Of a stretch of 64,000 nucleotides of DNA, positions 1 through 64,000 are shown piece after piece (within the stretch, counting starts at the first letter, position 1; every line of letters starts with the position of its first letter). The stretch is from Halorubrum halophilum (lineage in GTDB: Archaea; Halobacteriota; Halobacteria; Halobacteriales; Haloferacaceae). Below the pieces are notes generated by a model. That model did no database searches and was not told where the DNA came from. It worked only from the letters and a program-made list of their open reading frames with translations. Where the stretch lies: the NCBI RefSeq assembly GCF_000739595.1, contig NZ_BBJP01000022.1, forward strand, positions 1-64,000. Direction: 5' to 3'. Made by a program: the position numbers and the translations under genes.

Positions 1-417
1 GTTCTGTAAGCACCTGCGTGAGTTTTGGTAGGTTCATCAGGTGCGTATCCGGACAGCGGATGAATCAGGTTCCTGATTCATCCGCTTCACTCAGGACTAC
101 GTATCAGCTGCTGGACTCCTGAGCCAGAGTGGACAACTAGCGACTGTCCTCAATGTCGTACGTGGTACAAGTATTGCACCCGCCTGCAATGATTTTGACA
201 TCGTTATCCAACGCATCACGAGCGGATATTAGCACACGATGGAATCGGGCTGCAATCTTGTGGTCGTCACTCTGGAGCCCACAAGGATCGTCTTTCATAT
301 GTGTGTCAACTGTTCTAATCGTTTCAACGTGTCTTGGTACGTTTCTCATTGGTTGTTCAGAATAATTCTCAATCGGATGTGGTTTCAACTCCTACAGGCC
401 TTCTGGGTCAAAATCAG
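1..417. other. Intergenic stretch with a strong inverted repeat
   Basis: No convincing gene is seen here; the short reading frames lack haloarchaeal codon bias and recognisable motifs. The notable structure is the perfect inverted repeat at 56-85. The gene at 418-957 reads leftwards into this space, so part of it is that gene's 3' region. Confidence 0.5.
56..85. repeat. Perfect 14-bp inverted repeat with 2-base spacer
   Basis: The arms GCGGATGAATCAGG (56-69) and CCTGATTCATCCGC (72-85) are exact reverse complements around TT. So long a perfect palindrome could be a cruciform or hairpin, an operator for a dimeric protein, or a recombination site. It lies about 330 bases beyond the stop of the gene at 418-957, which is far for a terminator of that gene. 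Confidence 0.7.
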
Positions 418-957
418 CTAGTCAGCGTCGTTTCGGATCCGTTTGAGTGGTGCTTTGCAGTCTCGGTCCCGCTCCCACTGCTCAGGACTTTTGAGCTTAT
501 CCAGTACATACGGTAACCCATCTTCAAGCTGTAGTGAGTGTGCTCCGCGGACATTCTCGTCCATATAGATCGTCGTTTGTGATGCTGAATCCCATGAGAC
601 GGGACCATCGAACGTAGCGAAGACGGTGAACGGTACCAGAAGTGTCTCATCTCCTCTATCTAATGCGATCTTGTGGTCTGCGCTGAACAGCTGTAAGTAG
701 TCCTCGACGCTATCTGCTTCGGCTGTATAGACCCTCACATCGATACAACTCGGCTGTTCGTACGTCCCAAGGTGACCAATAGTGATTGAGGAAACGTGAT
801 CGAATTCATCCATCGCTTGTTCGATTACCGTTTCTAATTCGACCTCAACCACGGTCTCGTCCAACAGCCTCTCTATCGTTTCTTCAACAGTCTGCTCGTC
901 TTCTCGTGCGCGCTTCCTGAGTCGCAGTTCAATCGGATTTGCTATAGTTCGCGCCAT
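418..957 (-). CDS. Hypothetical protein with possible RHH-like N-terminus
   Basis: A 179-residue protein I do not recognise. The first ~35 residues (MARTIANPIELRLRKRARED, then a run rich in Glu and hydrophobics) resemble the strand-helix-helix of small antitoxin-like DNA-binding proteins, but the body (residues 40-179) is an acidic alpha/beta domain with no motif I can name. The start at 957 is followed immediately upstream by AT-rich DNA, as expected for a leaderless or short-leader haloarchaeal gene. No toxin-like partner is adjacent: the next gene leftwards is absent from the window, and 350 bases of non-coding DNA separate it from the neighbour on the right. Function unknown. Confidence 0.6.
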   Translation of the reverse strand: MARTIANPIELRLRKRAREDEQTVEETIERLLDETVVEVELETVIEQAMDEFDHVSSITIGHLGTYEQPSCIDVRVYTAEADSVEDYLQLFSADHKIALDRGDETLLVPFTVFATFDGPVSWDSASQTTIYMDENVRGAHSLQLEDGLPYVLDKLKSPEQWERDRDCKAPLKRIRNDAD

Positions 958-1310
958 TGCAAATGGGAAAATTACCCACCTTAAAAAAAGGGTTAGCCAT
1001 ATAGCCAGTTAGCAGGGGCAAAAACTAGCAAATCGGGGCTCGTAACCCGGTCACAGCGCATTAATATTTAAAATAGGTATTCCTGTACATATAGAATACT
1101 AAATACGAGTCGGCGATTGAATCTGGATAGTTGAGCTTTTCACCGATTCAATCAGGCCGCTACTAATCAGTTTCAGGAGATTCTGGAATAGAAATTCTAT
1201 TAGTTGCTACTATCTGGTAGGAACAGTCGCACCCAGAATGTTTATAAATTGCTGTGGCTGGGTAGAGAACCTATCTGACTCGGCTGCTGACCGAGTAGTA
1301 GTTCACGCGG
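958..1310. other. AT-rich intergenic space with short inverted repeats
   Basis: No gene seen. The stretch contains 9-base inverted repeats GATTGAATC (about 1114) and GATTCAATC (about 1144), and the small hairpin AATAGAA-A-TTCTATT near 1187-1201. AT-rich runs around 980-1000 and 1060-1100 would suit the promoter of the leftward gene at 418-957. Confidence 0.4.
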
Positions 1311-2294
1311 TCACCCGCTCGTCGAGCGCGTGTGATAGCTGGATCCAGGTTCAAATTCAGTAAGTTCCTGAATCCGGGCTTCGAGTTCCCCGATTTCTTC
1401 TCGAAGTTCTGCGGCTTCCTCGCCATCTGTAGCCGCGAGTTGATCTTTGAGACCTTGTAGACGCGTCTCCTTGCGCTCGTCATCAACCTCTGCTTTCCGA
1501 ACGTACTCACGTTCTTCGATTTCGTACACGTCGGACTCGCTCAACTCCGTTACTTCCAGCGCATCATCGACTTTGCTGCGATCAACGCCCAGCACGCGGT
1601 CACGATCGATGCCAGCTGCTTCAAGCGTCTCCAGCACTTCTTCGTCGTCTTTCAGTGATCGATTCCGACGCGTCGTCCGCTGGACAGCACCGAACGGGCC
1701 AGTAACTGGGCGGTCGTGATGCAGCCGAGTCAACAGTATGTCTGCCACGTCTTTCCGAAGCGTATCCGCATTGCGCTGGACATCCGAGAGCAACGTGTAG
1801 AGGTTGACCAGCCCAGTCGTCTCTAACTCTTCAAGCACGTCCACGTCGTGACGTTCAAGCGCATCAACCAGCAATAGTGCGTCCGCATACACGTCTAAGT
1901 CAGGTTCTGTCCGGTCAACCGACTCTCTCGCCGCCTCTTTCTCAAGCAGTTGGCTCGTCGTTGGCCCCTCTGTTTCGACGATTATCTCTTGCTCTCCATC
2001 AATTTCGAACCGTGGATGGAGACTCAGTACCGCCGGATACGGATCGGCATCGGGTGGGAGCCGATCAAGCTCAAATCCATCTGGTTCGTCACTTATGCGA
2101 CGGTACAGCGTTTCGAACTGGTCGCGCTGAAGGGGTCGCTGGTCATCTTTCTCGTCGAACTCAACAATAACGCGCTGTTGCTGCACGTCAGTAATACGGA
2201 ATCGCTTGTGTGACAGCGGCGTAATGAGCGTCGCTCCCTCAGAAAGCTCATCCAGTTCTTCGAGAAGCGTGTTCCACGAAACGCTGAATGACAT
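1311..2294 (-). CDS. Coiled-coil protein of the XPB-Bax1 cluster, unknown function
   Basis: A protein of about 327 residues (341 if translation begins at 2336). I prefer the Met at 2294 because the residues before it look non-coding and the following MSFSVSWNTLLEEL begins an ordinary globular segment. The N-terminal ~60 residues are strand-rich (KRFRITDVQQQRVIVEF), the middle is helical, and the last ~65 residues form a strongly charged coiled coil. I recognise no catalytic motif. It is the last of four genes reading the same way (XPB, Bax1, zinc-ribbon protein, this one), with only 78 bases to its upstream neighbour, so it is probably co-transcribed and may be an accessory factor of that module. 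Confidence 0.6.
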   Translation of the reverse strand: MSFSVSWNTLLEELDELSEGATLITPLSHKRFRITDVQQQRVIVEFDEKDDQRPLQRDQFETLYRRISDEPDGFELDRLPPDADPYPAVLSLHPRFEIDGEQEIIVETEGPTTSQLLEKEAARESVDRTEPDLDVYADALLLVDALERHDVDVLEELETTGLVNLYTLLSDVQRNADTLRKDVADILLTRLHHDRPVTGPFGAVQRTTRRNRSLKDDEEVLETLEAAGIDRDRVLGVDRSKVDDALEVTELSESDVYEIEEREYVRKAEVDDERKETRLQGLKDQLAATDGEEAAELREEIGELEARIQELTEFEPGSSYHTRSTSG

Positions 2295-2372
2295 ATCAGA
2301 CCCAACGACCTGAAGTGGTAAAATCCTACAGGCCACAGCTATCCCCTACTGCACGAGTAATTGTTTGACAGA

Positions 2373-2522
2373 TTACTGCGGCTGAACTGGTTCTTTGCAC
2401 TTGGGACACTCAGCGTACACCCGTTCCTCATTATTAACGACGTACTCGATCAGAATTGCGTTACGAGGGACAGGTAGCTCACAGAAGGGGCACGCACCAA
2501 GACTGGATGGTGCTTGTGACAT
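2373..2522 (-). CDS. Small zinc-ribbon protein
   Basis: A 49-residue protein starting MSQAPSSLGACPFC; a start at 2558 would add 12 residues. Two CxxC knuckles (CPFC and CPKC), about 31 residues apart, make a classic zinc ribbon, with VVNNEERVYAECPKC forming the hairpin between them. Haloarchaea carry many such mini zinc-finger proteins, some acting in regulation or as adaptors. It lies between the Bax1 gene and the coiled-coil gene on the same strand, so a role with the helicase-nuclease pair is plausible but not shown. Confidence 0.6.
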   Translation of the reverse strand: MSQAPSSLGACPFCELPVPRNAILIEYVVNNEERVYAECPKCKEPVQPQ

Positions 2523-2634
2523 GGAAAGGGGGAACTTGGAGCGTGTGACAGGTTCCAAGTTCCATTCTATGATTCGTGTTCTGGGCTAAAATAGCTCACC
2601 CAACCAAAGTGAAAGTGGAACGGAGAGAAAAGAT

Positions 2635-3981
2635 TCAGTTAGTCCTGACCGGCGTACTTGCGTGTTCTTCGGCTAATTCCACCACATCATACACATGGAT
2701 TCCTGACTTGAACCAGAGTACTCTATCTTCGGTCCCAGAAAAGTCATCAGCAGAACACTCCAGGCGCTCCGAAACAGCAACCAAGAGATGGTCAAGATTG
2801 GCTTCCTGTATCTTCGCTAGCTTCTCATCCAAGTACTCCGGCGTCCAGAATCCCACAACTTCCAGGATAGCTCGCCTGCCATCGGGATGCTCAAGCGCGA
2901 AATCGGGGATCATCACTTCAGCACCCAAGTCTAGCACGTCATCTTCTCTCACTAACTCCCAGTCCGTGTTTGCTCGCGCCCATTTCTGCGCAAGCGTCTG
3001 CTCCAGATCACTATCGAAATCAGTCCGTGCGCTATAGTGCGAGGATAACCCTGCCGTGTGATCCAACTCAAACGGGACTGTCTCGTTCGTAGTGTCGTCG
3101 TGCAAGATCTCTGCAGTCATCTCCCACCGATCACATAACGGAAGTGCAGGTAGGAAGTTCGCCATCCGGATCCCATACTTCCGGGATTGGGTGAACAGAG
3201 ATGCTGGCCCGTCAAGTACCGCTTCGTACCCGTCTGCAGAATCCGTATCAGGGACGCGGTTCCCGCCCGTGTCGATCGGGTAGATGCGATGCATCAGCCC
3301 GAACAGCTTGACGTAGCTGAACACGGTACTGAAATGGTCCCATACCCGGATCCGCATCCGTGACGCATCGTACAGCACCGCCTGTGCCAGTGCAAGGTTA
3401 TATCGCGTCAACAGCCACTCAACGGTGATCGTATCCTCTGCGTAGACTTCCTCGCTATTCCCCGTCAACCGTGTCGTCGACACACTATCATCCGACGCCT
3501 CGTAACTATCCACGACTTGATCCCCGAAGCGAACGAGCCGCTTGTTATCTTCGAGATCCGCATACATCCCCCGATAACACTCTTCCAGGGAAATCCCGAG
3601 CTGGTCAGCTACCGTACTGTAGACTTCCAATTGTTGCGTATCCTCTCCAAGTGTCGGCTGCCGAACGATCGGATACGACTCGTTCGCTTTCTCAAACAGT
3701 CGCTGTCGAATCTCTTGTGGGTCGGCTGCTGCGACAGTCTCGAATTCACACTCGTCTTGGAGCAACTTCGCCAGCCCTTGAACGATCTTGTAGTCTGTAT
3801 CTGCGATCGTCAACTGGTCAATCGTCTCCTCTAACTCGCCTTTCGGCTCGCCCACGTGCTCCCTGAAAATCTGAATCAATTCGGCAGTCGTCTCACGATA
3901 GCGCTCGTCGTCGGGATCGATGAACAGCGGCTGAATAGTCCCATCGCGTGTGCGTGTGCGAGCAAGATCAGCTGTCAGCAC
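2635..3981 (-). CDS. bax1: Bax1-like nuclease (DUF790), partner of XPB
   Basis: This 448-residue protein matches the archaeal Bax1 (binds archaeal XPB, DUF790) family in length and ends. The N-terminus MLTADLARTRTRDG is the usual family start. The C-terminal half holds a PD-(D/E)XK-type core: IPDFALEHPDGRRAILEVVG followed by FWTPEYLDEKL. In characterised archaea Bax1 is a structure-specific nuclease that binds XPB and cuts bubble or fork DNA in a repair-like reaction. The gene overlaps the downstream end of the XPB gene by 14 bases, so the two are translationally coupled, which strongly supports the assignment. Its place in an island rather than the core genome is unusual. Confidence 0.85.
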   Translation of the reverse strand: MLTADLARTRTRDGTIQPLFIDPDDERYRETTAELIQIFREHVGEPKGELEETIDQLTIADTDYKIVQGLAKLLQDECEFETVAAADPQEIRQRLFEKANESYPIVRQPTLGEDTQQLEVYSTVADQLGISLEECYRGMYADLEDNKRLVRFGDQVVDSYEASDDSVSTTRLTGNSEEVYAEDTITVEWLLTRYNLALAQAVLYDASRMRIRVWDHFSTVFSYVKLFGLMHRIYPIDTGGNRVPDTDSADGYEAVLDGPASLFTQSRKYGIRMANFLPALPLCDRWEMTAEILHDDTTNETVPFELDHTAGLSSHYSARTDFDSDLEQTLAQKWARANTDWELVREDDVLDLGAEVMIPDFALEHPDGRRAILEVVGFWTPEYLDEKLAKIQEANLDHLLVAVSERLECSADDFSGTEDRVLWFKSGIHVYDVVELAEEHASTPVRTN

Positions 3982-5389
3982 TCCCAGTCACCCCCTGGCG
4001 GCGATGTGATGAGACGTACTGTTCTTTCGTGCCCTCGGTGATGATCTCGTAGAGACGGGCTGGTTGGCGGTCGTCGGTGGGCCGCAGGATTCGGCCAAGT
4101 CGCTGGGCATACTGCCGTTTCGACGCGCTACCTGAAAGGATAATCCCGACGTTCGCCGCCGGCACGTCAATCCCTTCGTCAAGTACCTGCGACGTGACAA
4201 GCATCGAGTATTCACCCGTTCGGAACCGCTTCAGAATCTCCGTTCGCTCTTCTGTTTCCGTTTGATGGGTAATACAGGGCACGATGAATTCCTGGGAAAT
4301 CTCGTACGCGAAGTTGTTGTTCGCGGTGAAGATTATCGTGCGGTCCTCATAGTGTCGCTTGAGTAGGTTATCGAGCGTATCCAGCTTCTTTTCGGCGGTC
4401 CGGGCGATCTCCTCGGCGCGTTGCTTGGCAATTAACGCCCGCCGTCCCTGCGGATCGTACGACGTGCGCTTCAAGAACTCCGCGTATCCGTCTTCTTTCC
4501 AAATGTCGAAGTTATGAGAATCGACGTAGTCGCGGTAGATCTGATATTCTTCGTCGTACTGTTTCCGTTCTTCGTCGGTGAGATCAACTTTGAGATGAAT
4601 CGTTTCGTACTCGCTGAGATACTCGCCAGCGAGTTCATCTACCTCTTCCTCATAGACGACGGGCCCGATCAGCTCTTCTAGCACCTCGTGTTGTCCATCG
4701 GATCGCTCGTACGTAGCGGTGAGTCCGAGGCGATACGGGGCGATGGTCATCTCGGGAATCTGTTGGTAGGTCGGCGCAGGCAAATGATGAACCTCATCGA
4801 CGACCAGCAGGCCGAATTGATCACCGTACTCGTTGATATACCGATACGCGGAATCGTACGTCGTGACGGTAATATCTGTCACGTTGTGGCTGCCGCCGCC
4901 GAGGACGCCGACCTCGTCAGGGAGTTGGTCGCCGAAAGCGTTCGTGAGCGTTGCGTGCCATTGGTTCATAAGATCAATCGTCGGCACGACAACAAGAGTG
5001 CTGACGCCAGCGTCAGCGATGGCTTGGACTGCAAGGAACGTTTTCCCGCTGCCGGTCGGAAGGATAACGCTCCCACGGTGATCGTGGTCAATCCATGCTG
5101 CGAGGGCGGCTTGTTGGTAGTCGCGGGGCTCGATTGCAACGGTAGGCGTTAGGTCCAGGTCAGTATAGACCCGCGCCGCATCTTCGAATGGTTCGATAGT
5201 CGCTGTCGATTCATGAAGCGTTGCTTGTCCCCCGCTGTCAGCCTGCGCCCATGATCGCAGGGCTCTGTAATGATGCGCTCGTGCTCGATATTTGTCGACG
5301 CGGTCGTCCCACTCTGCATAAGGGACTGACCCAGGTGCATCTTCCAAGAGCAACGTCCCGTCATCGAACACGATACGCATTCCGTACAT
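3968..5389 (-). CDS. xpb: XPB/Rad25-type superfamily 2 DNA helicase
   Basis: A 473-residue SF2 helicase. Visible motifs are Walker A PTGSGKT (residues 111-117), the DEVH Walker B box (198-201), LGLTATYERSDG as motif III region, and motif VI QRLGRILRP near residue 440. The N-terminal ~85 residues form the damage-recognition-like domain of archaeal XPB. It is a 3'-5' DNA translocase that unwinds or remodels DNA for its Bax1 partner, encoded directly downstream with a 14-base overlap. A Met three residues in (5380) is an alternative start. As haloarchaea normally carry a core XPB, this copy may be a second, mobile version, perhaps used in repair or defence of the element. Confidence 0.88.
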   Translation of the reverse strand: MYGMRIVFDDGTLLLEDAPGSVPYAEWDDRVDKYRARAHHYRALRSWAQADSGGQATLHESTATIEPFEDAARVYTDLDLTPTVAIEPRDYQQAALAAWIDHDHRGSVILPTGSGKTFLAVQAIADAGVSTLVVVPTIDLMNQWHATLTNAFGDQLPDEVGVLGGGSHNVTDITVTTYDSAYRYINEYGDQFGLLVVDEVHHLPAPTYQQIPEMTIAPYRLGLTATYERSDGQHEVLEELIGPVVYEEEVDELAGEYLSEYETIHLKVDLTDEERKQYDEEYQIYRDYVDSHNFDIWKEDGYAEFLKRTSYDPQGRRALIAKQRAEEIARTAEKKLDTLDNLLKRHYEDRTIIFTANNNFAYEISQEFIVPCITHQTETEERTEILKRFRTGEYSMLVTSQVLDEGIDVPAANVGIILSGSASKRQYAQRLGRILRPTDDRQPARLYEIITEGTKEQYVSSHRRQGVTGSADS

Positions 5390-5592
5390 AGCTTAAGATG
5401 GCCGCAGTACTTGTCCTTGCTGGACAGAAAGAGGTGCAACTTCCCCCCAACATTGCGGGTGAATGAAAGTGAAAGAAAATTAACCGAAATCAGGAAATTC
5501 GAGAATCATCACACTGGAGTACAACTCATGTTAGCTACTCTGCGTAGCTACACCTTCTATTGAACTACCTACCGCGCTTTAGCTGCCTATGA

Positions 5593-6624
5593 TTAGGCTT
5601 CATCACGATCAGAGGACCTATCAATGGCGTCGAGATCGTCCAGCGTGTGTCTGCTCATATCTCCCGATCTCTGGCCAAAATTCGTCTGTACGGTTAAGCA
5701 GCCCTCTGTTTTCTCGTATTCAATCCTCTCGCTCCGCGAGGCGACCTGTTCAAACTTGCTTCTTGCCGCCTTCTGTGTCGTGCCTTTACCCAGAACAGCA
5801 ACGGCATCTGCTGGTGTATATCGAATGTTTGATTTTGGTTTGCTGGTTGATTTCGCAGACTCGATAGCATCTTTCAAAATTATTTTAATCTCGTCATCTT
5901 CGTCTCGTAAGAACTGAAGCTTGTCCCGTGGATCCTGATCAGAACAATCAACCTTGTCGGTGGATATGAACAAACTTGGATTCTCGGGATGATATGTGTA
6001 GTCTAGCTCTGCAAGCACACGGGGGAGATATTCTTCTCGGGCATAATCTCCAGAATTAATACCACTTGCCTCTTCATCAACCGCTTGGTTGAAGTCCTCA
6101 AGCAGAAATTCGCCGGGAGTAACTGCTTCAATGATTGACTCAGTACGGCGTGTTTTCGCATCTTTATCAGATGTTTTAGCCTCAACGAAGGCTTCAATTC
6201 GATCCAACCGATCCGCTACTTTTGATTCAGTCTGGTTACCACACGCGTATGCCCACATAACTGATTCAACAATGTCGCGTGCGTAGGTCACATCCGCGGC
6301 GTTTTGTGCTTCCTTTTTTACCTTGTCGCGTATCTCTGCGTGTATCCGGTATCCGACCACTACAGTCTCTCCTGATCGGTTCGGAGATGATTTTTTATTT
6401 TCTCCTTGTCTCTCACCCAGAGAGCGTGCCAACTCGTGGGTCCGGTCTACCAGTTTAGATAGTTCTCCCTGCCCAATTACTACGCGTAATTCACGTTCCA
6501 ACTCTGTTCCGGCATACGGCTCTAAGGTTCCGAATTTTTCCAGTATCCTGTTCTCATAGCGCTGTTTTATTCGGGAGTCGATCCTGAGACTGAGTGAGTC
6601 ACGGGGTTGGGATGTTCCTGTCAT
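5593..6624 (-). CDS. Predicted DNA-binding protein, haloarchaeal, unknown role
   Basis: A 343-residue basic-acidic protein I cannot name. The N-terminus DSLSLRIDSRIKQRYENRI and a second segment ETVVVGYRIHAEIRDKVKKE each look like the strand plus helix of a ribbon-helix-helix fold, so it may bind DNA through two RHH-like units. Residues 260-330 (YTPADAVAVLGKGTTQKAAR) resemble a helix-turn-helix. It is divergent from the small RHH gene at 7314, and the 690-base space between them contains repeated motifs. This arrangement resembles plasmid replication or partition loci, but no initiator or ParA motif is seen, so the role stays open. Confidence 0.55.
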   Translation of the reverse strand: MTGTSQPRDSLSLRIDSRIKQRYENRILEKFGTLEPYAGTELERELRVVIGQGELSKLVDRTHELARSLGERQGENKKSSPNRSGETVVVGYRIHAEIRDKVKKEAQNAADVTYARDIVESVMWAYACGNQTESKVADRLDRIEAFVEAKTSDKDAKTRRTESIIEAVTPGEFLLEDFNQAVDEEASGINSGDYAREEYLPRVLAELDYTYHPENPSLFISTDKVDCSDQDPRDKLQFLRDEDDEIKIILKDAIESAKSTSKPKSNIRYTPADAVAVLGKGTTQKAARSKFEQVASRSERIEYEKTEGCLTVQTNFGQRSGDMSRHTLDDLDAIDRSSDRDEA

Positions 6625-7313
6625 AATTCTCGGACTGTAACCGAAGCGGTTGCACTTTTGGGTATATTATAACCAATACGATTACAGTATGTTGTTGTTG
6701 TTGAGGTTGACTTTGTCGCAGCTCTAGTCGTTTGGCTTCGGGGCCGCCGTCTAAAGCGTGTGTTAGCGACTCTAACGAGCGACTTCTCTGATAGGGCTGC
6801 GCCTTTCTGCTCTTGGTCGAACCGACACGGGGAAAATAAAAATTCTCTTCGTCCGTCTACTACCAGCTTCTGAAGCATTCGTGCCGACGCTTCCCTACGA
6901 CGTAACAGCGGTATCGTCAATTTCAGCTATTGGTTCTCATGGATCATAAAAATGGTTTGTAAAATGACTTTCCGACTTGGAACTGTTGGGAATCGGATCT
7001 ATCCGTGAGTGACTTTCCGACTTTATACAATAGTTCAGGAGAATTTGTGAGTATGCAGAGTATATGGAATACCAGACCTCTGGAAGGTGGTCTTCGACCT
7101 CGACCCCACGGGGTCACACGTGAATGTATGCAGTTGCCCCGATGTATGCACGATTTCACCAGCGAGGGTAGAGATGTGTGCATAGATCGAAGGATGTGTT
7201 TCCGTGATCGCGCTGCTGGCCAACCTGGAACTGCTGGCACTATTATAATCAATTGGCCTTCAGTCACCGTAGAACCACGGCGAAAACCCCACCGTATAGA
7301 CATCTGTATATAA
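6625..7313. promoter_or_regulatory. Divergent intergenic region with direct repeats
   Basis: This 690-base space separates two divergent DNA-binding candidates. It holds two copies of TGACTTTCCGACTT (6965-6978 and 7010-7023, 45 bases apart) and a run of short repeats of the form ATGTRTGCA near 7123-7131, 7142-7150 and 7174-7182, with a further TATGCA near 7052. The right end carries TATATAA just before the start at 7314, so that gene's promoter overlaps or closely precedes it. The repeats could be operators for the flanking proteins or iterons of a former origin. Confidence 0.45.
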
Positions 7314-7574
7314 ATGACTGACAGAACCACTCTCAGACTCAGCGATGAGCGGAAACGCAAGCTTGATCGCGCCAGCAAAATCGTCGCCGGTGGAGCGGAT
7401 GATGACCCGCCGATGAGCGATGTGATCGACGCAGCACTGACGCACCTCATCGAGAGTGAAGACAATCTTCAGAAGGTTCGTGACCAGTACCCGCCCCAGG
7501 AAATCAAGGATTGCTGTAACACATCCGTGATTGGGTTACGGTATCGGACGAGTATTGACTCGAAATGGCGATAG
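7314..7574 (+). CDS. Small RHH-type DNA-binding protein
   Basis: An 86-residue protein beginning MTDRTTLRLSDERKRKLDRA, the strand and first helix of a ribbon-helix-helix fold, followed by a second helix PPMSDVIDAALTHLIES. Haloarchaeal genomes have many relatives of this length (I think of the DUF7386 type, from memory only), usually ending in an LRYRT-like tail as here. Such proteins bind operators as dimers. It has no toxin-like partner. It faces away from the larger gene at 5593-6624, and both may use the repeats in the shared upstream space. Confidence 0.65.
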   Translation: MTDRTTLRLSDERKRKLDRASKIVAGGADDDPPMSDVIDAALTHLIESEDNLQKVRDQYPPQEIKDCCNTSVIGLRYRTSIDSKWR

Positions 7575-7754
7575 CTAGTACTTCAAATCCTTTGACTCTC
7601 GGTTCCTGACCGACTCAGGCGTCTCCTGATCATATGTTTGTACTTGACATTACAGTTATTCAAATCGCGCCATACGGCCACCCCACCGATCACGAAACCG
7701 GCGGCATGTCCGCCAATAATCTAGTATGGGTCGAAGTACGGCCCGGTCAAGGGA

Positions 7755-10700
7755 TCAACGATCACCTGTAACAGCGCTACGATCTGCAAGTTTTCCCCAC
7801 ACCTGAATTCGATGTTCATAAGGCCAGAAAAGTCTCCGCAACCAACTCATCGTGTCTAACATTAACTCTTCAGCCGCTATCTGTCCTTCTGTCTGTTTTA
7901 CGATCCATATTAGCTGAGGGAATACAGTCTGATACGCAGCACTATCGATAGTTGAACTCTTTCTCCACGCTGTCAAGACTGTAGCTAATGCATCCTCTTC
8001 TGATAGATCCAACAGGGCCTTAGCAAGGGCTTCAAATCCTGGTCCGCCGATCCACCAGCTCATCAGATCACGTTCTGCAATGACTTTCATTAGAAGGTTC
8101 ACAGCATCTTCTGATCCTTCCCGATCTGCTAGAACCCGAGCTAACGGGGCTGCTGCTACTGGTTCATACCGATAACTCCTCGCCTGCAGCAGTTTCCCTG
8201 CATAGCGTAGTTCATCCGTCGTGAAATCTTGAAAATCTTCCTCTGAAAGTGGATTTTCTTCTGAACAGTCGGAGAGTAACCCATGCATTTCCTCATGATC
8301 CTCAGGAAGTTCTTGCTCCTCATCAGATTCTATTCCATCAGATGACTCTTCTTCTTCGACATGGATATTCTCCGGAATACTAACCTCATGAGTCTCTGCG
8401 AGTGTCTCAAGAGTCTCCGCCAAGTCCTCACTTACTCCTTTATCTACGTATTCTCCTTTGTTCATTAGCACAAGTGATTTGATAACTAAATCATCCCAAT
8501 CGTTATCTGCTGCAATTTCTGCAGTTCTCCCGAATATTTGCACCTTTTTATCAGTATATTCACTTCGAAGTACCTTTGCTCGCTCTGCGTCGATCATACC
8601 AGCTAGCTCGCTTTGGGAAATTCCGTGCGGGTTGTCTAAACGCCAATCGCGGAGTTTGTTTATCGTGGTTTGGTTAGATGCCCCTTCGAGAGCTGAATGG
8701 AAATCAATAACATCCTCGTCTAGCAGATCAGTCAAGAACATACCCTCATAGTGCCTAGTCTCTTTTCCGTCAGTCAATTCGTGAAGTAGTCCTGCCCAGT
8801 TGACTAACTGGATCGCAGTACCTATGTGACGATCCCAGTCGCCGTCCACAATCTCCTGAAATCCTTTCCAAACATCATTCAAGAAAACATCTTTCCGGTA
8901 CCCGTAACGGAAACAGCGTTCTATCGCGCTGTCGAAATAATAATCAGCGTATTCAATATATCCAGCCTCAGCCGCGTTAAATGCTAGGTCAATTAGTGCT
9001 CTTGTTGGTGGTTCTTCATCGGGTGGTCGTTTCAAAACCTTCTCAAACTGTTCGTCTAAAGCTGCGGGTAACATCTCATCCGGATAGGTTCCAACAAGTT
9101 GCCAAGAGACCGTGGGCAACAGATTCTCGGTCTCACCGTGGGTCTCCTTAGCAAGTTCGTGGACTCGTTGTACACGAGCTGTTGCTCCTTCTTCAACCAC
9201 GATCTCGAATTCCTTCACAGCAGCTTCTACAGATTTCCTATAACTCCAGTGCTCACTGGGAGACACGGATTCGTCAGCTAATGATCTATTATTGAAGCAC
9301 TCTTCAAGGAAATCGAGAGTCGCATCAACCCATTGCTCTGATTCATCGGGAGATACTCGCGTTGTTGCTGCTCCCACCAATGCAATAAACTGGTGTAACT
9401 TTGGATGGTCAGAAGATATTCCTTCTACTGAAGAAAGTACCTCATTCGGGGATTCATCACAGGTTGCGAGGATTGCTCCAATATAGTAAGCCTCACTAAA
9501 TCTCGATTCATTTTCCGTCGGACTTCGCTTCGGTTCTTCAAGCCGAAGATTATCGATGATCTCCATAATCTTATCTTCTGGGCCGCCACATAGAAGCAGT
9601 GTATGTAGCCCAGCAATCGACAGATCGGACAATGAAGGCGCATTAGCAAGAAGCTCTTCTCGCCACGATTCTGGGAGTTGCTGACCAATACCCTCACAAG
9701 CCTCAAAAGCCACTAAGGTATCTTCAAAAAGCCAATCGGGCGGTTCACTCTGATAATTAAGCAGGTCCGGATGTTGACGGACAGCTGCAAGCACTTCACG
9801 AGGGAAGTGCTCCCCTGTGTCGACGCGGCGGCTTTGTTCCGCCAGATCCCAAAACTCGTCTGGATGTAGTAGGATAGCTCCTAGTTCAAAATAGGCTTCT
9901 GGATCCCAGCTTGGTTTTTCAGCCTCTCGATAGTCCTCTTCCCACTCTTTCAGCCATTCGAGTTCGATCTCTTCTTCCCACTCTTGGGCAAATTGATGCA
10001 TTGCTGAAAGTGCCTCTTCTGTACCACCACCGTATTCCCGTATCTGGTCAACTAACCGTATAGCGGTATCACGTTCGCCACGTGCTGTATAGAAAGCCAG
10101 ACGGTCTGTATCGTCGGCATATATATTTAGCATATCACGTGTGACCCCACCTAAGATAGTGCAATCAAAAGCTGTCGTATAGTCACCATCCCGTAGGGAA
10201 GCATCAAATGCTAGTTCGATCGCTTCGAGGACCCGGTTTACGTAAACGCCATTTCGCCACCATTGCAGCACATTATCAAGGGAGACTAGATCTTTGAGAG
10301 CCTCACGCCCAGGACCGTTTTCTGCATGGTACGTAAGACTATCTAACCTATTGGGGATCTGTTGACATCGCTCAAGTAAATAGTCGAATATATGCCTATG
10401 TCCCCCCTCTATTTCATCCGATTCAATTTGATCTAATGTAAAGGACCGGAAACTATCATGAAACACCCTTAGTCGCCCATCGTCAACTTCATCAATAACA
10501 TGAGATAGTGGTATCTCACCAAGTGAAAGTTTTTGCTGAATCCAGGGAAGATCAATAAGATCAGCAAGAATATCAGCATGAAGACCTAGTGGATTGAGCG
10601 CGATCAGAGTCGCTGCATCCCGTTCGTGAGGGCGTAGTGGCTCCCATACCGATTCATAATACTGCTCAAGTTCCCCATCGACATCAGATGCATCGTTTAG

Positions 10701-12188
10701 AGCAGATTCGAATCCATCTTCTCTATTACCCTCGAAGGCCACCGCCTTGCGAAGAAGGTGAGAGAGGATAACCGGAAGACCGCCTGAAACGGCTCTCACT
10801 CGATCAACCAAAGCAGCAGTTGTCGTAACATCATTCTCGTTAAGATAATGGGTGATTTCACTTTCATTCCATTCGGGAACGGTTATTGTTTCACTTACTC
10901 GCAGATCAGTGTGTATCTCGTGAGAAAGCGGTCGACTCACTAGTAACAACGATAACGGAGAAGGAAAGTCAAGCATAGCAAGTTCTTCGAGTACTGTCCC
11001 CTCAATCCGCTCACCGTGAGTGGTATCCCCAAATGACCGCAAAGCATGATCAAGCCCGTCAATAATGATGAGCGGCTGTTGTTCTTCGCTATTTGCCCAA
11101 CTGGCCACGCTGTCAATGTATTCCTGAAGTGCTTCAGTTCCCGTCCAGACGGGAGTCACAGTTCCGTCAGTAAATGCCTCTGGAAACGTATTATGAAGCT
11201 GTGCAGCCAATTGGTGTCGAAACCAAGCAGGATCGTTCCTTTTTTTCTCTATGTGTTCTGCGTCATCAGGAATATACAGGAAAAACCGCAGTGTCCGCTC
11301 ATCCGTACCTTCTGACCAGTATCGATGTAGAAGTTCGATTCCAGTCGACTTCCCAGTTCCTGGTCCCCCTTCAATTAATAAACGATCAGTTGTCCCATCA
11401 ATCTGCTCTAAGTCTTGCACCCACTGGGGTTCGATGTATCCCTCTTGAAGAGGGAATTGTTGAGGTATGTCTGGAGTAGGAATATATCCTAGCCTTCGAA
11501 CAATATCTTCCCGCGTAAGCCGCGAAATAGAAGAATGATTACGACTCCATCTCGCAAGATCTACAGCGTCTTTGACGAGCGTCGTTGGATTACCAATCTC
11601 CGGATTCTCTAGCTCATCAAAAATCGGGGTGATCTTCTTTTCAATCAGCCTAACTAAATCCGTGTCTCGTATGGTTTCAGCGAGTTCTTCATCATCAGCG
11701 GTATCAATTCCTGGAAGACCAAGGACGAACTCGATCTCGGTTCCGGGGGACACTTCTCCAGCATCATTAGCTAATTCTTGGGCTGGGAATTCGAGATCAT
11801 CAAAGAACGATATTTCTCTCTCCTCATCAGCAAAGTTGATGTCCGGACCTGCCTCTTCACGATGCGACGTTAGAATAACAAACCGGGATCCTTCCTCTGC
11901 AGAAAGTCGGTCTTGCGCTGAGTCAACGAATTCGTCTATATGGAATTCTGAGGATGTGTTTTCCAAATCGCTCGAAGTTAGTCGTTGGCCTGGCCGGTTT
12001 TTTATCTGAAAACAAATTTGCGCACCGTCCTGTTCAAGGACTAAATCATCAAATTTATCTCCTGATTGTAAAGCATCTTCAATAGCTACCGCTTCCGCGT
12101 CTTCGAGTAATACTGAAAGGATTGCAATGCCGCCTATAGCGTCTTGAAATGTATATCCTCTGGCCGCCGGAGCCAGACCAGTTGACAT
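7755..12188 (-). CDS. Avs-like antiviral STAND NTPase with N-terminal PD-(D/E)XK nuclease
   Basis: About 1,477 residues from the preferred start MSTGLAPAARGYTFQDAIGG; the frame stays open to 12434, but that extension has no domain character. Residues ~10-110 look like a Cap4/DUF4297-type nuclease: a helix with GG, then D47/D48 and the QIK triad (61-63). Residues ~265-560 form a P-loop NTPase with Walker A GGPGTGKS (274-281) and Walker B PLIIIDGLD (372-380), typical of STAND proteins. The rest, ~900 residues, is helical and repeat-like, as in the TPR-type sensor arms of Avs proteins. In bacteria Avs proteins sense phage proteins with this arm, oligomerise and cut DNA. A defence role here is inference from architecture; it stands alone, as many Avs genes do. 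Confidence 0.75.
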   Translation of the reverse strand: MSTGLAPAARGYTFQDAIGGIAILSVLLEDAEAVAIEDALQSGDKFDDLVLEQDGAQICFQIKNRPGQRLTSSDLENTSSEFHIDEFVDSAQDRLSAEEGSRFVILTSHREEAGPDINFADEEREISFFDDLEFPAQELANDAGEVSPGTEIEFVLGLPGIDTADDEELAETIRDTDLVRLIEKKITPIFDELENPEIGNPTTLVKDAVDLARWSRNHSSISRLTREDIVRRLGYIPTPDIPQQFPLQEGYIEPQWVQDLEQIDGTTDRLLIEGGPGTGKSTGIELLHRYWSEGTDERTLRFFLYIPDDAEHIEKKRNDPAWFRHQLAAQLHNTFPEAFTDGTVTPVWTGTEALQEYIDSVASWANSEEQQPLIIIDGLDHALRSFGDTTHGERIEGTVLEELAMLDFPSPLSLLLVSRPLSHEIHTDLRVSETITVPEWNESEITHYLNENDVTTTAALVDRVRAVSGGLPVILSHLLRKAVAFEGNREDGFESALNDASDVDGELEQYYESVWEPLRPHERDAATLIALNPLGLHADILADLIDLPWIQQKLSLGEIPLSHVIDEVDDGRLRVFHDSFRSFTLDQIESDEIEGGHRHIFDYLLERCQQIPNRLDSLTYHAENGPGREALKDLVSLDNVLQWWRNGVYVNRVLEAIELAFDASLRDGDYTTAFDCTILGGVTRDMLNIYADDTDRLAFYTARGERDTAIRLVDQIREYGGGTEEALSAMHQFAQEWEEEIELEWLKEWEEDYREAEKPSWDPEAYFELGAILLHPDEFWDLAEQSRRVDTGEHFPREVLAAVRQHPDLLNYQSEPPDWLFEDTLVAFEACEGIGQQLPESWREELLANAPSLSDLSIAGLHTLLLCGGPEDKIMEIIDNLRLEEPKRSPTENESRFSEAYYIGAILATCDESPNEVLSSVEGISSDHPKLHQFIALVGAATTRVSPDESEQWVDATLDFLEECFNNRSLADESVSPSEHWSYRKSVEAAVKEFEIVVEEGATARVQRVHELAKETHGETENLLPTVSWQLVGTYPDEMLPAALDEQFEKVLKRPPDEEPPTRALIDLAFNAAEAGYIEYADYYFDSAIERCFRYGYRKDVFLNDVWKGFQEIVDGDWDRHIGTAIQLVNWAGLLHELTDGKETRHYEGMFLTDLLDEDVIDFHSALEGASNQTTINKLRDWRLDNPHGISQSELAGMIDAERAKVLRSEYTDKKVQIFGRTAEIAADNDWDDLVIKSLVLMNKGEYVDKGVSEDLAETLETLAETHEVSIPENIHVEEEESSDGIESDEEQELPEDHEEMHGLLSDCSEENPLSEEDFQDFTTDELRYAGKLLQARSYRYEPVAAAPLARVLADREGSEDAVNLLMKVIAERDLMSWWIGGPGFEALAKALLDLSEEDALATVLTAWRKSSTIDSAAYQTVFPQLIWIVKQTEGQIAAEELMLDTMSWLRRLFWPYEHRIQVWGKLADRSAVTGDR

Positions 12189-12572
12189 CTCTTTAACCCT
12201 ACAATCGATTGTTGATAAAACCCCAGTTTCCACAGGGTGAGTACTGATTTGACGATACGACATCGCCTTGATTATGAATCCTGAATTCCTACACTTTGTA
12301 GCGTAGCCGAAGTCCTGGATTCCCGGAAGGGTGTTCCCGGTTAAGATCATGTCTGAGTCAGTTCGATCAGTTACTGGGTCCACAAAATGTCCCCGATTAA
12401 CTAATGATGCGCCAGATACTCGGTGGTTCGTCACCTCAGGCTGGATAGCAGTCAGTAGTCATATCCCAACCTTCCTCGAAATGTGATTCGAGCGAACGGC
12501 GCGCCGGGTTCAGCAATCTCATACAAGTTCAAACGTCTCATCAACAATCCTCTCTACAAAAACGAATGGTAG

Positions 12573-12917
12573 CTATTCGTTGCAGGCTGTGAATTCAGCA
12601 GGTCTCTCTGGGTGCCCATCCAGCCCCAGATTCCAGAGTTCCGTCATATCCACCATCATACCGACGGTCATTAGCTGCTCCGTTGCTTCCTGAAGATTAG
12701 AGACTTTCCGTTCTCGTAGCCCCCAGTAATCATCAGTCCTGCTCCGGCAGGAAATGCGATTTCGAGCGCTATCGATTCGAATCTGACGGCCTTCTGGATG
12801 ATCGATGACGATGTCGTGGCGCTGGTCTGGATGACGCGCTGGATCCCATGGTTCGTCAACACACTCAATGAATGACTCATATTCCGAGGTTGTGTATGAA
12901 GTGGGATGAACGGTCAT
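12573..12917 (-). CDS. Small hypothetical protein
   Basis: A 114-residue acidic protein beginning MTVHPTSYTTSEYESFIECV. It has an alternating strand pattern in the middle (HDIVIDHPEGRQIRIDSARN) and a C-terminal helix. I see no catalytic or metal-binding motif and do not recognise a family. It is the last gene of the island before tRNA-Arg and reads towards the Avs-like gene, with 384 bases between its stop and that gene's preferred start. That gap contains only the open but featureless extension of the Avs frame and AT-rich DNA. A companion role is possible but unsupported. Confidence 0.5.
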   Translation of the reverse strand: MTVHPTSYTTSEYESFIECVDEPWDPARHPDQRHDIVIDHPEGRQIRIDSARNRISCRSRTDDYWGLRERKVSNLQEATEQLMTVGMMVDMTELWNLGLDGHPERPAEFTACNE

Positions 12918-13203
12918 AGGTGTCGAGCTTATTGGTCCCAGACGAATGAAAAGGCGTGTATATCGAACCCAGTAGGCAAATCACGGAATGTGTTCCGAGA
13001 GAGTGAGTGATGGTCAGACCACTTGTGTCTCGCACGAACTCCCGTACGATACTTGATTCAATCATCAGCTTACGCCGACAAGCTGGCGCGCGCGCCAGAT
13101 GATCCAGTAGTGGCGGCACATCCAACGACCCAACTATTATGCCCGATGCGCGTGAGTTTGGATGTACGCGAACCGCCGGACGGCACCGGCCTCATCGGGA
13201 AGC

Positions 13204-13224
13204 GTTCGATCATCGAACGAAATC
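13204..13224. promoter_or_regulatory. 21-bp near-palindromic motif beside tRNA-Arg
   Basis: The core TTCGATCATCGAA is palindromic around one base and is followed by CGAAATC. A 20-of-21 match lies at 48018-48038, at a similar distance from the 3' end of tRNA-Lys (74 versus 81 bases). Both copies are inside the islands next to the tRNA attachment gene. Possible roles are a recombinase arm site, a conserved element end, or a tRNA 3' processing or termination signal. Confidence 0.5.
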
Positions 13225-13297
13225 AAATTCGGCAGCCAAAGTCGCTTTATAAGTGACCCGCCGCTGTCTGTCGGATGTTGGTCGTTCGAAAATCGGA

Positions 13298-13372
13298 TGG
13301 GCGCTGCAGGATTTGAACCCGCGACAGCTTGGTCCGAAGCCAAGCACTCTATCCAGACTGAGCTAAGCGCCC
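13298..13372 (-). tRNA. tRNA-Arg (anticodon TCG)
   Basis: Read on the minus strand, the 75-base segment folds into a full cloverleaf: acceptor stem GGGCGCT paired with AGCGCCC, D-arm TAGCTCAG, anticodon stem CTTGG/CCAAG around loop CTTCGGA (anticodon TCG), and T-arm with loop TTCAAAT. No CCA is encoded and no intron is seen. Its 3' end faces the AT-rich region 1, making it the likely attachment gene of that island. A TTAACA element about 30 bases upstream (near 13402) is a candidate box A. Confidence 0.95.
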
Positions 13373-13586
13373 GTACGCCTCGCTACTTCGGTGAGGATGT
13401 TAAGTCCCGCGATTCGAAATCGGCGCGGACCGCCCGAAACCGACGTCGGCGATCCCGGCGCCACGGGCGATCAAAAAGAATATTATCGGGACCCGGTATG
13501 GTTTCCGTAGTAGATGTGTCCTGGTCGCACGGCGTCACCGCCGAACGAGTGGCCCGAGTCGGTTCCGTCGTCGCTGAGGTACGCCC

Positions 13587-14189
13587 ATGTATGACCTGAG
13601 GCCACACTTCGACGAGGAGGTCGAACCCGGAACGAACCTCCTGTTCACCGGACCGCCGCTCACCGGCAAGCGCTCGCTGATGATGGACCTGTTGGCTGCC
13701 GGGACCGAGCGCGGCGACGGCGCGATCGTCGTCACGACGAAGGACGGCGCCGACCGCGTCCTGAAGGACTACGAGAAGCGCACGCCGTACGAGGGGAAGC
13801 CGGTGGCCGTCGTCGACTGCGTCACCCGCCAGCAGGGCGTCAGCGACGCCCGCGAGTCCGATCGGATCAAGTACGCCTCGTCGCCGGTGGACATGACCGG
13901 AATCGGGATCAAGCTCTCGGAGTTTCTGCAGGCGTTCGGCGACCGCGGGATCGAGGAGAACCGCGTGATGGTTCACTCGCTGTCGACGCTGCTGATGTAC
14001 TCCGACCTCCAGACGGTGTTCCGATTCCTCCACGTGTTCACCGGGCGGATCCAGAGCGTGAACGGGCTCGGACTGTTCAGCATCGACTCGACATCTCACG
14101 ACGAGCAGGCGATGAACACTCTCAAACAGCTCTTCGACGGCGTCATCACGGTCCCCGAGGACGGCGAACCGGAGATCCGGATCGCCTGA
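13587..14189 (+). CDS. RecA-superfamily (RAD55/KaiC-like) ATPase
   Basis: A 200-residue single-domain P-loop protein. The Walker A motif GPPLTGKRS (22-30) and Walker B-like strand NRVMVHSLSTLL near residue 135 fit the short KaiC/RAD55-type ATPases that haloarchaea carry in many copies. These proteins often act in signalling with response-regulator or HTR partners, and the exact role is unknown. It begins shortly after tRNA-Arg and starts the GC-rich core segment. A Thr-Gly-Lys-Arg P-loop (LTGKRS) departs from the usual G-x-G-K-T, so catalytic competence is uncertain. Confidence 0.8.
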   Translation: MYDLRPHFDEEVEPGTNLLFTGPPLTGKRSLMMDLLAAGTERGDGAIVVTTKDGADRVLKDYEKRTPYEGKPVAVVDCVTRQQGVSDARESDRIKYASSPVDMTGIGIKLSEFLQAFGDRGIEENRVMVHSLSTLLMYSDLQTVFRFLHVFTGRIQSVNGLGLFSIDSTSHDEQAMNTLKQLFDGVITVPEDGEPEIRIA

Positions 14190-14239
14190 GCGGCGGGCGG
14201 GTCGGCTGACGGGCGCCGAGCGGTTTGGCTGCCGAGTCT

Positions 14240-14246
14240 TTAATCC
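14240..14246 (+). promoter_or_regulatory. Candidate TATA box for the CoA-binding protein gene
   Basis: CTTTAAT lies about 25-30 bases before the ATG at 14269, the expected distance for a leaderless haloarchaeal transcript. Confidence 0.4.
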
Positions 14247-14268
14247 GCGCGACCGCGTACCCACGGCT

Positions 14269-14691
14269 ATGCCCATCACCGACGACGAGGGACTCGACCG
14301 ACTGCTCGACGCCGACACCATCGCCGTGATCGGCTGCTCGACGACGCCCGGGAAGGCCGCCCACGACGTGCCGGCGTACCTCCAGCGTAACGGGTACCGC
14401 GTGATCCCGGTGAACCCCTTCGCCGACGAGGTGCTCGGCGAGGCGGCGTACGACGAACTGGCGGACGTCGAGGCCGACGTGGACCTCGTCGACGTGTTCC
14501 GGCCGAGCGAGGAGGTGCCGGAGATACTCGACGCCGTGCGCGAGCGACACGCGGCGCGCGGCGACGCGGGCGCGGCGTGGCTCCAGCTCGGGATCAGCCA
14601 TGACGAGGCGGCCGCGGACGCGGAGTCTGACGGGATCGAGGTCGTGCAGGACCGCTGTATCAAGGTCGAACACGGGCGGCTACGGGGGTAG
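14269..14691 (+). CDS. CoA-binding (Rossmann) domain protein
   Basis: A 140-residue protein of the YccU/CoA_binding type. The N-terminal nucleotide-binding loop IAVIGCSTTPGKAAHDVPAY, the following strand YRVIPVNPFADEVLGE and the C-terminal DRCIKVEHGRL are characteristic of the family. These are stand-alone versions of the CoA-binding domain of succinyl-CoA and acyl-CoA synthetases; their physiological partner is mostly unknown. The gene stands alone between the ATPase gene and the convergent cysteine synthase gene. Confidence 0.85.
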   Translation: MPITDDEGLDRLLDADTIAVIGCSTTPGKAAHDVPAYLQRNGYRVIPVNPFADEVLGEAAYDELADVEADVDLVDVFRPSEEVPEILDAVRERHAARGDAGAAWLQLGISHDEAAADAESDGIEVVQDRCIKVEHGRLRG

Positions 14692-14720
14692 ACGAACGGA
14701 CGCGGCGATCCGCTTCGACC

Positions 14721-15701
14721 CTACCCCTCCCACTCCTCGAACGACCGATAAACCCCCTTCGAGAGGTACCGCTCCGAGGAGTCCGCGAACACGGTGACGA
14801 CGGCGTCGTGGGGGGCGTCGATCTCGCCGTCGCGAATACCCCGTGCGACCCGCTTGGACGCGATCGCGTTCGCGGCCGCGGAGGAGGCGACGAGCTGCCC
14901 CTCCTCGGCCGCGAGCCGACCCATCTCATCGTGGACGGCGCGGTCAGGGATTGACTGGATCTCGTCGACGAGCGCCGGGTCGAACAGCTCGTTCCGGTCG
15001 ATGTCGTGGGTGCCGATCCCCTCCGTCTTGTACTCCTCGTGGTCGACGTCCTCGCCGAGGAACTCGCGGTACGCGGAGCCCGCGGGCTCGACGGCGACGA
15101 CGTGGGTGTCGGGGTGCTGCTCGCGGAAGTAGCGGGCCATCCCCATCAGCGTCCCGGCGGTGCCGCAGCCGGCAACGACGGCCCCGACCTCGCCGTCGAG
15201 CGCGTCGCCGATCTCGGGGGCGGTCGTCTCGTAGTGGGCCTCGGCGTTGAGCGGGTTCGAGAACTGCTGGGGGACGACCGCGTCGTCGAGCTCCTCGGCG
15301 ATCTGGTGAGCGCGGTCGATGGCGAACCCCATCCCGTCCTCGCTCGGGGTGTTGACCACCTCGGCGCCGAGCGCGCGCATGAGCTGCTGTTTCTCCACGG
15401 AGAACCGCTCGGGGACGACGAACACCGCGTTCAGCCCGAGTTGCTTGGCCGCGACCGCCAGCCCGATCCCGGTGTTGCCCGCGGTGGGCTCGACCACGGT
15501 GCCGCCCTCTCCCACGTCGCCGCGTTCGAGCATGCGTTCGAGCATGTACTTCCCGATGCGGTCCTTGATGCTCGCACCGGGGTTGAACGACTCCAGCTTC
15601 GCGTACACCGGCGCCTCGTCCGGGGAGTCGTGTACCCGGACGAGCGGCGTCTCCCCGATCGTCTCCAACACCGACGACAGGGGTTCCCGATGGGTCGTCA
15701 T
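14721..15701 (-). CDS. cysK: PLP-dependent cysteine synthase family protein
   Basis: A 326-residue fold-type II PLP enzyme (339 if the upstream Met at 15740 is used; the 13 extra residues are not family-like). The PLP lysine is in NPGASIKDRIG (K46), the substrate loop is TAGNTGIGLA (from residue 74), and GCGTAGTLMG binds the PLP phosphate. The family makes cysteine from O-acetylserine (or O-phosphoserine in some archaea) and sulfide, or condenses homocysteine with serine. It stands alone, convergent with the CoA-binding gene, so its exact substrate cannot be told from context. The symbol marks the family. Confidence 0.85.
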   Translation of the reverse strand: MTTHREPLSSVLETIGETPLVRVHDSPDEAPVYAKLESFNPGASIKDRIGKYMLERMLERGDVGEGGTVVEPTAGNTGIGLAVAAKQLGLNAVFVVPERFSVEKQQLMRALGAEVVNTPSEDGMGFAIDRAHQIAEELDDAVVPQQFSNPLNAEAHYETTAPEIGDALDGEVGAVVAGCGTAGTLMGMARYFREQHPDTHVVAVEPAGSAYREFLGEDVDHEEYKTEGIGTHDIDRNELFDPALVDEIQSIPDRAVHDEMGRLAAEEGQLVASSAAANAIASKRVARGIRDGEIDAPHDAVVTVFADSSERYLSKGVYRSFEEWEG

Positions 15702-15835
15702 GTTCCCGCAATCGTTGCCGGCCCTTTTGCGTGTTTCCATGATCGGCGCGGCCGCCCCTTCTCGTGCCCCCGGAGGGCGTGAGGCCGTGCCGGGGATCGA
15801 ACAAACTTATGCCCCTCGTCCGGCTCCGAAGAGGT

Positions 15836-17785
15836 ATGAGCGAGACCGATGCGCAGGCCGACGTGACGGTCGTCCTTCCGGACGGATCAGAGCTGGACGT
15901 GCCGGCGGGGGCGACAGTCGAGGACGTCGCCTTCGAGATCGGCCCCGGGCTCGGTCGCGACACGGTCGCGGGGAAGATCGACGGCGAACTCGTCGAAAAG
16001 CACGCGACGGTCCACGACGGCGCGCGGATCGAGATCGTCACGGACCAGTCCGACGAGTACCTCACGGTGCTGCGCCACTCCGCCGCCCACGTCTTCGCGC
16101 AGGCCCTCCAGCGGCTCCACCCCGAGGCGACGCTGACGATCGGCCCCCCGACCGACGACGGGTTCTACTACGACGTGACCGACGTCGACCTCGACGAGGG
16201 CGACCTCGACGCCATCGAAGACGAGATGGACGACATCATCGCGGCCGACTACGACATCGAGCGCGAGGTCCGCTCTAGCGAGGAGGCCAAGGAGATCTAC
16301 GCCGACAACGAGTACAAGCTGCAGATTCTCGAGGAGGAGGCCGACGACGAGGAGGTCACCTTCTACGTGCAGGACGGCTGGCGGGACCTCTGTCAGGGCC
16401 CCCACGTCGAGTCGACCGGGGAGATCGGCGCGGCGGCCCTCCTCGAGGTCTCGGCCGCCTACTGGCGCGGCGACGAGGACAACGACACGCTCACCCGCGT
16501 GTACGGGACGGCGTTCGCCTCCGAGTCCGACCTCGAAGAGCACCTGGAGCTGCGCGAGGAAGCGTTGGAGCGTGACCACCGGAAGATCGGGCAGGAGATG
16601 AACCTCTTCTCGATCCCGACGGTCACCGGGCCCGGGCTCCCGCTGTACCACCCGCCGGGCAAGACCGTCCTCCGCGAGCTGTCGGACTTCGCGAACGAGC
16701 TCAACCGCGAGAACGGGTACGAGGAGGTCGAGACCCCGCACGTGTTCCGGACGGAGCTGTGGAAGAAGTCCGGCCACTACGAGAACTACAAGGACGACAT
16801 GTTCCTCCTCGACGTGAACGACGAGGAGTACGGGCTCAAGCCGATGAACTGCCCGGGCCACGCGACGATCTTCGACCAGCAGTCGTGGTCGTACCGCGAC
16901 CTTCCGCAGCGCTACTTCGAGAACGGGAAGGTGTACCGGAAGGAGCAGCGCGGCGAGCTGTCGGGCCTGTCGCGCGTCTGGTCGTTCACCATCGACGACG
17001 GGCACCTGTTCGTCCGCCCGGACCAGATCCGTCAGGAGATCGAGTCGGTGATCGAGATGATCTTCGAGGTCGTCGAGACGCTCGACCTCGACGTGGAGGT
17101 CGCGCTGGCGACCCGCCCCGACAAGTCCGTCGGGGGCGACGAGATCTGGGAGTCCGCGGAGGAGCAGCTCCGCGACGTGCTCGAGTCGGGCGGCTACGAC
17201 TACGACGTCGAGCCCGGCGACGGCGCCTTCTACGGCCCGAAGATCGACTTCGGCTTCGAGGACGCCCTCGGCCGCGTCTGGGACGGTCCGACGGTCCAGC
17301 TCGACTTCAACATGCCCGACCGGTTCGACCTCACCTACACGGGCGAGGACAACGAGGACCACCAGCCGGTGATGATCCACCGCGCGCTGTACGGGAGCTA
17401 CGAGCGCTTCTTCATGGTGCTCATCGAGCACTTCGACGGCGACTTCCCGCTGTGGCTCGCGCCCGAACAGGTCCGCATCCTCCCCGTCTCCGACGAGACG
17501 CTCGGCTACGCGCACCGCGTGAAGAACCAGTTGGAGGACGCCGGCTTCCGCGTCGAGGTGGAGGACCGCGACTGGACGGTCGGCCGCAAGATCCGCGCCG
17601 GCCACGACGACCGCCTCCCGTACATGGTGATCGTCGGCGACGACGAGCAGGAGGCGGGCACCGTCTCGGTCCGCGACCGCTTCGAGAACCAGCGCGGCGA
17701 CGTCGACCTCGACGCGTTCGTCGACCACCTCGTCGACGAGCGCGACGAGAAGCGGACGGAGCCGGACTTCGTCGACGCGGAGTGA
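15836..17785 (+). CDS. thrS: Threonyl-tRNA synthetase
   Basis: A 649-residue class II synthetase that charges tRNA-Thr. In order: a TGS domain (residues 1-70), the second additional (editing) domain with [11 protein letters not shown], the catalytic core with [10 protein letters not shown] (motif 1 region), [29 protein letters not shown] (motif 2) and motif 3 near the core's end, then the anticodon-binding domain with [12 protein letters not shown]. The start at 15836 ([10 protein letters not shown]) gives the normal TGS N-terminus; the frame extends further upstream without family character. The protein is full-length and typical of haloarchaea. A long open frame on the opposite strand is a GC-rich shadow. 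Confidence 0.97.
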
Positions 17786-17863
17786 ACTCCTCGGCGGCCG
17801 GACGCTCCGGCCCGCCGCTCGGGTTTCGTCGTGCTTTTGACGCTGCTCCGGATAGCTCGTCGC

Positions 17864-19030
17864 ATGAGTGACGCATCCGCGCTGACCGAGCCGGAACGCG
17901 ACGTGCCGGACGTCGGCGAGCTGACGCCGCCGGACCGAACGCTGATGGGACCGGGGCCGAGCGACGTCCACCCGCGCGTGCTGAAAGCGATGAGCACCCC
18001 GCTCGTCGGCCACCTCGACCCGTCGTTCGTCGAGATCATGGACGAGGTTCAGGAGCTGCTGCGCTACACGTTCCGGACCGACAACAAGTGGACGATCCCG
18101 GTGTCGGGGACCGGATCCGCGTCGATGGAGGCGGCCATCGGCAACCTCGTCGAGCCGGGCGACACGATGCTGGTCCCGACGAACGGCTACTTCGGCGGGC
18201 GGATGAAGTCGATGGCCGAGCGGGCGGGCGGCGATGTCGTCGAGGTCGACGCGCCGTGGGGCGAGCCCCTCGATCCGGTCGACGTGGAGCGCGCGTTCGA
18301 CGAGCACCAGCCGGACGTGTTCGGGTTCGTCCACGCCGAGACCTCGACGGGAGTCCTCCAGCCGAACGTCCCCGAACTGACCGATATCGCACACGACCAC
18401 GACGCGTTCGTGATCGCCGACTCGGTCACCTCGCTGGGGGGCGTCGAACTGCGCGTCGACGAGTGGGGGATCGACGCCGCCTACTCCGGCCCGCAGAAGT
18501 GCCTCTCGTGTCCGCCCGGCGCGAGCCCGCTCACGCTCAGCGACCGCGCGATGGACAAGGTGCTCGACCGCGACGAACAACCTCGGTCGTGGTACCTCGA
18601 CCTCTCCCTCTTGGAGGGGTACTGGGGCGACGACCGGTCGTACCACCACACCGCGCCGATCACCAACGTGTACGCGCTCCGCGAGGCCCTCCGCCTCGTC
18701 GCTGAGGAGGGGATCGAAGCGCGGTGGGAGCGCCACCGAGAGGTCGCCGGCGACCTGAAGGCGGGCCTTCAGGATCTGGGACTCGAGATGAACGCCCCCG
18801 ACGAGTACTGGCTCCCGAGCCTGAACGCGGTGCGGGTGCCGGACGGGATCGACGACGGCGCCGTCATCGAGCACCTCCTCAAGGAGTACGACTTGGAGAT
18901 CGCGTCCGGACTCGGCGATCTCGAGGGCGACATCTGGCGGATCGGCTGCATGGGATACTCAGCCCGCCCGAAGAACGTCGAGTACGTTCTCGCGGCGCTG
19001 GAGGACGCGCTCGCGGAGCAGGGGTTCTAG
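17864..19030 (+). CDS. Alanine-glyoxylate / serine-type aminotransferase (class V)
   Basis: A 388-residue PLP enzyme of the AGXT/serine-glyoxylate aminotransferase group. The start motif LMGPGPSDVHPRVLKAM is diagnostic, SGTGSASMEA binds the cofactor phosphate, VIADSVTSLGG holds the PLP-contacting Asp, and K212 in YSGPQKCLSC forms the Schiff base. It moves an amino group from alanine or serine to glyoxylate or a related keto acid. It begins 79 bases after thrS on the same strand, but a gene-specific promoter could fit in that gap. The final substrate is not decided by sequence alone. Confidence 0.88.
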   Translation: MSDASALTEPERDVPDVGELTPPDRTLMGPGPSDVHPRVLKAMSTPLVGHLDPSFVEIMDEVQELLRYTFRTDNKWTIPVSGTGSASMEAAIGNLVEPGDTMLVPTNGYFGGRMKSMAERAGGDVVEVDAPWGEPLDPVDVERAFDEHQPDVFGFVHAETSTGVLQPNVPELTDIAHDHDAFVIADSVTSLGGVELRVDEWGIDAAYSGPQKCLSCPPGASPLTLSDRAMDKVLDRDEQPRSWYLDLSLLEGYWGDDRSYHHTAPITNVYALREALRLVAEEGIEARWERHREVAGDLKAGLQDLGLEMNAPDEYWLPSLNAVRVPDGIDDGAVIEHLLKEYDLEIASGLGDLEGDIWRIGCMGYSARPKNVEYVLAALEDALAEQGF

Positions 19031-19125
19031 TCGGCTGGAAGCGACGCGGGGGCGTCGGAATCGGACGCGACCGCGGACCACCGCCGAGGGGTTTATCAGT
19101 GCGTGTCTCTCCCCTCGGTAAGGGT

Positions 19126-20235
19126 ATGAACGATCTACGAACCGGACTCAGCTACGGGGACGTGCTGCTCGTGCCGCAGCGGTCGCCGGTCGACAGCCGG
19201 AGCGACGTGGACCTCTCGACGCGGCTCACGCCGAATGTCGAGCTGAAGACGCCGCTCGTCTCGGCGGCGATGGACACCGTCACGGAGGCGGATCTGGCGG
19301 TTGAGATCTCCCGCGCCGGCGGGATCGGCGTGCTGCACCGATTCCTCACCGTCGACGAGCAGGCGGCGCAGGTCGAGGACGTGGCCGCGGCCGGCGAACG
19401 GGTCGCCGCCGCGGTCGGCATCAACGAGGACTACGTGGCCCGGAGCGCCGCGCTCGTCGCGGCCGACGTGGACGCGCTCGTCGTCGACGTGGCGCACGGC
19501 CACCTCGAACGGACGATCCGGGCGGTCGAGGAGATCGCCGAGGAGTTCCCGGAGACGGATCTGGTCGCCGGCAATGTCGCCACGCCCGCGGGCGTCGAGG
19601 ACCTCGCGGCCGCCGGCGCCGACTGCGTGAAGGTCGGTATCGGCCCCGGCTCGCACTGCACCACGCGGAAGGTCGCCGGCGCGGGCGTGCCGCAGCTGAC
19701 CGCGGTCGACGACTGCGCGACCGCGGCCGAAGACCTCGACGTGACGATATGCGCCGACGGCGGGATCCGCACCTCCGGCGACGCGGCGAAGGCGCTGATG
19801 GCCGGCGCCGACACCGTGATGCTCGGGAGCCTCTTCGCCGGCACGGCGGAAGCGCCCGGCGCGGTCGTCGAGGTCGAGGGAACGCGCTACAAGCGGTCGC
19901 GCGGGATGGCGACGACCGCCGCCGCCGAGGACCGCGACGACAAGGGCACCGACGTGGTCGCCGACGAGGGCGTCGAGGCGCTGACGCCGTACAAGGGGCC
20001 GGTTGCGACGGTCACCGAGGAGTTCTGTCAGGGGATCCGCTCGGGGCTGTCGTACTGCGGCGGTCACACCATCGAGCGGGCTCGCGACCGGGCCGAGTTC
20101 GTCCGCGTCGCGCCCGGCGCGAAGGAGCGCGAAGGGTTCCACACCGACGACGACTGGGAGGGGATCAGCGTAGACAGCGAGACGGAGCGAGTCGCCGATT
20201 CGACCGGCGGGTCGGCGGCCGAAAGCGACGACTGA
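19126..20235 (+). CDS. GuaB-family (IMPDH/GMP reductase) enzyme without CBS domains
   Basis: A 369-residue TIM-barrel enzyme. [13 protein letters not shown] and [16 protein letters not shown] are the family start, and the catalytic loop is [13 protein letters not shown] with C178. [12 protein letters not shown] and a C-terminal PYKGPVATV motif follow. The two CBS domains inserted after residue ~90 in typical IMP dehydrogenases are missing, and the overall length fits GMP reductase or a minimal IMPDH. The His before the catalytic Cys (usually Ile or Val) is unusual. It acts in guanine nucleotide metabolism, but direction (IMP to XMP, or GMP to IMP) is not settled here. A TTTATC element sits at 19092, about 34 bases before the start. 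Confidence 0.8.
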
Positions 20236-20289
20236 TCGAGCGATCGAGACGGCAAAATCGACCCCGCGACCATCCGATCGAGGCGTTCT

Positions 20290-20457
20290 ATGCGGTTCGC
20301 GTACGACCGAGAGACAGATCCGACGCTCCACTTCAGGCTGTTCTCGCCGGACCGGCTCCGCGAGGCGGCTCTCGGGACCGAGTGGGAGGTCGCAGCGATC
20401 GACCGGCAGGGAACCGGAAACGGGCCGCATTACCGAGCCGCGCTCCGGAAGTGGTAG
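20290..20457 (+). pseudogene. Possible remnant of a methyltransferase C-terminus
   Basis: A 55-residue reading frame with core-like GC and codon use: MRFAYDRETDPTLHFRLFSP then a helix REAALGTEWEV and HYRAALRKW at the end. This pattern looks like the last ~55 residues of haloarchaeal class I SAM-dependent methyltransferases, where a strand-helix-strand closes the fold after an LFSPDRL-like turn. No SAM-binding part precedes it; the space before is only 54 bases from the GuaB stop. I therefore read it as a decayed C-terminal remnant, though a genuine small protein cannot be excluded. Confidence 0.4.
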
Positions 20458-20502
20458 GTGGAACTGAAGGATCACAGCTCTCGGATCGACGATTCACGCG
20501 CC

Positions 20503-21801
20503 CTACCACGCCGTCAGCGCCGCGCGTCCGTGGTCGTGCGCGAGAACCGCGAGGAACGCGACGACGCCGGTGATCGCGAACGCGCCGCCGACGTAGAAGA
20601 CGGACGCCATGCTGACCTCGACCATCAGCCAGCCGGCGATGAGGGGGCCCGCCACCGATCCGGGCCGCCAGACGAGCTCGCGGATGCCGAAGCTGGACGC
20701 GACGCCGCCGTCGTCAGTCCCCTCGTCCGCGAACAGCGCCATGCTGGCCGGCTCGCGGAAGGAGTCGGCGACGCCGAGCAGCCCTGAGAAGGCGACGAGG
20801 GGGAGATACGCCGGCGGCAACTCGCCGAGGATCGGAACCGTCACCGCGGCGCCGAGGGCCGTGCCGACCATCGGAGCGAAGGGGATCAGGACCGCGATCA
20901 GCCCGTAGGCACCGCCGCCGGCGAAGACGAACAGCGACCGTCCGTAGGCGTCCGAGAGCCGGCCGGTGAACAGCTGACCGACCATGTTGGTGGCCTTCTC
21001 CCCGGTGACCGTCACCGCGACCGCGGTCGCGCCGACCGCGAGCCCGCCCGCGGCCATCTGCGTGCCGGCGTAGATCGGGATCCAAGTCCGTACCATCGTC
21101 ACCGCGAAGGCGTACTGCGTCCGGAACGTCGAGATAGTGACGATCCGCCGGTTGACCGCGAGGTCGGTGAACGGGAACCCCTCGACGCGGGTCGGGTCGG
21201 CGTCGAGGACGCCCCAGGTGATCACCCACGCGACGATCATCAGCACCGTGATGATAGCAAACACCGGTCCGAACCCGACCGAGTCGTACACCGCGCCCGC
21301 GCCGAGCGAGCCCACGATCGAGGCCGCGAAGGCGGCAGCGTTCGCTTTGCCGATCTTGTCCGCGCGCGTGCCCACGTCGGCGATCTCCCCGACCAGCGAG
21401 AGCGTCATCAGCCCCGCGCCGGTAACGACGAACCCCTGTAGCGCCCTGACGAGGACGAACGATCCGGAGGAGTCGACGAACGGAAACAGGGTGTAGACGC
21501 CCGCGCCGACACCGAGAACGGCGATGAGGACGAGCCGCTTGTCGAACCGATCGCCGGCCCACGCCAGCGGGATCACGGCGACCGTCTGCGCGAGGGTGAA
21601 CCCGGTGGTGTACATCCCGATGATAAACCCGGCCGAGATGGTGACGCCGAGCACCGTCGTCGCCTGCGGATCCAGCGTGTTGATGTAGGTCGGCAGCAGC
21701 GTCAGCAGAGTGATGAAACCGAACCCCTCGGCAAATCGGGTGAGGTAGAGCGCCCAGAACTGCGATCGCTTCTCCCCGTTACCAGTGTCCGCGTTGCTCA
21801 C
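20503..21801 (-). CDS. Major facilitator superfamily transporter
   Basis: A 432-residue membrane protein with about 12 hydrophobic helices. The loop after helix 2 reads AWAGDRFDKRL and a second copy in the C-terminal half reads TGRLSDAYGRSL, both versions of the MFS GxxxDRxGRR signature. The long hydrophobic runs such as LVLIAVLGVGAGVYTLFPF are typical. Substrate unknown; drug or metabolite efflux is a common role of this type. It stands alone, read leftwards, and shows the GC-rich codon use of the core. Confidence 0.85.
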   Translation of the reverse strand: MSNADTGNGEKRSQFWALYLTRFAEGFGFITLLTLLPTYINTLDPQATTVLGVTISAGFIIGMYTTGFTLAQTVAVIPLAWAGDRFDKRLVLIAVLGVGAGVYTLFPFVDSSGSFVLVRALQGFVVTGAGLMTLSLVGEIADVGTRADKIGKANAAAFAASIVGSLGAGAVYDSVGFGPVFAIITVLMIVAWVITWGVLDADPTRVEGFPFTDLAVNRRIVTISTFRTQYAFAVTMVRTWIPIYAGTQMAAGGLAVGATAVAVTVTGEKATNMVGQLFTGRLSDAYGRSLFVFAGGGAYGLIAVLIPFAPMVGTALGAAVTVPILGELPPAYLPLVAFSGLLGVADSFREPASMALFADEGTDDGGVASSFGIRELVWRPGSVAGPLIAGWLMVEVSMASVFYVGGAFAITGVVAFLAVLAHDHGRAALTAW

Positions 21802-21913
21802 ACCGGATCGGCACGCACCGGTTCAAAGTGGGTTTCGGTTCGAAGCGCTCGACGGACCGGACCGGGGTGGAGTCGCCGTCGGACTTATGAGCCGTCCGGA
21901 CGGCCGTACGGCC

Positions 21914-22027
21914 ATGGGCGACCCAGTCTGCGATCGCCGGTTCTGTCCGGAGTGTGACCTCGCCGTCTCGTGCGCCGACGACCTCTGCCCGGAGTGCGGT
22001 GCGCCGATTGATGGCGCCGACGCCTGA
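21914..22027 (+). CDS. Very small zinc-ribbon protein
   Basis: A 37-residue protein, MGDPVCDRRFCPECDLAVSC followed by ADDLCPECGAPIDGADA. Two CPEC knuckles form a zinc ribbon, one of the many sub-50-residue zinc-finger proteins of haloarchaea, some of which act in regulation. A Met at 21887 would add nine residues. It is the last gene before the tRNA-Lys element and has core-like base composition. Confidence 0.6.
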   Translation: MGDPVCDRRFCPECDLAVSCADDLCPECGAPIDGADA

Positions 22028-22224
22028 CGGATGTCGATCGCTGACCGATGCAAAAATACAGCTACATGTCAGTGGAAGCCGGAGCGAGATGTTAACAGCG
22101 GACCGAGCACCTGGTCGCTTCACCGTATCGGCGTCGCTCCGAGATTCAGTGTACGGGCCGGGCGCGAATACGTTCTACGTAAGTCGCCGGGGTACAGCGG
22201 TTCCCTGGCGCTTACGCAGAAGCC

Positions 22225-22259
22225 TGTGCCGTCTGTGCTACTGCGCACAGACAGGCACA
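22225..22259. repeat. 14-bp hairpin inside the split tRNA remnant
   Basis: TGTGCC (22225-22230) pairs with GGCACA (22254-22259), and GTCTGTGC (22231-22238) pairs with GCACAGAC (22245-22252), leaving one bulged A and a six-base loop. It lies four bases before the 22-base attL repeat. It may be a recombinase or excisionase binding site, or the end of the inserted 95-base segment. Confidence 0.65.
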
Positions 22260-22262
22260 ATA

Positions 22263-22284
22263 AACACGCGACCGACGGATTAAG
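22263..22284. repeat. attL core, 22-base direct repeat
   Basis: Identical, in the same orientation, to 48137-48158 inside tRNA-Lys(CTT). It covers the T-loop to the anticodon loop of the tRNA. Together with the integrase gene that starts 65 bases further on, it defines the left end of the ~25.9 kb element. Confidence 0.88.
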
Positions 22285-22348
22285 CAAGATCTGCTCCTCC
22301 CGGACGAGGTACTCTGTCTGCCCCCACGGTTGGCATCGCACACGAGCC

Positions 22349-23347
22349 ATGCCAGAACTTGAACCTCTTGAACCAGAACGAGGCGTAGAGCTTTACCTCA
22401 AACACAGGGCAGACGATTGTGCTGACTCGACTCTCAACGCACACCGACTTCGGCTCAAACACCTACTCCGATGGTGTGATGAGCGTGATATCACCAATCT
22501 CAACGAGCTCACTGGACGACGTCTCCATGAGTACCGCCTCTGGAGAAAAGCAGAGGGTGACCTCAATCGCGTGTCTGTTCGGACACAGATGTCTACCCTC
22601 AGAGCCTTCCTCGATTTCTGCGCGCAGATCGACGCCGTTGAGATGGGACTCAAGGAAACCGTTGATGTTCCAGAGCTCGATGACGGCGAAAACGCACGAT
22701 CAGTACACATCGATAACGATCACGCAGAACAGATTCTGTCTAAGCTTGCTAAATATGAGTATGCGAGCCTTCGGCACGTTCTCATCCTGTTGCTCTGGAA
22801 AACGGGAGTGAGAACCGGAACTGTGCGCAGCATCAACGCAGACGATGTCGATAGTGACGACGGATACATCGAAGTCAGACATCGACCAGAATATGGAACA
22901 CCACTGAAGAACAAATCCTCTGGAGAGAGGTTCATCGCAATCTCTGAGGAGACAGGACGGATCCTCACTGACTGGATAGAGGAGCAACATCCAGGCACGG
23001 AAGATGAACACGGTCAGACACCACTGCTAGCCACTAACTATGGCCGAACCAGCCGAAGTAATATCCGGAAAAATTCGTACTGGGTCACAAGACCGCAGTT
23101 CATCGGAGAGGACTGTCAATGCGAGGTTGAGGATCATTCGTATGACGAAGTCCACCAGTGTGAAGACGCGGTAAGTCCCCACGCGCTTCGAAGAGGATCC
23201 ATCACCCACCATTTACGATCTAATGTGCCTCGTCCAGTCGTGTCCGAACGAGCAAACGTCAGCGGAGACGTACTTGAGACGCACTACGACCAGACCAGTT
23301 TGGAGGAGCAAATGAATCTGAGGAGGGATCACTTAGACAACATCTAA
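22349..23347 (+). CDS. int: Tyrosine recombinase / XerC-like integrase
   Basis: A 332-residue site-specific recombinase starting MPELEPLEPERGVELYLKHR. The N-terminal SAM-like DNA-binding domain covers residues 8-95. The catalytic domain shows R155 in KTGVRTGTVR, a Lys in GTPLKNKSSG, the HxxR box SPHALRRGSITHHL (H278, R281), and the nucleophile in LETHYDQTS (Y313, preceded by H312). The frame is open upstream, but the sequence before 22349 covers the attL region and is not coding. It lies 65 bases from the attL repeat and reads into the element, the usual layout for tRNA-integrated haloarchaeal elements. It should catalyse recombination between attL and the copy in tRNA-Lys. Confidence 0.92.
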   Translation: MPELEPLEPERGVELYLKHRADDCADSTLNAHRLRLKHLLRWCDERDITNLNELTGRRLHEYRLWRKAEGDLNRVSVRTQMSTLRAFLDFCAQIDAVEMGLKETVDVPELDDGENARSVHIDNDHAEQILSKLAKYEYASLRHVLILLLWKTGVRTGTVRSINADDVDSDDGYIEVRHRPEYGTPLKNKSSGERFIAISEETGRILTDWIEEQHPGTEDEHGQTPLLATNYGRTSRSNIRKNSYWVTRPQFIGEDCQCEVEDHSYDEVHQCEDAVSPHALRRGSITHHLRSNVPRPVVSERANVSGDVLETHYDQTSLEEQMNLRRDHLDNI

Positions 23348-23366
23348 TTTCTGATCGTGTCAAATA

Positions 23367-23658
23367 TCTTTATTTCTATGAGACGGCACAGGCAGCAGGA
23401 GAACACGGATGGGGGTTCATCCTGACACAGTATGTTGTACACCTTACAGTCTATCGTACACAACCCATCTACTTCCTCTCAACAGAGAACGACACACCAA
23501 GCTAGGTCGACCCAGACCAATCAAGGGTCATCTGTAACAGTACCAAACTAAGCAACAAACAGTCGCCCTCTTATAGAGAGAAATCCACACTGGCATCGGA
23601 CTAATACATTGTTCGGACACACTCTGACAACCCTCTTCACTATATACTATGCACATTG
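23367..23658 (-). repeat. Dispersed non-coding repeat, copy C (inverted, truncated)
   Basis: Read on the minus strand this begins ATGTGCATAGTATATAGTG (23638-23656), and later has a GGTTGTGTACGA block near 23455-23466 and a CCCCCATCCGTGTTCTC block near 23400-23416. The same blocks occur in the same order in copies A (31649-32160) and B (36545-37060). The copy stops near the 3' end of the integrase gene, so the part with the AATCTAGCTCAGTA block is missing. Confidence 0.65.
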
Positions 23659-24047
23659 TAGATGCGATCTGCATCGCGTTACTCATTGAGTGAGTGGCCC
23701 ACCAGCAACGGGTCGGCCACTGTATTTTATTTAGTACACCTATTTTCGAATATAGATCGTTGTGGACAGACTTGCGAGTAAACCAAGATGGATATCGAAC
23801 TCATCGGCGCTACTGGAATTCTCATAATTTGACATTTCACGCCTCTAATCGCTCAGTACAGAGTAAGTATGTATCATCGGATCTTCTGTCAATGCCAGAG
23901 TGGGTTAAGTATTATCTGCAGAATACAGAGGATCTGTGGTACGGTGATCACGTCTATTTCGCTCGAAATCTACTAGATTATCTGTGATAAGCGAATTGTG
24001 CACTTTCCGGTTCGATTTGTGATAGAACCCATGACATTTGATCGGTA
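23659..24047. other. Intergenic stretch, no confident gene
   Basis: A 97-codon rightward frame (23694-23987) spans this area and ends with an ordinary-looking segment, WVKYYLQNTEDLWYGDHVYF, but its first half looks random, no promoter or family is evident, and I do not call it. Otherwise nothing recognisable. Confidence 0.35.
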
Positions 24048-24914
24048 TCAGGGTGAGTTATTAATAAGTTCATCACCACCTGATGAGATACCGACGCCCA
24101 TTTGGAACGTTTTTTGTGCAGTATTCAAGAGTAACTCTGAAATTTCTCCCTGGATCTGGCCAGCTCGTATAGGAACTTGCTCTGTATTGATACTAATTTC
24201 GTAGTTCCCATCGTCGTTTATTTCCTGATCATACTCAAGCCCTAATCTATCATAAACACCCATATCCTGTACGGCGTTACCCGGGTCGTTGTAGGTGTAC
24301 CTCTCATGCATCATCCCTTGGAATTGTTCCGATAATTCGAATAGGGCTGTGAGTCTTCCCACTTTTTCTTCCCACTGTTCATAGAGACTTTCGAACGATC
24401 CTGCACTCTGTGCGACAATACCCACTACCTCACCCGTTTCCTCGTTCACAACTGGACCACCACTATGGCTGGGATTGAACAGTCCATCAACCTCAAAAAA
24501 TGTACCATCGCCATTCGGATACGATTTTGAAGCGATTCGACCCCAACCGAAGCGTTGGCGGTCAAGAGAGTTCTCTCCTACTAATCGCGCGTATCCGGAC
24601 CATATTACCTTCGTTCCAATCGGTGGGACTGTAGATGACACTGGTAGTATTTGACATTCGTCAGGGTGTCTATTAGAAGTGAGAACGGCAATATCGGACC
24701 CAGGATCTTCAGGGGCATTTTGGTCTTCGTAGATAACATCAACTTCCAAGACGCTACCGGCGAAAGTCCGAATTGTGAGGTCCTCTGGCTTAGAGGCAGC
24801 AACGACATGGGCTGCTGTAATAAGGTGGTTTTCGGCCACCCAGAAAGCGGAAGCTTGTCCCGCAGTTCCATCCACTCGACAAGTTGCTTCTTGGATCTTT
24901 TTTTCAACTGCCAT
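24048..24914 (-). CDS. Cytoplasmic trypsin-like serine protease with C-terminal extension
   Basis: A 288-residue protein. Residues 1-165 form a chymotrypsin-fold protease with the complete triad: H36 in LITAAHVVAA, D74 in DPGSDIAVL, and S151 in NPSHSGGPVV. There is no signal peptide or membrane segment, so it should act inside the cell. The C-terminal ~120 residues are a separate domain of helix and strand that I do not recognise, ending in a Gly-rich ISSGGDEL tail. Trypsin-like domains are used as effectors in several bacterial defence systems, and this gene sits among nucleases of the element. That role is inferred, not shown. It is divergent from the GIY-YIG gene. Confidence 0.8.
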   Translation of the reverse strand: MAVEKKIQEATCRVDGTAGQASAFWVAENHLITAAHVVAASKPEDLTIRTFAGSVLEVDVIYEDQNAPEDPGSDIAVLTSNRHPDECQILPVSSTVPPIGTKVIWSGYARLVGENSLDRQRFGWGRIASKSYPNGDGTFFEVDGLFNPSHSGGPVVNEETGEVVGIVAQSAGSFESLYEQWEEKVGRLTALFELSEQFQGMMHERYTYNDPGNAVQDMGVYDRLGLEYDQEINDDGNYEISINTEQVPIRAGQIQGEISELLLNTAQKTFQMGVGISSGGDELINNSP

Positions 24915-24987
24915 ATCGTGCTGTATATGACTAATGACTAATAGGTTAGTGTGTTTAATGAATGGGGAACCTTGTCTCTCCCACTAG

Positions 24988-25080
24988 ATGAGCATTCTTC
25001 AGCGACCCGCTGTTTCGGACGATGATGTAAAAATAGGATTTAACAGAGCTAGATCATCCTATTCTGCGATATCATTGTAA
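24988..25080 (+). pseudogene. N-terminal remnant of a repeated gene (MSILQRP family)
   Basis: A 30-codon frame starts MSILQRPAVSDDDVKIGFNR and ends soon after. The protein pattern LQRPxVSDxx...FNRA recurs at 39593-39721, and its FNRA part on the minus strand at 38942-39109. The DNA also matches over about 50 bases (CTTCAGCGACC then TGTTTC.GAC). I read it as the broken N-terminus of a gene once present in several copies. It lies in the upstream region of the leftward protease gene. Confidence 0.5.
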
Positions 25081-25174
25081 GGGAACCAGTACATATTTTC
25101 CGCTAGCTTGATACGAATTACATCCAAAATTGGCCAATTCTTTTTGTAGCTTAACCTGTATCTCTCAACTACTC

Positions 25175-25723
25175 ATGTTTGGACACGGAAAGTCAAAGCC
25201 TCGCTCCCAAACTGACAGGGAGCTCGCTCAACGTGTCCGTGACGTTGTCCCCGACCGCGTCAAATCTGCCCTGCAGAAGCGGTCTGATAGTAACTGTGCT
25301 GATCAGTGTCTCTGTCATAATCTGACGAAAAAGCGGGTGGCTGAATTAGTCAAACAGTTCTCCGACGGCACGACAACGAAAACTAACGCGGTGTACGTTC
25401 TTGAGTGTCAAATGAAATTTGTCACTCAGAAAGTGGTCCGCGAAGAGCTCCGTCTTCAGAATGATGTCTCATGGATAGACGATGCCCAAGAGAACAGACG
25501 ACTGGTCTACGTCGGTGTTTCCACCGTCGTCCCAAATCGTCTTTGGAAGCATGCCGTTGGCAACGGAGACGGTGCTAACTTCACACAGATGTTTCCTCCC
25601 ACTCGATTGCTCTCAATCCAGTGGTTTGAGAGAGAATCTGATGCCTATCGTGCTGAAGAGCTCACAGCCGAAATCTTGGAAGAGGAGACCCACGACGGGA
25701 TCTACATTTCTCAGCCTGGTTAA
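25175..25723 (+). CDS. GIY-YIG-like endonuclease with N-terminal Cys cluster
   Basis: A 182-residue protein from MFGHGKSKPRSQTD; the frame upstream is less protein-like. The C-terminal half fits the GIY-YIG fold: strand NAVYVLEC (GIY equivalent VYV, 73-75), RRLVYVGVS (YIG equivalent YVG, 112-114), the catalytic Arg in NRLWKHA (R122), and the metal-binding Glu in AYRAEELTAE. About 35 residues separate the first two strands, longer than usual. An N-terminal cluster C41-x3-C45-x-C47-H48 could bind zinc. Such nucleases occur as homing, restriction or viral enzymes. It is followed by a PD-(D/E)XK gene on the same strand, 116 bases on. Confidence 0.65.
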   Translation: MFGHGKSKPRSQTDRELAQRVRDVVPDRVKSALQKRSDSNCADQCLCHNLTKKRVAELVKQFSDGTTTKTNAVYVLECQMKFVTQKVVREELRLQNDVSWIDDAQENRRLVYVGVSTVVPNRLWKHAVGNGDGANFTQMFPPTRLLSIQWFERESDAYRAEELTAEILEEETHDGIYISQPG

Positions 25724-25839
25724 TTCGTAGCCGGGAAAGTACATCTACACTTCAGTCAAGTGGGTATCGAGTCACCCTCCGCCTTTGAAACATCAACCTA
25801 GGACCGGGGTTTATTCCAACTTAGTGTAGATACTATGCC

Positions 25840-26445
25840 ATGATACCACAGTTCAAAGATGAGCATAGGTTCATCAAGTGGCTGGAGGACGCTCTTGACG
25901 GGTCTCGTGTGAAACGTGGTAGAAGTTATTCAGGTACTGGTGAAAAGAGCTACCCTACCATACGGGCTAGTAGCGAAGTTGGCAACCGAAAATCTGGAGA
26001 AATCGTTCCCGATATTACGTTATCTCACGACATTTGCTTTGAGATATCTCACCCTCATCGGAGAAAAATTGTGACACCACCAACAGAACCAGCATACATC
26101 GAGTGTAAGATTGGTCCAGCATATCGGGGAGAGGGCGAGATTGCTACTGAACGATCAGACACGGGCATTCCCGAGATCCAACGTGAGCTGAACGGTCAAC
26201 TGAAGAGATATCAGTACAAGAGTAGCACGGCAAAGCCTACTGATGCTAGCAAAAACACCGTATTTGTAACATGCCCATATATGCTAGATGTCGATTTTCA
26301 CAAAAACCATCTTCTAGACTTCTCGGTAGCTCAGTTCGAGCAGACTCTCCGCTCCCACAATTTAGGATGGGTATACAGGAATCAACATGGAATCGTTCTA
26401 CAACTGGACTCAAACAATTCGTATCTTGTGCCTGAGTCCAAGTGA
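25840..26445 (+). CDS. Predicted PD-(D/E)XK nuclease
   Basis: A 201-residue protein with the signature of the restriction endonuclease-like fold: D58 in EIVPDITLS, then E88-C-K90 in PAYIECKIG, with the expected helix before (EHRFIKWLEDALDG) and helices after. The GxRxYSGTGEKSYP loop and Arg residues after the active site could contact DNA. It resembles stand-alone restriction-like nucleases or resolvases, but I cannot name the family. It follows the GIY-YIG gene on the same strand and precedes the replication pair, so a role in processing element or invader DNA is plausible. A short AT-rich promoter could precede its start. Confidence 0.65.
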   Translation: MIPQFKDEHRFIKWLEDALDGSRVKRGRSYSGTGEKSYPTIRASSEVGNRKSGEIVPDITLSHDICFEISHPHRRKIVTPPTEPAYIECKIGPAYRGEGEIATERSDTGIPEIQRELNGQLKRYQYKSSTAKPTDASKNTVFVTCPYMLDVDFHKNHLLDFSVAQFEQTLRSHNLGWVYRNQHGIVLQLDSNNSYLVPESK

Positions 26446-26840
26446 GCCTGATAGCGGTTCTGAATCATGCTGTACTACACGCAATTCGACCGATCCTGGC
26501 TCTAAAAACCTCCAAATTTTTCGAGAGGTTACCCCCGTTCTAAGCAAGCCTCAGTTTGCTCCAATATAAAAAAATCTTGAGCACAATTGGCACCACGCTA
26601 GCGCCATTTGGGAAACAGTTTAGTCAGTGACAGCCCATGACCTAGTGTAGCTAATACCCGACACGTTGGCAGTTTGTTTCGGGTACAGTCGCATGTGTCG
26701 CGCTGCTCAGACAACTGTGCTCGCTCAGAATCCAGTAGTCTACTGTAGGCTCCGAAATGAGCTGAATTCCTAGACCTGGGTAGAATCGACTGGGTCTACA
26801 GTCGAGTGAGGACAGTGTCAGCAGGTGGCCATGTGGCACC
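26446..26840. other. Intergenic stretch before the replication genes
   Basis: No gene is seen in these 395 bases. Near the right end are related short motifs AGTCTACTGTAGG (about 26736) and GGTCTACAGTCGAG (about 26792) that are partly inverted copies of each other. As the next two genes look like replication genes, this could hold an origin or regulatory sites, which is inference from position. Confidence 0.35.
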
Positions 26841-27476
26841 ATGAAAAGACAAATCGCTACAGAAGATAGAGTACCGAACACCAACTCACCCGCTCCTGCT
26901 GACAAGGATGGCTCTGTCCGGGCCCACTACGGGAAAGTATCTGCTCCGCGAGAGCGAGAGAATAAGGTCATCTATGAACACGCAGATATGGAGTACACCG
27001 GAAAGAAGTGGGGCCAGACAACGGACACGGCTGAAATCACTGGTAGTTCAGCCCGAACAACGTTTCGATCATACGAGGCGGATAGCTCCAATCCCACCGA
27101 CTTCGACAAGATGTGGAAATATCAGATGGGTCGCAAACAAACCTATGAGAACTCGCGAAACAAGAACGTGGTCCGAGATGATGCAACTTGGACGCTCTGT
27201 GATGCTGTCCTCCAACAGTGTGAGGTGCCTGATTGGGAGCGTCATACGGCTATTCGCAATGTGCTTCATCGCGATCTACAGGGATTCAGTAAGCACTACA
27301 GTGGCGCCGACGGCGCCTGTGTAGGGTTCGCCCTTATGGAGCTATGTGAGAGCCCAGAAGCAGCCAAAGACTGTTGGGTGGCAGACCAAGCTGTAGAAGT
27401 CCTCCCTAAGTTTGACCCACAAAAAGTAGAGGATCTGATCAGCTACGTGTTCGACGACGATAGGGAGTACAACTGA
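26841..27476 (+). CDS. Conserved-looking partner of the primase gene, unknown function
   Basis: A 211-residue protein that I do not recognise. The first ~100 residues are polar and probably flexible, while residues 110-205 are helical (TWTLCDAVLQQCEVPDWERH, then ALMELCESPEAAKDCW). Its stop codon overlaps the start of the primase-like gene by one base (TGATG), so the two are translationally coupled. In haloarchaeal plasmids and proviruses, small genes directly before the primase often encode DNA-binding or regulatory partners. That is the best available guess from context only. Confidence 0.55.
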   Translation: MKRQIATEDRVPNTNSPAPADKDGSVRAHYGKVSAPRERENKVIYEHADMEYTGKKWGQTTDTAEITGSSARTTFRSYEADSSNPTDFDKMWKYQMGRKQTYENSRNKNVVRDDATWTLCDAVLQQCEVPDWERHTAIRNVLHRDLQGFSKHYSGADGACVGFALMELCESPEAAKDCWVADQAVEVLPKFDPQKVEDLISYVFDDDREYN

Positions 27477-28429
27477 TGTGGGAATCCGAACCGGCAAGAG
27501 AACACGGTGTGGGGTCTGTTCCAGAACCTCTTCGCGAGCGAACGCAGTGGATAGTCACTAACCACAAGGCCCCGATTCGGCCGAGAGAGGGGTGGAATGT
27601 GCCGGAGAATCAGCTACCGATGGATATCGCTCTAAGACAGTCGAAGCGGTACATTGGACAGCCTGCGTACGTACTCCAATCGGACGATCCGTTCGTGATT
27701 GTTGACCTCGACGATGTCGTTCCCGAAGGCTCGTCTGACATCACTCAAGAGGCTCAGAGGATCGTCCAAGAGTTGAGCACCTACACTGAGTGGAGCCGAT
27801 CCGGCGAAGGCTTACACTTGATCGTTGAAGGAGAACGTTCTCTCGAATGGGGAGAAAAGGGAGCTCTGGACGACATCGGTGAGATCGAGATATACGATCG
27901 CGATCAGTATGTTGTGCTGACTGGGAATCGATCCAACCTATGTGAGAAAAGCACGGGGGCTATCGAAGAAAATGCTGGAGATGTCATAGCCAATCTCGAG
28001 CGTAAGTATCTGCCCATGCGGACAGAGTCGGGGGAGCCTGATGAGTCCTCCTCTACAGATGATCGAGCCTCAGAATCTAATAATTCAACAGGCCTCTGCG
28101 CGGAGGACATCCGACGCACAGTTGAGGAGTACGCAAAGAGTGGCTCCAATCAAGCGAAGCGGACGTTGAACCGATGGGATTCACCATCTAGCTCGAGCGA
28201 AGGTCTTTCATCACCATCTGAGGCAGATCTTGGCTTTGCCTCCGATCTTGCGTTCTGGTGTAGGGAGGACGCAAAGTTGGTGGATAAATGCTTCCGGCAT
28301 TCGAGCCGAATCCGGTCTAAGTGGGATGAAGTTCACTACTCGGATGGGAAAACCTATGGAGATGTTACTATCCAAAAAGCAATCAAAACGAACGGTAGCA
28401 CGTTCTCAGGACATTATGTAACAAGGTAG
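27476..28429 (+). CDS. Small primase-polymerase-like (AEP) replication protein
   Basis: A 317-residue protein with archaeo-eukaryotic primase features: motif I VIVDLDD (D77, D79), motif II SGEGLHLIV (H114), motif III EIEIYDRDQYVVLTG (around residue 138). After an acidic, Ser-rich linker (180-240), residues 250-310 (LAFWCREDAKLVDKCFRHSS, then KWDEVHYSDG and YGDVTIQKAI) match the small helical primase C-terminal domain known from NrS-1-like phage polymerases and many plasmid primases. There is no helicase domain, so it would need a partner. It probably primes or copies the element's DNA and marks region 3 as a former replicon. Confidence 0.75.
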   Translation: MWESEPAREHGVGSVPEPLRERTQWIVTNHKAPIRPREGWNVPENQLPMDIALRQSKRYIGQPAYVLQSDDPFVIVDLDDVVPEGSSDITQEAQRIVQELSTYTEWSRSGEGLHLIVEGERSLEWGEKGALDDIGEIEIYDRDQYVVLTGNRSNLCEKSTGAIEENAGDVIANLERKYLPMRTESGEPDESSSTDDRASESNNSTGLCAEDIRRTVEEYAKSGSNQAKRTLNRWDSPSSSSEGLSSPSEADLGFASDLAFWCREDAKLVDKCFRHSSRIRSKWDEVHYSDGKTYGDVTIQKAIKTNGSTFSGHYVTR

Positions 28430-28480
28430 TGAAACAACAATAGATATCCATGGCTGATTGAGACAGCGATCAAAGACAAC

Positions 28481-30262
28481 CTACCATTTAAGTTTAATAT
28501 ATCCGGGTTCAGAAACATCAACTATTTTTCCCGTGTTTTCTTCCAAGTGATAATATTTGATTGCCTCTCCATCCCAGTCCTGATCAGTATTTGGTATCGT
28601 CTCGTTTTTACTGTCTCTAATGAAAACGGGGATGCAGTAATTGTATTTTTCATCCATTGAGAGTCCATTTTTAATCTCATCAAGCAAATCATGCCGTTTA
28701 TTTCTAGGTAAATTGTCAAATCGAGCTACCTCGTTAGAGAGGCGAATAGCAGACCTACGTACACCGCGTGAGAATGCAGTCAAATTATCTTCACTAACTC
28801 GAAAAATATCAAATTGATCGATAATATCTAGATCTATATTTTCCACTTCCGTGTGAGCAATCGGATATTGAATATCCTCTCGGAGGGATTCAATCTGCTT
28901 ATTAACATCAAAGAGAGACTCTAAGTAATCCTTAATAGATCTACGATAGGACTCGATGCTGAAATCTTCACCAGGTCTCACAAGCGTTATACTGCCATCC
29001 CTGGACTCCAAATCTCTCGAAATTGTATCTCCAAACGGGCATAAAAATACCATTTCTGTGGAATCTAAGAGGAAAGCATAGCTGAGCATTCGGGACCGGA
29101 CCTCAGATTGTTGACTGGGGTCATTGTGGCGAGAATAGTATTTACTGTCAAGAACTGCGACTGTGTCACCTGAATTTTTGAGGACATGGTCTGGCCGATA
29201 TGTAGCTACTGTGTCGTCGTTGAATACTTGCAGCGTAGGTTCTTCCTCAACCGTGATCTTTTCCTCAACATTACCTGGATCTAACTCATTCAGGTATTCG
29301 ACCTCTTTCTCTAATGTAATCTGGCTAAATGTCTCGAACACCTGATCCATATCCAAAATGAAGTCGACCGTGAGATCTTCTCGTCCTGATTCAAGTGATT
29401 GGCCAGTAGTTGATGAAATTATAGTTTTAGATGTTTTGACTGCATTAGAGTAATACCGACGCTGTCGTGGAAGATCAGATATATCTGTGGTTTTCACCCT
29501 ATGTAAGTCGACACAATCTGTGGAGACGCCGAGATCCTCTAGATGTCTTACCTCTTCCCGTAGCGAGCTGAAGATCTGGAAATACTGTTTATGATTATAC
29601 TCGCTGGATGAATCTTGAAATAATTGTAATAGTTGCTTACCTGCTAGATAAATCAGACTGTTAACTGGGGTAGAGTAGTCGATATTTTTCTTAACAAATC
29701 GGTGTTTTGGTACTCCGTGTGCCTTGTTCAGTAAGCTCTTTTCAACATCGATTCTTCCACGACCAGAGACTGCGTCATATTGTTCGTTCTTAAAGTGTCG
29801 GATAAATCCATTTCGGTGGATTGGCTGCAGACTATTCAGGTAGTTGATGGCAATCACGACAAATATATCCTCTATTTCAATATCTTCTGAAAGAAAGTCA
29901 TCAATTGGAATTCCGTGGTACCGTAGCGATCTGTTACGTCTCTGGATCGCTAGGAACATTTCAAGGATCTCCTCCCACCCGATCTTGGGATTGATCTGTA
30001 GTTTCGAAGTCGGTGTGAGGTTGACAACTCCTACAACATCTTCGACAGAGATTGTTAGCGATCCTTCATCTACAGTCGCTTTGACAACGCTTCTCTCCTC
30101 TTTGCTTTCCCTCGTTGTGCGGGTTTTTTCGAATTCGTTAGCAGCTACTTTGTCGAATGCTGCTCGTTGGAGTTGCTCTCCTATTTCAGGCGGACAATTG
30201 TTGATTGTTTTCTCATTCCGCTCCTGAATCTCGACTCGATTCGGGAGGGCACTACTGCTCAT
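28481..30262 (-). CDS. mcrC: McrC-like nuclease subunit of a McrBC system
   Basis: A 593-residue McrC homologue. The N-terminal part carries the family's strand-rich fold (LTISVEDVVGVVNLTPTSKL) and the central part the AIQRRNRSLRYHGIPIDDF stretch. The PD-(D/E)XK active site reads YRPDHVL (D358) and AVLDSKYY (D372, K374). The C-terminal ~170 residues extend beyond the usual family end and are of unknown role. McrC is the cleavage subunit that works with the McrB GTPase motor to cut modified invading DNA. It lies five bases after the McrB stop on the same strand, one operon. Confidence 0.88.
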   Translation of the reverse strand: MSSSALPNRVEIQERNEKTINNCPPEIGEQLQRAAFDKVAANEFEKTRTTRESKEERSVVKATVDEGSLTISVEDVVGVVNLTPTSKLQINPKIGWEEILEMFLAIQRRNRSLRYHGIPIDDFLSEDIEIEDIFVVIAINYLNSLQPIHRNGFIRHFKNEQYDAVSGRGRIDVEKSLLNKAHGVPKHRFVKKNIDYSTPVNSLIYLAGKQLLQLFQDSSSEYNHKQYFQIFSSLREEVRHLEDLGVSTDCVDLHRVKTTDISDLPRQRRYYSNAVKTSKTIISSTTGQSLESGREDLTVDFILDMDQVFETFSQITLEKEVEYLNELDPGNVEEKITVEEEPTLQVFNDDTVATYRPDHVLKNSGDTVAVLDSKYYSRHNDPSQQSEVRSRMLSYAFLLDSTEMVFLCPFGDTISRDLESRDGSITLVRPGEDFSIESYRRSIKDYLESLFDVNKQIESLREDIQYPIAHTEVENIDLDIIDQFDIFRVSEDNLTAFSRGVRRSAIRLSNEVARFDNLPRNKRHDLLDEIKNGLSMDEKYNYCIPVFIRDSKNETIPNTDQDWDGEAIKYYHLEENTGKIVDVSEPGYIKLKW

Positions 30263-30267
30263 GGAAA

Positions 30268-31491
30268 CTACGTCCCCATCCTCTGCTCCTCAGATTCGAG
30301 TTCGGATTCTACGAGTGCCATTGCCCTCGACAAGTCGTATGCAAATTTGTTGTCGAGGGAGTCATAATGATCTACGAGTTTGTTAATCTGTGAATAAGTA
30401 GCAGCATTTAGTAACCGAGGAACAATGTATGTTCTAAATGCCTCTCCAACGGCTATTTTAGGATCATTTTCATAGACTCCATTATTCCTAGTAGTCTCGC
30501 CAATAAACTTGGCAACATCTCTGTAATGCATCGGCCCAAACTGGATGATGCCTTCATTATCAGGTCCGATGCCGTTGAGCTGTGTGTAGTCTGTTTCGAA
30601 CAGAGTTTGCAGTTCTTCTGCGTCGACAGTGATTTCTTCAAGCTGATTCCTAGTCCAAGTTGAGAAGAGCTTCTGCCGATCTTGATGTTCGTATTCAGAG
30701 ACCTCGATCATGGCGAATCGACGAGTAATTGCATTATCTAGCTCGTTCACAGTTCGATCCGACATATTCATCGTACAGATAATGTTTACGTCGGGATCGA
30801 GCTCGATGGTTCGTCCAGTGTCAGTTGTGAAGATAGTTTGGTGGTCGTTTTCGATAGCGGTATAGAGTGGTCCAAAAATCTTAGATATATCTGCTCTGGT
30901 GAGCTCGTCGATGATAACAGTGTAGTCCTCTCCGAAGTCACGGGCCCGTAGAACAGCTTTTGAGACGCAACCAGGTTCCTTTCCGTAGCTGATTGTATCC
31001 TCATTATATTTTGGTTCCACTCGACCAATAATATCTTGTTTAGTCCAAGATGGAGATGCTGTTTCGAGAGTATATCCGATACTAGCATCCAGAGCCAACT
31101 GTTTAGCGAATGTCGTCTTTCCGGTTCCCGTTGGCCCGTAGAGAACAACCGGTTTGCCTGCTTGAAGAGCCCCTAACGCTGTCCGATGAACCGAATCGGG
31201 AACTAAGGTATCTAAGTTAGTAGTGTCGTCCCCTCGACTGGCAACTTTTTGTTTCAACTCCCTAGAAGCCATGCCGGATTCCAAAATCGCACGTCTAACC
31301 GGTCCTAAACTATTTTGTCCGTCATGCTCGACATCAATTTTATGATCTTCAACGAGAAATTGGAGTACTTCAGTTTGTTCAGCATTATTAATAGCGTCAA
31401 CAGCCATATCGGGATTTGATTTTAGTGGGCGATCTAACAGATCCTTAACGTTTTGTATCGAGTATGTGTCTTCCCGTTGACTGGTTGCCAT
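30268..31491 (-). CDS. mcrB: McrB-like AAA+ NTPase motor
   Basis: A 407-residue AAA+ protein. Walker A GPTGTGKT (119-126), Walker B VIIDELTR (192-199) and the McrB signature TMNMSDRTV (240-248, the MNxxDR motif that underlies GTP use) are all visible, followed by the arginine-finger region AITRRFAMIEV. The N-terminal ~100 residues are helical and short. They do not look like the DUF3578, EVE or YTH reader domains that recognise modified bases in known McrB proteins. The protein drives McrC, encoded directly downstream. The specificity of this pair is therefore unknown. Confidence 0.88.
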   Translation of the reverse strand: MATSQREDTYSIQNVKDLLDRPLKSNPDMAVDAINNAEQTEVLQFLVEDHKIDVEHDGQNSLGPVRRAILESGMASRELKQKVASRGDDTTNLDTLVPDSVHRTALGALQAGKPVVLYGPTGTGKTTFAKQLALDASIGYTLETASPSWTKQDIIGRVEPKYNEDTISYGKEPGCVSKAVLRARDFGEDYTVIIDELTRADISKIFGPLYTAIENDHQTIFTTDTGRTIELDPDVNIICTMNMSDRTVNELDNAITRRFAMIEVSEYEHQDRQKLFSTWTRNQLEEITVDAEELQTLFETDYTQLNGIGPDNEGIIQFGPMHYRDVAKFIGETTRNNGVYENDPKIAVGEAFRTYIVPRLLNAATYSQINKLVDHYDSLDNKFAYDLSRAMALVESELESEEQRMGT

Positions 31492-32801
31492 TGAATAACG
31501 GTTGGACTACAACATTATATATCTTCGTTCCAATATAACGGACGTAGATAGACTGGTTATTCTCTTGAAAACACTACTGGATACAACTAATATTCTTCTG
31601 CGGGGATCTCGTAGCCTTTAATAAATCTACAATCACGGTGCCTGCCACGATGTGCATAGCATATAGTGGAGGGAGTCGGTCAAGGTGTGTCCTTACTGTG
31701 TTCTAGTTGGATACCGAATTTGACTCTTCTGTAGGATTGAAAATTAAAGAATTGGTGCTGAGTTTGTAACCTTGTACTAGCTGATCATGACCTGTTGTGG
31801 TCCGACTGTTTGGTGTGCTCATCTTTGTTGAGAAGGAGCCTGGATGTGTTGTGTACGACTGGGTGTGGTGATCTCAACCCCCCACCGTGTTCTCACTGCT
31901 GTTCTTTGAGATCTACTAATCTAGCTCAGTATCATTCAGAATTGTGCCAAATAGTTCGTCGAGGACTCCCGAGAAAATCGCTTCCTCGTTTCGCGCGTGC
32001 GCGAGGCTCTCATGTCTTGGATTTCGAGAACGACGGGGTAGCCTCAAAATTCTCTCTAAACCCCACACAGAGACCTCTGCCATGTTTTCTCTGAATAGTA
32101 TCTCGCCTACTCTGAGCAGATTGCGAGTCCGTTCCGAGCACAGAGGATGTGTACAACAATTGAGCCTAGGCGCAGGTGGATTGTTCGTGCTGTCCTCACA
32201 CGGCGCACAATCGGTCACAAAGATGTCTGTTCATCGTTGACCTTGGGCTCAACCTCATGGAGATAACTACTCATGATGTCTTCACAGCCCACACAGGTGC
32301 TATTGGTGCGGAAGGCGACGTGGGCCCAACAGCGTCGCCGGAATCGACGTCGAGTCAGTGTCGGCTTCTCATAGTCGTATCGTCGCACTAGACTCTGAGA
32401 ACAGCACTCCGCATCGGCCCTGCACAGCATTGTCGTGGATGCTCGGCAGATAACCGAGATATACTCCGGCGACAGCTCCCGTTACAGGCTGACTTGTGTC
32501 AAACATAATCCCTCACCTCGACACCAACAGGATTGCCATATATCAACACCAACAAATGACTCGTAGGGTCAACACAGTGCGATATTGTAGACAACTAGCG
32601 AGGGTGTTATAGAACGATTCACAGGGCTTGATTTCATCCGTGGTTAGACTGAGTCACCTGTGAGAACACACCTGCGTATTGAGCGTTGAGGATTCTACCA
32701 GCTCAACGAAGTGTCCCGATACTCGTGCGAGATACAGCGCGCGTATCTTTCGCTGAAGATGTAATGAGCTCTTATTATCACTAGGCTGACTTCGTATATC
32801 T
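31492..32801. other. 1.3 kb without a confident gene, containing repeat copy A
   Basis: Short frames occur on both strands but none has family motifs or consistent codon use. The stretch is dominated by repeat copy A (31649-32160). A weak copy of the tail motif lies near 32485-32515. The remaining DNA looks like decayed sequence. Confidence 0.5.
31649..32160 (+). repeat. Dispersed non-coding repeat, copy A
   Basis: Colinear with copy B (36545-37060). Shared blocks include TGTGCATAGCATATAGTG (31651-31668), CCCACCGTGTTCTC (31881-31894), AATCTAGCTCAGTA (31918-31931), AATAGTTCGTCGA (31950-31962), CGCGCGTGCGCGA (31992-32004) and GAGTCCGTTCCGA (32126-32138). The offset between the copies stays within 4,887-4,910 bases, so this is one duplicated unit with small indels. 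No frame is conserved between the copies. Confidence 0.8.
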
Positions 32802-33278
32802 TCAGCTGTCAGCATATGACGCTTTCAACTGTACCGTTGCAACATCGTCATCGAAATTTGTCGGTGGTGAGACATCACCTACTTCAGTATTATCAATCAG
32901 CATTTGTGTGGCGGTATTAGCCGACACTGTTACAGAATCAACAATAGCAGCGTCTGGAGGTGAATCGGTAGTATGTGACAAATAATTAAAACTTTGACCG
33001 TTCTCATATCGATCCACATCCTCAGGAGTCAGAAGATAAACATCAACTTCAGGACCACTAGTCACAGTGAAATTATAGCCTATTTCGCCTTGACGGTCAC
33101 TATTGAATATACCAGTAGTTGCATATTCATCCTCAGGTATCTCATATTCTCCACTAAATGGCCCGATATTAATTGAATTCGTATCAGGTTGATTATCGTC
33201 TCCTGAACAGCCAGCTAAAGATACTGCGATAGCGGTGACAGTTGAAGCGATAACATTCCGACGTGATAGATTTCTCAC
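32802..33278 (-). CDS. Exported lipoprotein, unknown function
   Basis: A 158-residue protein with a Tat-type signal MRNLSRRNVIASTVTAIAVS and a lipobox LAGC. After processing it would be anchored to the outer face of the cytoplasmic membrane. The mature part is an acidic beta-rich domain with YNFTVTSGPEVDVYLLTPED, a pattern seen in many small haloarchaeal secreted proteins; I recognise no enzyme motif. A second, unrelated lipoprotein lies at 43901-44395 in the same element. Such proteins can alter the surface of the host cell, which is speculation here. Confidence 0.75.
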   Translation of the reverse strand: MRNLSRRNVIASTVTAIAVSLAGCSGDDNQPDTNSINIGPFSGEYEIPEDEYATTGIFNSDRQGEIGYNFTVTSGPEVDVYLLTPEDVDRYENGQSFNYLSHTTDSPPDAAIVDSVTVSANTATQMLIDNTEVGDVSPPTNFDDDVATVQLKASYADS

Positions 33279-33469
33279 AACTAATTGTAGTATTAAGACT
33301 ATAAATAATTCTTTGGTATTTTTCTAGCTCAAAATTTTGTGAGATATTCCATTAAGTAGGGTGGCCTTATCGGTTCAGTGAACAGCTAGTTTAACGTCTC
33401 CGCTACAAAAATAGGCCGTCCTGCTGTATACACCATCTGTGTTGACCGATCCGACCTGATCGGAGATAA

Positions 33470-34063
33470 TTCTGTGCGAGATACGCACGGTGCATCTTGC
33501 ACGGCTACCAGTTCGGGGACGGCACAGAGCGCTTGCAGGCGCACATGCTCGAGCTGAAGCGGAACGCGCCGAAACGGGCTGTACTCCCCAACGGTGGCTC
33601 GGACTTCGACTGGGACGTCTGGGCGGTGCTTGAGCCCATCTTCAAACACTCGCGGTCGGAGTCGAACCGTGTCTACGACATGGTCGCCAATCTCGTCAAA
33701 GCGAGTACGATGGTCAACTTTCACTCGCGTGAGACGGTCAACTAGAACATCCGTACTGAAGAGGGACTCGAACAGGTCACTGGTGGTGTCGCAACTGCTC
33801 AGGACGTCGCAAACGTGGTCCGCTGCCTCGACGTCCTCCGAGCAACGACGCACGAGATCGATCAGTGGAAGCGTGCAGTCGTCGACACCATCAATGTCAA
33901 AGGCGACGGAGTTGTCGACGGACTTGAGCCGATCATCGACTACCTCGAAGAGTCAGACGTGTCGCAGGTGAACCTAACCGAGCTCAAGAACATCATCGAC
34001 GACTTGGAGGCCAACTACCTCATCAGCGTCGACGGCGACACGTGCACCGCGAACCGATCATGA
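33470..34063 (+). pseudogene. C-terminal gene fragment with internal amber stop
   Basis: One reading frame with GC-rich, core-like codon use runs from 33470 to 34063, interrupted by a TAG at 33743-33745. Before the stop it reads GTERLQAHMLELKRNAPKRA and later SESNRVYDMVANLVKASTMV; after it, LEQVTGGVATAQDVANVVRC and VVDGLEPIIDYLEESDVSQV. No start codon fits, so this is the end of a longer protein. The C-terminus has a winged-helix feel (LTELKNIIDDLEANYLIS). The composition differs sharply from the AT-rich neighbours, which suggests a transferred fragment. The family is not recognised. Confidence 0.7.
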
Positions 34064-34093
34064 CGTGCGGACACAGTCGATCTAGCCGGAATA

Positions 34094-34906
34094 CTAATTG
34101 ATCTGTTCTACGGCACCCTGTGCAAGTGTTTTCCAGTACTCTTTATCACTATCCACTTCTGTAAATCTCTTCATCGAGCCCATACCTCTAAATCCGTAAT
34201 GGAAGCTAGGAAGAATTTCAGCATCAAGAGATGAACTTTCGTATGTTCGTACCTTCGTCCCCTTCTTCCCGTCAGCAAATACAGTGTCCGTGACTGAAGA
34301 TGGAAGTTCAGTTTCCACACCTACATCCCTCATAGCACGTTGTAGGTGGTTGTTCGGTTTGCCACCCATTACTAGGACAATATCTGGCTGAACAACCTCT
34401 AATTCAGGAATCAAGTAGCTGACACACCGATCTTGCCCTTCGTCATTCTTTGGGTCGAACCAGTCAACGTCGTTGATATCATTGCATTTCGTATGTTGAG
34501 TGTAGTACAGTCTGCAAGAACGATCGAGTAGGTTCTGATATGCCTCCTCAAATGCATTAATGATAGGAGCGATGTCGTCCTCGTAATTCCCGATCGTATC
34601 CAGATTGGATTCCTGAAATCCATCGCGAGGTGTTGGTGTAGCACTGCTGTCGCCGGTATCTGAGTAATTCTGCCACGTTCGTCTTCCATTGCCAATTCTA
34701 GATCCAGTGGTATCTTTCACATCATCACCGCCCGGCGCCTGAGCGACAATTGCAACATCAGCCGGATTATCACCGTAACCATATACTGGTGCCGTAACGT
34801 GGTCACAATCACGACGGGGGCATCCTTCGCAGGCTCTTTTCCCATCATACCATAATTCATGAATATCCGATAGTTCAGAGATGCGGTATTCTGAATTTTC
34901 AGCCAT
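34094..34906 (-). CDS. Uracil-DNA glycosylase superfamily-like protein
   Basis: A 270-residue protein resembling the iron-sulfur type (family 4/5) UDG fold. An N-terminal cluster CEGCPRRDC (C26, C29, C34) could supply Fe-S ligands, VAIVAQAPGGDD (from residue 51) is the family's first active-site loop, and CRLYYTQHTKCND with a later DRCVSYLIPELEVVQPDIVL and VMGGKPNN follows the order of the superfamily. The final motif with the catalytic His may be ILPSFHYGFRG. It would excise uracil or other deaminated bases. It is longer and more divergent than housekeeping UDGs, so a different substrate is possible. Confidence 0.65.
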   Translation of the reverse strand: MAENSEYRISELSDIHELWYDGKRACEGCPRRDCDHVTAPVYGYGDNPADVAIVAQAPGGDDVKDTTGSRIGNGRRTWQNYSDTGDSSATPTPRDGFQESNLDTIGNYEDDIAPIINAFEEAYQNLLDRSCRLYYTQHTKCNDINDVDWFDPKNDEGQDRCVSYLIPELEVVQPDIVLVMGGKPNNHLQRAMRDVGVETELPSSVTDTVFADGKKGTKVRTYESSSLDAEILPSFHYGFRGMGSMKRFTEVDSDKEYWKTLAQGAVEQIN

Positions 34907-35149
34907 AGAAGGTCAGTATCAAACTAAACATTCAAGTTTTCGGTTGACAATTCATCTATAGTTTAAAATTATTGGTGTATCAAGGAATGCGGAGACCACC
35001 GACGCACTTGGTGAGATCGGCACCGTCAGTAACATCACTTGCGAGACGAGCAAGGGGGACTAGGACACACAAAACGTTGGCGCCCCGACGCTCTTTGTAG
35101 GGGAAATTAATCAACAGAGCGGGTGTAGCAGGATATCATTGGTTAATCT
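34907..35149. other. Short intergenic space
   Basis: No gene seen. The right part (about 34980-35100) is more GC-rich than the left, hinting at a small inserted or decayed fragment, but nothing recognisable is encoded. Confidence 0.3.
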
Positions 35150-35335
35150 CTACTCGCCAGGCTCGTCCTCGATATACACGCGTCCGTCTTCATAGAGAAT
35201 TGAGCCGACGTGGAAGGCAGGGAATGATTCCACCTCTCTGTGGTCTTCGTAGGCGACTACACTGCCTCCGGTGTCATCGTATTCAACTCGTTGGAACTCA
35301 CGCTTCGAGCCGTTTTTGAGGACGATCGTTGCCAT
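35150..35335 (-). CDS. Small hypothetical protein
   Basis: A 61-residue acidic protein starting MATIVLKNGSKREFQRVEYD, with four or five predicted strands (GSVVAYEDHREVESFPAFHV) and ending EDEPGE. It looks like a small beta-barrel of a type common in haloarchaeal accessory DNA. No motif is recognised. Its codon use is acceptable for a real gene, and an AT-rich promoter-like stretch precedes it. Confidence 0.5.
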   Translation of the reverse strand: MATIVLKNGSKREFQRVEYDDTGGSVVAYEDHREVESFPAFHVGSILYEDGRVYIEDEPGE

Positions 35336-35652
35336 TAGAATAGGTTAGATATTTGCGTCGTATAGTTCGTTCGCTGATGAACTGTGATAATTGCGCGAAT
35401 ACTCTGTTTTGGCCTTGTTTAGACGCACCGGATAACCTGAATTGAGACTGTAATCGCCTCTGCACAGCGTGTCGAAACCCCACAGACACCCGATCTTCTA
35501 TCTCGTATCAGCACTAGCACGACACACCGACTGCCACTATCACGGGCTGAGTTACGTCAGACGGAAGCCCCAATAGTCGATGTCGACGTAGTAACTAGTC
35601 CAACGCACAGGAAGATCACTCGTCTTCAGCTAAAGACGGATGGCCCGCATGG
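35336..35652. other. Intergenic space with a tail-repeat copy
   Basis: No gene is seen in these 317 bases. Near the middle lies GAGTTACGTCAGACGGAAGC (about 35550-35569), which matches a segment near 37585 and more weakly one near 32498. Confidence 0.4.
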
Positions 35653-36111
35653 TTATTCTTCGATGTCAAGTTCGAACTGCTCGTGTTCTGTGACAGCGTT
35701 TAGTACGACGTTCGTGTTCGACTCGCGGATGTCCGCGTCGTTGAGCAGCGACTTGATCTGATCGTTCATATCATCGGTGTCAATGAATTTTCCGATTGCG
35801 ATGATATCGGAGTCGCCGGTGACTTCATACACGCTCACCATCTGCTCTTCCTGTCGTAGCTTCTCCGTAATCTCCGGCAGTGCGTGACCCTCGACTTTGA
35901 GCTGAAGGACGGCCGTTACGTCATAGCCCAGTTTGCCGTAATCGACGATCGGTGTGTATCCTCGCACCGCGCCTTCATCCTCGAGATCACGAAGGTGATT
36001 AGAGACGGTTGTTACAGAGACATCGAGTTCCTCTCCCAGACTTCGGAGGCTACCCCGGCCGTCTCCGAGCAGAGAGTTCACGAGTTTGCGATCGAGATTG
36101 TCATACGTCAT
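35653..36111 (-). CDS. lrp: Lrp/AsnC-family transcription regulator
   Basis: A 152-residue regulator starting [20 protein letters not shown] (three residues longer if read from 36120). Residues 1-55 form the winged helix-turn-helix ([20 protein letters not shown]) and residues 65-150 the RAM ligand-binding and oligomerisation domain with [16 protein letters not shown]. It closely resembles, as far as I recall, the haloarchaeal Lrp that normally neighbours glnA and controls nitrogen metabolism. No glnA is present here, so this is probably an extra copy carried by the element. Its base composition is somewhat more core-like than its neighbours. Confidence 0.88.
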
Positions 36112-36120
36112 TACGGTCAT

Positions 36121-36544
36121 CCATGTTCTACGGTTCTATAATACTACGCATGTCCACCACGTTACTATTAACTCAGCTAAAGACGAGCTATATTCAAAAA
36201 ATACGACGGTGGCGATGAGTAGTTCGAGTCGTCGGCTAGCTTAACCCAACTATCCAGTGGTCGGCGAATATGACATGTAGACACCATTCGATTTGTCTTC
36301 ATCAATTCTTTTCTAAACTGTGCCTACAGACCATCTACTACCGGATTCCAAGCAAAGTATAGATAACTGGAAAGATATGGGTGACAACCTGTTTGATTGT
36401 CGTATGGAACGCCCAAAAGAACCGGCCACCTAGGTATTCCAGGCTGTACCGGTGTGTTGCGAAGGAGGTTCTCCTGAGGTCGACAGTTGAGTGGTGATAC
36501 CTGTTTTATCATTGGATACGGGTCATCAAACAAGGTCAGACTAC
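36121..36544. other. Intergenic stretch before repeat copy B
   Basis: No gene seen. It contains the upstream region of the leftward lrp gene and AT-rich DNA; the short frames present have no recognisable content. Confidence 0.4.
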
Positions 36545-37060
36545 GATGTGCATAGTATATAGTGGGGAAGCAGTCGAAGTACGTCCACACTTCGTACTGT
36601 ATCTGTGTCAAACAGGCCTGTCTCCTAATATGGAAGTACAAGCTTGACGCACAGTTCTTGCATTGTATTATCCAACTGAGATTGACTGTGATCTATTGCC
36701 CTGTGTGCCTTCAGTTGAGGAAGATCGGATATGCTGGTACGAACGGGCTTGTGTAGTACCAACCCCCACCGTGTTCTCTCTGCTGTCCACTGGGATGCAA
36801 CCACTGAGATCTGTTAATCTAGCTCAGTACCATTCACAACTGTGCCAAGTGCTTCTGAAATAGTTCGTCGAAGGCCCATGAAAAAACGCAGAGTTCCTCG
36901 CGCGTGCGCGATGCTTCATGCCTTCGATATTCCGAACGGCGGGGGAAGGTCGAAATTTCCGCTAAAGCGTACACAGAGTCACACTGCTACGGTTGCTCCG
37001 AGTAGGTACCTTATCTACCCTGAGCAGGTGAGGAGTCCGTTCCGAATCATTTCTAGCTTT
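36545..37060 (+). repeat. Dispersed non-coding repeat, copy B
   Basis: Colinear with copy A. Blocks: TGTGCATAGTATATAGTG (36547-36564), CCCACCGTGTTCTC (36766-36779), AATCTAGCTCAGTA (36816-36829), AATAGTTCGTCGA (36859-36871), CGCGCGTGCGCGA (about 36899-36911) and GAGTCCGTTCCGA (37033-37045). It is followed within 50 bases by the iteron-like repeats, which copy A lacks. Confidence 0.8.
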
Positions 37061-37092
37061 CATGTGTTAGCGTTCCAGATCACAGAGCCGGA

Positions 37093-37262
37093 CACACCAC
37101 TTTTCCGCAATTCACCACACCACTTTTCCGCAATTTGTAACGCCGAACACGGCTGTTTTCGGGCAGTAGACACCACTTTTCCGTAATTACTATGACGTAC
37201 CGTTAGCGGAACCAACTGTAATCTCGTGGTTCTGGCTGCCCACATACCACTTTTCCGCAATT
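37093..37262 (+). repeat. Iteron-like direct repeats (CACCACTTTTCCGCAATT)
   Basis: Four copies in one orientation: 37093-37112, 37116-37135, 37171-37188 (one mismatch, GTAATT) and 37243-37262 (CATACCAC variant). Spacings between starts are 23, 55 and 72 bases. A half-copy CACACCACTTTGCGGG follows at 37331, and another, CACACCACTTTGTGAG, lies far away near 45108. Direct repeats of this size and number are typical of initiator-binding iterons, partition sites or repressor arrays. Confidence 0.75.
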
Positions 37263-38659
37263 ACTTGTTCTCTGATCAGGGGATCGCATCATCAGCATCT
37301 TTGTCTGTCGTCACCATATGCAGATGAGAACACACCACTTTGCGGGTGTTCGCATCGCGATCTGCACGAGATACAATCCCATTTCCGCATAATCTACTGC
37401 CAGCCATTGCTCAGATCGCTGGATAAGTGAACCTCCTCGCTGAATATTCCGATTGGACGGAGAGTACCTATTGAGAGGATCCGATCCACCGAGGATACCT
37501 CCGCCACCGCTACAGCCTCCCACCTGTCGTTGTATGCCCGCAGGTGTCGGCAGTCATCCACACAGCAGACGCCCCGCTACAGGCTTAGTTGCGTTAGACG
37601 GAAGCCCCCAGGATTCCGTCGCGACTGAGTCTCGGTTGGTCCCTACATAGGCGCTGGGTGGGCCTCGAGACTACAGCGATTGTCACAGCAGTGTGGTGGT
37701 CGGGAACCACTCAGTATTGGGGGCGTCGGTCGGAGATGACGCGGTACCTGGTAGTGACGAAACGGGGAGTCCGTTGCCGGCTGTGCTGAGTAGAGGTCTA
37801 ATGTGTGGCTAGTTCCGGAGCTCCAAAAAACAGCCTCGCCTCCGACCAGCTGGCACCCCAGTCAACACCGACTCGGTGCCGGCGACGTCGATCTCGCAGC
37901 GCTTACCAAGTCGTGGCCGACTGACCACTAACAGTGGCAAACAAGTATTGTGTGGTCTGAACAATTTATAAGCAGATTAAAAATTTCTTAATAGTATAAT
38001 ATTTTGTATACAAGCCGAAAACGAATCATGAGGACTTGCGCTAAGTAAAACCCTCCAAGACTAAATCGCGAATCTGAATAGATGGAGGTCCACACAGGCT
38101 GAGTCAGGGGGCAACCCCTCCAAATAGGCTCCAACAGTAGTTGAAGCCCATTTGTGTAGCTGTTAGTTACAACCTTACAGTGTAGTGACTTGCAATTCTT
38201 CGAATTGAAGAGTACTACAGTCGATATTTACTGAGACATCTCAGGATGCCTCAGGAAGCGTCGCAATCAACTCCGAGTCGCCTACCACTTAGAGGGGGTC
38301 CGGAGTTGCTAAGAAACGCCTGTAGACACCGGAGAATCGATTCTGGCTGGTGAAGTTTGATGGGTTTCAGGCTGGAGGTCTCAGTGGTAGGAGCTGAATC
38401 CTCACTTCCGACACAGCTAGCAGGTGGAAGTATCAATAGTTCAAGAAATATAATAATACATATATGTATTTACTTCAGACATCGAGATGATACGTTGATC
38501 TTGTGCTATCCATACAGTTTTATCTGTGGCGTAAGTGGGTTAATTACACCAAGATCAGCATTATCGCTGAGGTCTGTGATCGCTGTGAGACGACATGGCC
38601 ATGTTGATCTCGAGACAGCTCCCAGCGATACAGCGAGACACGTGGCACCCCACACGTCC
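37263..38659. other. 1.4 kb without a confident gene; AT-rich tract at 37961-38012
   Basis: No gene is supported. The stretch holds the half iteron at 37331, a tail-repeat copy around 37573-37600 (CTACAGGCTTAGTTGCGTTA then GACGGAAGCCCCC, with TTCCGTC just after as an inverted repeat), and GC-rich debris at 37660-37930. A run at 37961-38012 is almost pure A/T and is the best candidate for an easily melted origin tract near the iterons. The rest reads as decayed DNA. Confidence 0.5.
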
Positions 38660-39109
38660 TCAGTCGGCTTCGATGTCGTCGGCGAGTCGGGAGACCTGTA
38701 CCGTAAACGTGGGAGGCAAAACGGACAGCTGCCAGTGTGAGACGACTGACGGTGCCTGCTGGATACGTCGGCAGGCAACTAGGGGCCAAGCTGGACATCG
38801 ACGTCTACTGCGTCGCTGGCATCGACGACTCATCACCCACCACAGCAAGCTCCATCCGCGTCTGGACGGTGGCGATTTCGATCTCGTCGCCCTCGAATGC
38901 GTCCTCGAGGCCATTCATGTCGAACGACACCTGGTGGAGACCTACGAGGCGTCGTCGTCAGCTAGTTCGTCGATTTTGGAGACGATAGACTGCGCAGCCG
39001 TCTCCGCAATAGTCAGCGACGCCGTCTCTGTCGTCTCAAAGGTGTCGGGTTTGATTGGAACGGCTCTGTTGAAATCCTCAGAAGGTGATACATACCCATC
39101 GATCTGTGG
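38660..39109 (-). pseudogene. Degraded gene with frameshifts (FNRA family member)
   Basis: On the minus strand a coding-like path runs through several frames. From 39109 it reads SPSEDFNRAVPIKPDTFETT and ETAAQSIVSKIDELADDDAS to a stop at 38942-38944. In another frame it continues VGLHQVSFDMNGLEDAFEGD and TVQTRMELAVVGDESSMPAT to a stop at 38805-38807. In a third frame LPPTFTVQVSRLADDIEAD ends at 38660. The first segment matches the remnants at 24988 and 39593. At least two frameshifts are needed, so it is a pseudogene. The original function is unknown. Confidence 0.6.
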
Positions 39110-39199
39110 TCAGTACAAGGGACTCACAATTCATTTCACACAACCACACAGCGCAAGACAATAGTCAGTCAACAATATGTTACACAAGAGCGCAGCTAT

Positions 39200-39523
39200 T
39201 CAGCTATCTGTTTCCCACCGATATCCACATTTTTCGCATACAAATTTTGGGGAGGTGTTATTCTCTATATCCAAAGTTGCACCTACTTCGTTACAACTAG
39301 GACAAGAAAGCGGTATAATTGTACTAGTGACTAAACTGAGTTTGTTACGAACTTTGCTTAGCTCACTCTGAGTTGATCTTCGTTCTGATTTCTCGCTACG
39401 AATTGTGTCGATAGTTTCTTCTGAAGCACCTGAGTCTTCTGAAAAGTTGAATCCACAATTTCTACAAGTCCATCCGTCACCCGTTGAAGACATCATTGAC
39501 CCGCACTCATCACAATGTTCCAT
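39200..39523 (-). CDS. Two-ribbon TFS/RPB9-like zinc protein
   Basis: A 107-residue protein with an N-terminal ribbon (C4, C7, C20, C23 in MEHCDECG and WTCRNCG), a charged helical linker (residues 30-65) and a C-terminal ribbon (C74, C77, C96, C99 in PLSCPSC and FVCEKCGYRW). Layout and length fit archaeal TFS, the transcript cleavage factor of RNA polymerase. The acidic tip of the C-ribbon loop (a DE pair in functional TFS) is not visible: the segment reads EVGATLDIENNTSPKF. It may therefore bind polymerase without stimulating cleavage, as described for the inhibitory TFS4 of Sulfolobus, or be an unrelated double ribbon. Confidence 0.65.
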   Translation of the reverse strand: MEHCDECGSMMSSTGDGWTCRNCGFNFSEDSGASEETIDTIRSEKSERRSTQSELSKVRNKLSLVTSTIIPLSCPSCNEVGATLDIENNTSPKFVCEKCGYRWETDS

Positions 39524-39856
39524 GTGACAAAGACCTGAGTAAAGAATAAAATTGTTTGGGTATGAATAGTATACTTATTGTCATCACACACCCTTCAGCG
39601 ACCAGATGTTTCAGACAAGAATATGTCTGAAGGAGAGGATTTCGACAGAGCTATTGGAACCTCTACTCCGTATGTATTCAGCGCGACATCGTCGAGTGGA
39701 TCAGTAGCAGACATTGAATAGCAACCTCAATTCTCGATCAAAGAGAGATAGAGAGGGAGAGAGTCGTCGACAACTCGTCTGGTACTATGTTACCCACGGT
39801 AGTAACACTTCACAACCCGATAGGTAGCGACAGAGACGACTGGGGGGGAAGTCGGC
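39524..39856. other. Intergenic space with a gene remnant
   Basis: Besides the remnant at 39593-39721 nothing recognisable is seen in these 333 bases. The left part is AT-rich and probably includes the promoter of the TFS-like gene, which reads leftwards from 39523. Confidence 0.4.
39593..39721 (+). pseudogene. Remnant of the repeated LQRP gene family
   Basis: The frame reads LQRPDVSDKNMSEGEDFDRA, then TPYVFSATSSSG, and ends at a TAG at 39719-39721. No start codon is in frame nearby. Its first part matches the frame at 24988 (LQRPAVSDDD, FNRA), and its second part matches the degraded gene at 38942-39109 (SEDFNRAV). It links those two pieces into one original protein. Confidence 0.55.
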
Positions 39857-42800
39857 CTACCCCGCTGCCAGCTCGTCGAACTTCTCTAGTACAAGATCGA
39901 AGTACTCGTCTGTCATTACCCTCGGACTCCGCACCTTATGGAAGTCCTCAAGCATGAATTTCGTTTCTGTTCGATCAAACTCGTAGGCATGGAACATCGC
40001 AGCGTCTATCTCCGCTTGTAGGATCTCTCTTTGGGAATCACTCTCGACAGGCAGAATACCAAGTCGAGATGCAATATCATCGAATTCGTCCCCATAACAG
40101 TTGAGTTTGGCAGAGCGCTTCCACACATCCTCAAACCAGTCGTCTCCTTTCGTGAGACGTGGTGCCTGACACTCTTCGAACATATTCATGCTAAGGCTGG
40201 TGTCGAGTTTCGTGCGAACGATGTAATCGAATGGGACACTATTTAAGATGCCAAGCGCAGCGAACAACTCCTTATCAGTAAAGATGCGCTCGTAGACACC
40301 GTGTGCGGGTTCTTTTTTGAGATCATCCTCCGTAGGGTTGATTTCGTACGGCCGGATTGTCGGACACTTATGATGACAAACGACACCGCGAGGCAATACC
40401 GCAGCAACACTGCTCCGTTCGTTAGTGTTGTTTGAGATCTCTCTGATTCCGATTCGATGTGTAGTACAGTCGAGAAGTACGTCCGACTCTGAGAATTCGG
40501 TTCCTCTGTGCTTTTCTAGAAGATCTCTCACGAACCCGATCTGAGACCCACTCCCATCGAATGCGTTGAAAATGGCTGTTTTCAGGCGCTTCGCATTCTT
40601 TTCCCTTACTCGTCGTTTTGCGCTTTTGTCGGGGTTGACATCTTCTTCGACGCTCCAGAACGTTGGCGGTGCAATATCATCCCAAAACGTATTGTCGTAA
40701 GCGTACTGCCAGATGTTCCCGCCACCGTATACAGGATAGTCACCCTCGACTTCATTCTCTACAAATCGATCTGAGTCGCGGGTGCGATTGAGTTCCTCTT
40801 TATACAGATCAATGTACCAGTTGTCTTCTAACGGTTTATTGATTGGTGGGTTTTGGACGATTTTTCTGAGGAGCGGAACCTCTTTTTCGTTAGTTATCTG
40901 AGGGAAAATTGCCGTCTGTGGTGAGTAATCCCTCAGTACCTCCACTGGGACATTGAACGTGTGCTCTTCAACGTCTTGGAGTATTCTTGGATCTCTATTA
41001 AGGAATTTCACGCGAAGCTGCTGAGTGCTACCAGAGTTCTTGTAGGTTACCGCTCCAAATTTGTATCTATCGTCTATCTCCTCAAACATTCCCTTGTTCT
41101 CGAAGCCAACGATATATCCAATCTCTGTGTTTGAGAGAAGGTGGTTCCGTAAGTCCTTATTCGCAGTCCCAGTGAACAACTTTCCAGGTAGTAACTTGGA
41201 GACATACCCGTCTTCATCAGTAAGAGAAAACACCCTTTCAAGAAACAGCATCGAGAGATCTCCTTTTGCTTGTCCACCCACATCGGGACTTTGAAGAGAA
41301 TAAGACTTGCTTTGCTTGAAGTATGTACTCAGAATGTCCATACGACGTTGGTGCTCAATCCAACCTTTCGCTGTTTCTGGGTTATCTAGTAGATCAGATT
41401 CGATCCGATCCTTCTCATCAAGCGAACGAGTTCTGAAGAGCGCGTCAAACTTCGAGAAGTACTCCTCTCTGTTGGATGTAAGTACCTCCCATGGCGGATT
41501 TCCAACTACGACATCGAATCCACCGTGAGCATAGACTTCGGCGAACTCCAAAATCCAGTGGAATGTATCGAATGCATCGATATCCTCTTTCGTGATTTCC
41601 GTCGCGAGATCTCCTTCTATTGCCTCAAATACCTCCGCGCTGATTTTCTCACCATAATCGTTACGCAGGGTGTCTGAGTCAACGCTTACGTCCAAGCTAA
41701 GGAACTCATCGTAGATTAATGAATCTAGCTCAGGCCGATATTCCTCCAACAATTCGTTAGCCTTCTGGTAATGCTCATCAGCACGTTCCGACAATCCTTG
41801 CTCGCCAGCTCTTTCGTATTTGTTAATTTGCTCAATCACATCCTGATATCGCGATCTCACACTGTCTTCGTTGAATGCCTCAAGTGTATACCCCCCATCG
41901 TCAGTCGACTCAGGGAATGACGTGAACCCAATCAGACTGTTTCCTGTTCGGAGGTTAAATGCGATGTTAGGAAGTGCCAGTTCTGTCGGATTGAGGTTCT
42001 CAATATCATCGTTGGACAGCTCAGCAACAATTGACAGCCAGCAGCGGAGCTTTCCAATCTCGACTGCTGGCCCAACAATATCCACTCCGTAGATGTTATT
42101 CTGGACAGTCGCCTTTTTCAGCCGGAATCGCCTCGGGTGGGAATCAATCTGGGCGTATAATGCAGTGCGGATTGAGACAATTTCTTCTAGTACAGAGGTG
42201 AGATAGTGGCCACTTCCACAGGCCGGATCTACGACGTAGAATTCATCGACGACATCCTCAAGCAGGCCTCTAATAAGCGAATCTTTCGGTGCGAGATCAT
42301 TGATGAGTTCATAGACAGTATCGCTCTGGCGTGCTTCTACCTCACGCCATCCGCGTTCTTCGATTAGGTACTCTTGAAAACGCTCGTGGAGAGCTGGCTG
42401 AACAGTTTCCTCAGCAGAGAACCGTGTGATTTCACTCGGTGTATAGTAGGCACCCAGCTCTTTGTTCTGATCACCTGGATCCGTCGTGAGATAATTGATC
42501 GTTTTCTCGAATACAGAGCCGAGTACGGACGGATCAATATCTGTCGGCCCCCCATCAGCGGAGAACTGGTAACGTTCGAGTAGGTTGATGATCGACTTGA
42601 GGACGCTGTCTCGTACGTCGAACTGGCGCTCATCGACATCGGAGTCTGTGCTGAGTTCCGGCCGGAATAGGCCACCATTGAGGTACGGAATGTCGGAGTA
42701 CAAATCGATCACGTCCGTACGCTCTCCGTCTTCTCGATCCGGCTTGACGTTCATGACGTCGTAAAACAGCGGATCAAGGAACGTCTCGTACATTGACTGA

Positions 42801-43801
42801 GTATAGACGCCATCCTCGTACGTATCGACAATCGTGCGCAGTAAGTCCGGCCGGACGATGCGCTTGTCTTCGAGGAACTTAATGAACACAAGCCGATTCA
42901 TCAGCTCCACAGAGAACAGTCGTGTGTCGTCACCAGTAGCCTCTCCCGGCGCAATGACACCGTCTCCGACGAGACTCCGCGCCCGGCGTTCTCCGTCGAC
43001 GTCGCTGTCGTCGACGCCGAACACATACCGGATGTAGTCGTCGTAGAACTCGTCTGTGATCTCCTCCTGTTTCTCTTTGAGCACTTCCTGCGCGTCGTCG
43101 ATAATCGAGCGGAAGTTGTCGAAATTGAAGGTGCGGATAAGCTCGGCGATGAGCTCACGTTCCTCTTCAGAAACAGCGTCCGTTGGAGCCATCGACGCCC
43201 CAGTTTGATTCTCGAACAGCGTCAGGAAGACGGGTTGGAGATCAACGTCAGCAACGGTAGTGTGGGTGTACGAGTCTGCGTCGTAGCGAATGAAGATCCA
43301 GCGCAGTCCGTCCGTCGCAAAGCCGAAGTCTGACTCGAACTCGCGTTGGCTAAGCCACGACTTCACCTGATCGACGCCATGCCCACGGTTTTCGAGTTGC
43401 TTCTTGAGGGGTTCTGCCTCAATCAGTAGCCGACTTGAGTCGACGCTGTCGATGTCACGGAGGGACACAGCGTAGTCTGCTTGCTCGCCACGAGTAGAGG
43501 AGAAGTCACCAGCTTCGGCCCCGTAGTCTGAGTAGCCGAGTACATCGAGCAACGGTTCGATAACTCGATCCTGCGTTAGTGGTTCGGGATCAAGCTGATC
43601 CCGTGTGTAGTCCGATCGGGGGACGTATTCTCCCCGTCCTCGAGAGAACGTTTTGTCGAGATCGTCATCATCCGTGTACTGATCGCGAAGGCTCCGGATG
43701 CACGAGTCGATAGCGTTGATTACAATATCGACATCGTCGTCTGAGACAGTGGTGTCGAACTCATCAAAATCAAACTCAGTCTGTGCGTCGGAGGCCGACA
43801 T
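39857..43801 (-). CDS. Single-chain type IIG-like restriction-modification protein (Eco57I-type methylase)
   Basis: A 1,314-residue protein. Residues ~70-180 form a restriction-type N-terminal domain with D109 in EQADYAV and IEAEPLKK (127-134). The methylase core has motif I VVDPACGSGHYL (523-534), LPNIAFNLRTGNSLIG, and catalytic motif IV VVVGNPPWEV (765-773), typical of N6-adenine methyltransferases of the Eco57I group. The C-terminal ~450 residues should be the target-recognition part. Such proteins both methylate and cut, or only methylate, as in BREX PglX. Where EAK is expected in the nuclease, Glu-Ala-Glu is present, so cleavage is uncertain. No other R-M or BREX gene adjoins it. Confidence 0.82.
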   Translation of the reverse strand: MSASDAQTEFDFDEFDTTVSDDDVDIVINAIDSCIRSLRDQYTDDDDLDKTFSRGRGEYVPRSDYTRDQLDPEPLTQDRVIEPLLDVLGYSDYGAEAGDFSSTRGEQADYAVSLRDIDSVDSSRLLIEAEPLKKQLENRGHGVDQVKSWLSQREFESDFGFATDGLRWIFIRYDADSYTHTTVADVDLQPVFLTLFENQTGASMAPTDAVSEEERELIAELIRTFNFDNFRSIIDDAQEVLKEKQEEITDEFYDDYIRYVFGVDDSDVDGERRARSLVGDGVIAPGEATGDDTRLFSVELMNRLVFIKFLEDKRIVRPDLLRTIVDTYEDGVYTQSMYETFLDPLFYDVMNVKPDREDGERTDVIDLYSDIPYLNGGLFRPELSTDSDVDERQFDVRDSVLKSIINLLERYQFSADGGPTDIDPSVLGSVFEKTINYLTTDPGDQNKELGAYYTPSEITRFSAEETVQPALHERFQEYLIEERGWREVEARQSDTVYELINDLAPKDSLIRGLLEDVVDEFYVVDPACGSGHYLTSVLEEIVSIRTALYAQIDSHPRRFRLKKATVQNNIYGVDIVGPAVEIGKLRCWLSIVAELSNDDIENLNPTELALPNIAFNLRTGNSLIGFTSFPESTDDGGYTLEAFNEDSVRSRYQDVIEQINKYERAGEQGLSERADEHYQKANELLEEYRPELDSLIYDEFLSLDVSVDSDTLRNDYGEKISAEVFEAIEGDLATEITKEDIDAFDTFHWILEFAEVYAHGGFDVVVGNPPWEVLTSNREEYFSKFDALFRTRSLDEKDRIESDLLDNPETAKGWIEHQRRMDILSTYFKQSKSYSLQSPDVGGQAKGDLSMLFLERVFSLTDEDGYVSKLLPGKLFTGTANKDLRNHLLSNTEIGYIVGFENKGMFEEIDDRYKFGAVTYKNSGSTQQLRVKFLNRDPRILQDVEEHTFNVPVEVLRDYSPQTAIFPQITNEKEVPLLRKIVQNPPINKPLEDNWYIDLYKEELNRTRDSDRFVENEVEGDYPVYGGGNIWQYAYDNTFWDDIAPPTFWSVEEDVNPDKSAKRRVREKNAKRLKTAIFNAFDGSGSQIGFVRDLLEKHRGTEFSESDVLLDCTTHRIGIREISNNTNERSSVAAVLPRGVVCHHKCPTIRPYEINPTEDDLKKEPAHGVYERIFTDKELFAALGILNSVPFDYIVRTKLDTSLSMNMFEECQAPRLTKGDDWFEDVWKRSAKLNCYGDEFDDIASRLGILPVESDSQREILQAEIDAAMFHAYEFDRTETKFMLEDFHKVRSPRVMTDEYFDLVLEKFDELAAG

Positions 43802-43900
43802 TGATGACGGCTTTCGCGTCCGACGACATGAAAGTGTGTGTACGAATCTACGGTGTCATACTAGCCTTAGTCATCTCAAATGGGACAGCATAGTCCGGAC

Positions 43901-44395
43901 TCAGGCGTTGATTGCTTCAACTATGATCTCTAGCTCCCCAGAGAGATCACCGGTGGGATTGAATCCATCAAAATAATCTGTATTGTCAATAATCATTTCC
44001 CAAGTTCCCCATGTCTCAGCAAACACTTCATCTTGGTTTCCGATCTCATCAGAGCCCGTTCGCATAAGATACGGATTCAGATCTCCATCGCCTCGATACC
44101 CATAAAGATCCTTTTCATGTCCTAGAGCAATCTGCATTGAACCAGAACTAGGCTGAGAATCCATATAAAACCAGCAATCAAAATCAACAGGGTACTCTAC
44201 GCTAGCCCATTCGCCCTCTGATAGATTGATCTCATAATTCAAGACTAATATTTGATTTCCTCCAGACATGGTAGTATGTCTGTTTGTTACCCTTATTCCA
44301 TCTGAATTCTCTTCATGAGAGTCACTAATACCAACACACCCAGAGAGTGCTGCGCTACCAGCAATAGTCCCAAGTACAGTTCGGCGACTTTTCAC
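43901..44395 (-). CDS. Exported lipoprotein, unknown function
   Basis: A 164-residue protein starting MKSRRTVLGTIAGSAALSGC, a compact Tat signal with lipobox LSGC. The mature domain is beta-rich (NQILVLNYEINLSEGEWASV, LSGELEIIVEAINA) and resembles the FxLD- or CARDB-like small domains of haloarchaeal lipoproteins, but I cannot assign a family. It would sit on the outer face of the membrane. It is upstream of the type IIG-like gene on the same strand, with 99 bases between, and has an AT-rich promoter region. The unrelated lipoprotein at 32802-33278 makes this the second in the element. Confidence 0.75.
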   Translation of the reverse strand: MKSRRTVLGTIAGSAALSGCVGISDSHEENSDGIRVTNRHTTMSGGNQILVLNYEINLSEGEWASVEYPVDFDCWFYMDSQPSSGSMQIALGHEKDLYGYRGDGDLNPYLMRTGSDEIGNQDEVFAETWGTWEMIIDNTDYFDGFNPTGDLSGELEIIVEAINA

Positions 44396-44606
44396 GTAGA
44401 TTTGTTATTAAACGTTGCATATAAAGATGGTTATCAAAATGGAATGTTATCTATTCTAGTATCCCAACACTACCGGAAGCGAGGTGTCCAGTGTTTGTCC
44501 AGACAGTACTAGGTAATCACCGACTTTGGTTGGCACATGGTGTTGTGCGTTGGTGCTCGACGTCGCCCCCGAGGACAGCAAGTTAGTGACACGTCAACAG
44601 TGGTTC

Positions 44607-44760
44607 TCGAACGCGTGCGGGTGGAGTTCGACGGGCGCATAGTCGGCGTCGACGCCGGCACGCCGGCAAAAATCGCGCGCTGCTGAGTCGCCCCCGACTG
44701 AGGCGCTCGTCGTCCTCAATTCCGCGCGGTGGAAACATAAGTTTTCATAGGTGCATAAGA
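44607..44760 (-). pseudogene. C-terminal gene fragment
   Basis: On the minus strand one frame reads FHRAELRTTSASVGGDSAAR, then FCRRAGVDADYAPVELHPHA and FENHC before a stop. Codon choice is GC-rich and the segment is protein-like, unlike the surroundings, but there is no start. It looks like the last ~45 residues of a truncated gene of unknown family. Confidence 0.4.
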
Positions 44761-44776
44761 AATCCTACTATGCACC
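44750..44776. repeat. 8-bp perfect inverted repeat
   Basis: GGTGCATA (44750-44757) and TATGCACC (44769-44776) are separated by 11 bases in an AT-rich stretch. It could be an operator or a small hairpin; no intact gene adjoins it. Confidence 0.4.
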
Positions 44777-44844
44777 GCACAGCAACACGCCCGCGAGGGA
44801 CTCCAAACTGACGGCCCACTCAGCACCCCCAGCAGTCGGCTGAG

Positions 44845-44985
44845 TCAGCCACAACTCGGAATCGGTGGCAGTGCCAGGGGGCTCACATCGATTGTGTGGT
44901 ACTGGACCGGCCCGTCGACGTCGAGTTCGAACTGGTAATCCGTGAGATGTCTCTCACAAGTGTACGAAGAGGCGGAGTCCAGGCT
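44845..44985 (-). pseudogene. C-terminal gene fragment
   Basis: On the minus strand a frame reads SYTCERHLTDYQFELDVDGP, then YHTIDVSPLALPPIPSCG, to a stop at 44845-44847. The alternating hydrophobic pattern is protein-like and GC-rich. No start codon or upstream domain is seen. It may belong to the same lost gene set as 44607-44760. Confidence 0.4.
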
Positions 44986-45511
44986 ACCCCTAATCGATAT
45001 GTCCGAACGAGCATCAGCTGCTGAGCCAGCTCGTTCAGAATGCCGTCTGTACGTCGGCGTCTCCTAGTTAACGATCTACCGATATGAGGGCCCCATCTTA
45101 CATATACACACCACTTTGTGAGTGTAACTGTCTGGCTACGTTGAGGCTACTTCAGGTACGTGGTCCCCGACTTTTGACTCGGTTGTATTTACCATTTTAG
45201 ACGATTTCAGACCGAATCGTCTGCGGTGAATATACCGATACTCATGCGTGTCAGCGGTGCGGGTAGGGACTAGCTGAAGATCATCTGCGGGCATACCCAC
45301 GACACGGCGGAGCTGTCGCGGTTCGTTTTTCGAAGCATTCTGACCGAACAATAATACCACCTCGGTGGAAGCAAAATAGGAAATCAGGCAAAGTCCCAAT
45401 ACATCTCGTTGAAACAGAGGAATTTCCTCTACTGAGTTCTGAATATCTCGATGGAAAGGTCCATTGACCGTTACTCAACAAAAAGGAGAGAATATGAGTT
45501 TCTACAGATTA

Positions 45512-47428
45512 CTAGGGGTCGGAAACATGTACGAAACAACTAGTAGCCCAATCGTCAATTTCGCAGAGAACTTCCACTCGTTTCGAATCAACTATATTCG
45601 CGCCCTCTGATGCCATCTTAACCAATCTCTGTGACACGTTGACTTTCGAGGGAGCGTCCAAACCACTCTCCTCGCACCAATTTTCTACAGCATGAACACG
45701 GGCTACATCCGGGATATCATCTACATCCAGTTCAACACCCGGCTCCTGCCACTCGTTCAGTTCGTCATTAACCGCTTCAATATATTTTTCCGGGTCAATA
45801 AAATCCTCCAGAATCAGCCCCTCATCCGAAAACGTACGATAAGTCTTAATTTTCTCGGCGTCGGCTCCAGCTTCCACGAGATCTTCTCTGTTTTCCACAC
45901 CACCTCCATCACCATCAAGCAAGATCACCGACCTGCCAGTCTCTGACAGCAATTCCGAGATCCGTTTCTCCCCAACATTTGCAGCTCCCGGAGCAATCTG
46001 ATACTCTAATTCTTCTTTCCCAGTCGCTTGACGGATAAGAGTCGGTAATAGAATAGTTTCGCATGGGCCTTCAGCAATCAATGAGTTTCGAGCAACTGTG
46101 AAAGCTAGCGGATTCAAACCCATTGCCATCATAATCGGTTTGAACCCCGGCTCATCAACCCAAAATCCGTTGTTGATGTCGCTTCTCTCACCTTCTTTTT
46201 GTATAACAGGACGGATACCTCTGCCAAGATCAGAGGGAAGACAACCAGCAGAGTGGGTAGTATAGATCACTTTTTGCGCAACGGTCTGCGTCTCAAGCAC
46301 CTCGACAAGTTCCGCCTGAGCATCATAACTCAGATGCCTCTCAGCCTCATCAACCAGCAGAACTGGATTCTCACCGGTATCTCTTTGATTCAAGAAGGAA
46401 ACTAACGCTACAAACCACCGTAAACCATCACTCCGCTGGTGAATTGGCGCTCGATTCTGTTCATCTGGTGTACGGACGTTTATATGGAGAACAGTCCCGT
46501 TTATATCGAGAACCGGTACGACATCGCTACGAACCCATGACTTGGAAAATTCTTTCTCCAGTTCTTCGCTGGCATCCTCTGTTAAATCTCTTGTAACATG
46601 CACCTTACCGGACTCAGCTGCTTTCTTGAGTTCCTGAAGATTCAGATCGGCTAACTTTGCCACATTAGACAGGGCGCTCGGAGGATTGGGTATTGTATTA
46701 CTCAGGTCGTATTTCGATTTTAGATCCCGATCATCCTCGTCAAAAGAGAGAAACTTCGGACGCCTGTTAAGTAGAATATCTCTTGCCTGTTTTGGTGATG
46801 AATTTCTCTCATGCTCCGCCAACTCCTGAAAAGACCCAATCATCTCCTTGACCGAATTTGCATCATACTGATCTGATTCCAGATCTTCTACAACTTTTTC
46901 TAAATTCGAGGCAGATTCCTGGATCCGAGTTATCGTTTCATCTCCCAAATAATCCTCGTCAGATTCTAACTGCTTCGACAATCTCTTCAAATTGGAAGAC
47001 GGGTTTCGACCAACCCTTTCATCAAACACCTCTGTCTCAAGAAATGACTCTAGCTTAGATCGTACCTTTTGGCGAGGCTGGAGATCGTGGTTTGGCTTAG
47101 GTTGCGTTTTAGCGGTTATTTGACCGCTCTCTGTCTTTACGAACGTACACTTCTCAATTACATCGCTATTCTCAACAGGTCCTAAATCTGTATAGTCCCC
47201 TTCTTCTAAACTGAAGGTTGCTGCTATCGTCGTATCTGTATCCACCCTGCGAGTCTGATCCTGATCACTGATTTCTTCCTCATGATTCAGTTCTTCCAAA
47301 GCCTCCAGAAACGAGGTTTTACCTGACTCGTTCTGCCCAATCACCGCAATCAAATTCTCCAACAGTCGCACGCTGGTAGGATCGTTGAAACGGCGGAATC
47401 CCTGAATCTCTACCGCAATCAACTCCAT
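45512..47428 (-). CDS. OLD-family ATP-dependent nuclease (ABC ATPase + TOPRIM)
   Basis: A 638-residue protein. Residues 1-400 form an SMC/RecF-like ATPase: Walker A GQNESGKTS (31-39), a long coiled insertion, a signature-like RSDGLRWFVAL (332-342), Walker B PVLLVDEAERHL (355-366) and the switch His in TTHSAG. Residues ~445-560 hold a TOPRIM domain with E453 in LIAEGPCE and DGD (505-507). This is the OLD (overcoming lysogenization defect) architecture used for defence and repair. In Gabija a GajA of this type pairs with a UvrD-like GajB, but no such helicase is next to it, so it fits the stand-alone class. It is the last gene before attR. Confidence 0.85.
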   Translation of the reverse strand: MELIAVEIQGFRRFNDPTSVRLLENLIAVIGQNESGKTSFLEALEELNHEEEISDQDQTRRVDTDTTIAATFSLEEGDYTDLGPVENSDVIEKCTFVKTESGQITAKTQPKPNHDLQPRQKVRSKLESFLETEVFDERVGRNPSSNLKRLSKQLESDEDYLGDETITRIQESASNLEKVVEDLESDQYDANSVKEMIGSFQELAEHERNSSPKQARDILLNRRPKFLSFDEDDRDLKSKYDLSNTIPNPPSALSNVAKLADLNLQELKKAAESGKVHVTRDLTEDASEELEKEFSKSWVRSDVVPVLDINGTVLHINVRTPDEQNRAPIHQRSDGLRWFVALVSFLNQRDTGENPVLLVDEAERHLSYDAQAELVEVLETQTVAQKVIYTTHSAGCLPSDLGRGIRPVIQKEGERSDINNGFWVDEPGFKPIMMAMGLNPLAFTVARNSLIAEGPCETILLPTLIRQATGKEELEYQIAPGAANVGEKRISELLSETGRSVILLDGDGGGVENREDLVEAGADAEKIKTYRTFSDEGLILEDFIDPEKYIEAVNDELNEWQEPGVELDVDDIPDVARVHAVENWCEESGLDAPSKVNVSQRLVKMASEGANIVDSKRVEVLCEIDDWATSCFVHVSDP

Positions 47429-48118
47429 GTCATCTGACTTTCAGCCGAAAATGAATAAAACTGATTCCATAATATCCACTCCGAACAACCCATCTCTTTC
47501 AAAACCAACAGACAGAACCAACCGCTTGATGTGTGATCTGTACTGACTGCAGCAAGTCAGAATGTATCCCTTGCTTACGATTTCAACAGAGCCGGTATCT
47601 TCAATCGCTATTGGAGACCTGTCTGATAGACATCGAATTTACCTGGGATGTGGGATATCTATCTACAGTAGTTATACTCTCTGGTCACGATCTCGCCAGC
47701 TGTCGCGGTCGTGCTGGGTGGTTGCGGAAATTCCTATTTGCTGGCATCTCCACGACATGCGTAGATGTGGCGTCGCTGATATCGAATCGGACTAATCAGA
47801 ATTAACCAACAGAAGAGCTCTGTAATCACTATCGTTGGTTAATCAGTTGTCCACACCAATTTACCGACTGTGCTGTTGAGTAGAAATTTGGGCTAGACCA
47901 ATCCTTGCTCGGTTCAGAACCATCTGGTGGCCTCCCACACAGTATGTTGAATATGGAACAAATTTATGCTGTAGTGCGCGTCAACTATGACCTAGATGCC
48001 ACACGTGAGGAGGCACCGTTCGGTCATCGAACGAAATCTACCCGCGAATGCGCCGGATCTGAGTCGATCAGGTCGCCGTCATGCGATCAACACGACTCGG
48101 AATAGTTCGGTGAAGAAG
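47429..48118. other. Non-coding right end of the element
   Basis: No confident gene in 690 bases. The short rightward frames at 47533-47805 lack motifs. The right part becomes GC-richer towards tRNA-Lys and contains the 21-bp palindromic motif at 48018-48038. Confidence 0.45.
48018..48038. promoter_or_regulatory. 21-bp near-palindromic motif beside tRNA-Lys
   Basis: TTCGGTCATCGAACGAAATC preceded by G; it matches 13204-13224 at 20 of 21 positions. It lies 81 bases from the 3' end of tRNA-Lys, inside the element. Confidence 0.5.
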
Positions 48119-48192
48119 CGGGCCGGGCGCGATTTGAACACGCGACCGACGGATTAAGAGTCCGTCGCTCTCCCTAACTGAGCTACCGGCCC
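48119..48192 (-). tRNA. tRNA-Lys (anticodon CTT)
   Basis: On the minus strand a complete 74-base cloverleaf is formed: acceptor GGGCCGG with CCGGCCC, D-arm TAGCTCAG, anticodon stem ACGGA/TCCGT around loop CTCTTAA (anticodon CTT), T-stem GCGTG/CGCGC. No intron and no encoded CCA. The 3' side of this gene was supplied by, or is regenerated from, the integrated element; the displaced host half is at 22154-22284. Confidence 0.95.
48137..48158. repeat. attR core within tRNA-Lys, 22-base direct repeat
   Basis: Identical to 22263-22284 in the same orientation. It spans the anticodon loop to the T-loop of the tRNA, so integration left the tRNA gene intact. It is the right end of the element. Confidence 0.88.
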
Positions 48193-48218
48193 TCACAGAG
48201 TTCTACCCGTGTCGACGT

Positions 48219-48230
48219 AAAAGGCCTTTT
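48219..48230 (-). promoter_or_regulatory. Palindromic AT/GC element, candidate tRNA-Lys box A
   Basis: AAAAGGCCTTTT is a perfect 12-base palindrome whose near edge is 27 bases from the tRNA 5' end at 48192, the normal distance for an archaeal TATA element read leftwards. Confidence 0.45.
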
Positions 48231-48357
48231 CATTCGGCGGCGAAAGAATTTGTGTCGATTGATCGAGAAACCGACGGATGAGAGCACGATATTTGCAACC
48301 GTCGCGGTCGTTTTCATGGGAAACCGTTATCAACTCCCGTTGTGTACCACGTGTCGT

Positions 48358-49434
48358 ATGTCAGACAACCCAATCAGTGAACGTATCGACCGTCGGACGC
48401 TCCTCCGCGGGGCGGCAGCGGCCGGCGTCGTCGGCATTGCCGGCTGTTCGGACAACGGCGGCGACGGCGGAGACGGTTCCGACGGAAGTGACGGAAGCGA
48501 CGGAAGCGACGGAAGCGACGGAATGGACGGCGACGACGGAAGCGATGGCTCCGACGGCGAAGACGGCGGCAGCGCCGACGTCATCCGCTGGCACGCCGGC
48601 GGCACGGGCGGGACCTACTTCCCGCTGTCCGGCGAGTTCGAGGGGATCATCGAGGACAACACCGACTACCCGGTTGAGGTCTCCTCGACGGGCGCGTCCG
48701 TCGAGAACGTCGGCAGCCTCGGTAACGGCGACGCCGACTTCGCGCTGATCCAGAACGACGTCGCCTACTTCGCCCGCAACGGCGAGGGGCTCGACGCGTT
48801 CGACGGTTCTCCGGTCGAGAACCTTCGCGGCGTCGCGACGCTGTACCCGGAGACGATTCACGTTCTCCTCAATCCCGAGGCCGACGTGAGTTCGCTGTCC
48901 GATCTCGAGGGCATGCGCGTCAACACCGGCGACCTCGGCAGCGGGACGCAGGTGAACGCGCTCCAGATCCTCGAGTCGGCCGCGGGTCTCACGACCGACG
49001 ACTTCGAGGAGCAGAACACCGACTTCACGCAGGCGGCCAACCAGCTCCGCGACGGCGACGTCGATGCGGCGTTCGTCGTCGGCGGGTGGCCCGTCGGCGC
49101 GGTCGAGGAACTCGCGACGACCACGGACGTGCAGATCCTCAACATGTCCGACGAGGAGCGGCAGGCGGCCCGCGACGACGCCTCGTGGTTCGCTGACGAC
49201 ACGATCCCTGGCGGCACCTACGAGGGAATCGACGAGGACGTCAACACGGTCTCCGTGCAGGCGATGATCGCGACTCGGTCGGAGTACTCCGCCGACGCGG
49301 TCGAGTCGGTCACCGAGGCCATCTTCGAGAACGTCGATCAGCTGTCGATCAAGACGGACTTCATTAGCGTCGACTCCGCGCAGGACGGGATGTCGATCGA
49401 ACTGCACGAGGGCGCGGCCCGCTACTTCGAGTAG
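48358..49434 (+). CDS. TAXI-family TRAP transporter solute-binding lipoprotein
   Basis: A 358-residue exported protein. The Tat signal is RRTLLRG (12-18) and the lipobox IAGC (27-30), followed by an acidic Gly-Asp-Ser linker of repeated GSD triplets up to residue ~75. The binding domain begins IRWHAGGTGGTYFPLSGEF, the TAXI (TRAP-associated extracytoplasmic immunogenic) signature, and contains LEGMRVNTGDLGSGTQVNAL. It captures a small organic acid outside the membrane and delivers it to the permease encoded two genes on. The start at 48358 places the Tat signal correctly. The substrate is unknown. Confidence 0.92.
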   Translation: MSDNPISERIDRRTLLRGAAAAGVVGIAGCSDNGGDGGDGSDGSDGSDGSDGSDGMDGDDGSDGSDGEDGGSADVIRWHAGGTGGTYFPLSGEFEGIIEDNTDYPVEVSSTGASVENVGSLGNGDADFALIQNDVAYFARNGEGLDAFDGSPVENLRGVATLYPETIHVLLNPEADVSSLSDLEGMRVNTGDLGSGTQVNALQILESAAGLTTDDFEEQNTDFTQAANQLRDGDVDAAFVVGGWPVGAVEELATTTDVQILNMSDEERQAARDDASWFADDTIPGGTYEGIDEDVNTVSVQAMIATRSEYSADAVESVTEAIFENVDQLSIKTDFISVDSAQDGMSIELHEGAARYFE

Positions 49435-49435
49435 C

Positions 49436-49957
49436 GTGACAGTCCGGTCACGACTCCCGTCGGGCCGACGCGGGACCGCCCTCGTCGCGGTCGCCCTCGT
49501 GGCGGTCCTCGCGGCCGCGACGGGGGCGGCGTTCGCCGTCGGCGCGGTCGACACCGTCGCCGGCGGCCCGACGCTGGTCGTGACCGACGAGCGCGGCACC
49601 GAGGTGGTGACGGCTCCGGTTTCCGACGAGACGGAGATCGTCATCGAGTACACGCACAGCGTCGAGAAGACGACCGTCCGCGACGTGTACGTTCCGAGGG
49701 ACGGGGAGCTGGTCATGACTCGGATGGAGTTCAGCTCCTTCGGAGCGGGGCTCCCGTCGCAGGCGGACGTGACGGAGCGCGACGGCCGGTACGTCTATGA
49801 GCCCCCGTCCGAATCGTACACGACGTTGCATCTCAAGACGGGTCACGTCGCCGACCACGACTTGATCGTCGGCGACGAGCGGTACGACCTCGCGGGGATG
49901 AGCGACGGCGGCGCGGTCGAGCTGACGGTCGAGCGGCGGGTCGCGCCGAGGCTGTAG
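49436..49957 (+). CDS. DUF1850 protein of the TAXI-TRAP operon
   Basis: A 173-residue protein with a GTG start one base after the stop of the solute-binding gene. One N-terminal hydrophobic helix (VAVALVAVLAAATGAAFAVG) is either a signal or an anchor. The mature part has the DUF1850 pattern EIVIEYTHSVEKTTVRDVY and MEFSSFGAGLPSQAD. Members of this family are found almost only between TAXI binding proteins and fused TRAP permeases, so it is probably an accessory of the transporter outside the membrane. Exact role unknown. Confidence 0.85.
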   Translation: MTVRSRLPSGRRGTALVAVALVAVLAAATGAAFAVGAVDTVAGGPTLVVTDERGTEVVTAPVSDETEIVIEYTHSVEKTTVRDVYVPRDGELVMTRMEFSSFGAGLPSQADVTERDGRYVYEPPSESYTTLHLKTGHVADHDLIVGDERYDLAGMSDGGAVELTVERRVAPRL

Positions 49958-50025
49958 TCGCCGCCGTCGCGCCGCCGCCGCGGGGAGACGGGAACGAGAC
50001 AGGGACACGAGAGGGTGACACAACT

Positions 50026-52734
50026 GTGACGACGAACACATCAGACGGGATGGAACCGGACGCAGATGGAACCGAAGCGGCCGACCAGGTATTCGAGGAG
50101 ATCGACAACCGACGATCGCTGACGGGGATCGCGCTGGTTGCCGTCGCGCTCGTCGGGATCACGTTCTCGGCGTACCAGCTATGGCTCGGCGCTCGGGGGT
50201 TCGTCTTCGAGTTCGCGATTCCGGGTCTCACCACGGTTCGGCTCGGCGCGCTCTCCTCGCTACAGGTGCGCGCGATCCACGTCAACTTCGCGCTCGTGAT
50301 GGCGTTCCTCCTGTTCCCTGGATCTGCTGGTAACGGGCCTATAACGGGAAGAATAGCCGATATCCCCTCGCTCGCACGAGACCGCCTCGGCGACTCGCCG
50401 GTGACACGAGCGGTCGAGGGAGTCCGCCGGGGGGTCTGGTGGCTCTTCGTCGACGAGGAGTCGACTCGGATCACGCCGTCCGATCTCGGGCTAGTTCTGC
50501 TGTCGACGTTCCCGACGGCCTACTACCTCACCCAGTACGACGAGATCACGGACATCATCCGCGTGCGAGGACTCAACGGCGCCGGGACGCTCGGCGAGGT
50601 CGTTCCGTGGCTCTCACTCGCGGAGGTCGGGTTCCTCGCCGACTACAGCCTCGCGTATCTGATGGGCGTGCTCGCGATCCTCCTCGTGCTGGAGGCCACG
50701 CGGCGGGCGCTCGGCCTGCTGCTCACGATACTCGTGAGCCTCTTCCTTCTGTACGCCAAGTACGGCTACCTCCTGCCGCGGGACGTGCCCGTCGCGCGGA
50801 CGTTCGCCACCTCTCAGCTGCGATGGAACCAGATCGTCCAGAACCTCTGGTACACGGTCGAGGGGATTCTCGGTGTGCCGGTCGGCGTCTCCGTACGGTT
50901 CATCTACATCTTCATCCTCTTCGGGGCGTTCCTGGAGATGTCCGGCGCCGGCAAGTGGTTCATCGACCTCGCGTACTCGATCACGGGCACGCGGAAGGGC
51001 GGCCCGGCGAAGGCGAGCGTCGTCGCCTCCGGCTTCATGGGGATGCTCTCCGGCTCCTCGGTGGCGAACACGGTGACGACCGGGGCGCTGACGATTCCGC
51101 TGATGAAACGCTCCGGCTACTCACCAGAGTTCTCCGGTGCGGTGGAGTCGTCGGTCTCCTCCGGCGGGCAGATCCTCCCGCCGGTGATGGGCGCGGCCGC
51201 GTTCCTCATCGTTGAGTACACGGGGACCCCGTTCCGCGACGTGGTCATCGCCGCGACGCTGCCGGCCATCGCCTTCTTCTTCGGGATGTGGGTGATGGTC
51301 CACTTCGAGGCCGCCAAACACGGGATCGGCGGGCTGAGTCGGTCCGAGCTGCTCGATATGGGGCCGCACATGCGTCGCGGGTGGTTCTACCTCGTCCCGC
51401 TCGGGCTCCTCCTGTACTACCTCGTGATCGCCCGGCTCTCGGTGGGACGCGCCGGGTGGCTCACGATCATCGCGACGGTGGCGCTCATCGCGATGGTCGC
51501 CGCCTACAACGAGCGGACGGGACCGTACCTCGTCGGAAGCATCTTGGCCGGGTACGCGCTGTTCGCCGTCTCCTTGGCCTCACTCGGCGTGACACCGATC
51601 GAGTTGGCGTACGGCGCCGAGGCCTCGGAGTTCGGCGCGATGGGGGCACTCAGCGAGGCCGCCTCCTCGCTGCCGACGATCATCGCGGCGATCAGCGTCG
51701 TCTTCCTCCTCGCCGACCCGCGCGGGGACGCGCCGCTGCTCGACCTCGACGACGACGTGATCGACGCGGCGACGTGGTTCGACGATCGAACCGGCTTCGA
51801 GGTCGCGTCGTCGCGGGCCGGCCAGTTCGGGTCGTTCGTGCTGAAGGCGATGGACTCCGGCGCGAAGACCGCGACAATCGTGGTCGTCGCGGTCGCCGCC
51901 GCCGGGATCATCCCCGGCGTCATCGGAATCACCGGTCTCGGCGGCAGCCTCCGGGCGCTCATCATCAGCGTGAGCGGCGGGTCGCTCGTTCTCCTGCTGA
52001 TCCTCGCCGGCCTCGCGGCCGTGATCGTCGGGATGGGGATGCCGACGACGGTGATGTACATCATCATCGTCGTGCTGCTCGGTCCCGTCCTCCCCGAGTT
52101 CGGGATCGCGATTCTGGCGGTCCACCTGTTCGTCCTCTACCTCGGGCTGATGGCGGACGTGACGCCGCCCGTGATGGTCGCCGCGTACGCCGCGGCCGGG
52201 ATCGCGAAGTCCGACCCCTTCGACACCGGCAAGCAGGCGTTCCTGCTCTCGCTGAACAAGATTCTCGTTCCCTTCGCCTTCGTGTTCTCGCCGGGGATCC
52301 TGCTGCTCCGCACGACCGACGGCGAGGGGTCGATCTTGACCGGCGCCGATGTCTCCGACCTCGGCTTCTTCCTGCCGGAGGTCGTGGCGCCGATCCTCGC
52401 GGTGTTCGCCGGCGTGTACGCGCTCGGCGTCGCGATCATCGGCTACTACCACACCGACGTGCGGTCGGGATCGCGCGTCTCGCTCATCGTCGCCGCGGTA
52501 CTGCTGTCGGTCCCCGGCATGGTGCTGTTGCCGGCGAGCGCCGCGTTCGGGCTCGTCGGCGTCGACGTCGCGCTACACACGATCACGAACGAGCTCGTCG
52601 CTCGGGGCGTCGGCGCCGCGCTGCTCGTGATCGGCCTCGTCCGCAACCGCCGGCGGGCAGGCGACGACGATTACGAGGAAGAGGAGTCGAACAGGCGCGG
52701 GCAGCGGGACTCCACGACGACGGCCACGCAGTAG
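50026..52734 (+). CDS. Fused TRAP transporter permease (4TM/12TM, TAXI type)
   Basis: A 902-residue membrane protein, GTG start. The first ~200 residues hold the small-subunit-like helices, and the rest is the large permease domain with GFMGMLSGSSVANTVTTGAL and VGMGMPTTVMYIIIVVLLGP, hallmarks of the DctM-like family. It uses the sodium or proton gradient to import the ligand carried by the TAXI protein. The three genes lie together (1- and 68-base gaps) as one operon. Extra C-terminal helices beyond residue 720 and a basic-acidic tail are common in archaeal versions. Confidence 0.92.
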   Translation: MTTNTSDGMEPDADGTEAADQVFEEIDNRRSLTGIALVAVALVGITFSAYQLWLGARGFVFEFAIPGLTTVRLGALSSLQVRAIHVNFALVMAFLLFPGSAGNGPITGRIADIPSLARDRLGDSPVTRAVEGVRRGVWWLFVDEESTRITPSDLGLVLLSTFPTAYYLTQYDEITDIIRVRGLNGAGTLGEVVPWLSLAEVGFLADYSLAYLMGVLAILLVLEATRRALGLLLTILVSLFLLYAKYGYLLPRDVPVARTFATSQLRWNQIVQNLWYTVEGILGVPVGVSVRFIYIFILFGAFLEMSGAGKWFIDLAYSITGTRKGGPAKASVVASGFMGMLSGSSVANTVTTGALTIPLMKRSGYSPEFSGAVESSVSSGGQILPPVMGAAAFLIVEYTGTPFRDVVIAATLPAIAFFFGMWVMVHFEAAKHGIGGLSRSELLDMGPHMRRGWFYLVPLGLLLYYLVIARLSVGRAGWLTIIATVALIAMVAAYNERTGPYLVGSILAGYALFAVSLASLGVTPIELAYGAEASEFGAMGALSEAASSLPTIIAAISVVFLLADPRGDAPLLDLDDDVIDAATWFDDRTGFEVASSRAGQFGSFVLKAMDSGAKTATIVVVAVAAAGIIPGVIGITGLGGSLRALIISVSGGSLVLLLILAGLAAVIVGMGMPTTVMYIIIVVLLGPVLPEFGIAILAVHLFVLYLGLMADVTPPVMVAAYAAAGIAKSDPFDTGKQAFLLSLNKILVPFAFVFSPGILLLRTTDGEGSILTGADVSDLGFFLPEVVAPILAVFAGVYALGVAIIGYYHTDVRSGSRVSLIVAAVLLSVPGMVLLPASAAFGLVGVDVALHTITNELVARGVGAALLVIGLVRNRRRAGDDDYEEEESNRRGQRDSTTTATQ

Positions 52735-52796
52735 GTCCCCATCCCCTCGCGCCGAGAGCGCACTCGTTAAGTGTCGTCCCGCGGAAATCACGGGCA

Positions 52797-54260
52797 ATGA
52801 GTAGTGGGGCATCCGGATCGGCGCGAACGCGATACGCGATCCTCGGCTGTGGGAGCGTCGGGCACGCCGTCGCGGAGGACCTGACCGGCCGCGGCAAGGA
52901 CGTGCTCATCCTCGACCGCGACGAGAGCCGGGTCGAGGCGCTCCGCGACCAGGACCTCAACGCCCGCGTGCAGGACATCGCCGACCCGGACGTGGTCGAG
53001 GCGCTCGACGACCGAGACATCGTGCTGATCCTCGCGAGCGACGTCGAGGCCAACAAGGCGGCCGTCTCGGCGGTGCGCGACACCGGGGGCGACCACTACG
53101 TCGTCGTCCGCGCCTCGGACCCCGTCAGCGAGGACGAGCTGCGCGAGCGCGGCGCCGACGTGGTAATCAACCCCTCGACGGTGATCGCCGACAGCGCGCT
53201 CCAGTCGCTGGAGACCGGCGAGCTGGAGTACATGGCGCGGCAGCTCGCGGAGATCATCGAGGGCGGGGACGGGCGGATGGCGATCCTGACCCACGACAAC
53301 CCGGAGCCAGACTCCATCGCGTCGGCGACAGCGCTGCAGGCCATCGCCGGGGAGTTCGGCGTCGAGGCGGACATCCTCTACACCGGCGACGTGGGCCATC
53401 AGGAGAACCGGGCGTTCGTCAACCTCCTCGGGATCGACCTCGTGGCCCGCTCGGAGGCGCCCGACCTCTCGGAGTACGGGACGGTCGCCGCGGTCGACCT
53501 CGCGAAGTCGGCCGAGGACGGCTTCGACTTCGACGTCGACATCGACATCTACCTCGACCATCTGGAGGCTGAGGTCCCCTTCGACGCCCGCTTCGTCGAC
53601 GTGCGGACCAACGTCTCCTCGACGTCGACGATCCTCACGAAGTACCTCCAGGAGTTCGACCAATCGCCGACGGAAGCGGTCGCGACCGCCCTCCTCTACG
53701 GGATCCGCGCCGAGACGCTCGACTTCAAGCGGGACACGACTCCCGCGGACCTGACGGCGGCCGCGTACCTCCACCCGTTCGCGAACCACGACACGCTCGA
53801 ACAGGTGGAGTCGCCGTCGATGAGCCCCGAGACGCTGGACGTGCTCGCGGAGGCGATCCAGAACCGCGAGGTACAGGGGAGCCACCTCTTCTCGACGGCC
53901 GGGTTCATCCGTGATCGCGAGGCGCTCGCACAGGCGGCCCAACACCTCCTCAACCTGGAGGGGATCACGACGACCGCCGTCTTGGGGATCGCCGACGACA
54001 CGATCTACCTCGCGGCGCGCTCGAAGGACATCCGGCTGAACATCGGCAACGTCCTCGACGAAGCGTTCTCAGAGATGGGCGACGCCGCCGGCCACTCGAC
54101 GCAGGGCTCGCTGGAGATCCCGCTCGGTATCTTCACCGGAATCGAGTCGAGCGGCGACAACCGCGACACGCTGCTCAACCTCACCGAGGAGGCGGTCCGC
54201 CGGAAGCTGTTCGACGCGCTCGGCGTCGAGGGCGGCGGCGAGAGCGGGAACGGGTCCTGA
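52797..54260 (+). CDS. TrkA-N / DHH-DHHA1 phosphoesterase fusion
   Basis: A 487-residue cytoplasmic protein. Residues 10-130 are a Rossmann-type NAD-binding (TrkA-N/RCK) domain starting YAILGCGSVGHAVAEDL. From residue ~160, a DHH phosphoesterase domain shows LTHDNPEPDSIASATAL (motif I), VDLAKS and DIYLDHLEAEV, where the namesake DHH reads DHL. A DHHA1 part with VSSTSTILTK and a late GHSTQGSLEIP (Gly-rich RNA/nucleotide-binding loop) follows. Such proteins hydrolyse small nucleotides or oligonucleotides, perhaps regulated by NAD(H). It follows the TRAP operon by 62 bases on the same strand. Its substrate is not known. Confidence 0.88.
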   Translation: MSSGASGSARTRYAILGCGSVGHAVAEDLTGRGKDVLILDRDESRVEALRDQDLNARVQDIADPDVVEALDDRDIVLILASDVEANKAAVSAVRDTGGDHYVVVRASDPVSEDELRERGADVVINPSTVIADSALQSLETGELEYMARQLAEIIEGGDGRMAILTHDNPEPDSIASATALQAIAGEFGVEADILYTGDVGHQENRAFVNLLGIDLVARSEAPDLSEYGTVAAVDLAKSAEDGFDFDVDIDIYLDHLEAEVPFDARFVDVRTNVSSTSTILTKYLQEFDQSPTEAVATALLYGIRAETLDFKRDTTPADLTAAAYLHPFANHDTLEQVESPSMSPETLDVLAEAIQNREVQGSHLFSTAGFIRDREALAQAAQHLLNLEGITTTAVLGIADDTIYLAARSKDIRLNIGNVLDEAFSEMGDAAGHSTQGSLEIPLGIFTGIESSGDNRDTLLNLTEEAVRRKLFDALGVEGGGESGNGS

Positions 54261-54403
54261 GCCGCGGTCGGGCGTTCCGGAGGCGCTCTTAGAACGCCCG
54301 GTCGAACTCCCCGAAGGACTCTATGCCCTGATCGTCGAGAGCGGTATCGCCGCGTGGTTCGCGACCGGGTCGAAAAGCGAAGACTGAGACGGTTCGCCCG
54401 CGG

Positions 54404-55249
54404 TCACTCAACGATAACGGCGCCGCGCTGTCCGATAGCGCGGTGTGGGTGACAGGAGTACCGAAAGATACCGGTCTCGGTGAACGTCTCTTCGAAGTGG
54501 ACGCCGGGCTCGACGTGAATAGCCTCGTCGCCGAAGTCGGCGTCCTCGAAGACGACGTTGTGGCCGCCTCCGCGCCCGGTCCACGACCACCGGACCGTCG
54601 TCCCGGCCGAGACCTTCACTGCCTGAGGGTCGAACGCGAAGTGGCCCTCGGCCCCCTCCGCGCCGGTGGCGACCTCGACGAGGTCGGCGTCCGTCCGATC
54701 CGCGATGGTTCCGTCGTATCCGTTCGTCCCGGCGAGCCACTCGTCGACGGTCGGGTATCCGCTTGACGGCGCGGTTTCGACCACGACGACGCCTTTCATT
54801 CCCGCGTCGGCGTGCGGTTCGCTGACGTATCTGTGCGTCCCTTCCGCTTCGAACGTGTACTCGAACGTCTCTCCCGCCTCCGAGACCGGCTGACCGCTGT
54901 CGAAGGTCTCGTCGATCGCCGCGACGTTGTACTCGGTGTTGTTTCCGATCCACTCCCACGTCACCGTCGTGTCGGGCGCGATCTTGATCGCGGGCGGCGA
55001 GAACGACTTCGTGTTCGACATGCCGAGGTACACGGTCGGAGGGTCGTCGTACCGGAGATCGAGAACCTGCTGTGTCTGTGGATCGTTCGCCGTCGCGAGC
55101 CACGCGTCCAGTGACTCCCGGTCGCCACTTTCGCCCGTAGAGGGCGTCGAACTGGTCGTGTACGTCTGAAGGCCGTTGAACCCGGCTAGGGAGCCGAGTC
55201 CGAGAGCCACGCCTGCTCCGAGGAACGTGCGTCGATTGCTGGAGGGCAT
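54404..55249 (-). CDS. Two-domain halocyanin-like cupredoxin
   Basis: A 281-residue exported protein with Tat motif RRTFLG (6-11); no lipobox Cys is present, so it may be released or held by its uncleaved signal. Two cupredoxin domains follow. Domain 1 (about 65-160) keeps H146 and M151 but has Tyr107 and Ser143 where a copper His and Cys are expected. Domain 2 (about 190-281) keeps H230, C266 and H269, with Gln274 at the axial Met position (HRAIGQRGAV). Domain 2 should bind type 1 copper with altered potential, and domain 1 probably none. Halocyanins carry electrons at the membrane surface. Confidence 0.85.
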   Translation of the reverse strand: MPSSNRRTFLGAGVALGLGSLAGFNGLQTYTTSSTPSTGESGDRESLDAWLATANDPQTQQVLDLRYDDPPTVYLGMSNTKSFSPPAIKIAPDTTVTWEWIGNNTEYNVAAIDETFDSGQPVSEAGETFEYTFEAEGTHRYVSEPHADAGMKGVVVVETAPSSGYPTVDEWLAGTNGYDGTIADRTDADLVEVATGAEGAEGHFAFDPQAVKVSAGTTVRWSWTGRGGGHNVVFEDADFGDEAIHVEPGVHFEETFTETGIFRYSCHPHRAIGQRGAVIVE

Positions 55250-55531
55250 ATCCGGGCGAACGTTGACGCGGACGGAAATACAAACTGTGGGGCAATTCCC
55301 ATATGTTTAAAATCGGTCCGACAGGATGCGGACGTTGCTTGTCCCGGAGTCCAGTCTGAAGAGAGTCAGTGGAGCCTCGATCTCACGTGCGGAACGACCG
55401 GTACCGACGTGAATCGGGATCTCGCGTCATTCGTCGAGATGTCACCGACGAGAACCCCACTCGATCTGACCGTCGCATTCATTTTACCCGTCGCGACCGT
55501 AATCGCGGTACGCACGCAGCGAGTTCATCCC
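55250..55531. other. Intergenic space
   Basis: No gene is seen in these 282 bases. ATATGTTTAAAATC near 55300-55313 is an AT-rich element about 50 bases upstream of the leftward halocyanin-like gene and may belong to its promoter. Confidence 0.35.
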
Positions 55532-55750
55532 ATGTACGTCCCCGACGACCCCCCGGAGACCTGTCCCGCCTGCGGCGACCCCTACGCTTCGGTGTCGCGC
55601 CACGACGACGGGTTCGTCGTCAACCTCCTCGACAACGAGCGGTACCGGCGGGTGTGTTTCCACCCGGTCGATCCCGAGGCCGACGCGGACGCCGCGTTCG
55701 ACTGCTTCCATCACACGCACCGACAGACCGGGAGCTCCGCGGCGGAGTAA
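55532..55750 (+). CDS. Small Cys-rich hypothetical protein
   Basis: A 72-residue protein starting MYVPDDPPETCPACGDPYAS. A CPAC knuckle near the N-terminus, then later single Cys (RRVCFHPVD and DCFHHTH) with several His, could make one zinc site. It resembles small haloarchaeal zinc-finger-like proteins of unknown role. The upstream frame continues but has no protein character, so I use the Met at 55532. It converges with the nucleotidyltransferase gene. Confidence 0.6.
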   Translation: MYVPDDPPETCPACGDPYASVSRHDDGFVVNLLDNERYRRVCFHPVDPEADADAAFDCFHHTHRQTGSSAAE

Positions 55751-55795
55751 CACGTCGAAAAATCGGAGCTAGTTCTCGCGGCCGGCGACCGAGCG

Positions 55796-56770
55796 CTAGA
55801 AGCCGTCGCCCTCGGTGATCGAGGTGTATGACCCGATCAGCGCGCCGGTGAGATCCACGTTCTCCAGCGTGACGCCCTCGTCGATGACGGAGTTTCCGAT
55901 CTTCGAGTCCGTGATCGTCGCGTCCGGGAAGACGACCGAGCGTTCGAGCGTCGAGTCGGTGACGGTCGCGCCCGACATGACGTGGACCACGTCGCCGAGG
56001 TCGGAGTTCTCGACGGTCGCGTCGTCGGCGACGAGCGTGCCGCCCTCCAGGGCGTACTCGACCGCGTCGAGGTAGCTGTCGGCGGTGCCGATGTCGAACC
56101 ACGCGCCGTCGAAGGTGTACGCGTGGACGGCGCCGCGCTCCTGAAGCCACTGGAGGAACCAGCCCGGCTCGTCGGGGTTGTTCCCGTCTTCAAGGTACGT
56201 CGAGAGGTCCGGCAGCGTCTCGGCCGGGAACGCGTAACACGCGATGGAGACGAGCGTCGACTTGGGGTCGTCGGGCTTCTCCTGGAAGTTGACGACCTCG
56301 TCGCCGTCGAGTTCGACGAGGCCGTACGACTTGGCGCGCTCGCGGTCCTCCACGTCGTAGGCGGCCAGCGTCGGCGTCCCCTTCGATTCGAAGAAATCGG
56401 CGAAGTCGCCCAGATCGAAGCTGATCATGTTGTCGCCGGCGACGACGATGAGGTCGTCGTCGACGCCCTCGCGCTCAACCAGCTGGGCGAGCGCGCCGAC
56501 GACGCCGAACTTCTCGTCTTCTTCCACAGTCTCCTCGACCGAGAGGGTGGGCTTCTCGAACGGGCTGTCGGCGAGGTAGTCGGCGAACGCGTCGGCGAAG
56601 CGCTCGTTCGTCGAGACGAACACCTCGTCGACGCGGTCGTCGGCCTCCAAGTCCTCGAAGATTTCGTCGATGACGGTGTTCTCGCCGACCGGGAGGAACA
56701 TCTTCGGTCGGGTCTCGGTGATCGGCCAGAGCCTGGTCGCGTAACCCCCAGCGAGTACGACGGCTTTCAT
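55796..56770 (-). CDS. Sugar-1-phosphate nucleotidyltransferase
   Basis: A 324-residue NDP-sugar pyrophosphorylase. The N-terminal GT-A fold has the nucleotide loop VLAGGYATRLWPITETRPK (residues 5-23), a metal-binding Asp in VVAGDNMISF, and GLVELDGDEVVNFQEKP. From residue ~240 the protein turns into a left-handed beta-helix (repeats such as TVTDSTLERSVVFPDATITD). It couples a nucleoside triphosphate with a hexose 1-phosphate to give an activated sugar for S-layer glycosylation or polysaccharides; UTP/dTTP-glucose or GTP-mannose are possible. Single gene, GC-rich, normal length. Confidence 0.9.
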   Translation of the reverse strand: MKAVVLAGGYATRLWPITETRPKMFLPVGENTVIDEIFEDLEADDRVDEVFVSTNERFADAFADYLADSPFEKPTLSVEETVEEDEKFGVVGALAQLVEREGVDDDLIVVAGDNMISFDLGDFADFFESKGTPTLAAYDVEDRERAKSYGLVELDGDEVVNFQEKPDDPKSTLVSIACYAFPAETLPDLSTYLEDGNNPDEPGWFLQWLQERGAVHAYTFDGAWFDIGTADSYLDAVEYALEGGTLVADDATVENSDLGDVVHVMSGATVTDSTLERSVVFPDATITDSKIGNSVIDEGVTLENVDLTGALIGSYTSITEGDGF

Positions 56771-56888
56771 AAGACACCCGTCTCACTCCGGTGTGATACC
56801 TTTTATGCTCGTGTCAACGCCAAGAAACAGATAGAGAGTTGTCTTCGCAGAGCGAACGTCGATCGCGACTCCGCCGCCGTGTCGCCGA

Positions 56889-57185
56889 CTACTCACTCAG
56901 TCGGTCGGTGTCGATGTTCACGCTCGGCGGCGTGACCACGAGGAACCCGCGGAAGTGCATCAGCTCGCCGCCCATGTCTTTGACCTCGCGCGCGAACCCC
57001 GCGGCGAGTTCGTTGAGGTCGCCGTCGACGGACAACACGAGGGTGTTGCCGTAGTCGACGCTGCGGACCCACTCGTCGGGATCGGTCGTCCCGTCGAGGA
57101 CGCCGAGGACGACGTCGCCGGCGGCCGAGAACGCCTCGTCCATCTGCTCTTCGGCGTCGCGCAGGTCGAGGTCCCAGTCGCTCAT
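56889..57185 (-). CDS. DUF5779-like haloarchaeal protein
   Basis: A 98-residue acidic protein starting MSDWDLDLRDAEEQMDEAFS and containing NTLVLSVDGDLNELAAGFAR and MHFRGFLVVTPPSVNIDTD. It is a compact alpha/beta protein conserved in haloarchaea, as I recall under DUF5779; the function is unknown. The start at 57185 is the first Met with family-like sequence, although the frame is open much further on the minus strand through GC-rich DNA. It is convergent with nothing and divergent from the DsbA-like gene. Confidence 0.75.
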   Translation of the reverse strand: MSDWDLDLRDAEEQMDEAFSAAGDVVLGVLDGTTDPDEWVRSVDYGNTLVLSVDGDLNELAAGFAREVKDMGGELMHFRGFLVVTPPSVNIDTDRLSE

Positions 57186-57281
57186 ACCACAGGGTTGCGA
57201 GGCGGCGGCAAAAACGTTCGGACGCGAAACGCCGGTCCCCGATCGCGGAGTCGTTAAGTGCTCGCCGACCCCAGCGGACGT

Positions 57282-57968
57282 ATGGAACGCACGCGGCGGT
57301 CCCTGCTCGCGGGCGCGGCGTCGGTCGGCGTCGTCGGCGCGGCGGGATGTCTCGGTGGCGGCGCAGGAGGCGGAGGCGGCGAAAGTGACGCCGGCGGGAA
57401 CACGCTCGACACGGGCGAGTACGACTGCGACCTCTCCGAGCCGTCGGACCCGGACCTCGACTTCCGGCCCGTCATCGGCGACCCGGAGGCCGAGGTCGTC
57501 GTGCAGGCGTTCGAGGACTTCACCTGCGGTCACTGCGCCACCTACAAGCTGGACCACTTCCCGACGATCCGCGAGGAGTACATCGACCCCGGCGAGGTGC
57601 GCTACGAGCACTGGGACTTCCCGATTCCCGTCAACGAGACGTGGGCGGTCCCCGTCGCCAGCGCGGCCCGCGGGGTCGGCGCGCGGCAGGGCGCCGAGGC
57701 GTTCTTCTCGTTCGCCTCGGCGGCGTTCGAGTCTCAGGGGAACTACAGCGGAGAGGCGATCGGCGCCGCCGCGGAGGCCGCCGGCGCGGACCCCTGCGCC
57801 GCCATCGCCGACGCGGAGTTCGCGGCGTACGAGGAGGCGTCGATGAACGACCGGAGCGAGGGCGAATCGATGGGCGTCTCGGGGACGCCGACGATCTTCG
57901 TAGACGGCGAGGCGGTCGAGGACTACCGGGCGGAGACGATCGCGACGGCGATCGACGACGTCCTGTAG
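57282..57968 (+). CDS. DsbA-like thioredoxin-fold lipoprotein
   Basis: A 228-residue exported protein with Tat motif RRSLLAG, lipobox AAGC (20-23) and a Gly-rich linker. The thioredoxin fold begins VIGDPEAEVVVQAFEDFTCG and contains the CGHC active site (C82, C85). The cis-Pro loop is GVSGTPTIFVDG. This is the DSBA/thioredoxin_4 type that makes or repairs disulfides in secreted proteins, or reduces cytochromes, outside the membrane. A further Cys pair (C49 and DPCAA) may be structural. It starts a new transcription unit, divergent from the DUF5779 gene. Confidence 0.88.
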   Translation: MERTRRSLLAGAASVGVVGAAGCLGGGAGGGGGESDAGGNTLDTGEYDCDLSEPSDPDLDFRPVIGDPEAEVVVQAFEDFTCGHCATYKLDHFPTIREEYIDPGEVRYEHWDFPIPVNETWAVPVASAARGVGARQGAEAFFSFASAAFESQGNYSGEAIGAAAEAAGADPCAAIADAEFAAYEEASMNDRSEGESMGVSGTPTIFVDGEAVEDYRAETIATAIDDVL

Positions 57969-58043
57969 GTCCGGTTCCGCGGCTCTCCTCTCACGTGTTC
58001 CCGAGCGTCGGCCTTTTGAGCGTTCGGCACGTTTTATAAGTAG

Positions 58044-59303
58044 ATGACGGAGGACGACCGCGGCGACCGGCGGCGGCTGGGCGCCGTCGTGCTCGCCGTG
58101 TTGATCTCGCAGGTGCTCCTCTACCCGGGGGTTCCGGATCTGGTGGTCGCGCTCGGGGCACCCGCCGGGATCGACGCCGGGATGTGGTTCCTCGTCGCGG
58201 AGTTCGGCGCGTTCGTGACCTTCGCGGTCGTCTGGGGCGCCGCGAGCGACGCGCTCGGACGGCGGGCGCCCCTGATCGTCGCCGGCGCGTTCGGGGGCGC
58301 GGCCTCGTACGTCGCGCTCGCCGCGGTCCCCGAGTTCGGGTTCGGCTTCCGGGCGGCGCTCGCGGTCCGGGTCGTCGGCGGCGCGCTCACCATCGGCGCC
58401 TTCTCGCTGGCGATCACCTCGCTGATGGACCTTCGGGGCGGCAACGGGCGCAACATGGGGACCGCCGGGGTCGCCATCGGGCTCGGCGCGGCGGTCGGCT
58501 CGGTCGTGGGCGGGGCGCTCGCCGAGCTGAACGCCTTTTACCCCGTCTACGCCGGCGCCGCGGTGCTCGCGGGGGCGGGAGTACTCGCGGCCACCGTCGA
58601 CGACCGGGTCGTCGCCGATCGGTCGAACGCCCCGAGCGGGGGCGATTCGGACAGCGACGTGGGATTCCGCGACGTGCTCGCCCGGGCGCGGACGACCCGC
58701 GGACTCCTCGTTCCGCTCGCGTTCGGCTTCGTCGACCGGCTCACGGCCGGCTTCTTCGCGCTCGTCGGCGTCTACTACTTCCAGGACCCGGAGACGTTCG
58801 GCCTCTCGGCGGGGGCCGCGGGGGCGACGCTCGCGCTCTTCTTCGTCCCCTTCGCGGTGCTGCAGGCCCCGTTCGGCTCGCTGTCGGACCGGGTGGGGCG
58901 CTTCCTCCCCGTCGTGCTCGGGTCGGTCGCGTACGGGATCGTCACGATCGGCGTCGGCGTGGCGCCGGTATACCCTCTCGCGGCCGCGCTCATGGTGCTC
59001 GTCGGGGTCTGCGGCGCGTTGATGGCGCCGGCGACGATGGCGCTCGTCACGGACCTCGTCGAGCCGGAGGCCCGCGGCGCGGCGATGGGGCTGTTCAACG
59101 TGTTCGGCTCGCTCGGGTTCCTCGCCGGCTTCCTCATCGGGGGAACCGCCACCGACCAGTTCGGCTACACCCCCGCGTTCCTCGCGGTCGGCGGGCTCGA
59201 ACTCGCCATCGCGCTGGCGCTGTTCCCGGCCGTGAAGGCGATCGCGCCGGGCGGCGGGCTCCTCGGGCTCGGCGGCGAAACCGGGGGGTCGCCGTCGGAG
59301 TGA
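58044..59303 (+). CDS. Major facilitator superfamily transporter
   Basis: A 419-residue membrane protein with about 12 transmembrane helices. Loop 2-3 has WGAASDALGRRAP and loop 8-9 GSLSDRVGRFLP, both MFS signature motifs. A short charged loop (about residues 190-215) joins the halves. It is probably an efflux pump of the drug/proton antiporter type; the substrate is unknown. TTTTATAA directly before the ATG is too close to serve as the usual -27 box for this start, so either transcription starts inside or the motif is fortuitous. Confidence 0.85.
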   Translation: MTEDDRGDRRRLGAVVLAVLISQVLLYPGVPDLVVALGAPAGIDAGMWFLVAEFGAFVTFAVVWGAASDALGRRAPLIVAGAFGGAASYVALAAVPEFGFGFRAALAVRVVGGALTIGAFSLAITSLMDLRGGNGRNMGTAGVAIGLGAAVGSVVGGALAELNAFYPVYAGAAVLAGAGVLAATVDDRVVADRSNAPSGGDSDSDVGFRDVLARARTTRGLLVPLAFGFVDRLTAGFFALVGVYYFQDPETFGLSAGAAGATLALFFVPFAVLQAPFGSLSDRVGRFLPVVLGSVAYGIVTIGVGVAPVYPLAAALMVLVGVCGALMAPATMALVTDLVEPEARGAAMGLFNVFGSLGFLAGFLIGGTATDQFGYTPAFLAVGGLELAIALALFPAVKAIAPGGGLLGLGGETGGSPSE

Positions 59304-59365
59304 CTCCCTCCGACGCGGCTCCGAGCGGCCCGAGAGGTAGCCGTGCGCCCGCCCGAGTCGAGCCC

Positions 59366-59373
59366 TTTTAAGG
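59366..59373 (+). promoter_or_regulatory. Candidate box A for tyrA
   Basis: CTTTTAAG lies about 28-35 bases before the ATG at 59401, consistent with a near-leaderless transcript. Confidence 0.4.
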
Positions 59374-59400
59374 CGCTCGTCCCCACCGTACGGACGACAG

Positions 59401-60174
59401 ATGGACATCCTCGTGGTGGGCGCGGGCGAGATCGGCCGCTGGATCGCCGACACCGTGTCGGCCGACGAGTCGCCGATCGACGCGACCGTGGCGTTTGCGG
59501 ACCGCGACCCGGACGTCGCCGCCGACGCGGCCGCCGGACGCGACGCGGAGGCGGTCCCGGTCGACGGCGACACGGCCCACGACGCGGTGTGTCTCGCGGT
59601 GCCGATGTCGGCCGTTCCCGCCGCCGTCGAGGCGTACGCCCCGCGCGCGGAGCGGGCGATCCTCGACGTTTCCGGAGAGATGACCGACGCGGTCGCGGCG
59701 ATGCGCGAGCACACCCCGGGCCGCGAGCGCGCGAGCTACCACCCGCTGTTCGCGCCGCCGCGCGTCCCCGGCAACGTCGCCGCGGTCGTCGACGAGGGCG
59801 GCCCGGTGATCGAGGGGATCTCGGCCGCGATCGAGGCCGGCGGCAACGAGGTCTTCGAGACGACGCCCGCGGAGCACGACGAGGCGATGGAGACGGTGCA
59901 GGCCGGCGCGCACGCGGCCGTACTCGCGTGGCGGCTCGCGGGCGACGACGTGCGCGAGGAGTTCCACACGCCGGTCTCGGCCGCGCTCGACGAGGTTGCC
60001 GACACCGTGACCGAGGGGTCGCCCGCGGTGTACGCCGAGATCCAGCGCGCCTTCGACGGCGCCGACGACGTGGCCGCGGCGGCCCGCGAGATCGCCGACG
60101 CCGACTCGGAGGCGTTCGCCAACCTGTACGAGGCGGCCCGGGGCGACCGCGAAAGCCGCGAGCGACACGAGTGA
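59401..60174 (+). CDS. tyrA: Prephenate dehydrogenase
   Basis: A 257-residue NAD-dependent dehydrogenase of tyrosine synthesis, converting prephenate to 4-hydroxyphenylpyruvate. The N-terminal Rossmann loop is DILVVGAGEIGRWIADTV, and catalytic-region motifs LDVSGEMTDAVAAM and RASYHPLFAPP (with the family His) follow. The C-terminal half is the helical dimerisation domain. There is no chorismate mutase or ACT domain, the usual short haloarchaeal form. The next gene begins 25 bases after its stop on the same strand. Confidence 0.9.
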   Translation: MDILVVGAGEIGRWIADTVSADESPIDATVAFADRDPDVAADAAAGRDAEAVPVDGDTAHDAVCLAVPMSAVPAAVEAYAPRAERAILDVSGEMTDAVAAMREHTPGRERASYHPLFAPPRVPGNVAAVVDEGGPVIEGISAAIEAGGNEVFETTPAEHDEAMETVQAGAHAAVLAWRLAGDDVREEFHTPVSAALDEVADTVTEGSPAVYAEIQRAFDGADDVAAAAREIADADSEAFANLYEAARGDRESRERHE

Positions 60175-60199
60175 GCCGATCGACCACGCCAGTGATTTC

Positions 60200-61657
60200 A
60201 TGATAGACAGAGCAGCCGTCCGGAACAACGCCAACTACCTGCGCAACGTCAGACCGATCGACCCCGAAGAGATCGCGGAGTACATCGAGGGGGGCGCTCA
60301 CCCCGCCGTCGTCCGCGAGACGCTCCGCGAGGAGGCGTTCGACCTTCGGCTCCGCGAGCGCGAGGACGGCGCCTTCGAGCCCGTCCCCGAGGAGCCCGTC
60401 TCCGACCCCCGCTGGGCGCCGACGGCGTTCCCGGAGGCGTACTCGTTTGCCCTCGAAGACCTGCTGGTTCGGGAGTTCGGCGCGAACTGGCACCGCGGGG
60501 ACTCCGGCGACGAGCTGCGGGAGGCGGTGCGCCGGCTGAAGGACGACTACCTCTACGGGAACGACGTGGCGTACGACCGGGTCGCGGCGCTCGGGTACGC
60601 GATCTACCACCTGCCGGCCTACTACGCGACGGTCGGCTACGTCCTCGACGACCTCGTCGAGAACGGGCTGCTCGACCGGACCCTCCGCGTCCTCGACGTG
60701 GGCGCGGGCGTCGGCGGCCCCGCGCTCGGCCTCCACGACTACCTCCCCGACGACGCCGTCGTCGACTATCACGCCGTCGAACCGAGCGCGGCCGCCGACG
60801 TGCTCGATCACATGCTTGACGAGACGGGACGGAACTTCCGGCCGACGATCCACGAGGAGACGGCGGAGACCTTTTTCGGACTCGACGGGGGGGCGACGGG
60901 GAGCGGTGATGACGGAGGCGCGGCCCCCGACGCGTTCGATCTGGTCGTGTTCGGGAACGTCCTCTCGGAGCTCGAAGACCCGGTCGCGGTCGCCGACGCG
61001 GCCCTCAACCGACTCGCGGACGACGGGAGCGTCGCCGCGTTCGCGCCCGCCGACCGCAACACCGCCATGGGGCTCCGCGAGGTGGAGCGGGCGGTCGCGA
61101 CCCCCGAGAGCGGCGTCGACACGTACTCGCCGACCCTCCGACTCTGGCCGAACGCGACCCCCTCGGACGGCGGGTGGTCCTTCGACGTGGCCGGCGACCT
61201 CGAGGTCCCGCCGTTTCAGCGTCGCCTCGACGAGGCGGCCGAGCGCGGCTCCGGAGACGAGCCCGGCGAGTTCGTCAACGTCGACGTGCAGTTCGCGTAC
61301 GCGATCCTCCGCTCGGACGGGAAGCGGCGAGTCGACGTGCGGGCCAGCGACGGTCGCTGCGCGCGCATGGCCGACTCGGAGGCACACGTCACCGACCGCG
61401 TGAACTTCCTCGCCGTGAAGCTGAGCCACGACCTCAGCGACGGCGACAATGCCCTCTACCGCGTCGGCGACGGCTCGCAGACGGTGGATCACTACCTCGT
61501 CTGCACGCGGGAGACAGTGCTCAACGACGATCTCCGGACGGCCGACTACGGCTCAGTGGTCTTCGTCGAGAACGGGCTCGTGCTCTGGAACGACGACGAG
61601 GGGGCGTACAACGTGGTCGTCGACGACGAGACGGTCGTCGATCTCGTCGCGCCCTGA
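60200..61657 (+). CDS. Rsm22-like SAM-dependent methyltransferase
   Basis: A 485-residue protein. The helical N-terminal region (LGYAIYHLPAYYATVGYVLD) followed by the SAM-binding motif LRVLDVGAGVGGPALGLHDY (about 162-181) and DLVVFGNVLSELEDP fits the small-ribosomal-subunit Rsm22 family, whose mitochondrial member METTL17 associates with the small subunit. The last ~80 residues are a separate acidic domain with VTDRVNFLAVKLSHDLSDGD. It probably acts in ribosome assembly. It follows tyrA by 25 bases and may be co-transcribed. A Cys-rich Fe-S motif, present in METTL17, is not seen. Confidence 0.82.
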   Translation: MIDRAAVRNNANYLRNVRPIDPEEIAEYIEGGAHPAVVRETLREEAFDLRLREREDGAFEPVPEEPVSDPRWAPTAFPEAYSFALEDLLVREFGANWHRGDSGDELREAVRRLKDDYLYGNDVAYDRVAALGYAIYHLPAYYATVGYVLDDLVENGLLDRTLRVLDVGAGVGGPALGLHDYLPDDAVVDYHAVEPSAAADVLDHMLDETGRNFRPTIHEETAETFFGLDGGATGSGDDGGAAPDAFDLVVFGNVLSELEDPVAVADAALNRLADDGSVAAFAPADRNTAMGLREVERAVATPESGVDTYSPTLRLWPNATPSDGGWSFDVAGDLEVPPFQRRLDEAAERGSGDEPGEFVNVDVQFAYAILRSDGKRRVDVRASDGRCARMADSEAHVTDRVNFLAVKLSHDLSDGDNALYRVGDGSQTVDHYLVCTRETVLNDDLRTADYGSVVFVENGLVLWNDDEGAYNVVVDDETVVDLVAP

Positions 61658-61699
61658 GCGGGCCGCGGTCTCCGCCCGTTGAGGGGCGAGAGAACGTTC

Positions 61700-61954
61700 T
61701 CACGGGCGGCTCTTCACGGTCAGCCCGTTCCCTCCGACCTCGTCGCGGACGACGAAGTAGAGCGCCCAGACCACCACGCCGCCGAGAAGGGCCGCGACCG
61801 TCCACGCGAGCACGTGGCGGCTGTTCCGATCCACCGCGTCCAGATAGATGATCAGAGACGCAAGCACCAGCGGGACGGCCACCACCGTAGCGAGGAAGAG
61901 GACGATGAACAGTTCCACGCCGCCGGGAACGCCGACTTGGAGGGGGAGGGGCAT
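61700..61954 (-). CDS. Small two-helix membrane protein
   Basis: An 84-residue protein from MPLPLQVGVPGGVELFIVLF. Two transmembrane segments are clear (about 16-36 and 51-70, WTVAALLGGVVVWALYFVV) with a short polar loop DAVDRNSRH and a basic tail GLTVKSRP. The pattern matches the small phospholipase D-nuclease-N-terminal-like haloarchaeal membrane proteins. Function unknown. AT-rich DNA right upstream (61960-61985) suits a leaderless promoter. Confidence 0.65.
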   Translation of the reverse strand: MPLPLQVGVPGGVELFIVLFLATVVAVPLVLASLIIYLDAVDRNSRHVLAWTVAALLGGVVVWALYFVVRDEVGGNGLTVKSRP

Positions 61955-62014
61955 CAATCATCGTTTATCTAACATGAATATAAAGATTACTACAAACGGA
62001 CACGTTGAGGACAG

Positions 62015-62737
62015 TCACCCGACCGGTTCGATCAGTTCCGGTGCGTCGACGCCGGGGGAGTTCACGCGCGTCGAGACCGGATGGGCCGTCATCTCGTCGG
62101 CCGGGCGCGGATCGAGCAACGCGGCGGCCTCGTCGGGGGCGCCACGGAGCCACGTCTCCTCCTCGTCTGGATCGAGGATCACCGCCATCCGGTGGTGGAG
62201 ATCGGCGACGAGGTCGTTCGGCTCGGTCGTGACGATCGTGAACGTCTCTACGGGCCCACCGCCGTCGTCTGAATCGCCGCCTTCCTCCGCTCCGCCACCG
62301 AACGCCCCGAGCCCCGTCTGCGTCGTCTCGGGTTCCGGCGGCTCCCACCGCTCGTAGAGCCCGGCCATCGCGAACGGGCGGTCGTCCTCGAAGGCGACGC
62401 GGTAGGGGGTCTTGCCGCCCGATCTCCCGTCCTCCTCGACCCACTCGTAGAACCCGTCCGCGGGGACAAGACACCGCCAGCGCTCGAAAGCGTCGGCGAA
62501 GCTCCGCTTCTCTCGGACCGTCTCCGCGCGGGCGTTGATGAGGTCGAACGACTCGTCGGCCCACGAGGGAGTGAGCCCCCACTCCATCCGCGTCGCGGCG
62601 CTCGGGTCCTCATCGGCGATCACCGGGAGGTCTTGGCCGGGCGCGCAGTTGTAGCTGGGCTCGACGCCCGCGAAGTCGGCGTCGAACCGGGCTTCGAGGT
62701 CGGCGGCGGGGGTGAAGAGGGTGTAGCGGCCGCACAT
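62015..62737 (-). CDS. SRAP (HMCES/YedK) abasic-site-binding protein
   Basis: A 240-residue SOS response-associated peptidase family protein. It starts MCGRYTLF, with the invariant C2 that, once the Met is removed, forms a thiazolidine link to abasic sites in single-stranded DNA. DLINARAETVREKRSFADAF and RCLVPADGFYEW are family motifs, and DLHHRMAVIL carries the catalytic His. An acidic, Gly-rich loop (about residues 140-165, ending DSDDGGG) is a haloarchaeal insertion. It protects and later releases stalled abasic sites. TTTATG about 30 bases upstream is a candidate box A. Confidence 0.93.
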   Translation of the reverse strand: MCGRYTLFTPAADLEARFDADFAGVEPSYNCAPGQDLPVIADEDPSAATRMEWGLTPSWADESFDLINARAETVREKRSFADAFERWRCLVPADGFYEWVEEDGRSGGKTPYRVAFEDDRPFAMAGLYERWEPPEPETTQTGLGAFGGGAEEGGDSDDGGGPVETFTIVTTEPNDLVADLHHRMAVILDPDEEETWLRGAPDEAAALLDPRPADEMTAHPVSTRVNSPGVDAPELIEPVG

Positions 62738-62823
62738 GCGTATCCGTTCTTTCCGCCTGCGGCAACATAAATCGCGCCGCCGCCTCCCGTCGGGTTTTTG
62801 CCCGCGCGCCGCCGCGATCCGGT

Positions 62824-63588
62824 ATGCGCATCGAGAACAGCTTCATCCCGGTCGAGGGAGTCGGCGAGACGACGGAGCGCCGACTCTGGCGCGACGGCGT
62901 CACCACGTGGGAGACGTTCGACCCCGCGGTCGACGTGCCGGGCGTCGGCCCGACCACCGCAGACCGGATCGAGTCGTTCATCGCCGAGGCGCTGACGCGC
63001 CTCGACGACGGCGATTCCGCCTACTTCGACCGAACCTTCCCGAGCGGGGAGCGCTGGCGGCTCTACGAGAACTTCCGCGAGGAGACCTGCTTCTTCGACA
63101 TCGAGACGACCGGCCTCGACGAGCATCGCAATCAGGTGACGACGGTGAGTTTCCATCAAGACGGCGAGACGACGACGCTCGTCGCCGGCGAGGATCTCAC
63201 CGCGGAGCGCCTCCGGGAGCGGTTCGCCGACGCCAGCCTGCTCGCGACGTTCAACGGCGCGCGGTTCGACGTGCCCTTTTTAGAGACCTCCTTCGACATC
63301 GAGATCGACACGCCCCATCTCGATCTCATGTACCCCTGCAAGCGGATCGGGCTCTCCGGCGGGCTGAAGCCGATCGAGAAAGAGATCGGCATCGAGCGCG
63401 ACCGCCCGGACATCTCGGGGCGGGACGCCGTCCGGCTTTGGCGCGAGTACGAGCGCGGCGACGACGACGCGCTCGAGACGCTGGTCTCGTACAACCGCGA
63501 GGACACGGAGAACCTCCGGACCCTCGCGGACGTCGTCACCGAGACGCTCCACGAGGACGTGTTCGTCGGCGCGAGCGTCGAGGGGTAG
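62824..63588 (+). CDS. RNase H-like exonuclease (YprB type)
   Basis: A 254-residue protein. A helix-hairpin-helix segment (VDVPGVGPTTADRIESF, 37-53) comes first, then a DnaQ/RNase H-like 3'-5' exonuclease core with CFFDIETTGLDEHRNQV (D92, E94), LLATFNGARFDVPFLE and YNREDTENLRTLADVV, giving the DEDD residues in order. This is the YprB-like family of predicted exonucleases, a role in DNA repair or RNA processing being likely. Single gene divergent from the SRAP gene, with the intergenic space serving both. Confidence 0.85.
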   Translation: MRIENSFIPVEGVGETTERRLWRDGVTTWETFDPAVDVPGVGPTTADRIESFIAEALTRLDDGDSAYFDRTFPSGERWRLYENFREETCFFDIETTGLDEHRNQVTTVSFHQDGETTTLVAGEDLTAERLRERFADASLLATFNGARFDVPFLETSFDIEIDTPHLDLMYPCKRIGLSGGLKPIEKEIGIERDRPDISGRDAVRLWREYERGDDDALETLVSYNREDTENLRTLADVVTETLHEDVFVGASVEG

Positions 63589-63946
63589 TCTCCGCAGACA
63601 GAGCGGCGAGCGATTTTGGGAGTAGGTATTGCAGATCGGTGGTGGTAACGTGGTATTTAAAAGCAAATGAGCGACGGCGACGGTCGCTTATAAAGAACGG
63701 TACGGTGGCGTGCGCCTGCGAGCGCCCGAAGGGCGCGAGCAGCCCGCACGAGGGAGTCAGTCGCCGGAGCGAAGCGGAGGCGACTGACGAGGCTGGGGAG
63801 GCGTGAGGTGCTGTGCGGTTGCGGGTGGGTGGGACTCAAAGCGCCCGCCTCGCCGGCTGGGGCTTTGGGGGTGTTCCCCGCAGCACCATCAACCACTTAT
63901 GAACAGCCGACAGCAACTCCACTCGATCGCTTATAAACGACTTCAG
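63589..63946. repeat. Hairpin-rich GC element with repeated box A-like motifs
   Basis: No protein gene seen. It contains hairpin GCGCCC-GAA-GGGCGC (63722-63736), a 10-bp hairpin GTCAGTCGCC/GGCGACTGAC (63756-63765, 63779-63788) with loop GGAGCGAAGCGGA, and further GC-rich pairing to ~63880. TCGCTTATAAA occurs twice in the same orientation (63684-63694 and 63927-63937), flanking the structured part. It may be a small RNA gene with its own promoter or a dispersed intergenic repeat. Confidence 0.55.
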
Positions 63947-64000
63947 CTACGTCGCTTCAGCGTCGGCGTCAAGTTCCTCGGGCTCTGGCTCATCCATATC
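63947..64000 (-). CDS. C-terminal end of a gene leaving the window
   Basis: On the minus strand the last 17 codons read DMDEPEPEELDADAEAT before a TAG at 63947-63949. The acidic tail is typical of haloarchaeal proteins. The rest of the gene lies beyond the window, so no identity can be given. Confidence 0.5.
   Translation of the reverse strand, partial: DMDEPEPEELDADAEAT

Follow-up and report, generated by a model that had tools for sequence, protein, structure and literature searches.

An intact gene on the 3' side of a tRNA-Arg

We analysed a window of 64,000 nucleotides from Halorubrum halophilum, whose first position is also the beginning of the contig. An intact open reading frame runs on the minus strand from 12188 to 7755 and encodes an acidic protein of 1,477 amino acids (pI 4.3; Table 1); the plus strand across 7755-12188 is stop-rich and closed. 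A longer frame could begin at a GTG at 12434, but the alignment of homologues favours the ATG at 12188. The frame is not a chance one, because seven homologues are full-length and open, at 35-73% identity, and because dN/dS is about 0.10. A sequence-only reading of this DNA had placed a protein here without giving its strand; the protein is real.

The G+C content of the gene is 46.6% (38% at third positions) against about 65-70% in the adjoining chromosome, and the gene is therefore likely to be foreign in origin. It sits just downstream of the 3' end of the tRNA-Arg gene, as cargo of an island. Among congeners that have the equivalent tRNA-Arg locus, the DNA at this 3' end is mostly unrelated between genomes, which fits an integration hotspot on that side of the tRNA. 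The tRNA linkage that had been proposed for the island thus holds, both in the adjoining gene and in the variable content of the site. The assembly yielded no second copy of the 3' end of this tRNA-Arg.

The visible part of the island contains no other clear antiviral gene. At 2635-5389 it holds an XPB-like helicase beside a DUF790/Bax1 nuclease gene, the helicase also matching PADLOC PbeA. A second island of low G+C (22031-48192) lies between an integrase gene (22031-23347) and a tRNA-Lys, and is likely a defence island.

Table 1. Coordinates of the gene, the parts of its product and nearby features in the window.
Feature	Positions	Strand	Residues, conservation and basis
Whole gene	7755..12188	-	1,477 aa; ATG at 12188, stop 7755-7757; translation and homologue alignment
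Predicted PD-(D/E)XK (Cap4-like) nuclease and linker	11424..12188	-	Residues 1-255; model, sub-threshold profile matches
D47-D48, predicted metal-binding acidic residues	12045..12050	-	Invariant in the family alignment and in the distant L015 protein
Q61-I62-K63, (D/E/Q)xK motif	12000..12008	-	Q61 and K63 invariant; third core strand of the model
NACHT/STAND NTPase	10836..11384	-	Residues 269-451; Pfam NACHT
Walker A	11346..11372	-	Residues 273-281, EGGPGTGKS; GxPGxGKS invariant
Walker B	11046..11072	-	Residues 373-381, LIIIDGLDH; D377-G-L-D-H381 invariant
Post-NTPase helical/winged-helix region	10449..10787	-	Residues 468-580; conserved SxGLPVIxSHL, FHxSF; low model confidence beyond 503
Helical solenoid, predicted sensor	7758..10268	-	Residues 641-1477; model and TPR/HEAT-type fold matches
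Most conserved part of the predicted sensor	8721..8918	-	Residues 1091-1156, RxFRYG..KD ... NWAxLLHxxTDG..T.H.E
tRNA-Arg(TCG)	13298..13372	-	ARAGORN; island downstream of its 3' end
Trypsin-like protease, second island	24048-24914
McrC-like gene, second island	28481-30262
McrB-like gene, second island	30268-31491
Eco57I/MmeI-like methylase-type protein, second island	39857-43801		1,314 aa
AAA_15 (OLD-like) protein, second island	45512-47428

Predicted nuclease, NTPase and helical repeats in one polypeptide

The motifs on which the sequence-only reading had based its domain assignments, D47/D48, Q61-I62-K63, GGPGTGKS (274-281) and IIIDGLD (374-380), are all present, and their residues are invariant in the aligned homologues, except I62, G275, T278 and I374-I376. 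That reading had proposed structure prediction as a check. Our model of residues 1-640 reached a mean pLDDT of 64.6 and a pTM of 0.46; it is better over residues 11-160, is unreliable over 503-640 and, like the model of the C-terminal part, was built from eight sequences. Over the N-domain it predicts a helix (12-27), three strands (33-36, 49-53 and 56-63), a helix (84-96) and a further strand (102-107), with pLDDT mostly 70-89. This succession of helix, three strands, helix and strand is the order of the PD-(D/E)XK core, and in the model D47/D48 immediately precede the second strand, while Q61-x-K63 lies within the third. Judging by this predicted topology, the N-domain very likely has a nuclease fold.

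The sole Pfam match of the N-domain was Cap4_nuclease (PF14130; E 0.056), which at 14.1 bits lies below the cut-off of 26.2, and single homologues matched the PADLOC models of LmuA (E 8.5e-5), an endonuclease effector (0.0033) and HamA (0.0037). A search for PF14130 in 116 haloarchaeal genomes gave no match, the controls being silent too. A bridge is provided by L015, encoded in a more distant archaeal genome (G602) of the same phylum; this protein has the nuclease-STAND order of the family and retains its G, QD, DD and QxK columns. The alignment of L015 with the family runs through the NTPase (hhalign E 2.5e-20); the N-domains alone align weakly (E 0.0064, probability 5.9%). Because the N-domain of L015 by itself scores 27.0 bits, above the Pfam Cap4 cut-off of 26.2, kinship with Cap4 is still probable. 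The earlier label of a Cap4-type nuclease is thus kept as likely, although the protein in the window scores below the cut-off and the case is made by sub-threshold matches and the bridging protein. L015 itself (positions 1-3300, running off the end of its stretch) has, besides a Cap4 nuclease and a STAND NTPase, an additional C-terminal part, and represents a second archaeal family of such layout.

A Cap4-like N-domain would also agree with an effector of CBASS, or with another nuclease activated by a second messenger and fused to an NTPase. We consider this extremely improbable. Neither SAVED nor any other named domain scores above cut-off in residues 500-1477, no CD-NTase neighbour was found, and there is no conserved cyclase, since no neighbour gene is conserved across the family.

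The NTPase scores above the Pfam NACHT cut-off (E 1.4e-6; 28.7 against 26.7 bits), and six of the seven family members match this domain. Among named families, the NTPase and winged helix are closest to Avs1b, whose PADLOC model matches about residues 266-631 in five of seven aligned members (best E 5.2e-10) and whose NCBIfam model matches three members (best E 7.9e-8). These matches are confined to homologues: in PADLOC and NCBIfam the window protein itself matched no named Avs profile, the family matched no named Avs model besides Avs1b, and no match to a named Avs family was full-length. Because Avs1b comes with a protease and with a nuclease as partner, the match indicates kinship of the switch and not membership. 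Outside the family, the PADLOC Avs1b search hit mostly the first 110 positions of the model and yielded no further Avs proteins; the window's own match to these positions is a trypsin-like protease.

The remainder of the protein is modelled as almost all-helical, with about 45 helices in residues 600-1477 (mean pLDDT 71.9, pTM 0.44), and Foldseek matches it to TPR/HEAT-type solenoids with modest scores. The claim of some 900 repeat-like helical residues at the C-terminus is thereby supported with moderate confidence. A likeness to the solved Avs sensors did not emerge, no Avs entry being among the best 50 fold matches of the C-terminal model. Invariant positions are concentrated in residues 1051-1200, with 41 of them there and none in 1001-1050 or 1251-1300, from which we infer that residues 1051-1200 are a candidate contact region for the ligand or the core.

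When residues 1-640 were compared by Foldseek with about 350,000 PDB chains, Avs3-terminase ranked first and second (E 3.7e-12 and 1.3e-10) and Avs4-portal sixth (E 7.9e-7), followed by other STAND and AAA proteins; the best non-Avs entry had an E of 3.1e-7. The top Avs3 match spans 572 columns and must, we infer, include the nuclease region, since the NTPase and winged helix together account for only about 350 residues. The low TM-score to Avs3 (0.32 over the query) is partly due to the poor modelling of residues 503-640. Searches of PDB sequences with the protein and the profiles gave nothing meaningful. The order of nuclease, STAND NTPase and solenoid that had been read from the sequence is thus borne out by prediction. 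The accompanying claim of Avs kinship stands for layout and fold, but not for membership in a named Avs family. With no full-length match to such a family, and a solenoid unlike the solved Avs sensors among its best 50 matches, the protein is built like Avs yet separate: its family is new, though of a kind already known, and is not any named Avs type.

A small family carried by mobile DNA

The family is known from eight haloarchaea, including Halorutilus salinus, Halorussus halobius and Halobaculum limi. In a whole-genome search it was present in 7 of 391 genomes of the haloarchaeal class, the source genome counted, and a profile search of genome contigs gave two loci and added the eighth member. 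No relatives were found in viral contigs and phage collections. At L031 (G183:C2:464317-464406), an 86-codon frame contains a 30-residue match to the family N-terminus and is possibly a degraded remnant.

All parts of the protein are under purifying selection. In the comparison with the closest relative, dN/dS is 0.12 for the nuclease, 0.10 for the NTPase and 0.09 for the sensor part, ratios that are approximate because dS is near saturation. Selection thus maintains each of the three parts, and the sensor evolves no faster than the NTPase switch. An alternative is a STAND signalling or regulatory protein outside defence, with an N-domain that is inactive or no nuclease and a role, for example, in transcription control or in cell death induced by stress. 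The sub-threshold Cap4 match would be in line with such a role, but the residues of the catalytic motifs are invariant down to 35% identity, and the patchy presence of the family and its mobile context fit defence and not housekeeping. We therefore hold a role outside defence to be quite improbable.

Six of the seven relatives, one of them on a 429-kb plasmid, lie near genes for an integrase (L009, L012, L013, L017), Orc1/Cdc6 (L008, L010, L012) or ParA (L008). The comparison of neighbourhoods revealed no neighbour gene common to the family, in agreement with the earlier remark that the gene stands alone. The plasmid of Halobaculum limi carries a DUF262 gene some 10 kb away from the family member (L078:220-11885), and a gene for a large ATP-binding protein lies directly upstream of it (L078 9336-11885).

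The frequent proximity of plasmid replication, partition or integrase genes, together with an island that shows no second clear antiviral gene, might suggest that the protein guards the mobile element that carries it. It would then be triggered by competing plasmids, or by their replication or partition proteins, and would remove them or kill the recipient. Yet mobile carriage is usual for antiviral genes too, so that the context does not separate a guard of this kind from a virus sensor, and in fold and NTPase the protein's closest relatives are sensors of virus proteins. We thus regard the guarding of an element as unlikely, and favour the sensing of viruses.

A putative virus sensor and its relation to known systems

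Avs proteins connect bacterial immunity with the NLRs of animals and plants. Given the domain order, the motifs, the NTPase homology, the predicted folds, the purifying selection and the mobile carriage that we observed, the gene probably encodes a single-gene, Avs/NLR-like intracellular virus sensor, an infection alarm that would act by destroying DNA. By analogy with Avs1-5, for which ligand binding, NTPase switching, oligomerisation, DNA cleavage and abortive infection form a sequence of events (PMC12931631, PMC12799240), the C-terminal solenoid would bind a conserved protein produced by the virus in the course of infection. With nucleotide bound, the NACHT NTPase would then change state and oligomerise, gathering the N-terminal PD-(D/E)XK domains and licensing the cleavage of viral and host DNA, which would abort the infection. 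That the sensor is as constrained as the NTPase fits the reading of a conserved target.

As to that target, the sequence-only reading had stated that viral terminases and portals differ in archaea. This is so for portal proteins, which, like capsid proteins, diverge strongly in sequence between these viruses, but not for the terminase complex, which haloarchaeal tailed viruses have in common with phages: TerL is conserved in the tailed viruses of bacteria and archaea alike (PMC8651126). Terminase also activates an Avs1 system (PMC12799240). Our guess, by analogy with the closest relatives, is that TerL of haloarchaeal tailed viruses may be the first candidate trigger, a reasonable one in view of this conservation. 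As the terminase is common to both groups of viruses, TerL as a trigger shared by bacteria and archaea can be tested directly. We find it doubtful, though conceivable, that the family is instead a haloarchaeal receptor lineage whose solenoid, unrelated to known Avs sensors, reads a protein not known as a trigger of bacterial Avs, for instance one specific to haloviruses. No characterised Avs-type sensor from haloarchaea was found in the literature searched, and the family, compact, single-gene and present in named haloarchaea, makes the recognition of protein patterns testable in archaea.

Among known systems, bNACHT and the NLR-related proteins of prokaryotes share with the family a NACHT NTPase, above the Pfam cut-off, within a multidomain protein, and NLR systems have been reported in archaea before (PMC11291487). 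Unlike them, the present family has no name in the literature searched, and its Halobaculum limi member is annotated as a hypothetical protein in the plasmid collection. The Cap4 nuclease and the Lamassu LmuA effectors resemble its N-domain through weak profile matches, but here the domain is fused to a STAND NTPase and comes without SAVED domain and without Lamassu partner. Avs1b (AVAST type 1; PDLC02159, NF041810) is closest for the NTPase and winged helix; its N-terminus is a trypsin-like protease and its partner an MBL-fold nuclease (PMC12799240), whereas the N-domain of the family is nuclease-like, a fused PD-(D/E)XK domain, and no partner nuclease gene lies nearby. From Avs3 (8dgc) and Avs4 (8dgf), AVAST types 3 and 4, the family differs in lacking a sequence-profile match and, among the best 50 fold matches, a likeness of the sensor. 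The features of this kind of protein are nevertheless there: a central STAND P-loop NTPase (Pfam NACHT, and the Avs1b profile in homologues), an N-terminal effector domain, a nuclease in Avs3 and Avs4, predicted here by topology and invariant motifs, and a large C-terminal helical-repeat sensor, modelled with moderate confidence. With Avs3 and Avs4, the best fold matches of residues 1-640, the family thus shares a predicted layout of nuclease, STAND NTPase and helical sensor in one polypeptide.

Follow-up and report, generated by a model that had tools for sequence, protein, structure and literature searches.

A predicted double-hairpin attachment arm with a second copy of its tRNA-Lys target at the left end of an SNJ2-type island in Halorubrum halophilum

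The attC sites of integrons are imperfect hairpins with bulges, the structure of which is kept as the sequence drifts, and recombination uses a single strand that is folded and has extrahelical bases. Tyrosine integrases that target the 3' part of tRNA genes include those of the SSV type and those related to the integrase of the betapleolipovirus SNJ2 (IntSNJ2). In a review of archaeal tyrosine recombinases, SNJ2 has a 14-nt att core located at the 3' end of a tRNA, SNJ2-type integrases are delimited by an identity of at least 30% over 60% of the protein, and the sufficiency of a 14-nt, stem-loop-free SNJ2 att site for recombination is left open (PMC8371274). Accessory proteins Orf2 and Orf3 are encoded next to the integrase in members of this family, though not in all, and in three pleolipoviruses with annotated attP the core lies 3' of the integrase gene. 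The literature searched, which included the accessible text of PMC8371274 and PMC7911831 and had the SNJ2 key paper and most subscription journals outside its reach, holds no description of a hairpin-bearing att layout at a haloarchaeal tRNA.

The stretch of DNA analysed here (64,000 nt of contig NZ_BBJP01000022.1 of Halorubrum halophilum, hereafter the window) contains an integrated island with the following features.

22100-22153, plus strand: ancestral chromosomal flank, the degenerate end of a tRNA-linked repeat unit, matching flanks joined to intact tRNA-Lys in genomes of the genus
22154-22167, plus strand: attL core, 14 nt equal to the tRNA-Lys 3' end (discriminator, acceptor and 3' T-stem) in antisense; two other element types have this core too at their left junctions
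22168-48118, no strand: integrated island of about 26 kb, low in G+C and with defence cargo (composition and Pfam)
22168-22262, plus strand: 95-nt double-hairpin arm of the putative attP, with a structural homologue in Halorubrum sp. 48-1-W
22173-22221, plus strand: hairpin 1, predicted by folding, 20 bp with a tetraloop, a conserved T.T mismatch, a 1x1 mismatch, one bulge and a G.T pair
22225-22259, plus strand: hairpin 2, predicted by folding, 14 bp with one bulged A
22263-22284, plus strand: second tRNA-Lys block (anticodon to start of the T-loop), antisense, in the arm of the element
22285-22348, plus strand: spacer from the block to the integrase start
22349-23347, plus strand: tyrosine integrase of the SNJ2 type, 332 aa
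47979-48118, plus strand: right end of the island, putative other attP arm, with conserved counterparts in 7 further genomes of the Halorubrum group, each next to the 14-mer or what is left of it
48119-48132, plus strand: attR core, now the tRNA 3' end
48119-48192, minus strand: intact tRNA-Lys(CTT), the target gene

As in SNJ2, the integrase carries the Phage_integrase and Phage_int_SAM domains (Pfam PF00589 and PF02899) and the island has a 14-nt core at a tRNA 3' end; its identity to the SNJ2 integrase is 39.8% over 99% of the protein, which places it within the SNJ2 type. Unlike in the three annotated pleolipoviruses, the core precedes the integrase gene, at a distance of 195 nt on its 5' side. 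Downstream of the gene are only small unassigned ORFs. A double-hairpin arm and a second tRNA block are further differences from SNJ2 as the accessible text describes it. The tRNA 3' half is targeted as by SSV-type (suicidal) integrases, but the gene is complete from 22349, unsplit by integration and with the att site outside it, which excludes that type.

Comparison of the two junctions within the window bears out a preliminary description of the left one as two exact blocks of tRNA-Lys, of 14 and 22 bases, in the right order and orientation: 22154-22167 is identical to 48119-48132 (14/14) and 22263-22284 to 48137-48158 (22/22), both in direct orientation and in the order that they have in tRNA-Lys(CTT). 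It was also accurate in that the first block starts with the complement of base 48119, the discriminator, and that four tRNA bases, the TTTG of the T-loop (48133-48136), are exchanged for exactly 95 bases, 22168-22262. The 14-bp hairpin that it reported is real (22225-22259), but its larger neighbour of 20 bp (22173-22221) had been missed. The whole 95-nt insert folds at -53.7 kcal/mol (z -7.5), a value matched by none of 200 shuffles. Thirteen of the 14 core bases occur four times in the whole 3.68-Mb genome, two of these being the att pair; the 22-mer has matches only at the left junction and in tRNA-Lys. The blocks are thus no coincidental matches. Rfam covariance models run against 21900-22700 gave no match for the insert and one sub-threshold snoRNA match outside it (E 1.8), and a known structured RNA family was ruled out for the insert on this absence.

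In order to separate chromosome from element, the flank with the 14-mer (22120-22167) was searched in 52 genus-level genomes, where it was found repeatedly, and 20 loci were fetched. At 11 of these the flank, or a close relative of it, is joined via TTTG to an intact tRNA-Lys without the 95 bases. The remaining loci were three with the 14-mer followed by other DNA, four tRNA-Lys(TTT) neighbourhoods, the window itself and Halorubrum sp. 48-1-W (G033; NZ_QMIM01000044.1), which has a sister island at the 14-mer. The order there is 14-mer, two hairpins, CGCGACCGACGGATTAAG and integrase, the protein being 90% identical to that of the window, and other stretches of the two islands match at 75-84%. 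Its left flank is the one that adjoins the tRNA-end unit in genomes G048 and G021, and the left flank of the island in the window is the end of such a unit; judged by these flanks, the two islands are separate integrations beside different flanks with one arrangement. Because this arrangement is the same in both, the hairpins and the 22-mer are element DNA, and because the island leaves an intact tRNA gene at its right end, exchange must have taken place within the 14-mer. The same 14-nt core is shared by two other element types, the integrases of which are about 35-42% identical to that of the window. On these comparisons, the left flank with the 14-mer is ancestral, and the 95 bases and the 22-mer travel with the element as one putative attP arm. 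The preliminary description was right in placing a displaced 3' end of tRNA-Lys at the island end remote from the gene, but the two blocks are not a single split remnant, the 14-mer being the att core and the 22-mer a part of the attP arm of the element. Two other candidates were rejected. A crossover in the anticodon block would put the hairpins into the tRNA gene, yet the gene is intact; an extension of the integrase coding sequence through the arm would draw on an open frame of 439 aa in the window versus 380 aa in G033, where it closes within the arm.

The two islands were then aligned. Identity is 59% at fourfold sites of the integrase (82/138), 62% in the 95-nt insert (59/95 aligned bases) and 79% in the spacer (46/58), while the tRNA block is identical at 18/18 positions, with P of about 1e-4 at a neutral identity of 0.59, or 0.015 if the identity of the spacer is taken as the baseline. 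The hairpin arm of G033 folds at z -6.7, and over the 34 hairpin pairs of both sequences 95.6% of pair cells are paired, a value that falls to 36-45% when the hairpin partners are slid. Ten pairs have changed on both sides, none shows a one-sided standard change and three are unpaired in one of the two sequences. Both sequences share the T.T mismatch, the 1x1 mismatch and the bulged A, which argues against simple palindrome correction. For this 95-nt version, represented by these two sequences only, the alignment shows hairpins persisting through paired changes and a tRNA block held constant.

A covariance model of the 95-nt form (R2) matched in 2 of 293 genomes, once each; a third, weak match in G313 lies in coding DNA, by eye purA. 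The search of haloarchaeal genomes for the insert, which the preliminary description had proposed in view of possible recurrence beside other att sites, returned no dispersed copies. The exact split pattern is present in 3 of 391 genomes, the third (G177) being a tandem tRNA-end repeat beside an intact tRNA. A further model (R1) matched at 20.8 bits in G044 and G035, in what we read as a dihydroorotase-like ORF, and at 20.9 bits in G034, where tblastn for the integrase was negative. Scans of viral contigs and a search of plasmid DNA gave no matches.

A wider view was obtained by scanning 70 regions upstream of related integrases with 49 tRNAs from the genome of the window. A split tRNA copy was found in 8 of the 70 (decoys 0, 0 and 0 of 70): of tRNA-Lys in the window, G033 and G096, the last from another genus, of tRNA-Arg(CCT) in G126 and G123, of tRNA-Arg(CCG) in G086, and of tRNA-Tyr in G148 and tRNA-Val in G017, where the copy is not at the core nearest the integrase (loci L036 and L205). 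A further 44 regions gave three matches (decoys 0, 2 and 0 of 44), two of them duplicates of counted loci and the third a new copy, of tRNA-Phe, in G039, where the block measures 28 nt. The insert is 95-98 nt long in the Halorubrum pair and 52-57 nt in the others.

A strict double hairpin directly after the core was detected in 7 of 54 core-bearing regions (shuffles: mean 0.275, maximum 1), the 54 being those among 104 unique N-free regions left from 114 after 8 duplicates and 2 N-containing regions had been dropped; the 114 are the best integrase matches (30 loci, 40 fetched, 14/20 regions and 30 loci) and hence a non-random sample. The tRNAs at which carriers are situated include those for Lys, Arg and Phe. 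Mismatches break the stems of the window, of G033 and of the G056 locus at tRNA-Phe, none of which is therefore among the seven. The other 47 relatives with a clear core failed this strict test, and nine core-bearing relatives folded directly showed nothing unusual after the core (z +1.3 to -1.8); the hairpins are therefore not essential to the enzyme family, since most core-bearing relatives are without them. The tRNA block is degenerate or absent in L190, L175 and L266. In the SNJ2-proper group, of 30 loci only 3 yielded a core on one side and 2 on the other, which is uninformative for hairpins. On an integrase tree that includes one very long row (L294) and on which the carriers G056 and L278 were placed by eye, carriers fall in several separate lineages, with at least 5 changes. 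In all cases counted beside an integrase the hairpins stand on the coding strand, with the core on one side and the integrase on the other. Of 9 genomes, 3 contain the Arg-type hairpin, each in one copy, and in a pair of this type only two-sided changes are seen (3 of 17 pairs, 0 one-sided), although the shuffle control is weak here, 55 of 500 shuffles reaching the same. Altogether, these scans show the predicted layout recurring with other tRNA targets.

The best explanation of the locus, which we hold to be probably correct with some reserve, is that it is the attL end of an SNJ2-type island in tRNA-Lys(CTT), and that its attP arm consists of two hairpins and a copy of the target tRNA acting as folded DNA. 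Recombination would take place within the last 14 nt of the tRNA gene, with all DNA to the right of these belonging to the element, and the attP arm would comprise two tandem hairpins and then a copy of the anticodon, variable and T-stem segment of the target, after which comes the integrase gene. Once extruded or single-stranded, the hairpins would remove about 80 of the 95 bases and set core and tRNA block about 11 bases apart, near the 4-base spacing in the tRNA gene. Because this distance nears that in the tRNA gene, the folded attP would resemble attB, whereas in linear duplex the two parts are far apart. Such folding could gate or orient integration and excision; folding of the hairpins in the cell, contact with the integrase and a role in direction or timing are features of the model inferred from the layout. 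Against this reading count the many relatives that have a clear core but no such hairpins, the loci in which the block has decayed or is missing, the position of the split copy in L036 and L205, and the small number of sequences, two, for the 95-nt version. The likeness to integron attC, or to folded phage attP, is in a works-like sense only, with imperfect bulged hairpins beside the exchange site of a tyrosine recombinase; unlike in attC, exchange falls outside the hairpins, a duplex tRNA gene serves as the target and the fold is a predicted one.

In the main rival reading the hairpins work at the RNA level. Transcription of the integrase gene would begin at a promoter in the opposite end of the circular element, and the mRNA would carry the hairpins as a structured 5' leader, present in the excised form only and regulating integrase synthesis. 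The constant position of the hairpins between core and integrase on the coding strand agrees with this, as do the absence, by eye, of a TATA-like box from the 64-nt spacer and a G.U pair on the plus strand kept in both sequences. However, the 13 paired changes are without G-U intermediates, which is unusual for RNA, and the lack of one-sided changes among these 13 leans weakly toward DNA rather than RNA. The leader would moreover be long, although haloarchaeal mRNAs are mostly leaderless, and the tRNA block would have no role in it. We regard an RNA leader as unlikely.

Functionless palindromes, arisen by chance or by template switching and kept paired by quasi-palindrome correction, would account for the purely two-sided changes and for a sequence drifting at an approximately neutral rate, and it does count against folded attP DNA that two-sided-only change can also arise by template-switch correction of imperfect palindromes. 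Correction should, however, erase imperfections, yet three of them (T.T mismatch, 1x1 mismatch and bulged A) have been retained, and double hairpins occur in the same place beside the cores of different tRNAs, so that this neutral origin appears quite improbable.

The preliminary description had offered two origins for the 95 bases, neither of which agrees with these results. Insertion of a small mobile element into the remnant, later than the integration itself, would fit an insert in the T-loop with four bases replaced, compact, palindromic and MITE-like, but the independently integrated sister island in G033 has the same hairpin pair and displaced block at the same site beside a different flank, and both the 95-nt form, searched in 293 genomes, and the Arg-element hairpin, searched in 9, are without the multiple dispersed copies of a MITE or of an IS200/IS605-derived palindrome; we give it very little credence. 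Two successive integrations in the same tRNA, with the 95 bases as the leftover of the first element, are more improbable still, since elements and tRNA-end units are indeed seen in tandem at these sites but real tandems (G044 and G007) keep one 14-mer per junction, the window has two 14-mers and not three, and G033 repeats the exact arrangement.

Under the folded-attP reading, the odd insert would be part of the landing site of a mobile defence island, with a layout recurring at other tRNA genes in salt-loving archaea. It points to an SNJ2-type group in which conserved stem-loops and another copy of the target tRNA adjoin the core, beside matched relatives without them, and because such relatives with and without hairpins exist, the sufficiency of a stem-loop-free SNJ2 att site becomes testable by comparison and deletion. 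The layout also suggests what such integrases may read in the tRNA gene beyond its 3' end. A broader proposal, which is speculative and in our estimation rather unlikely, is that of a structure-gated attP class in haloarchaea, in which folded hairpins would join the core to a copy of the target anticodon arm, mimic the tRNA gene and only then recombine, as an archaeal, tRNA-based counterpart of folded attC; the tandem 110-136-nt units of core, hairpin, hairpin, block and core that occur next to tRNAs would then be integrase-less miniatures.

Several other arrangements were seen around these sites. At L301 (G039), three tandem tRNA-Phe 3' ends lie 421 to 100 nt upstream of the integrase, the first unit having core, two hairpins and an exact 28-nt block and the unit beside the integrase having core, two hairpins and a decayed block. 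The tRNA-Lys 3' flanks in the genus, and in G177 outside it, carry units of about 80-127 bp made of a tRNA 3' end, palindromes and an inverted T-arm (L003, L004, L006, L008, L009, L012, L015, L107 and L098, with L026 and L027 near tRNA-Lys(TTT)), with as many as four in tandem in G042 (spacing 111), while G051 has a tandem of two unlike kinds. In appearance they are tRNA-linked repeats (tandem tRNA 3'-end units) or miniature att-flanked elements. The left flank of the island in the window is the end of such a unit and the units carry palindromes too; the 95-nt insert differs from them in adjoining an integrase gene and in not being a tandem unit. In two tandem integrations, L164 (G044, 11902-12056) and L160 (G007, 19369-19526), the right end of the present island type is joined via the 14-mer to the left ends of two other element types. 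G007 also contains a related island body (77-78% over the longest stretches), without the integrase of the window within the 20 kb read.

The right end of the island likewise folds well (48024-48118, z -4.4), and a block from it (TGCGATC..ACGACTCGG..GTTCGGTGA) is common to 8 Halorubrum-group genomes, that of the window included, in several of which it is a fossil without the rest of the element. By Pfam, the cargo at 24048-47428 comprises a trypsin-like protease, a GIY-YIG protein, an NrS-1 type primase-polymerase domain, an McrBC pair, a UDG-like protein (below cut-off), a 1314-aa Eco57I-type methylase and an AAA_15 ATPase. A second low-G+C island, at 1-13297 of the window, encodes a 1559-aa NACHT protein and an XPB-like helicase and ends at tRNA-Arg(TCG) (13298-13372); contig C94 of this genome carries an integrase that is preceded by a tRNA-Arg(TCG) core and may represent the other end of that island.
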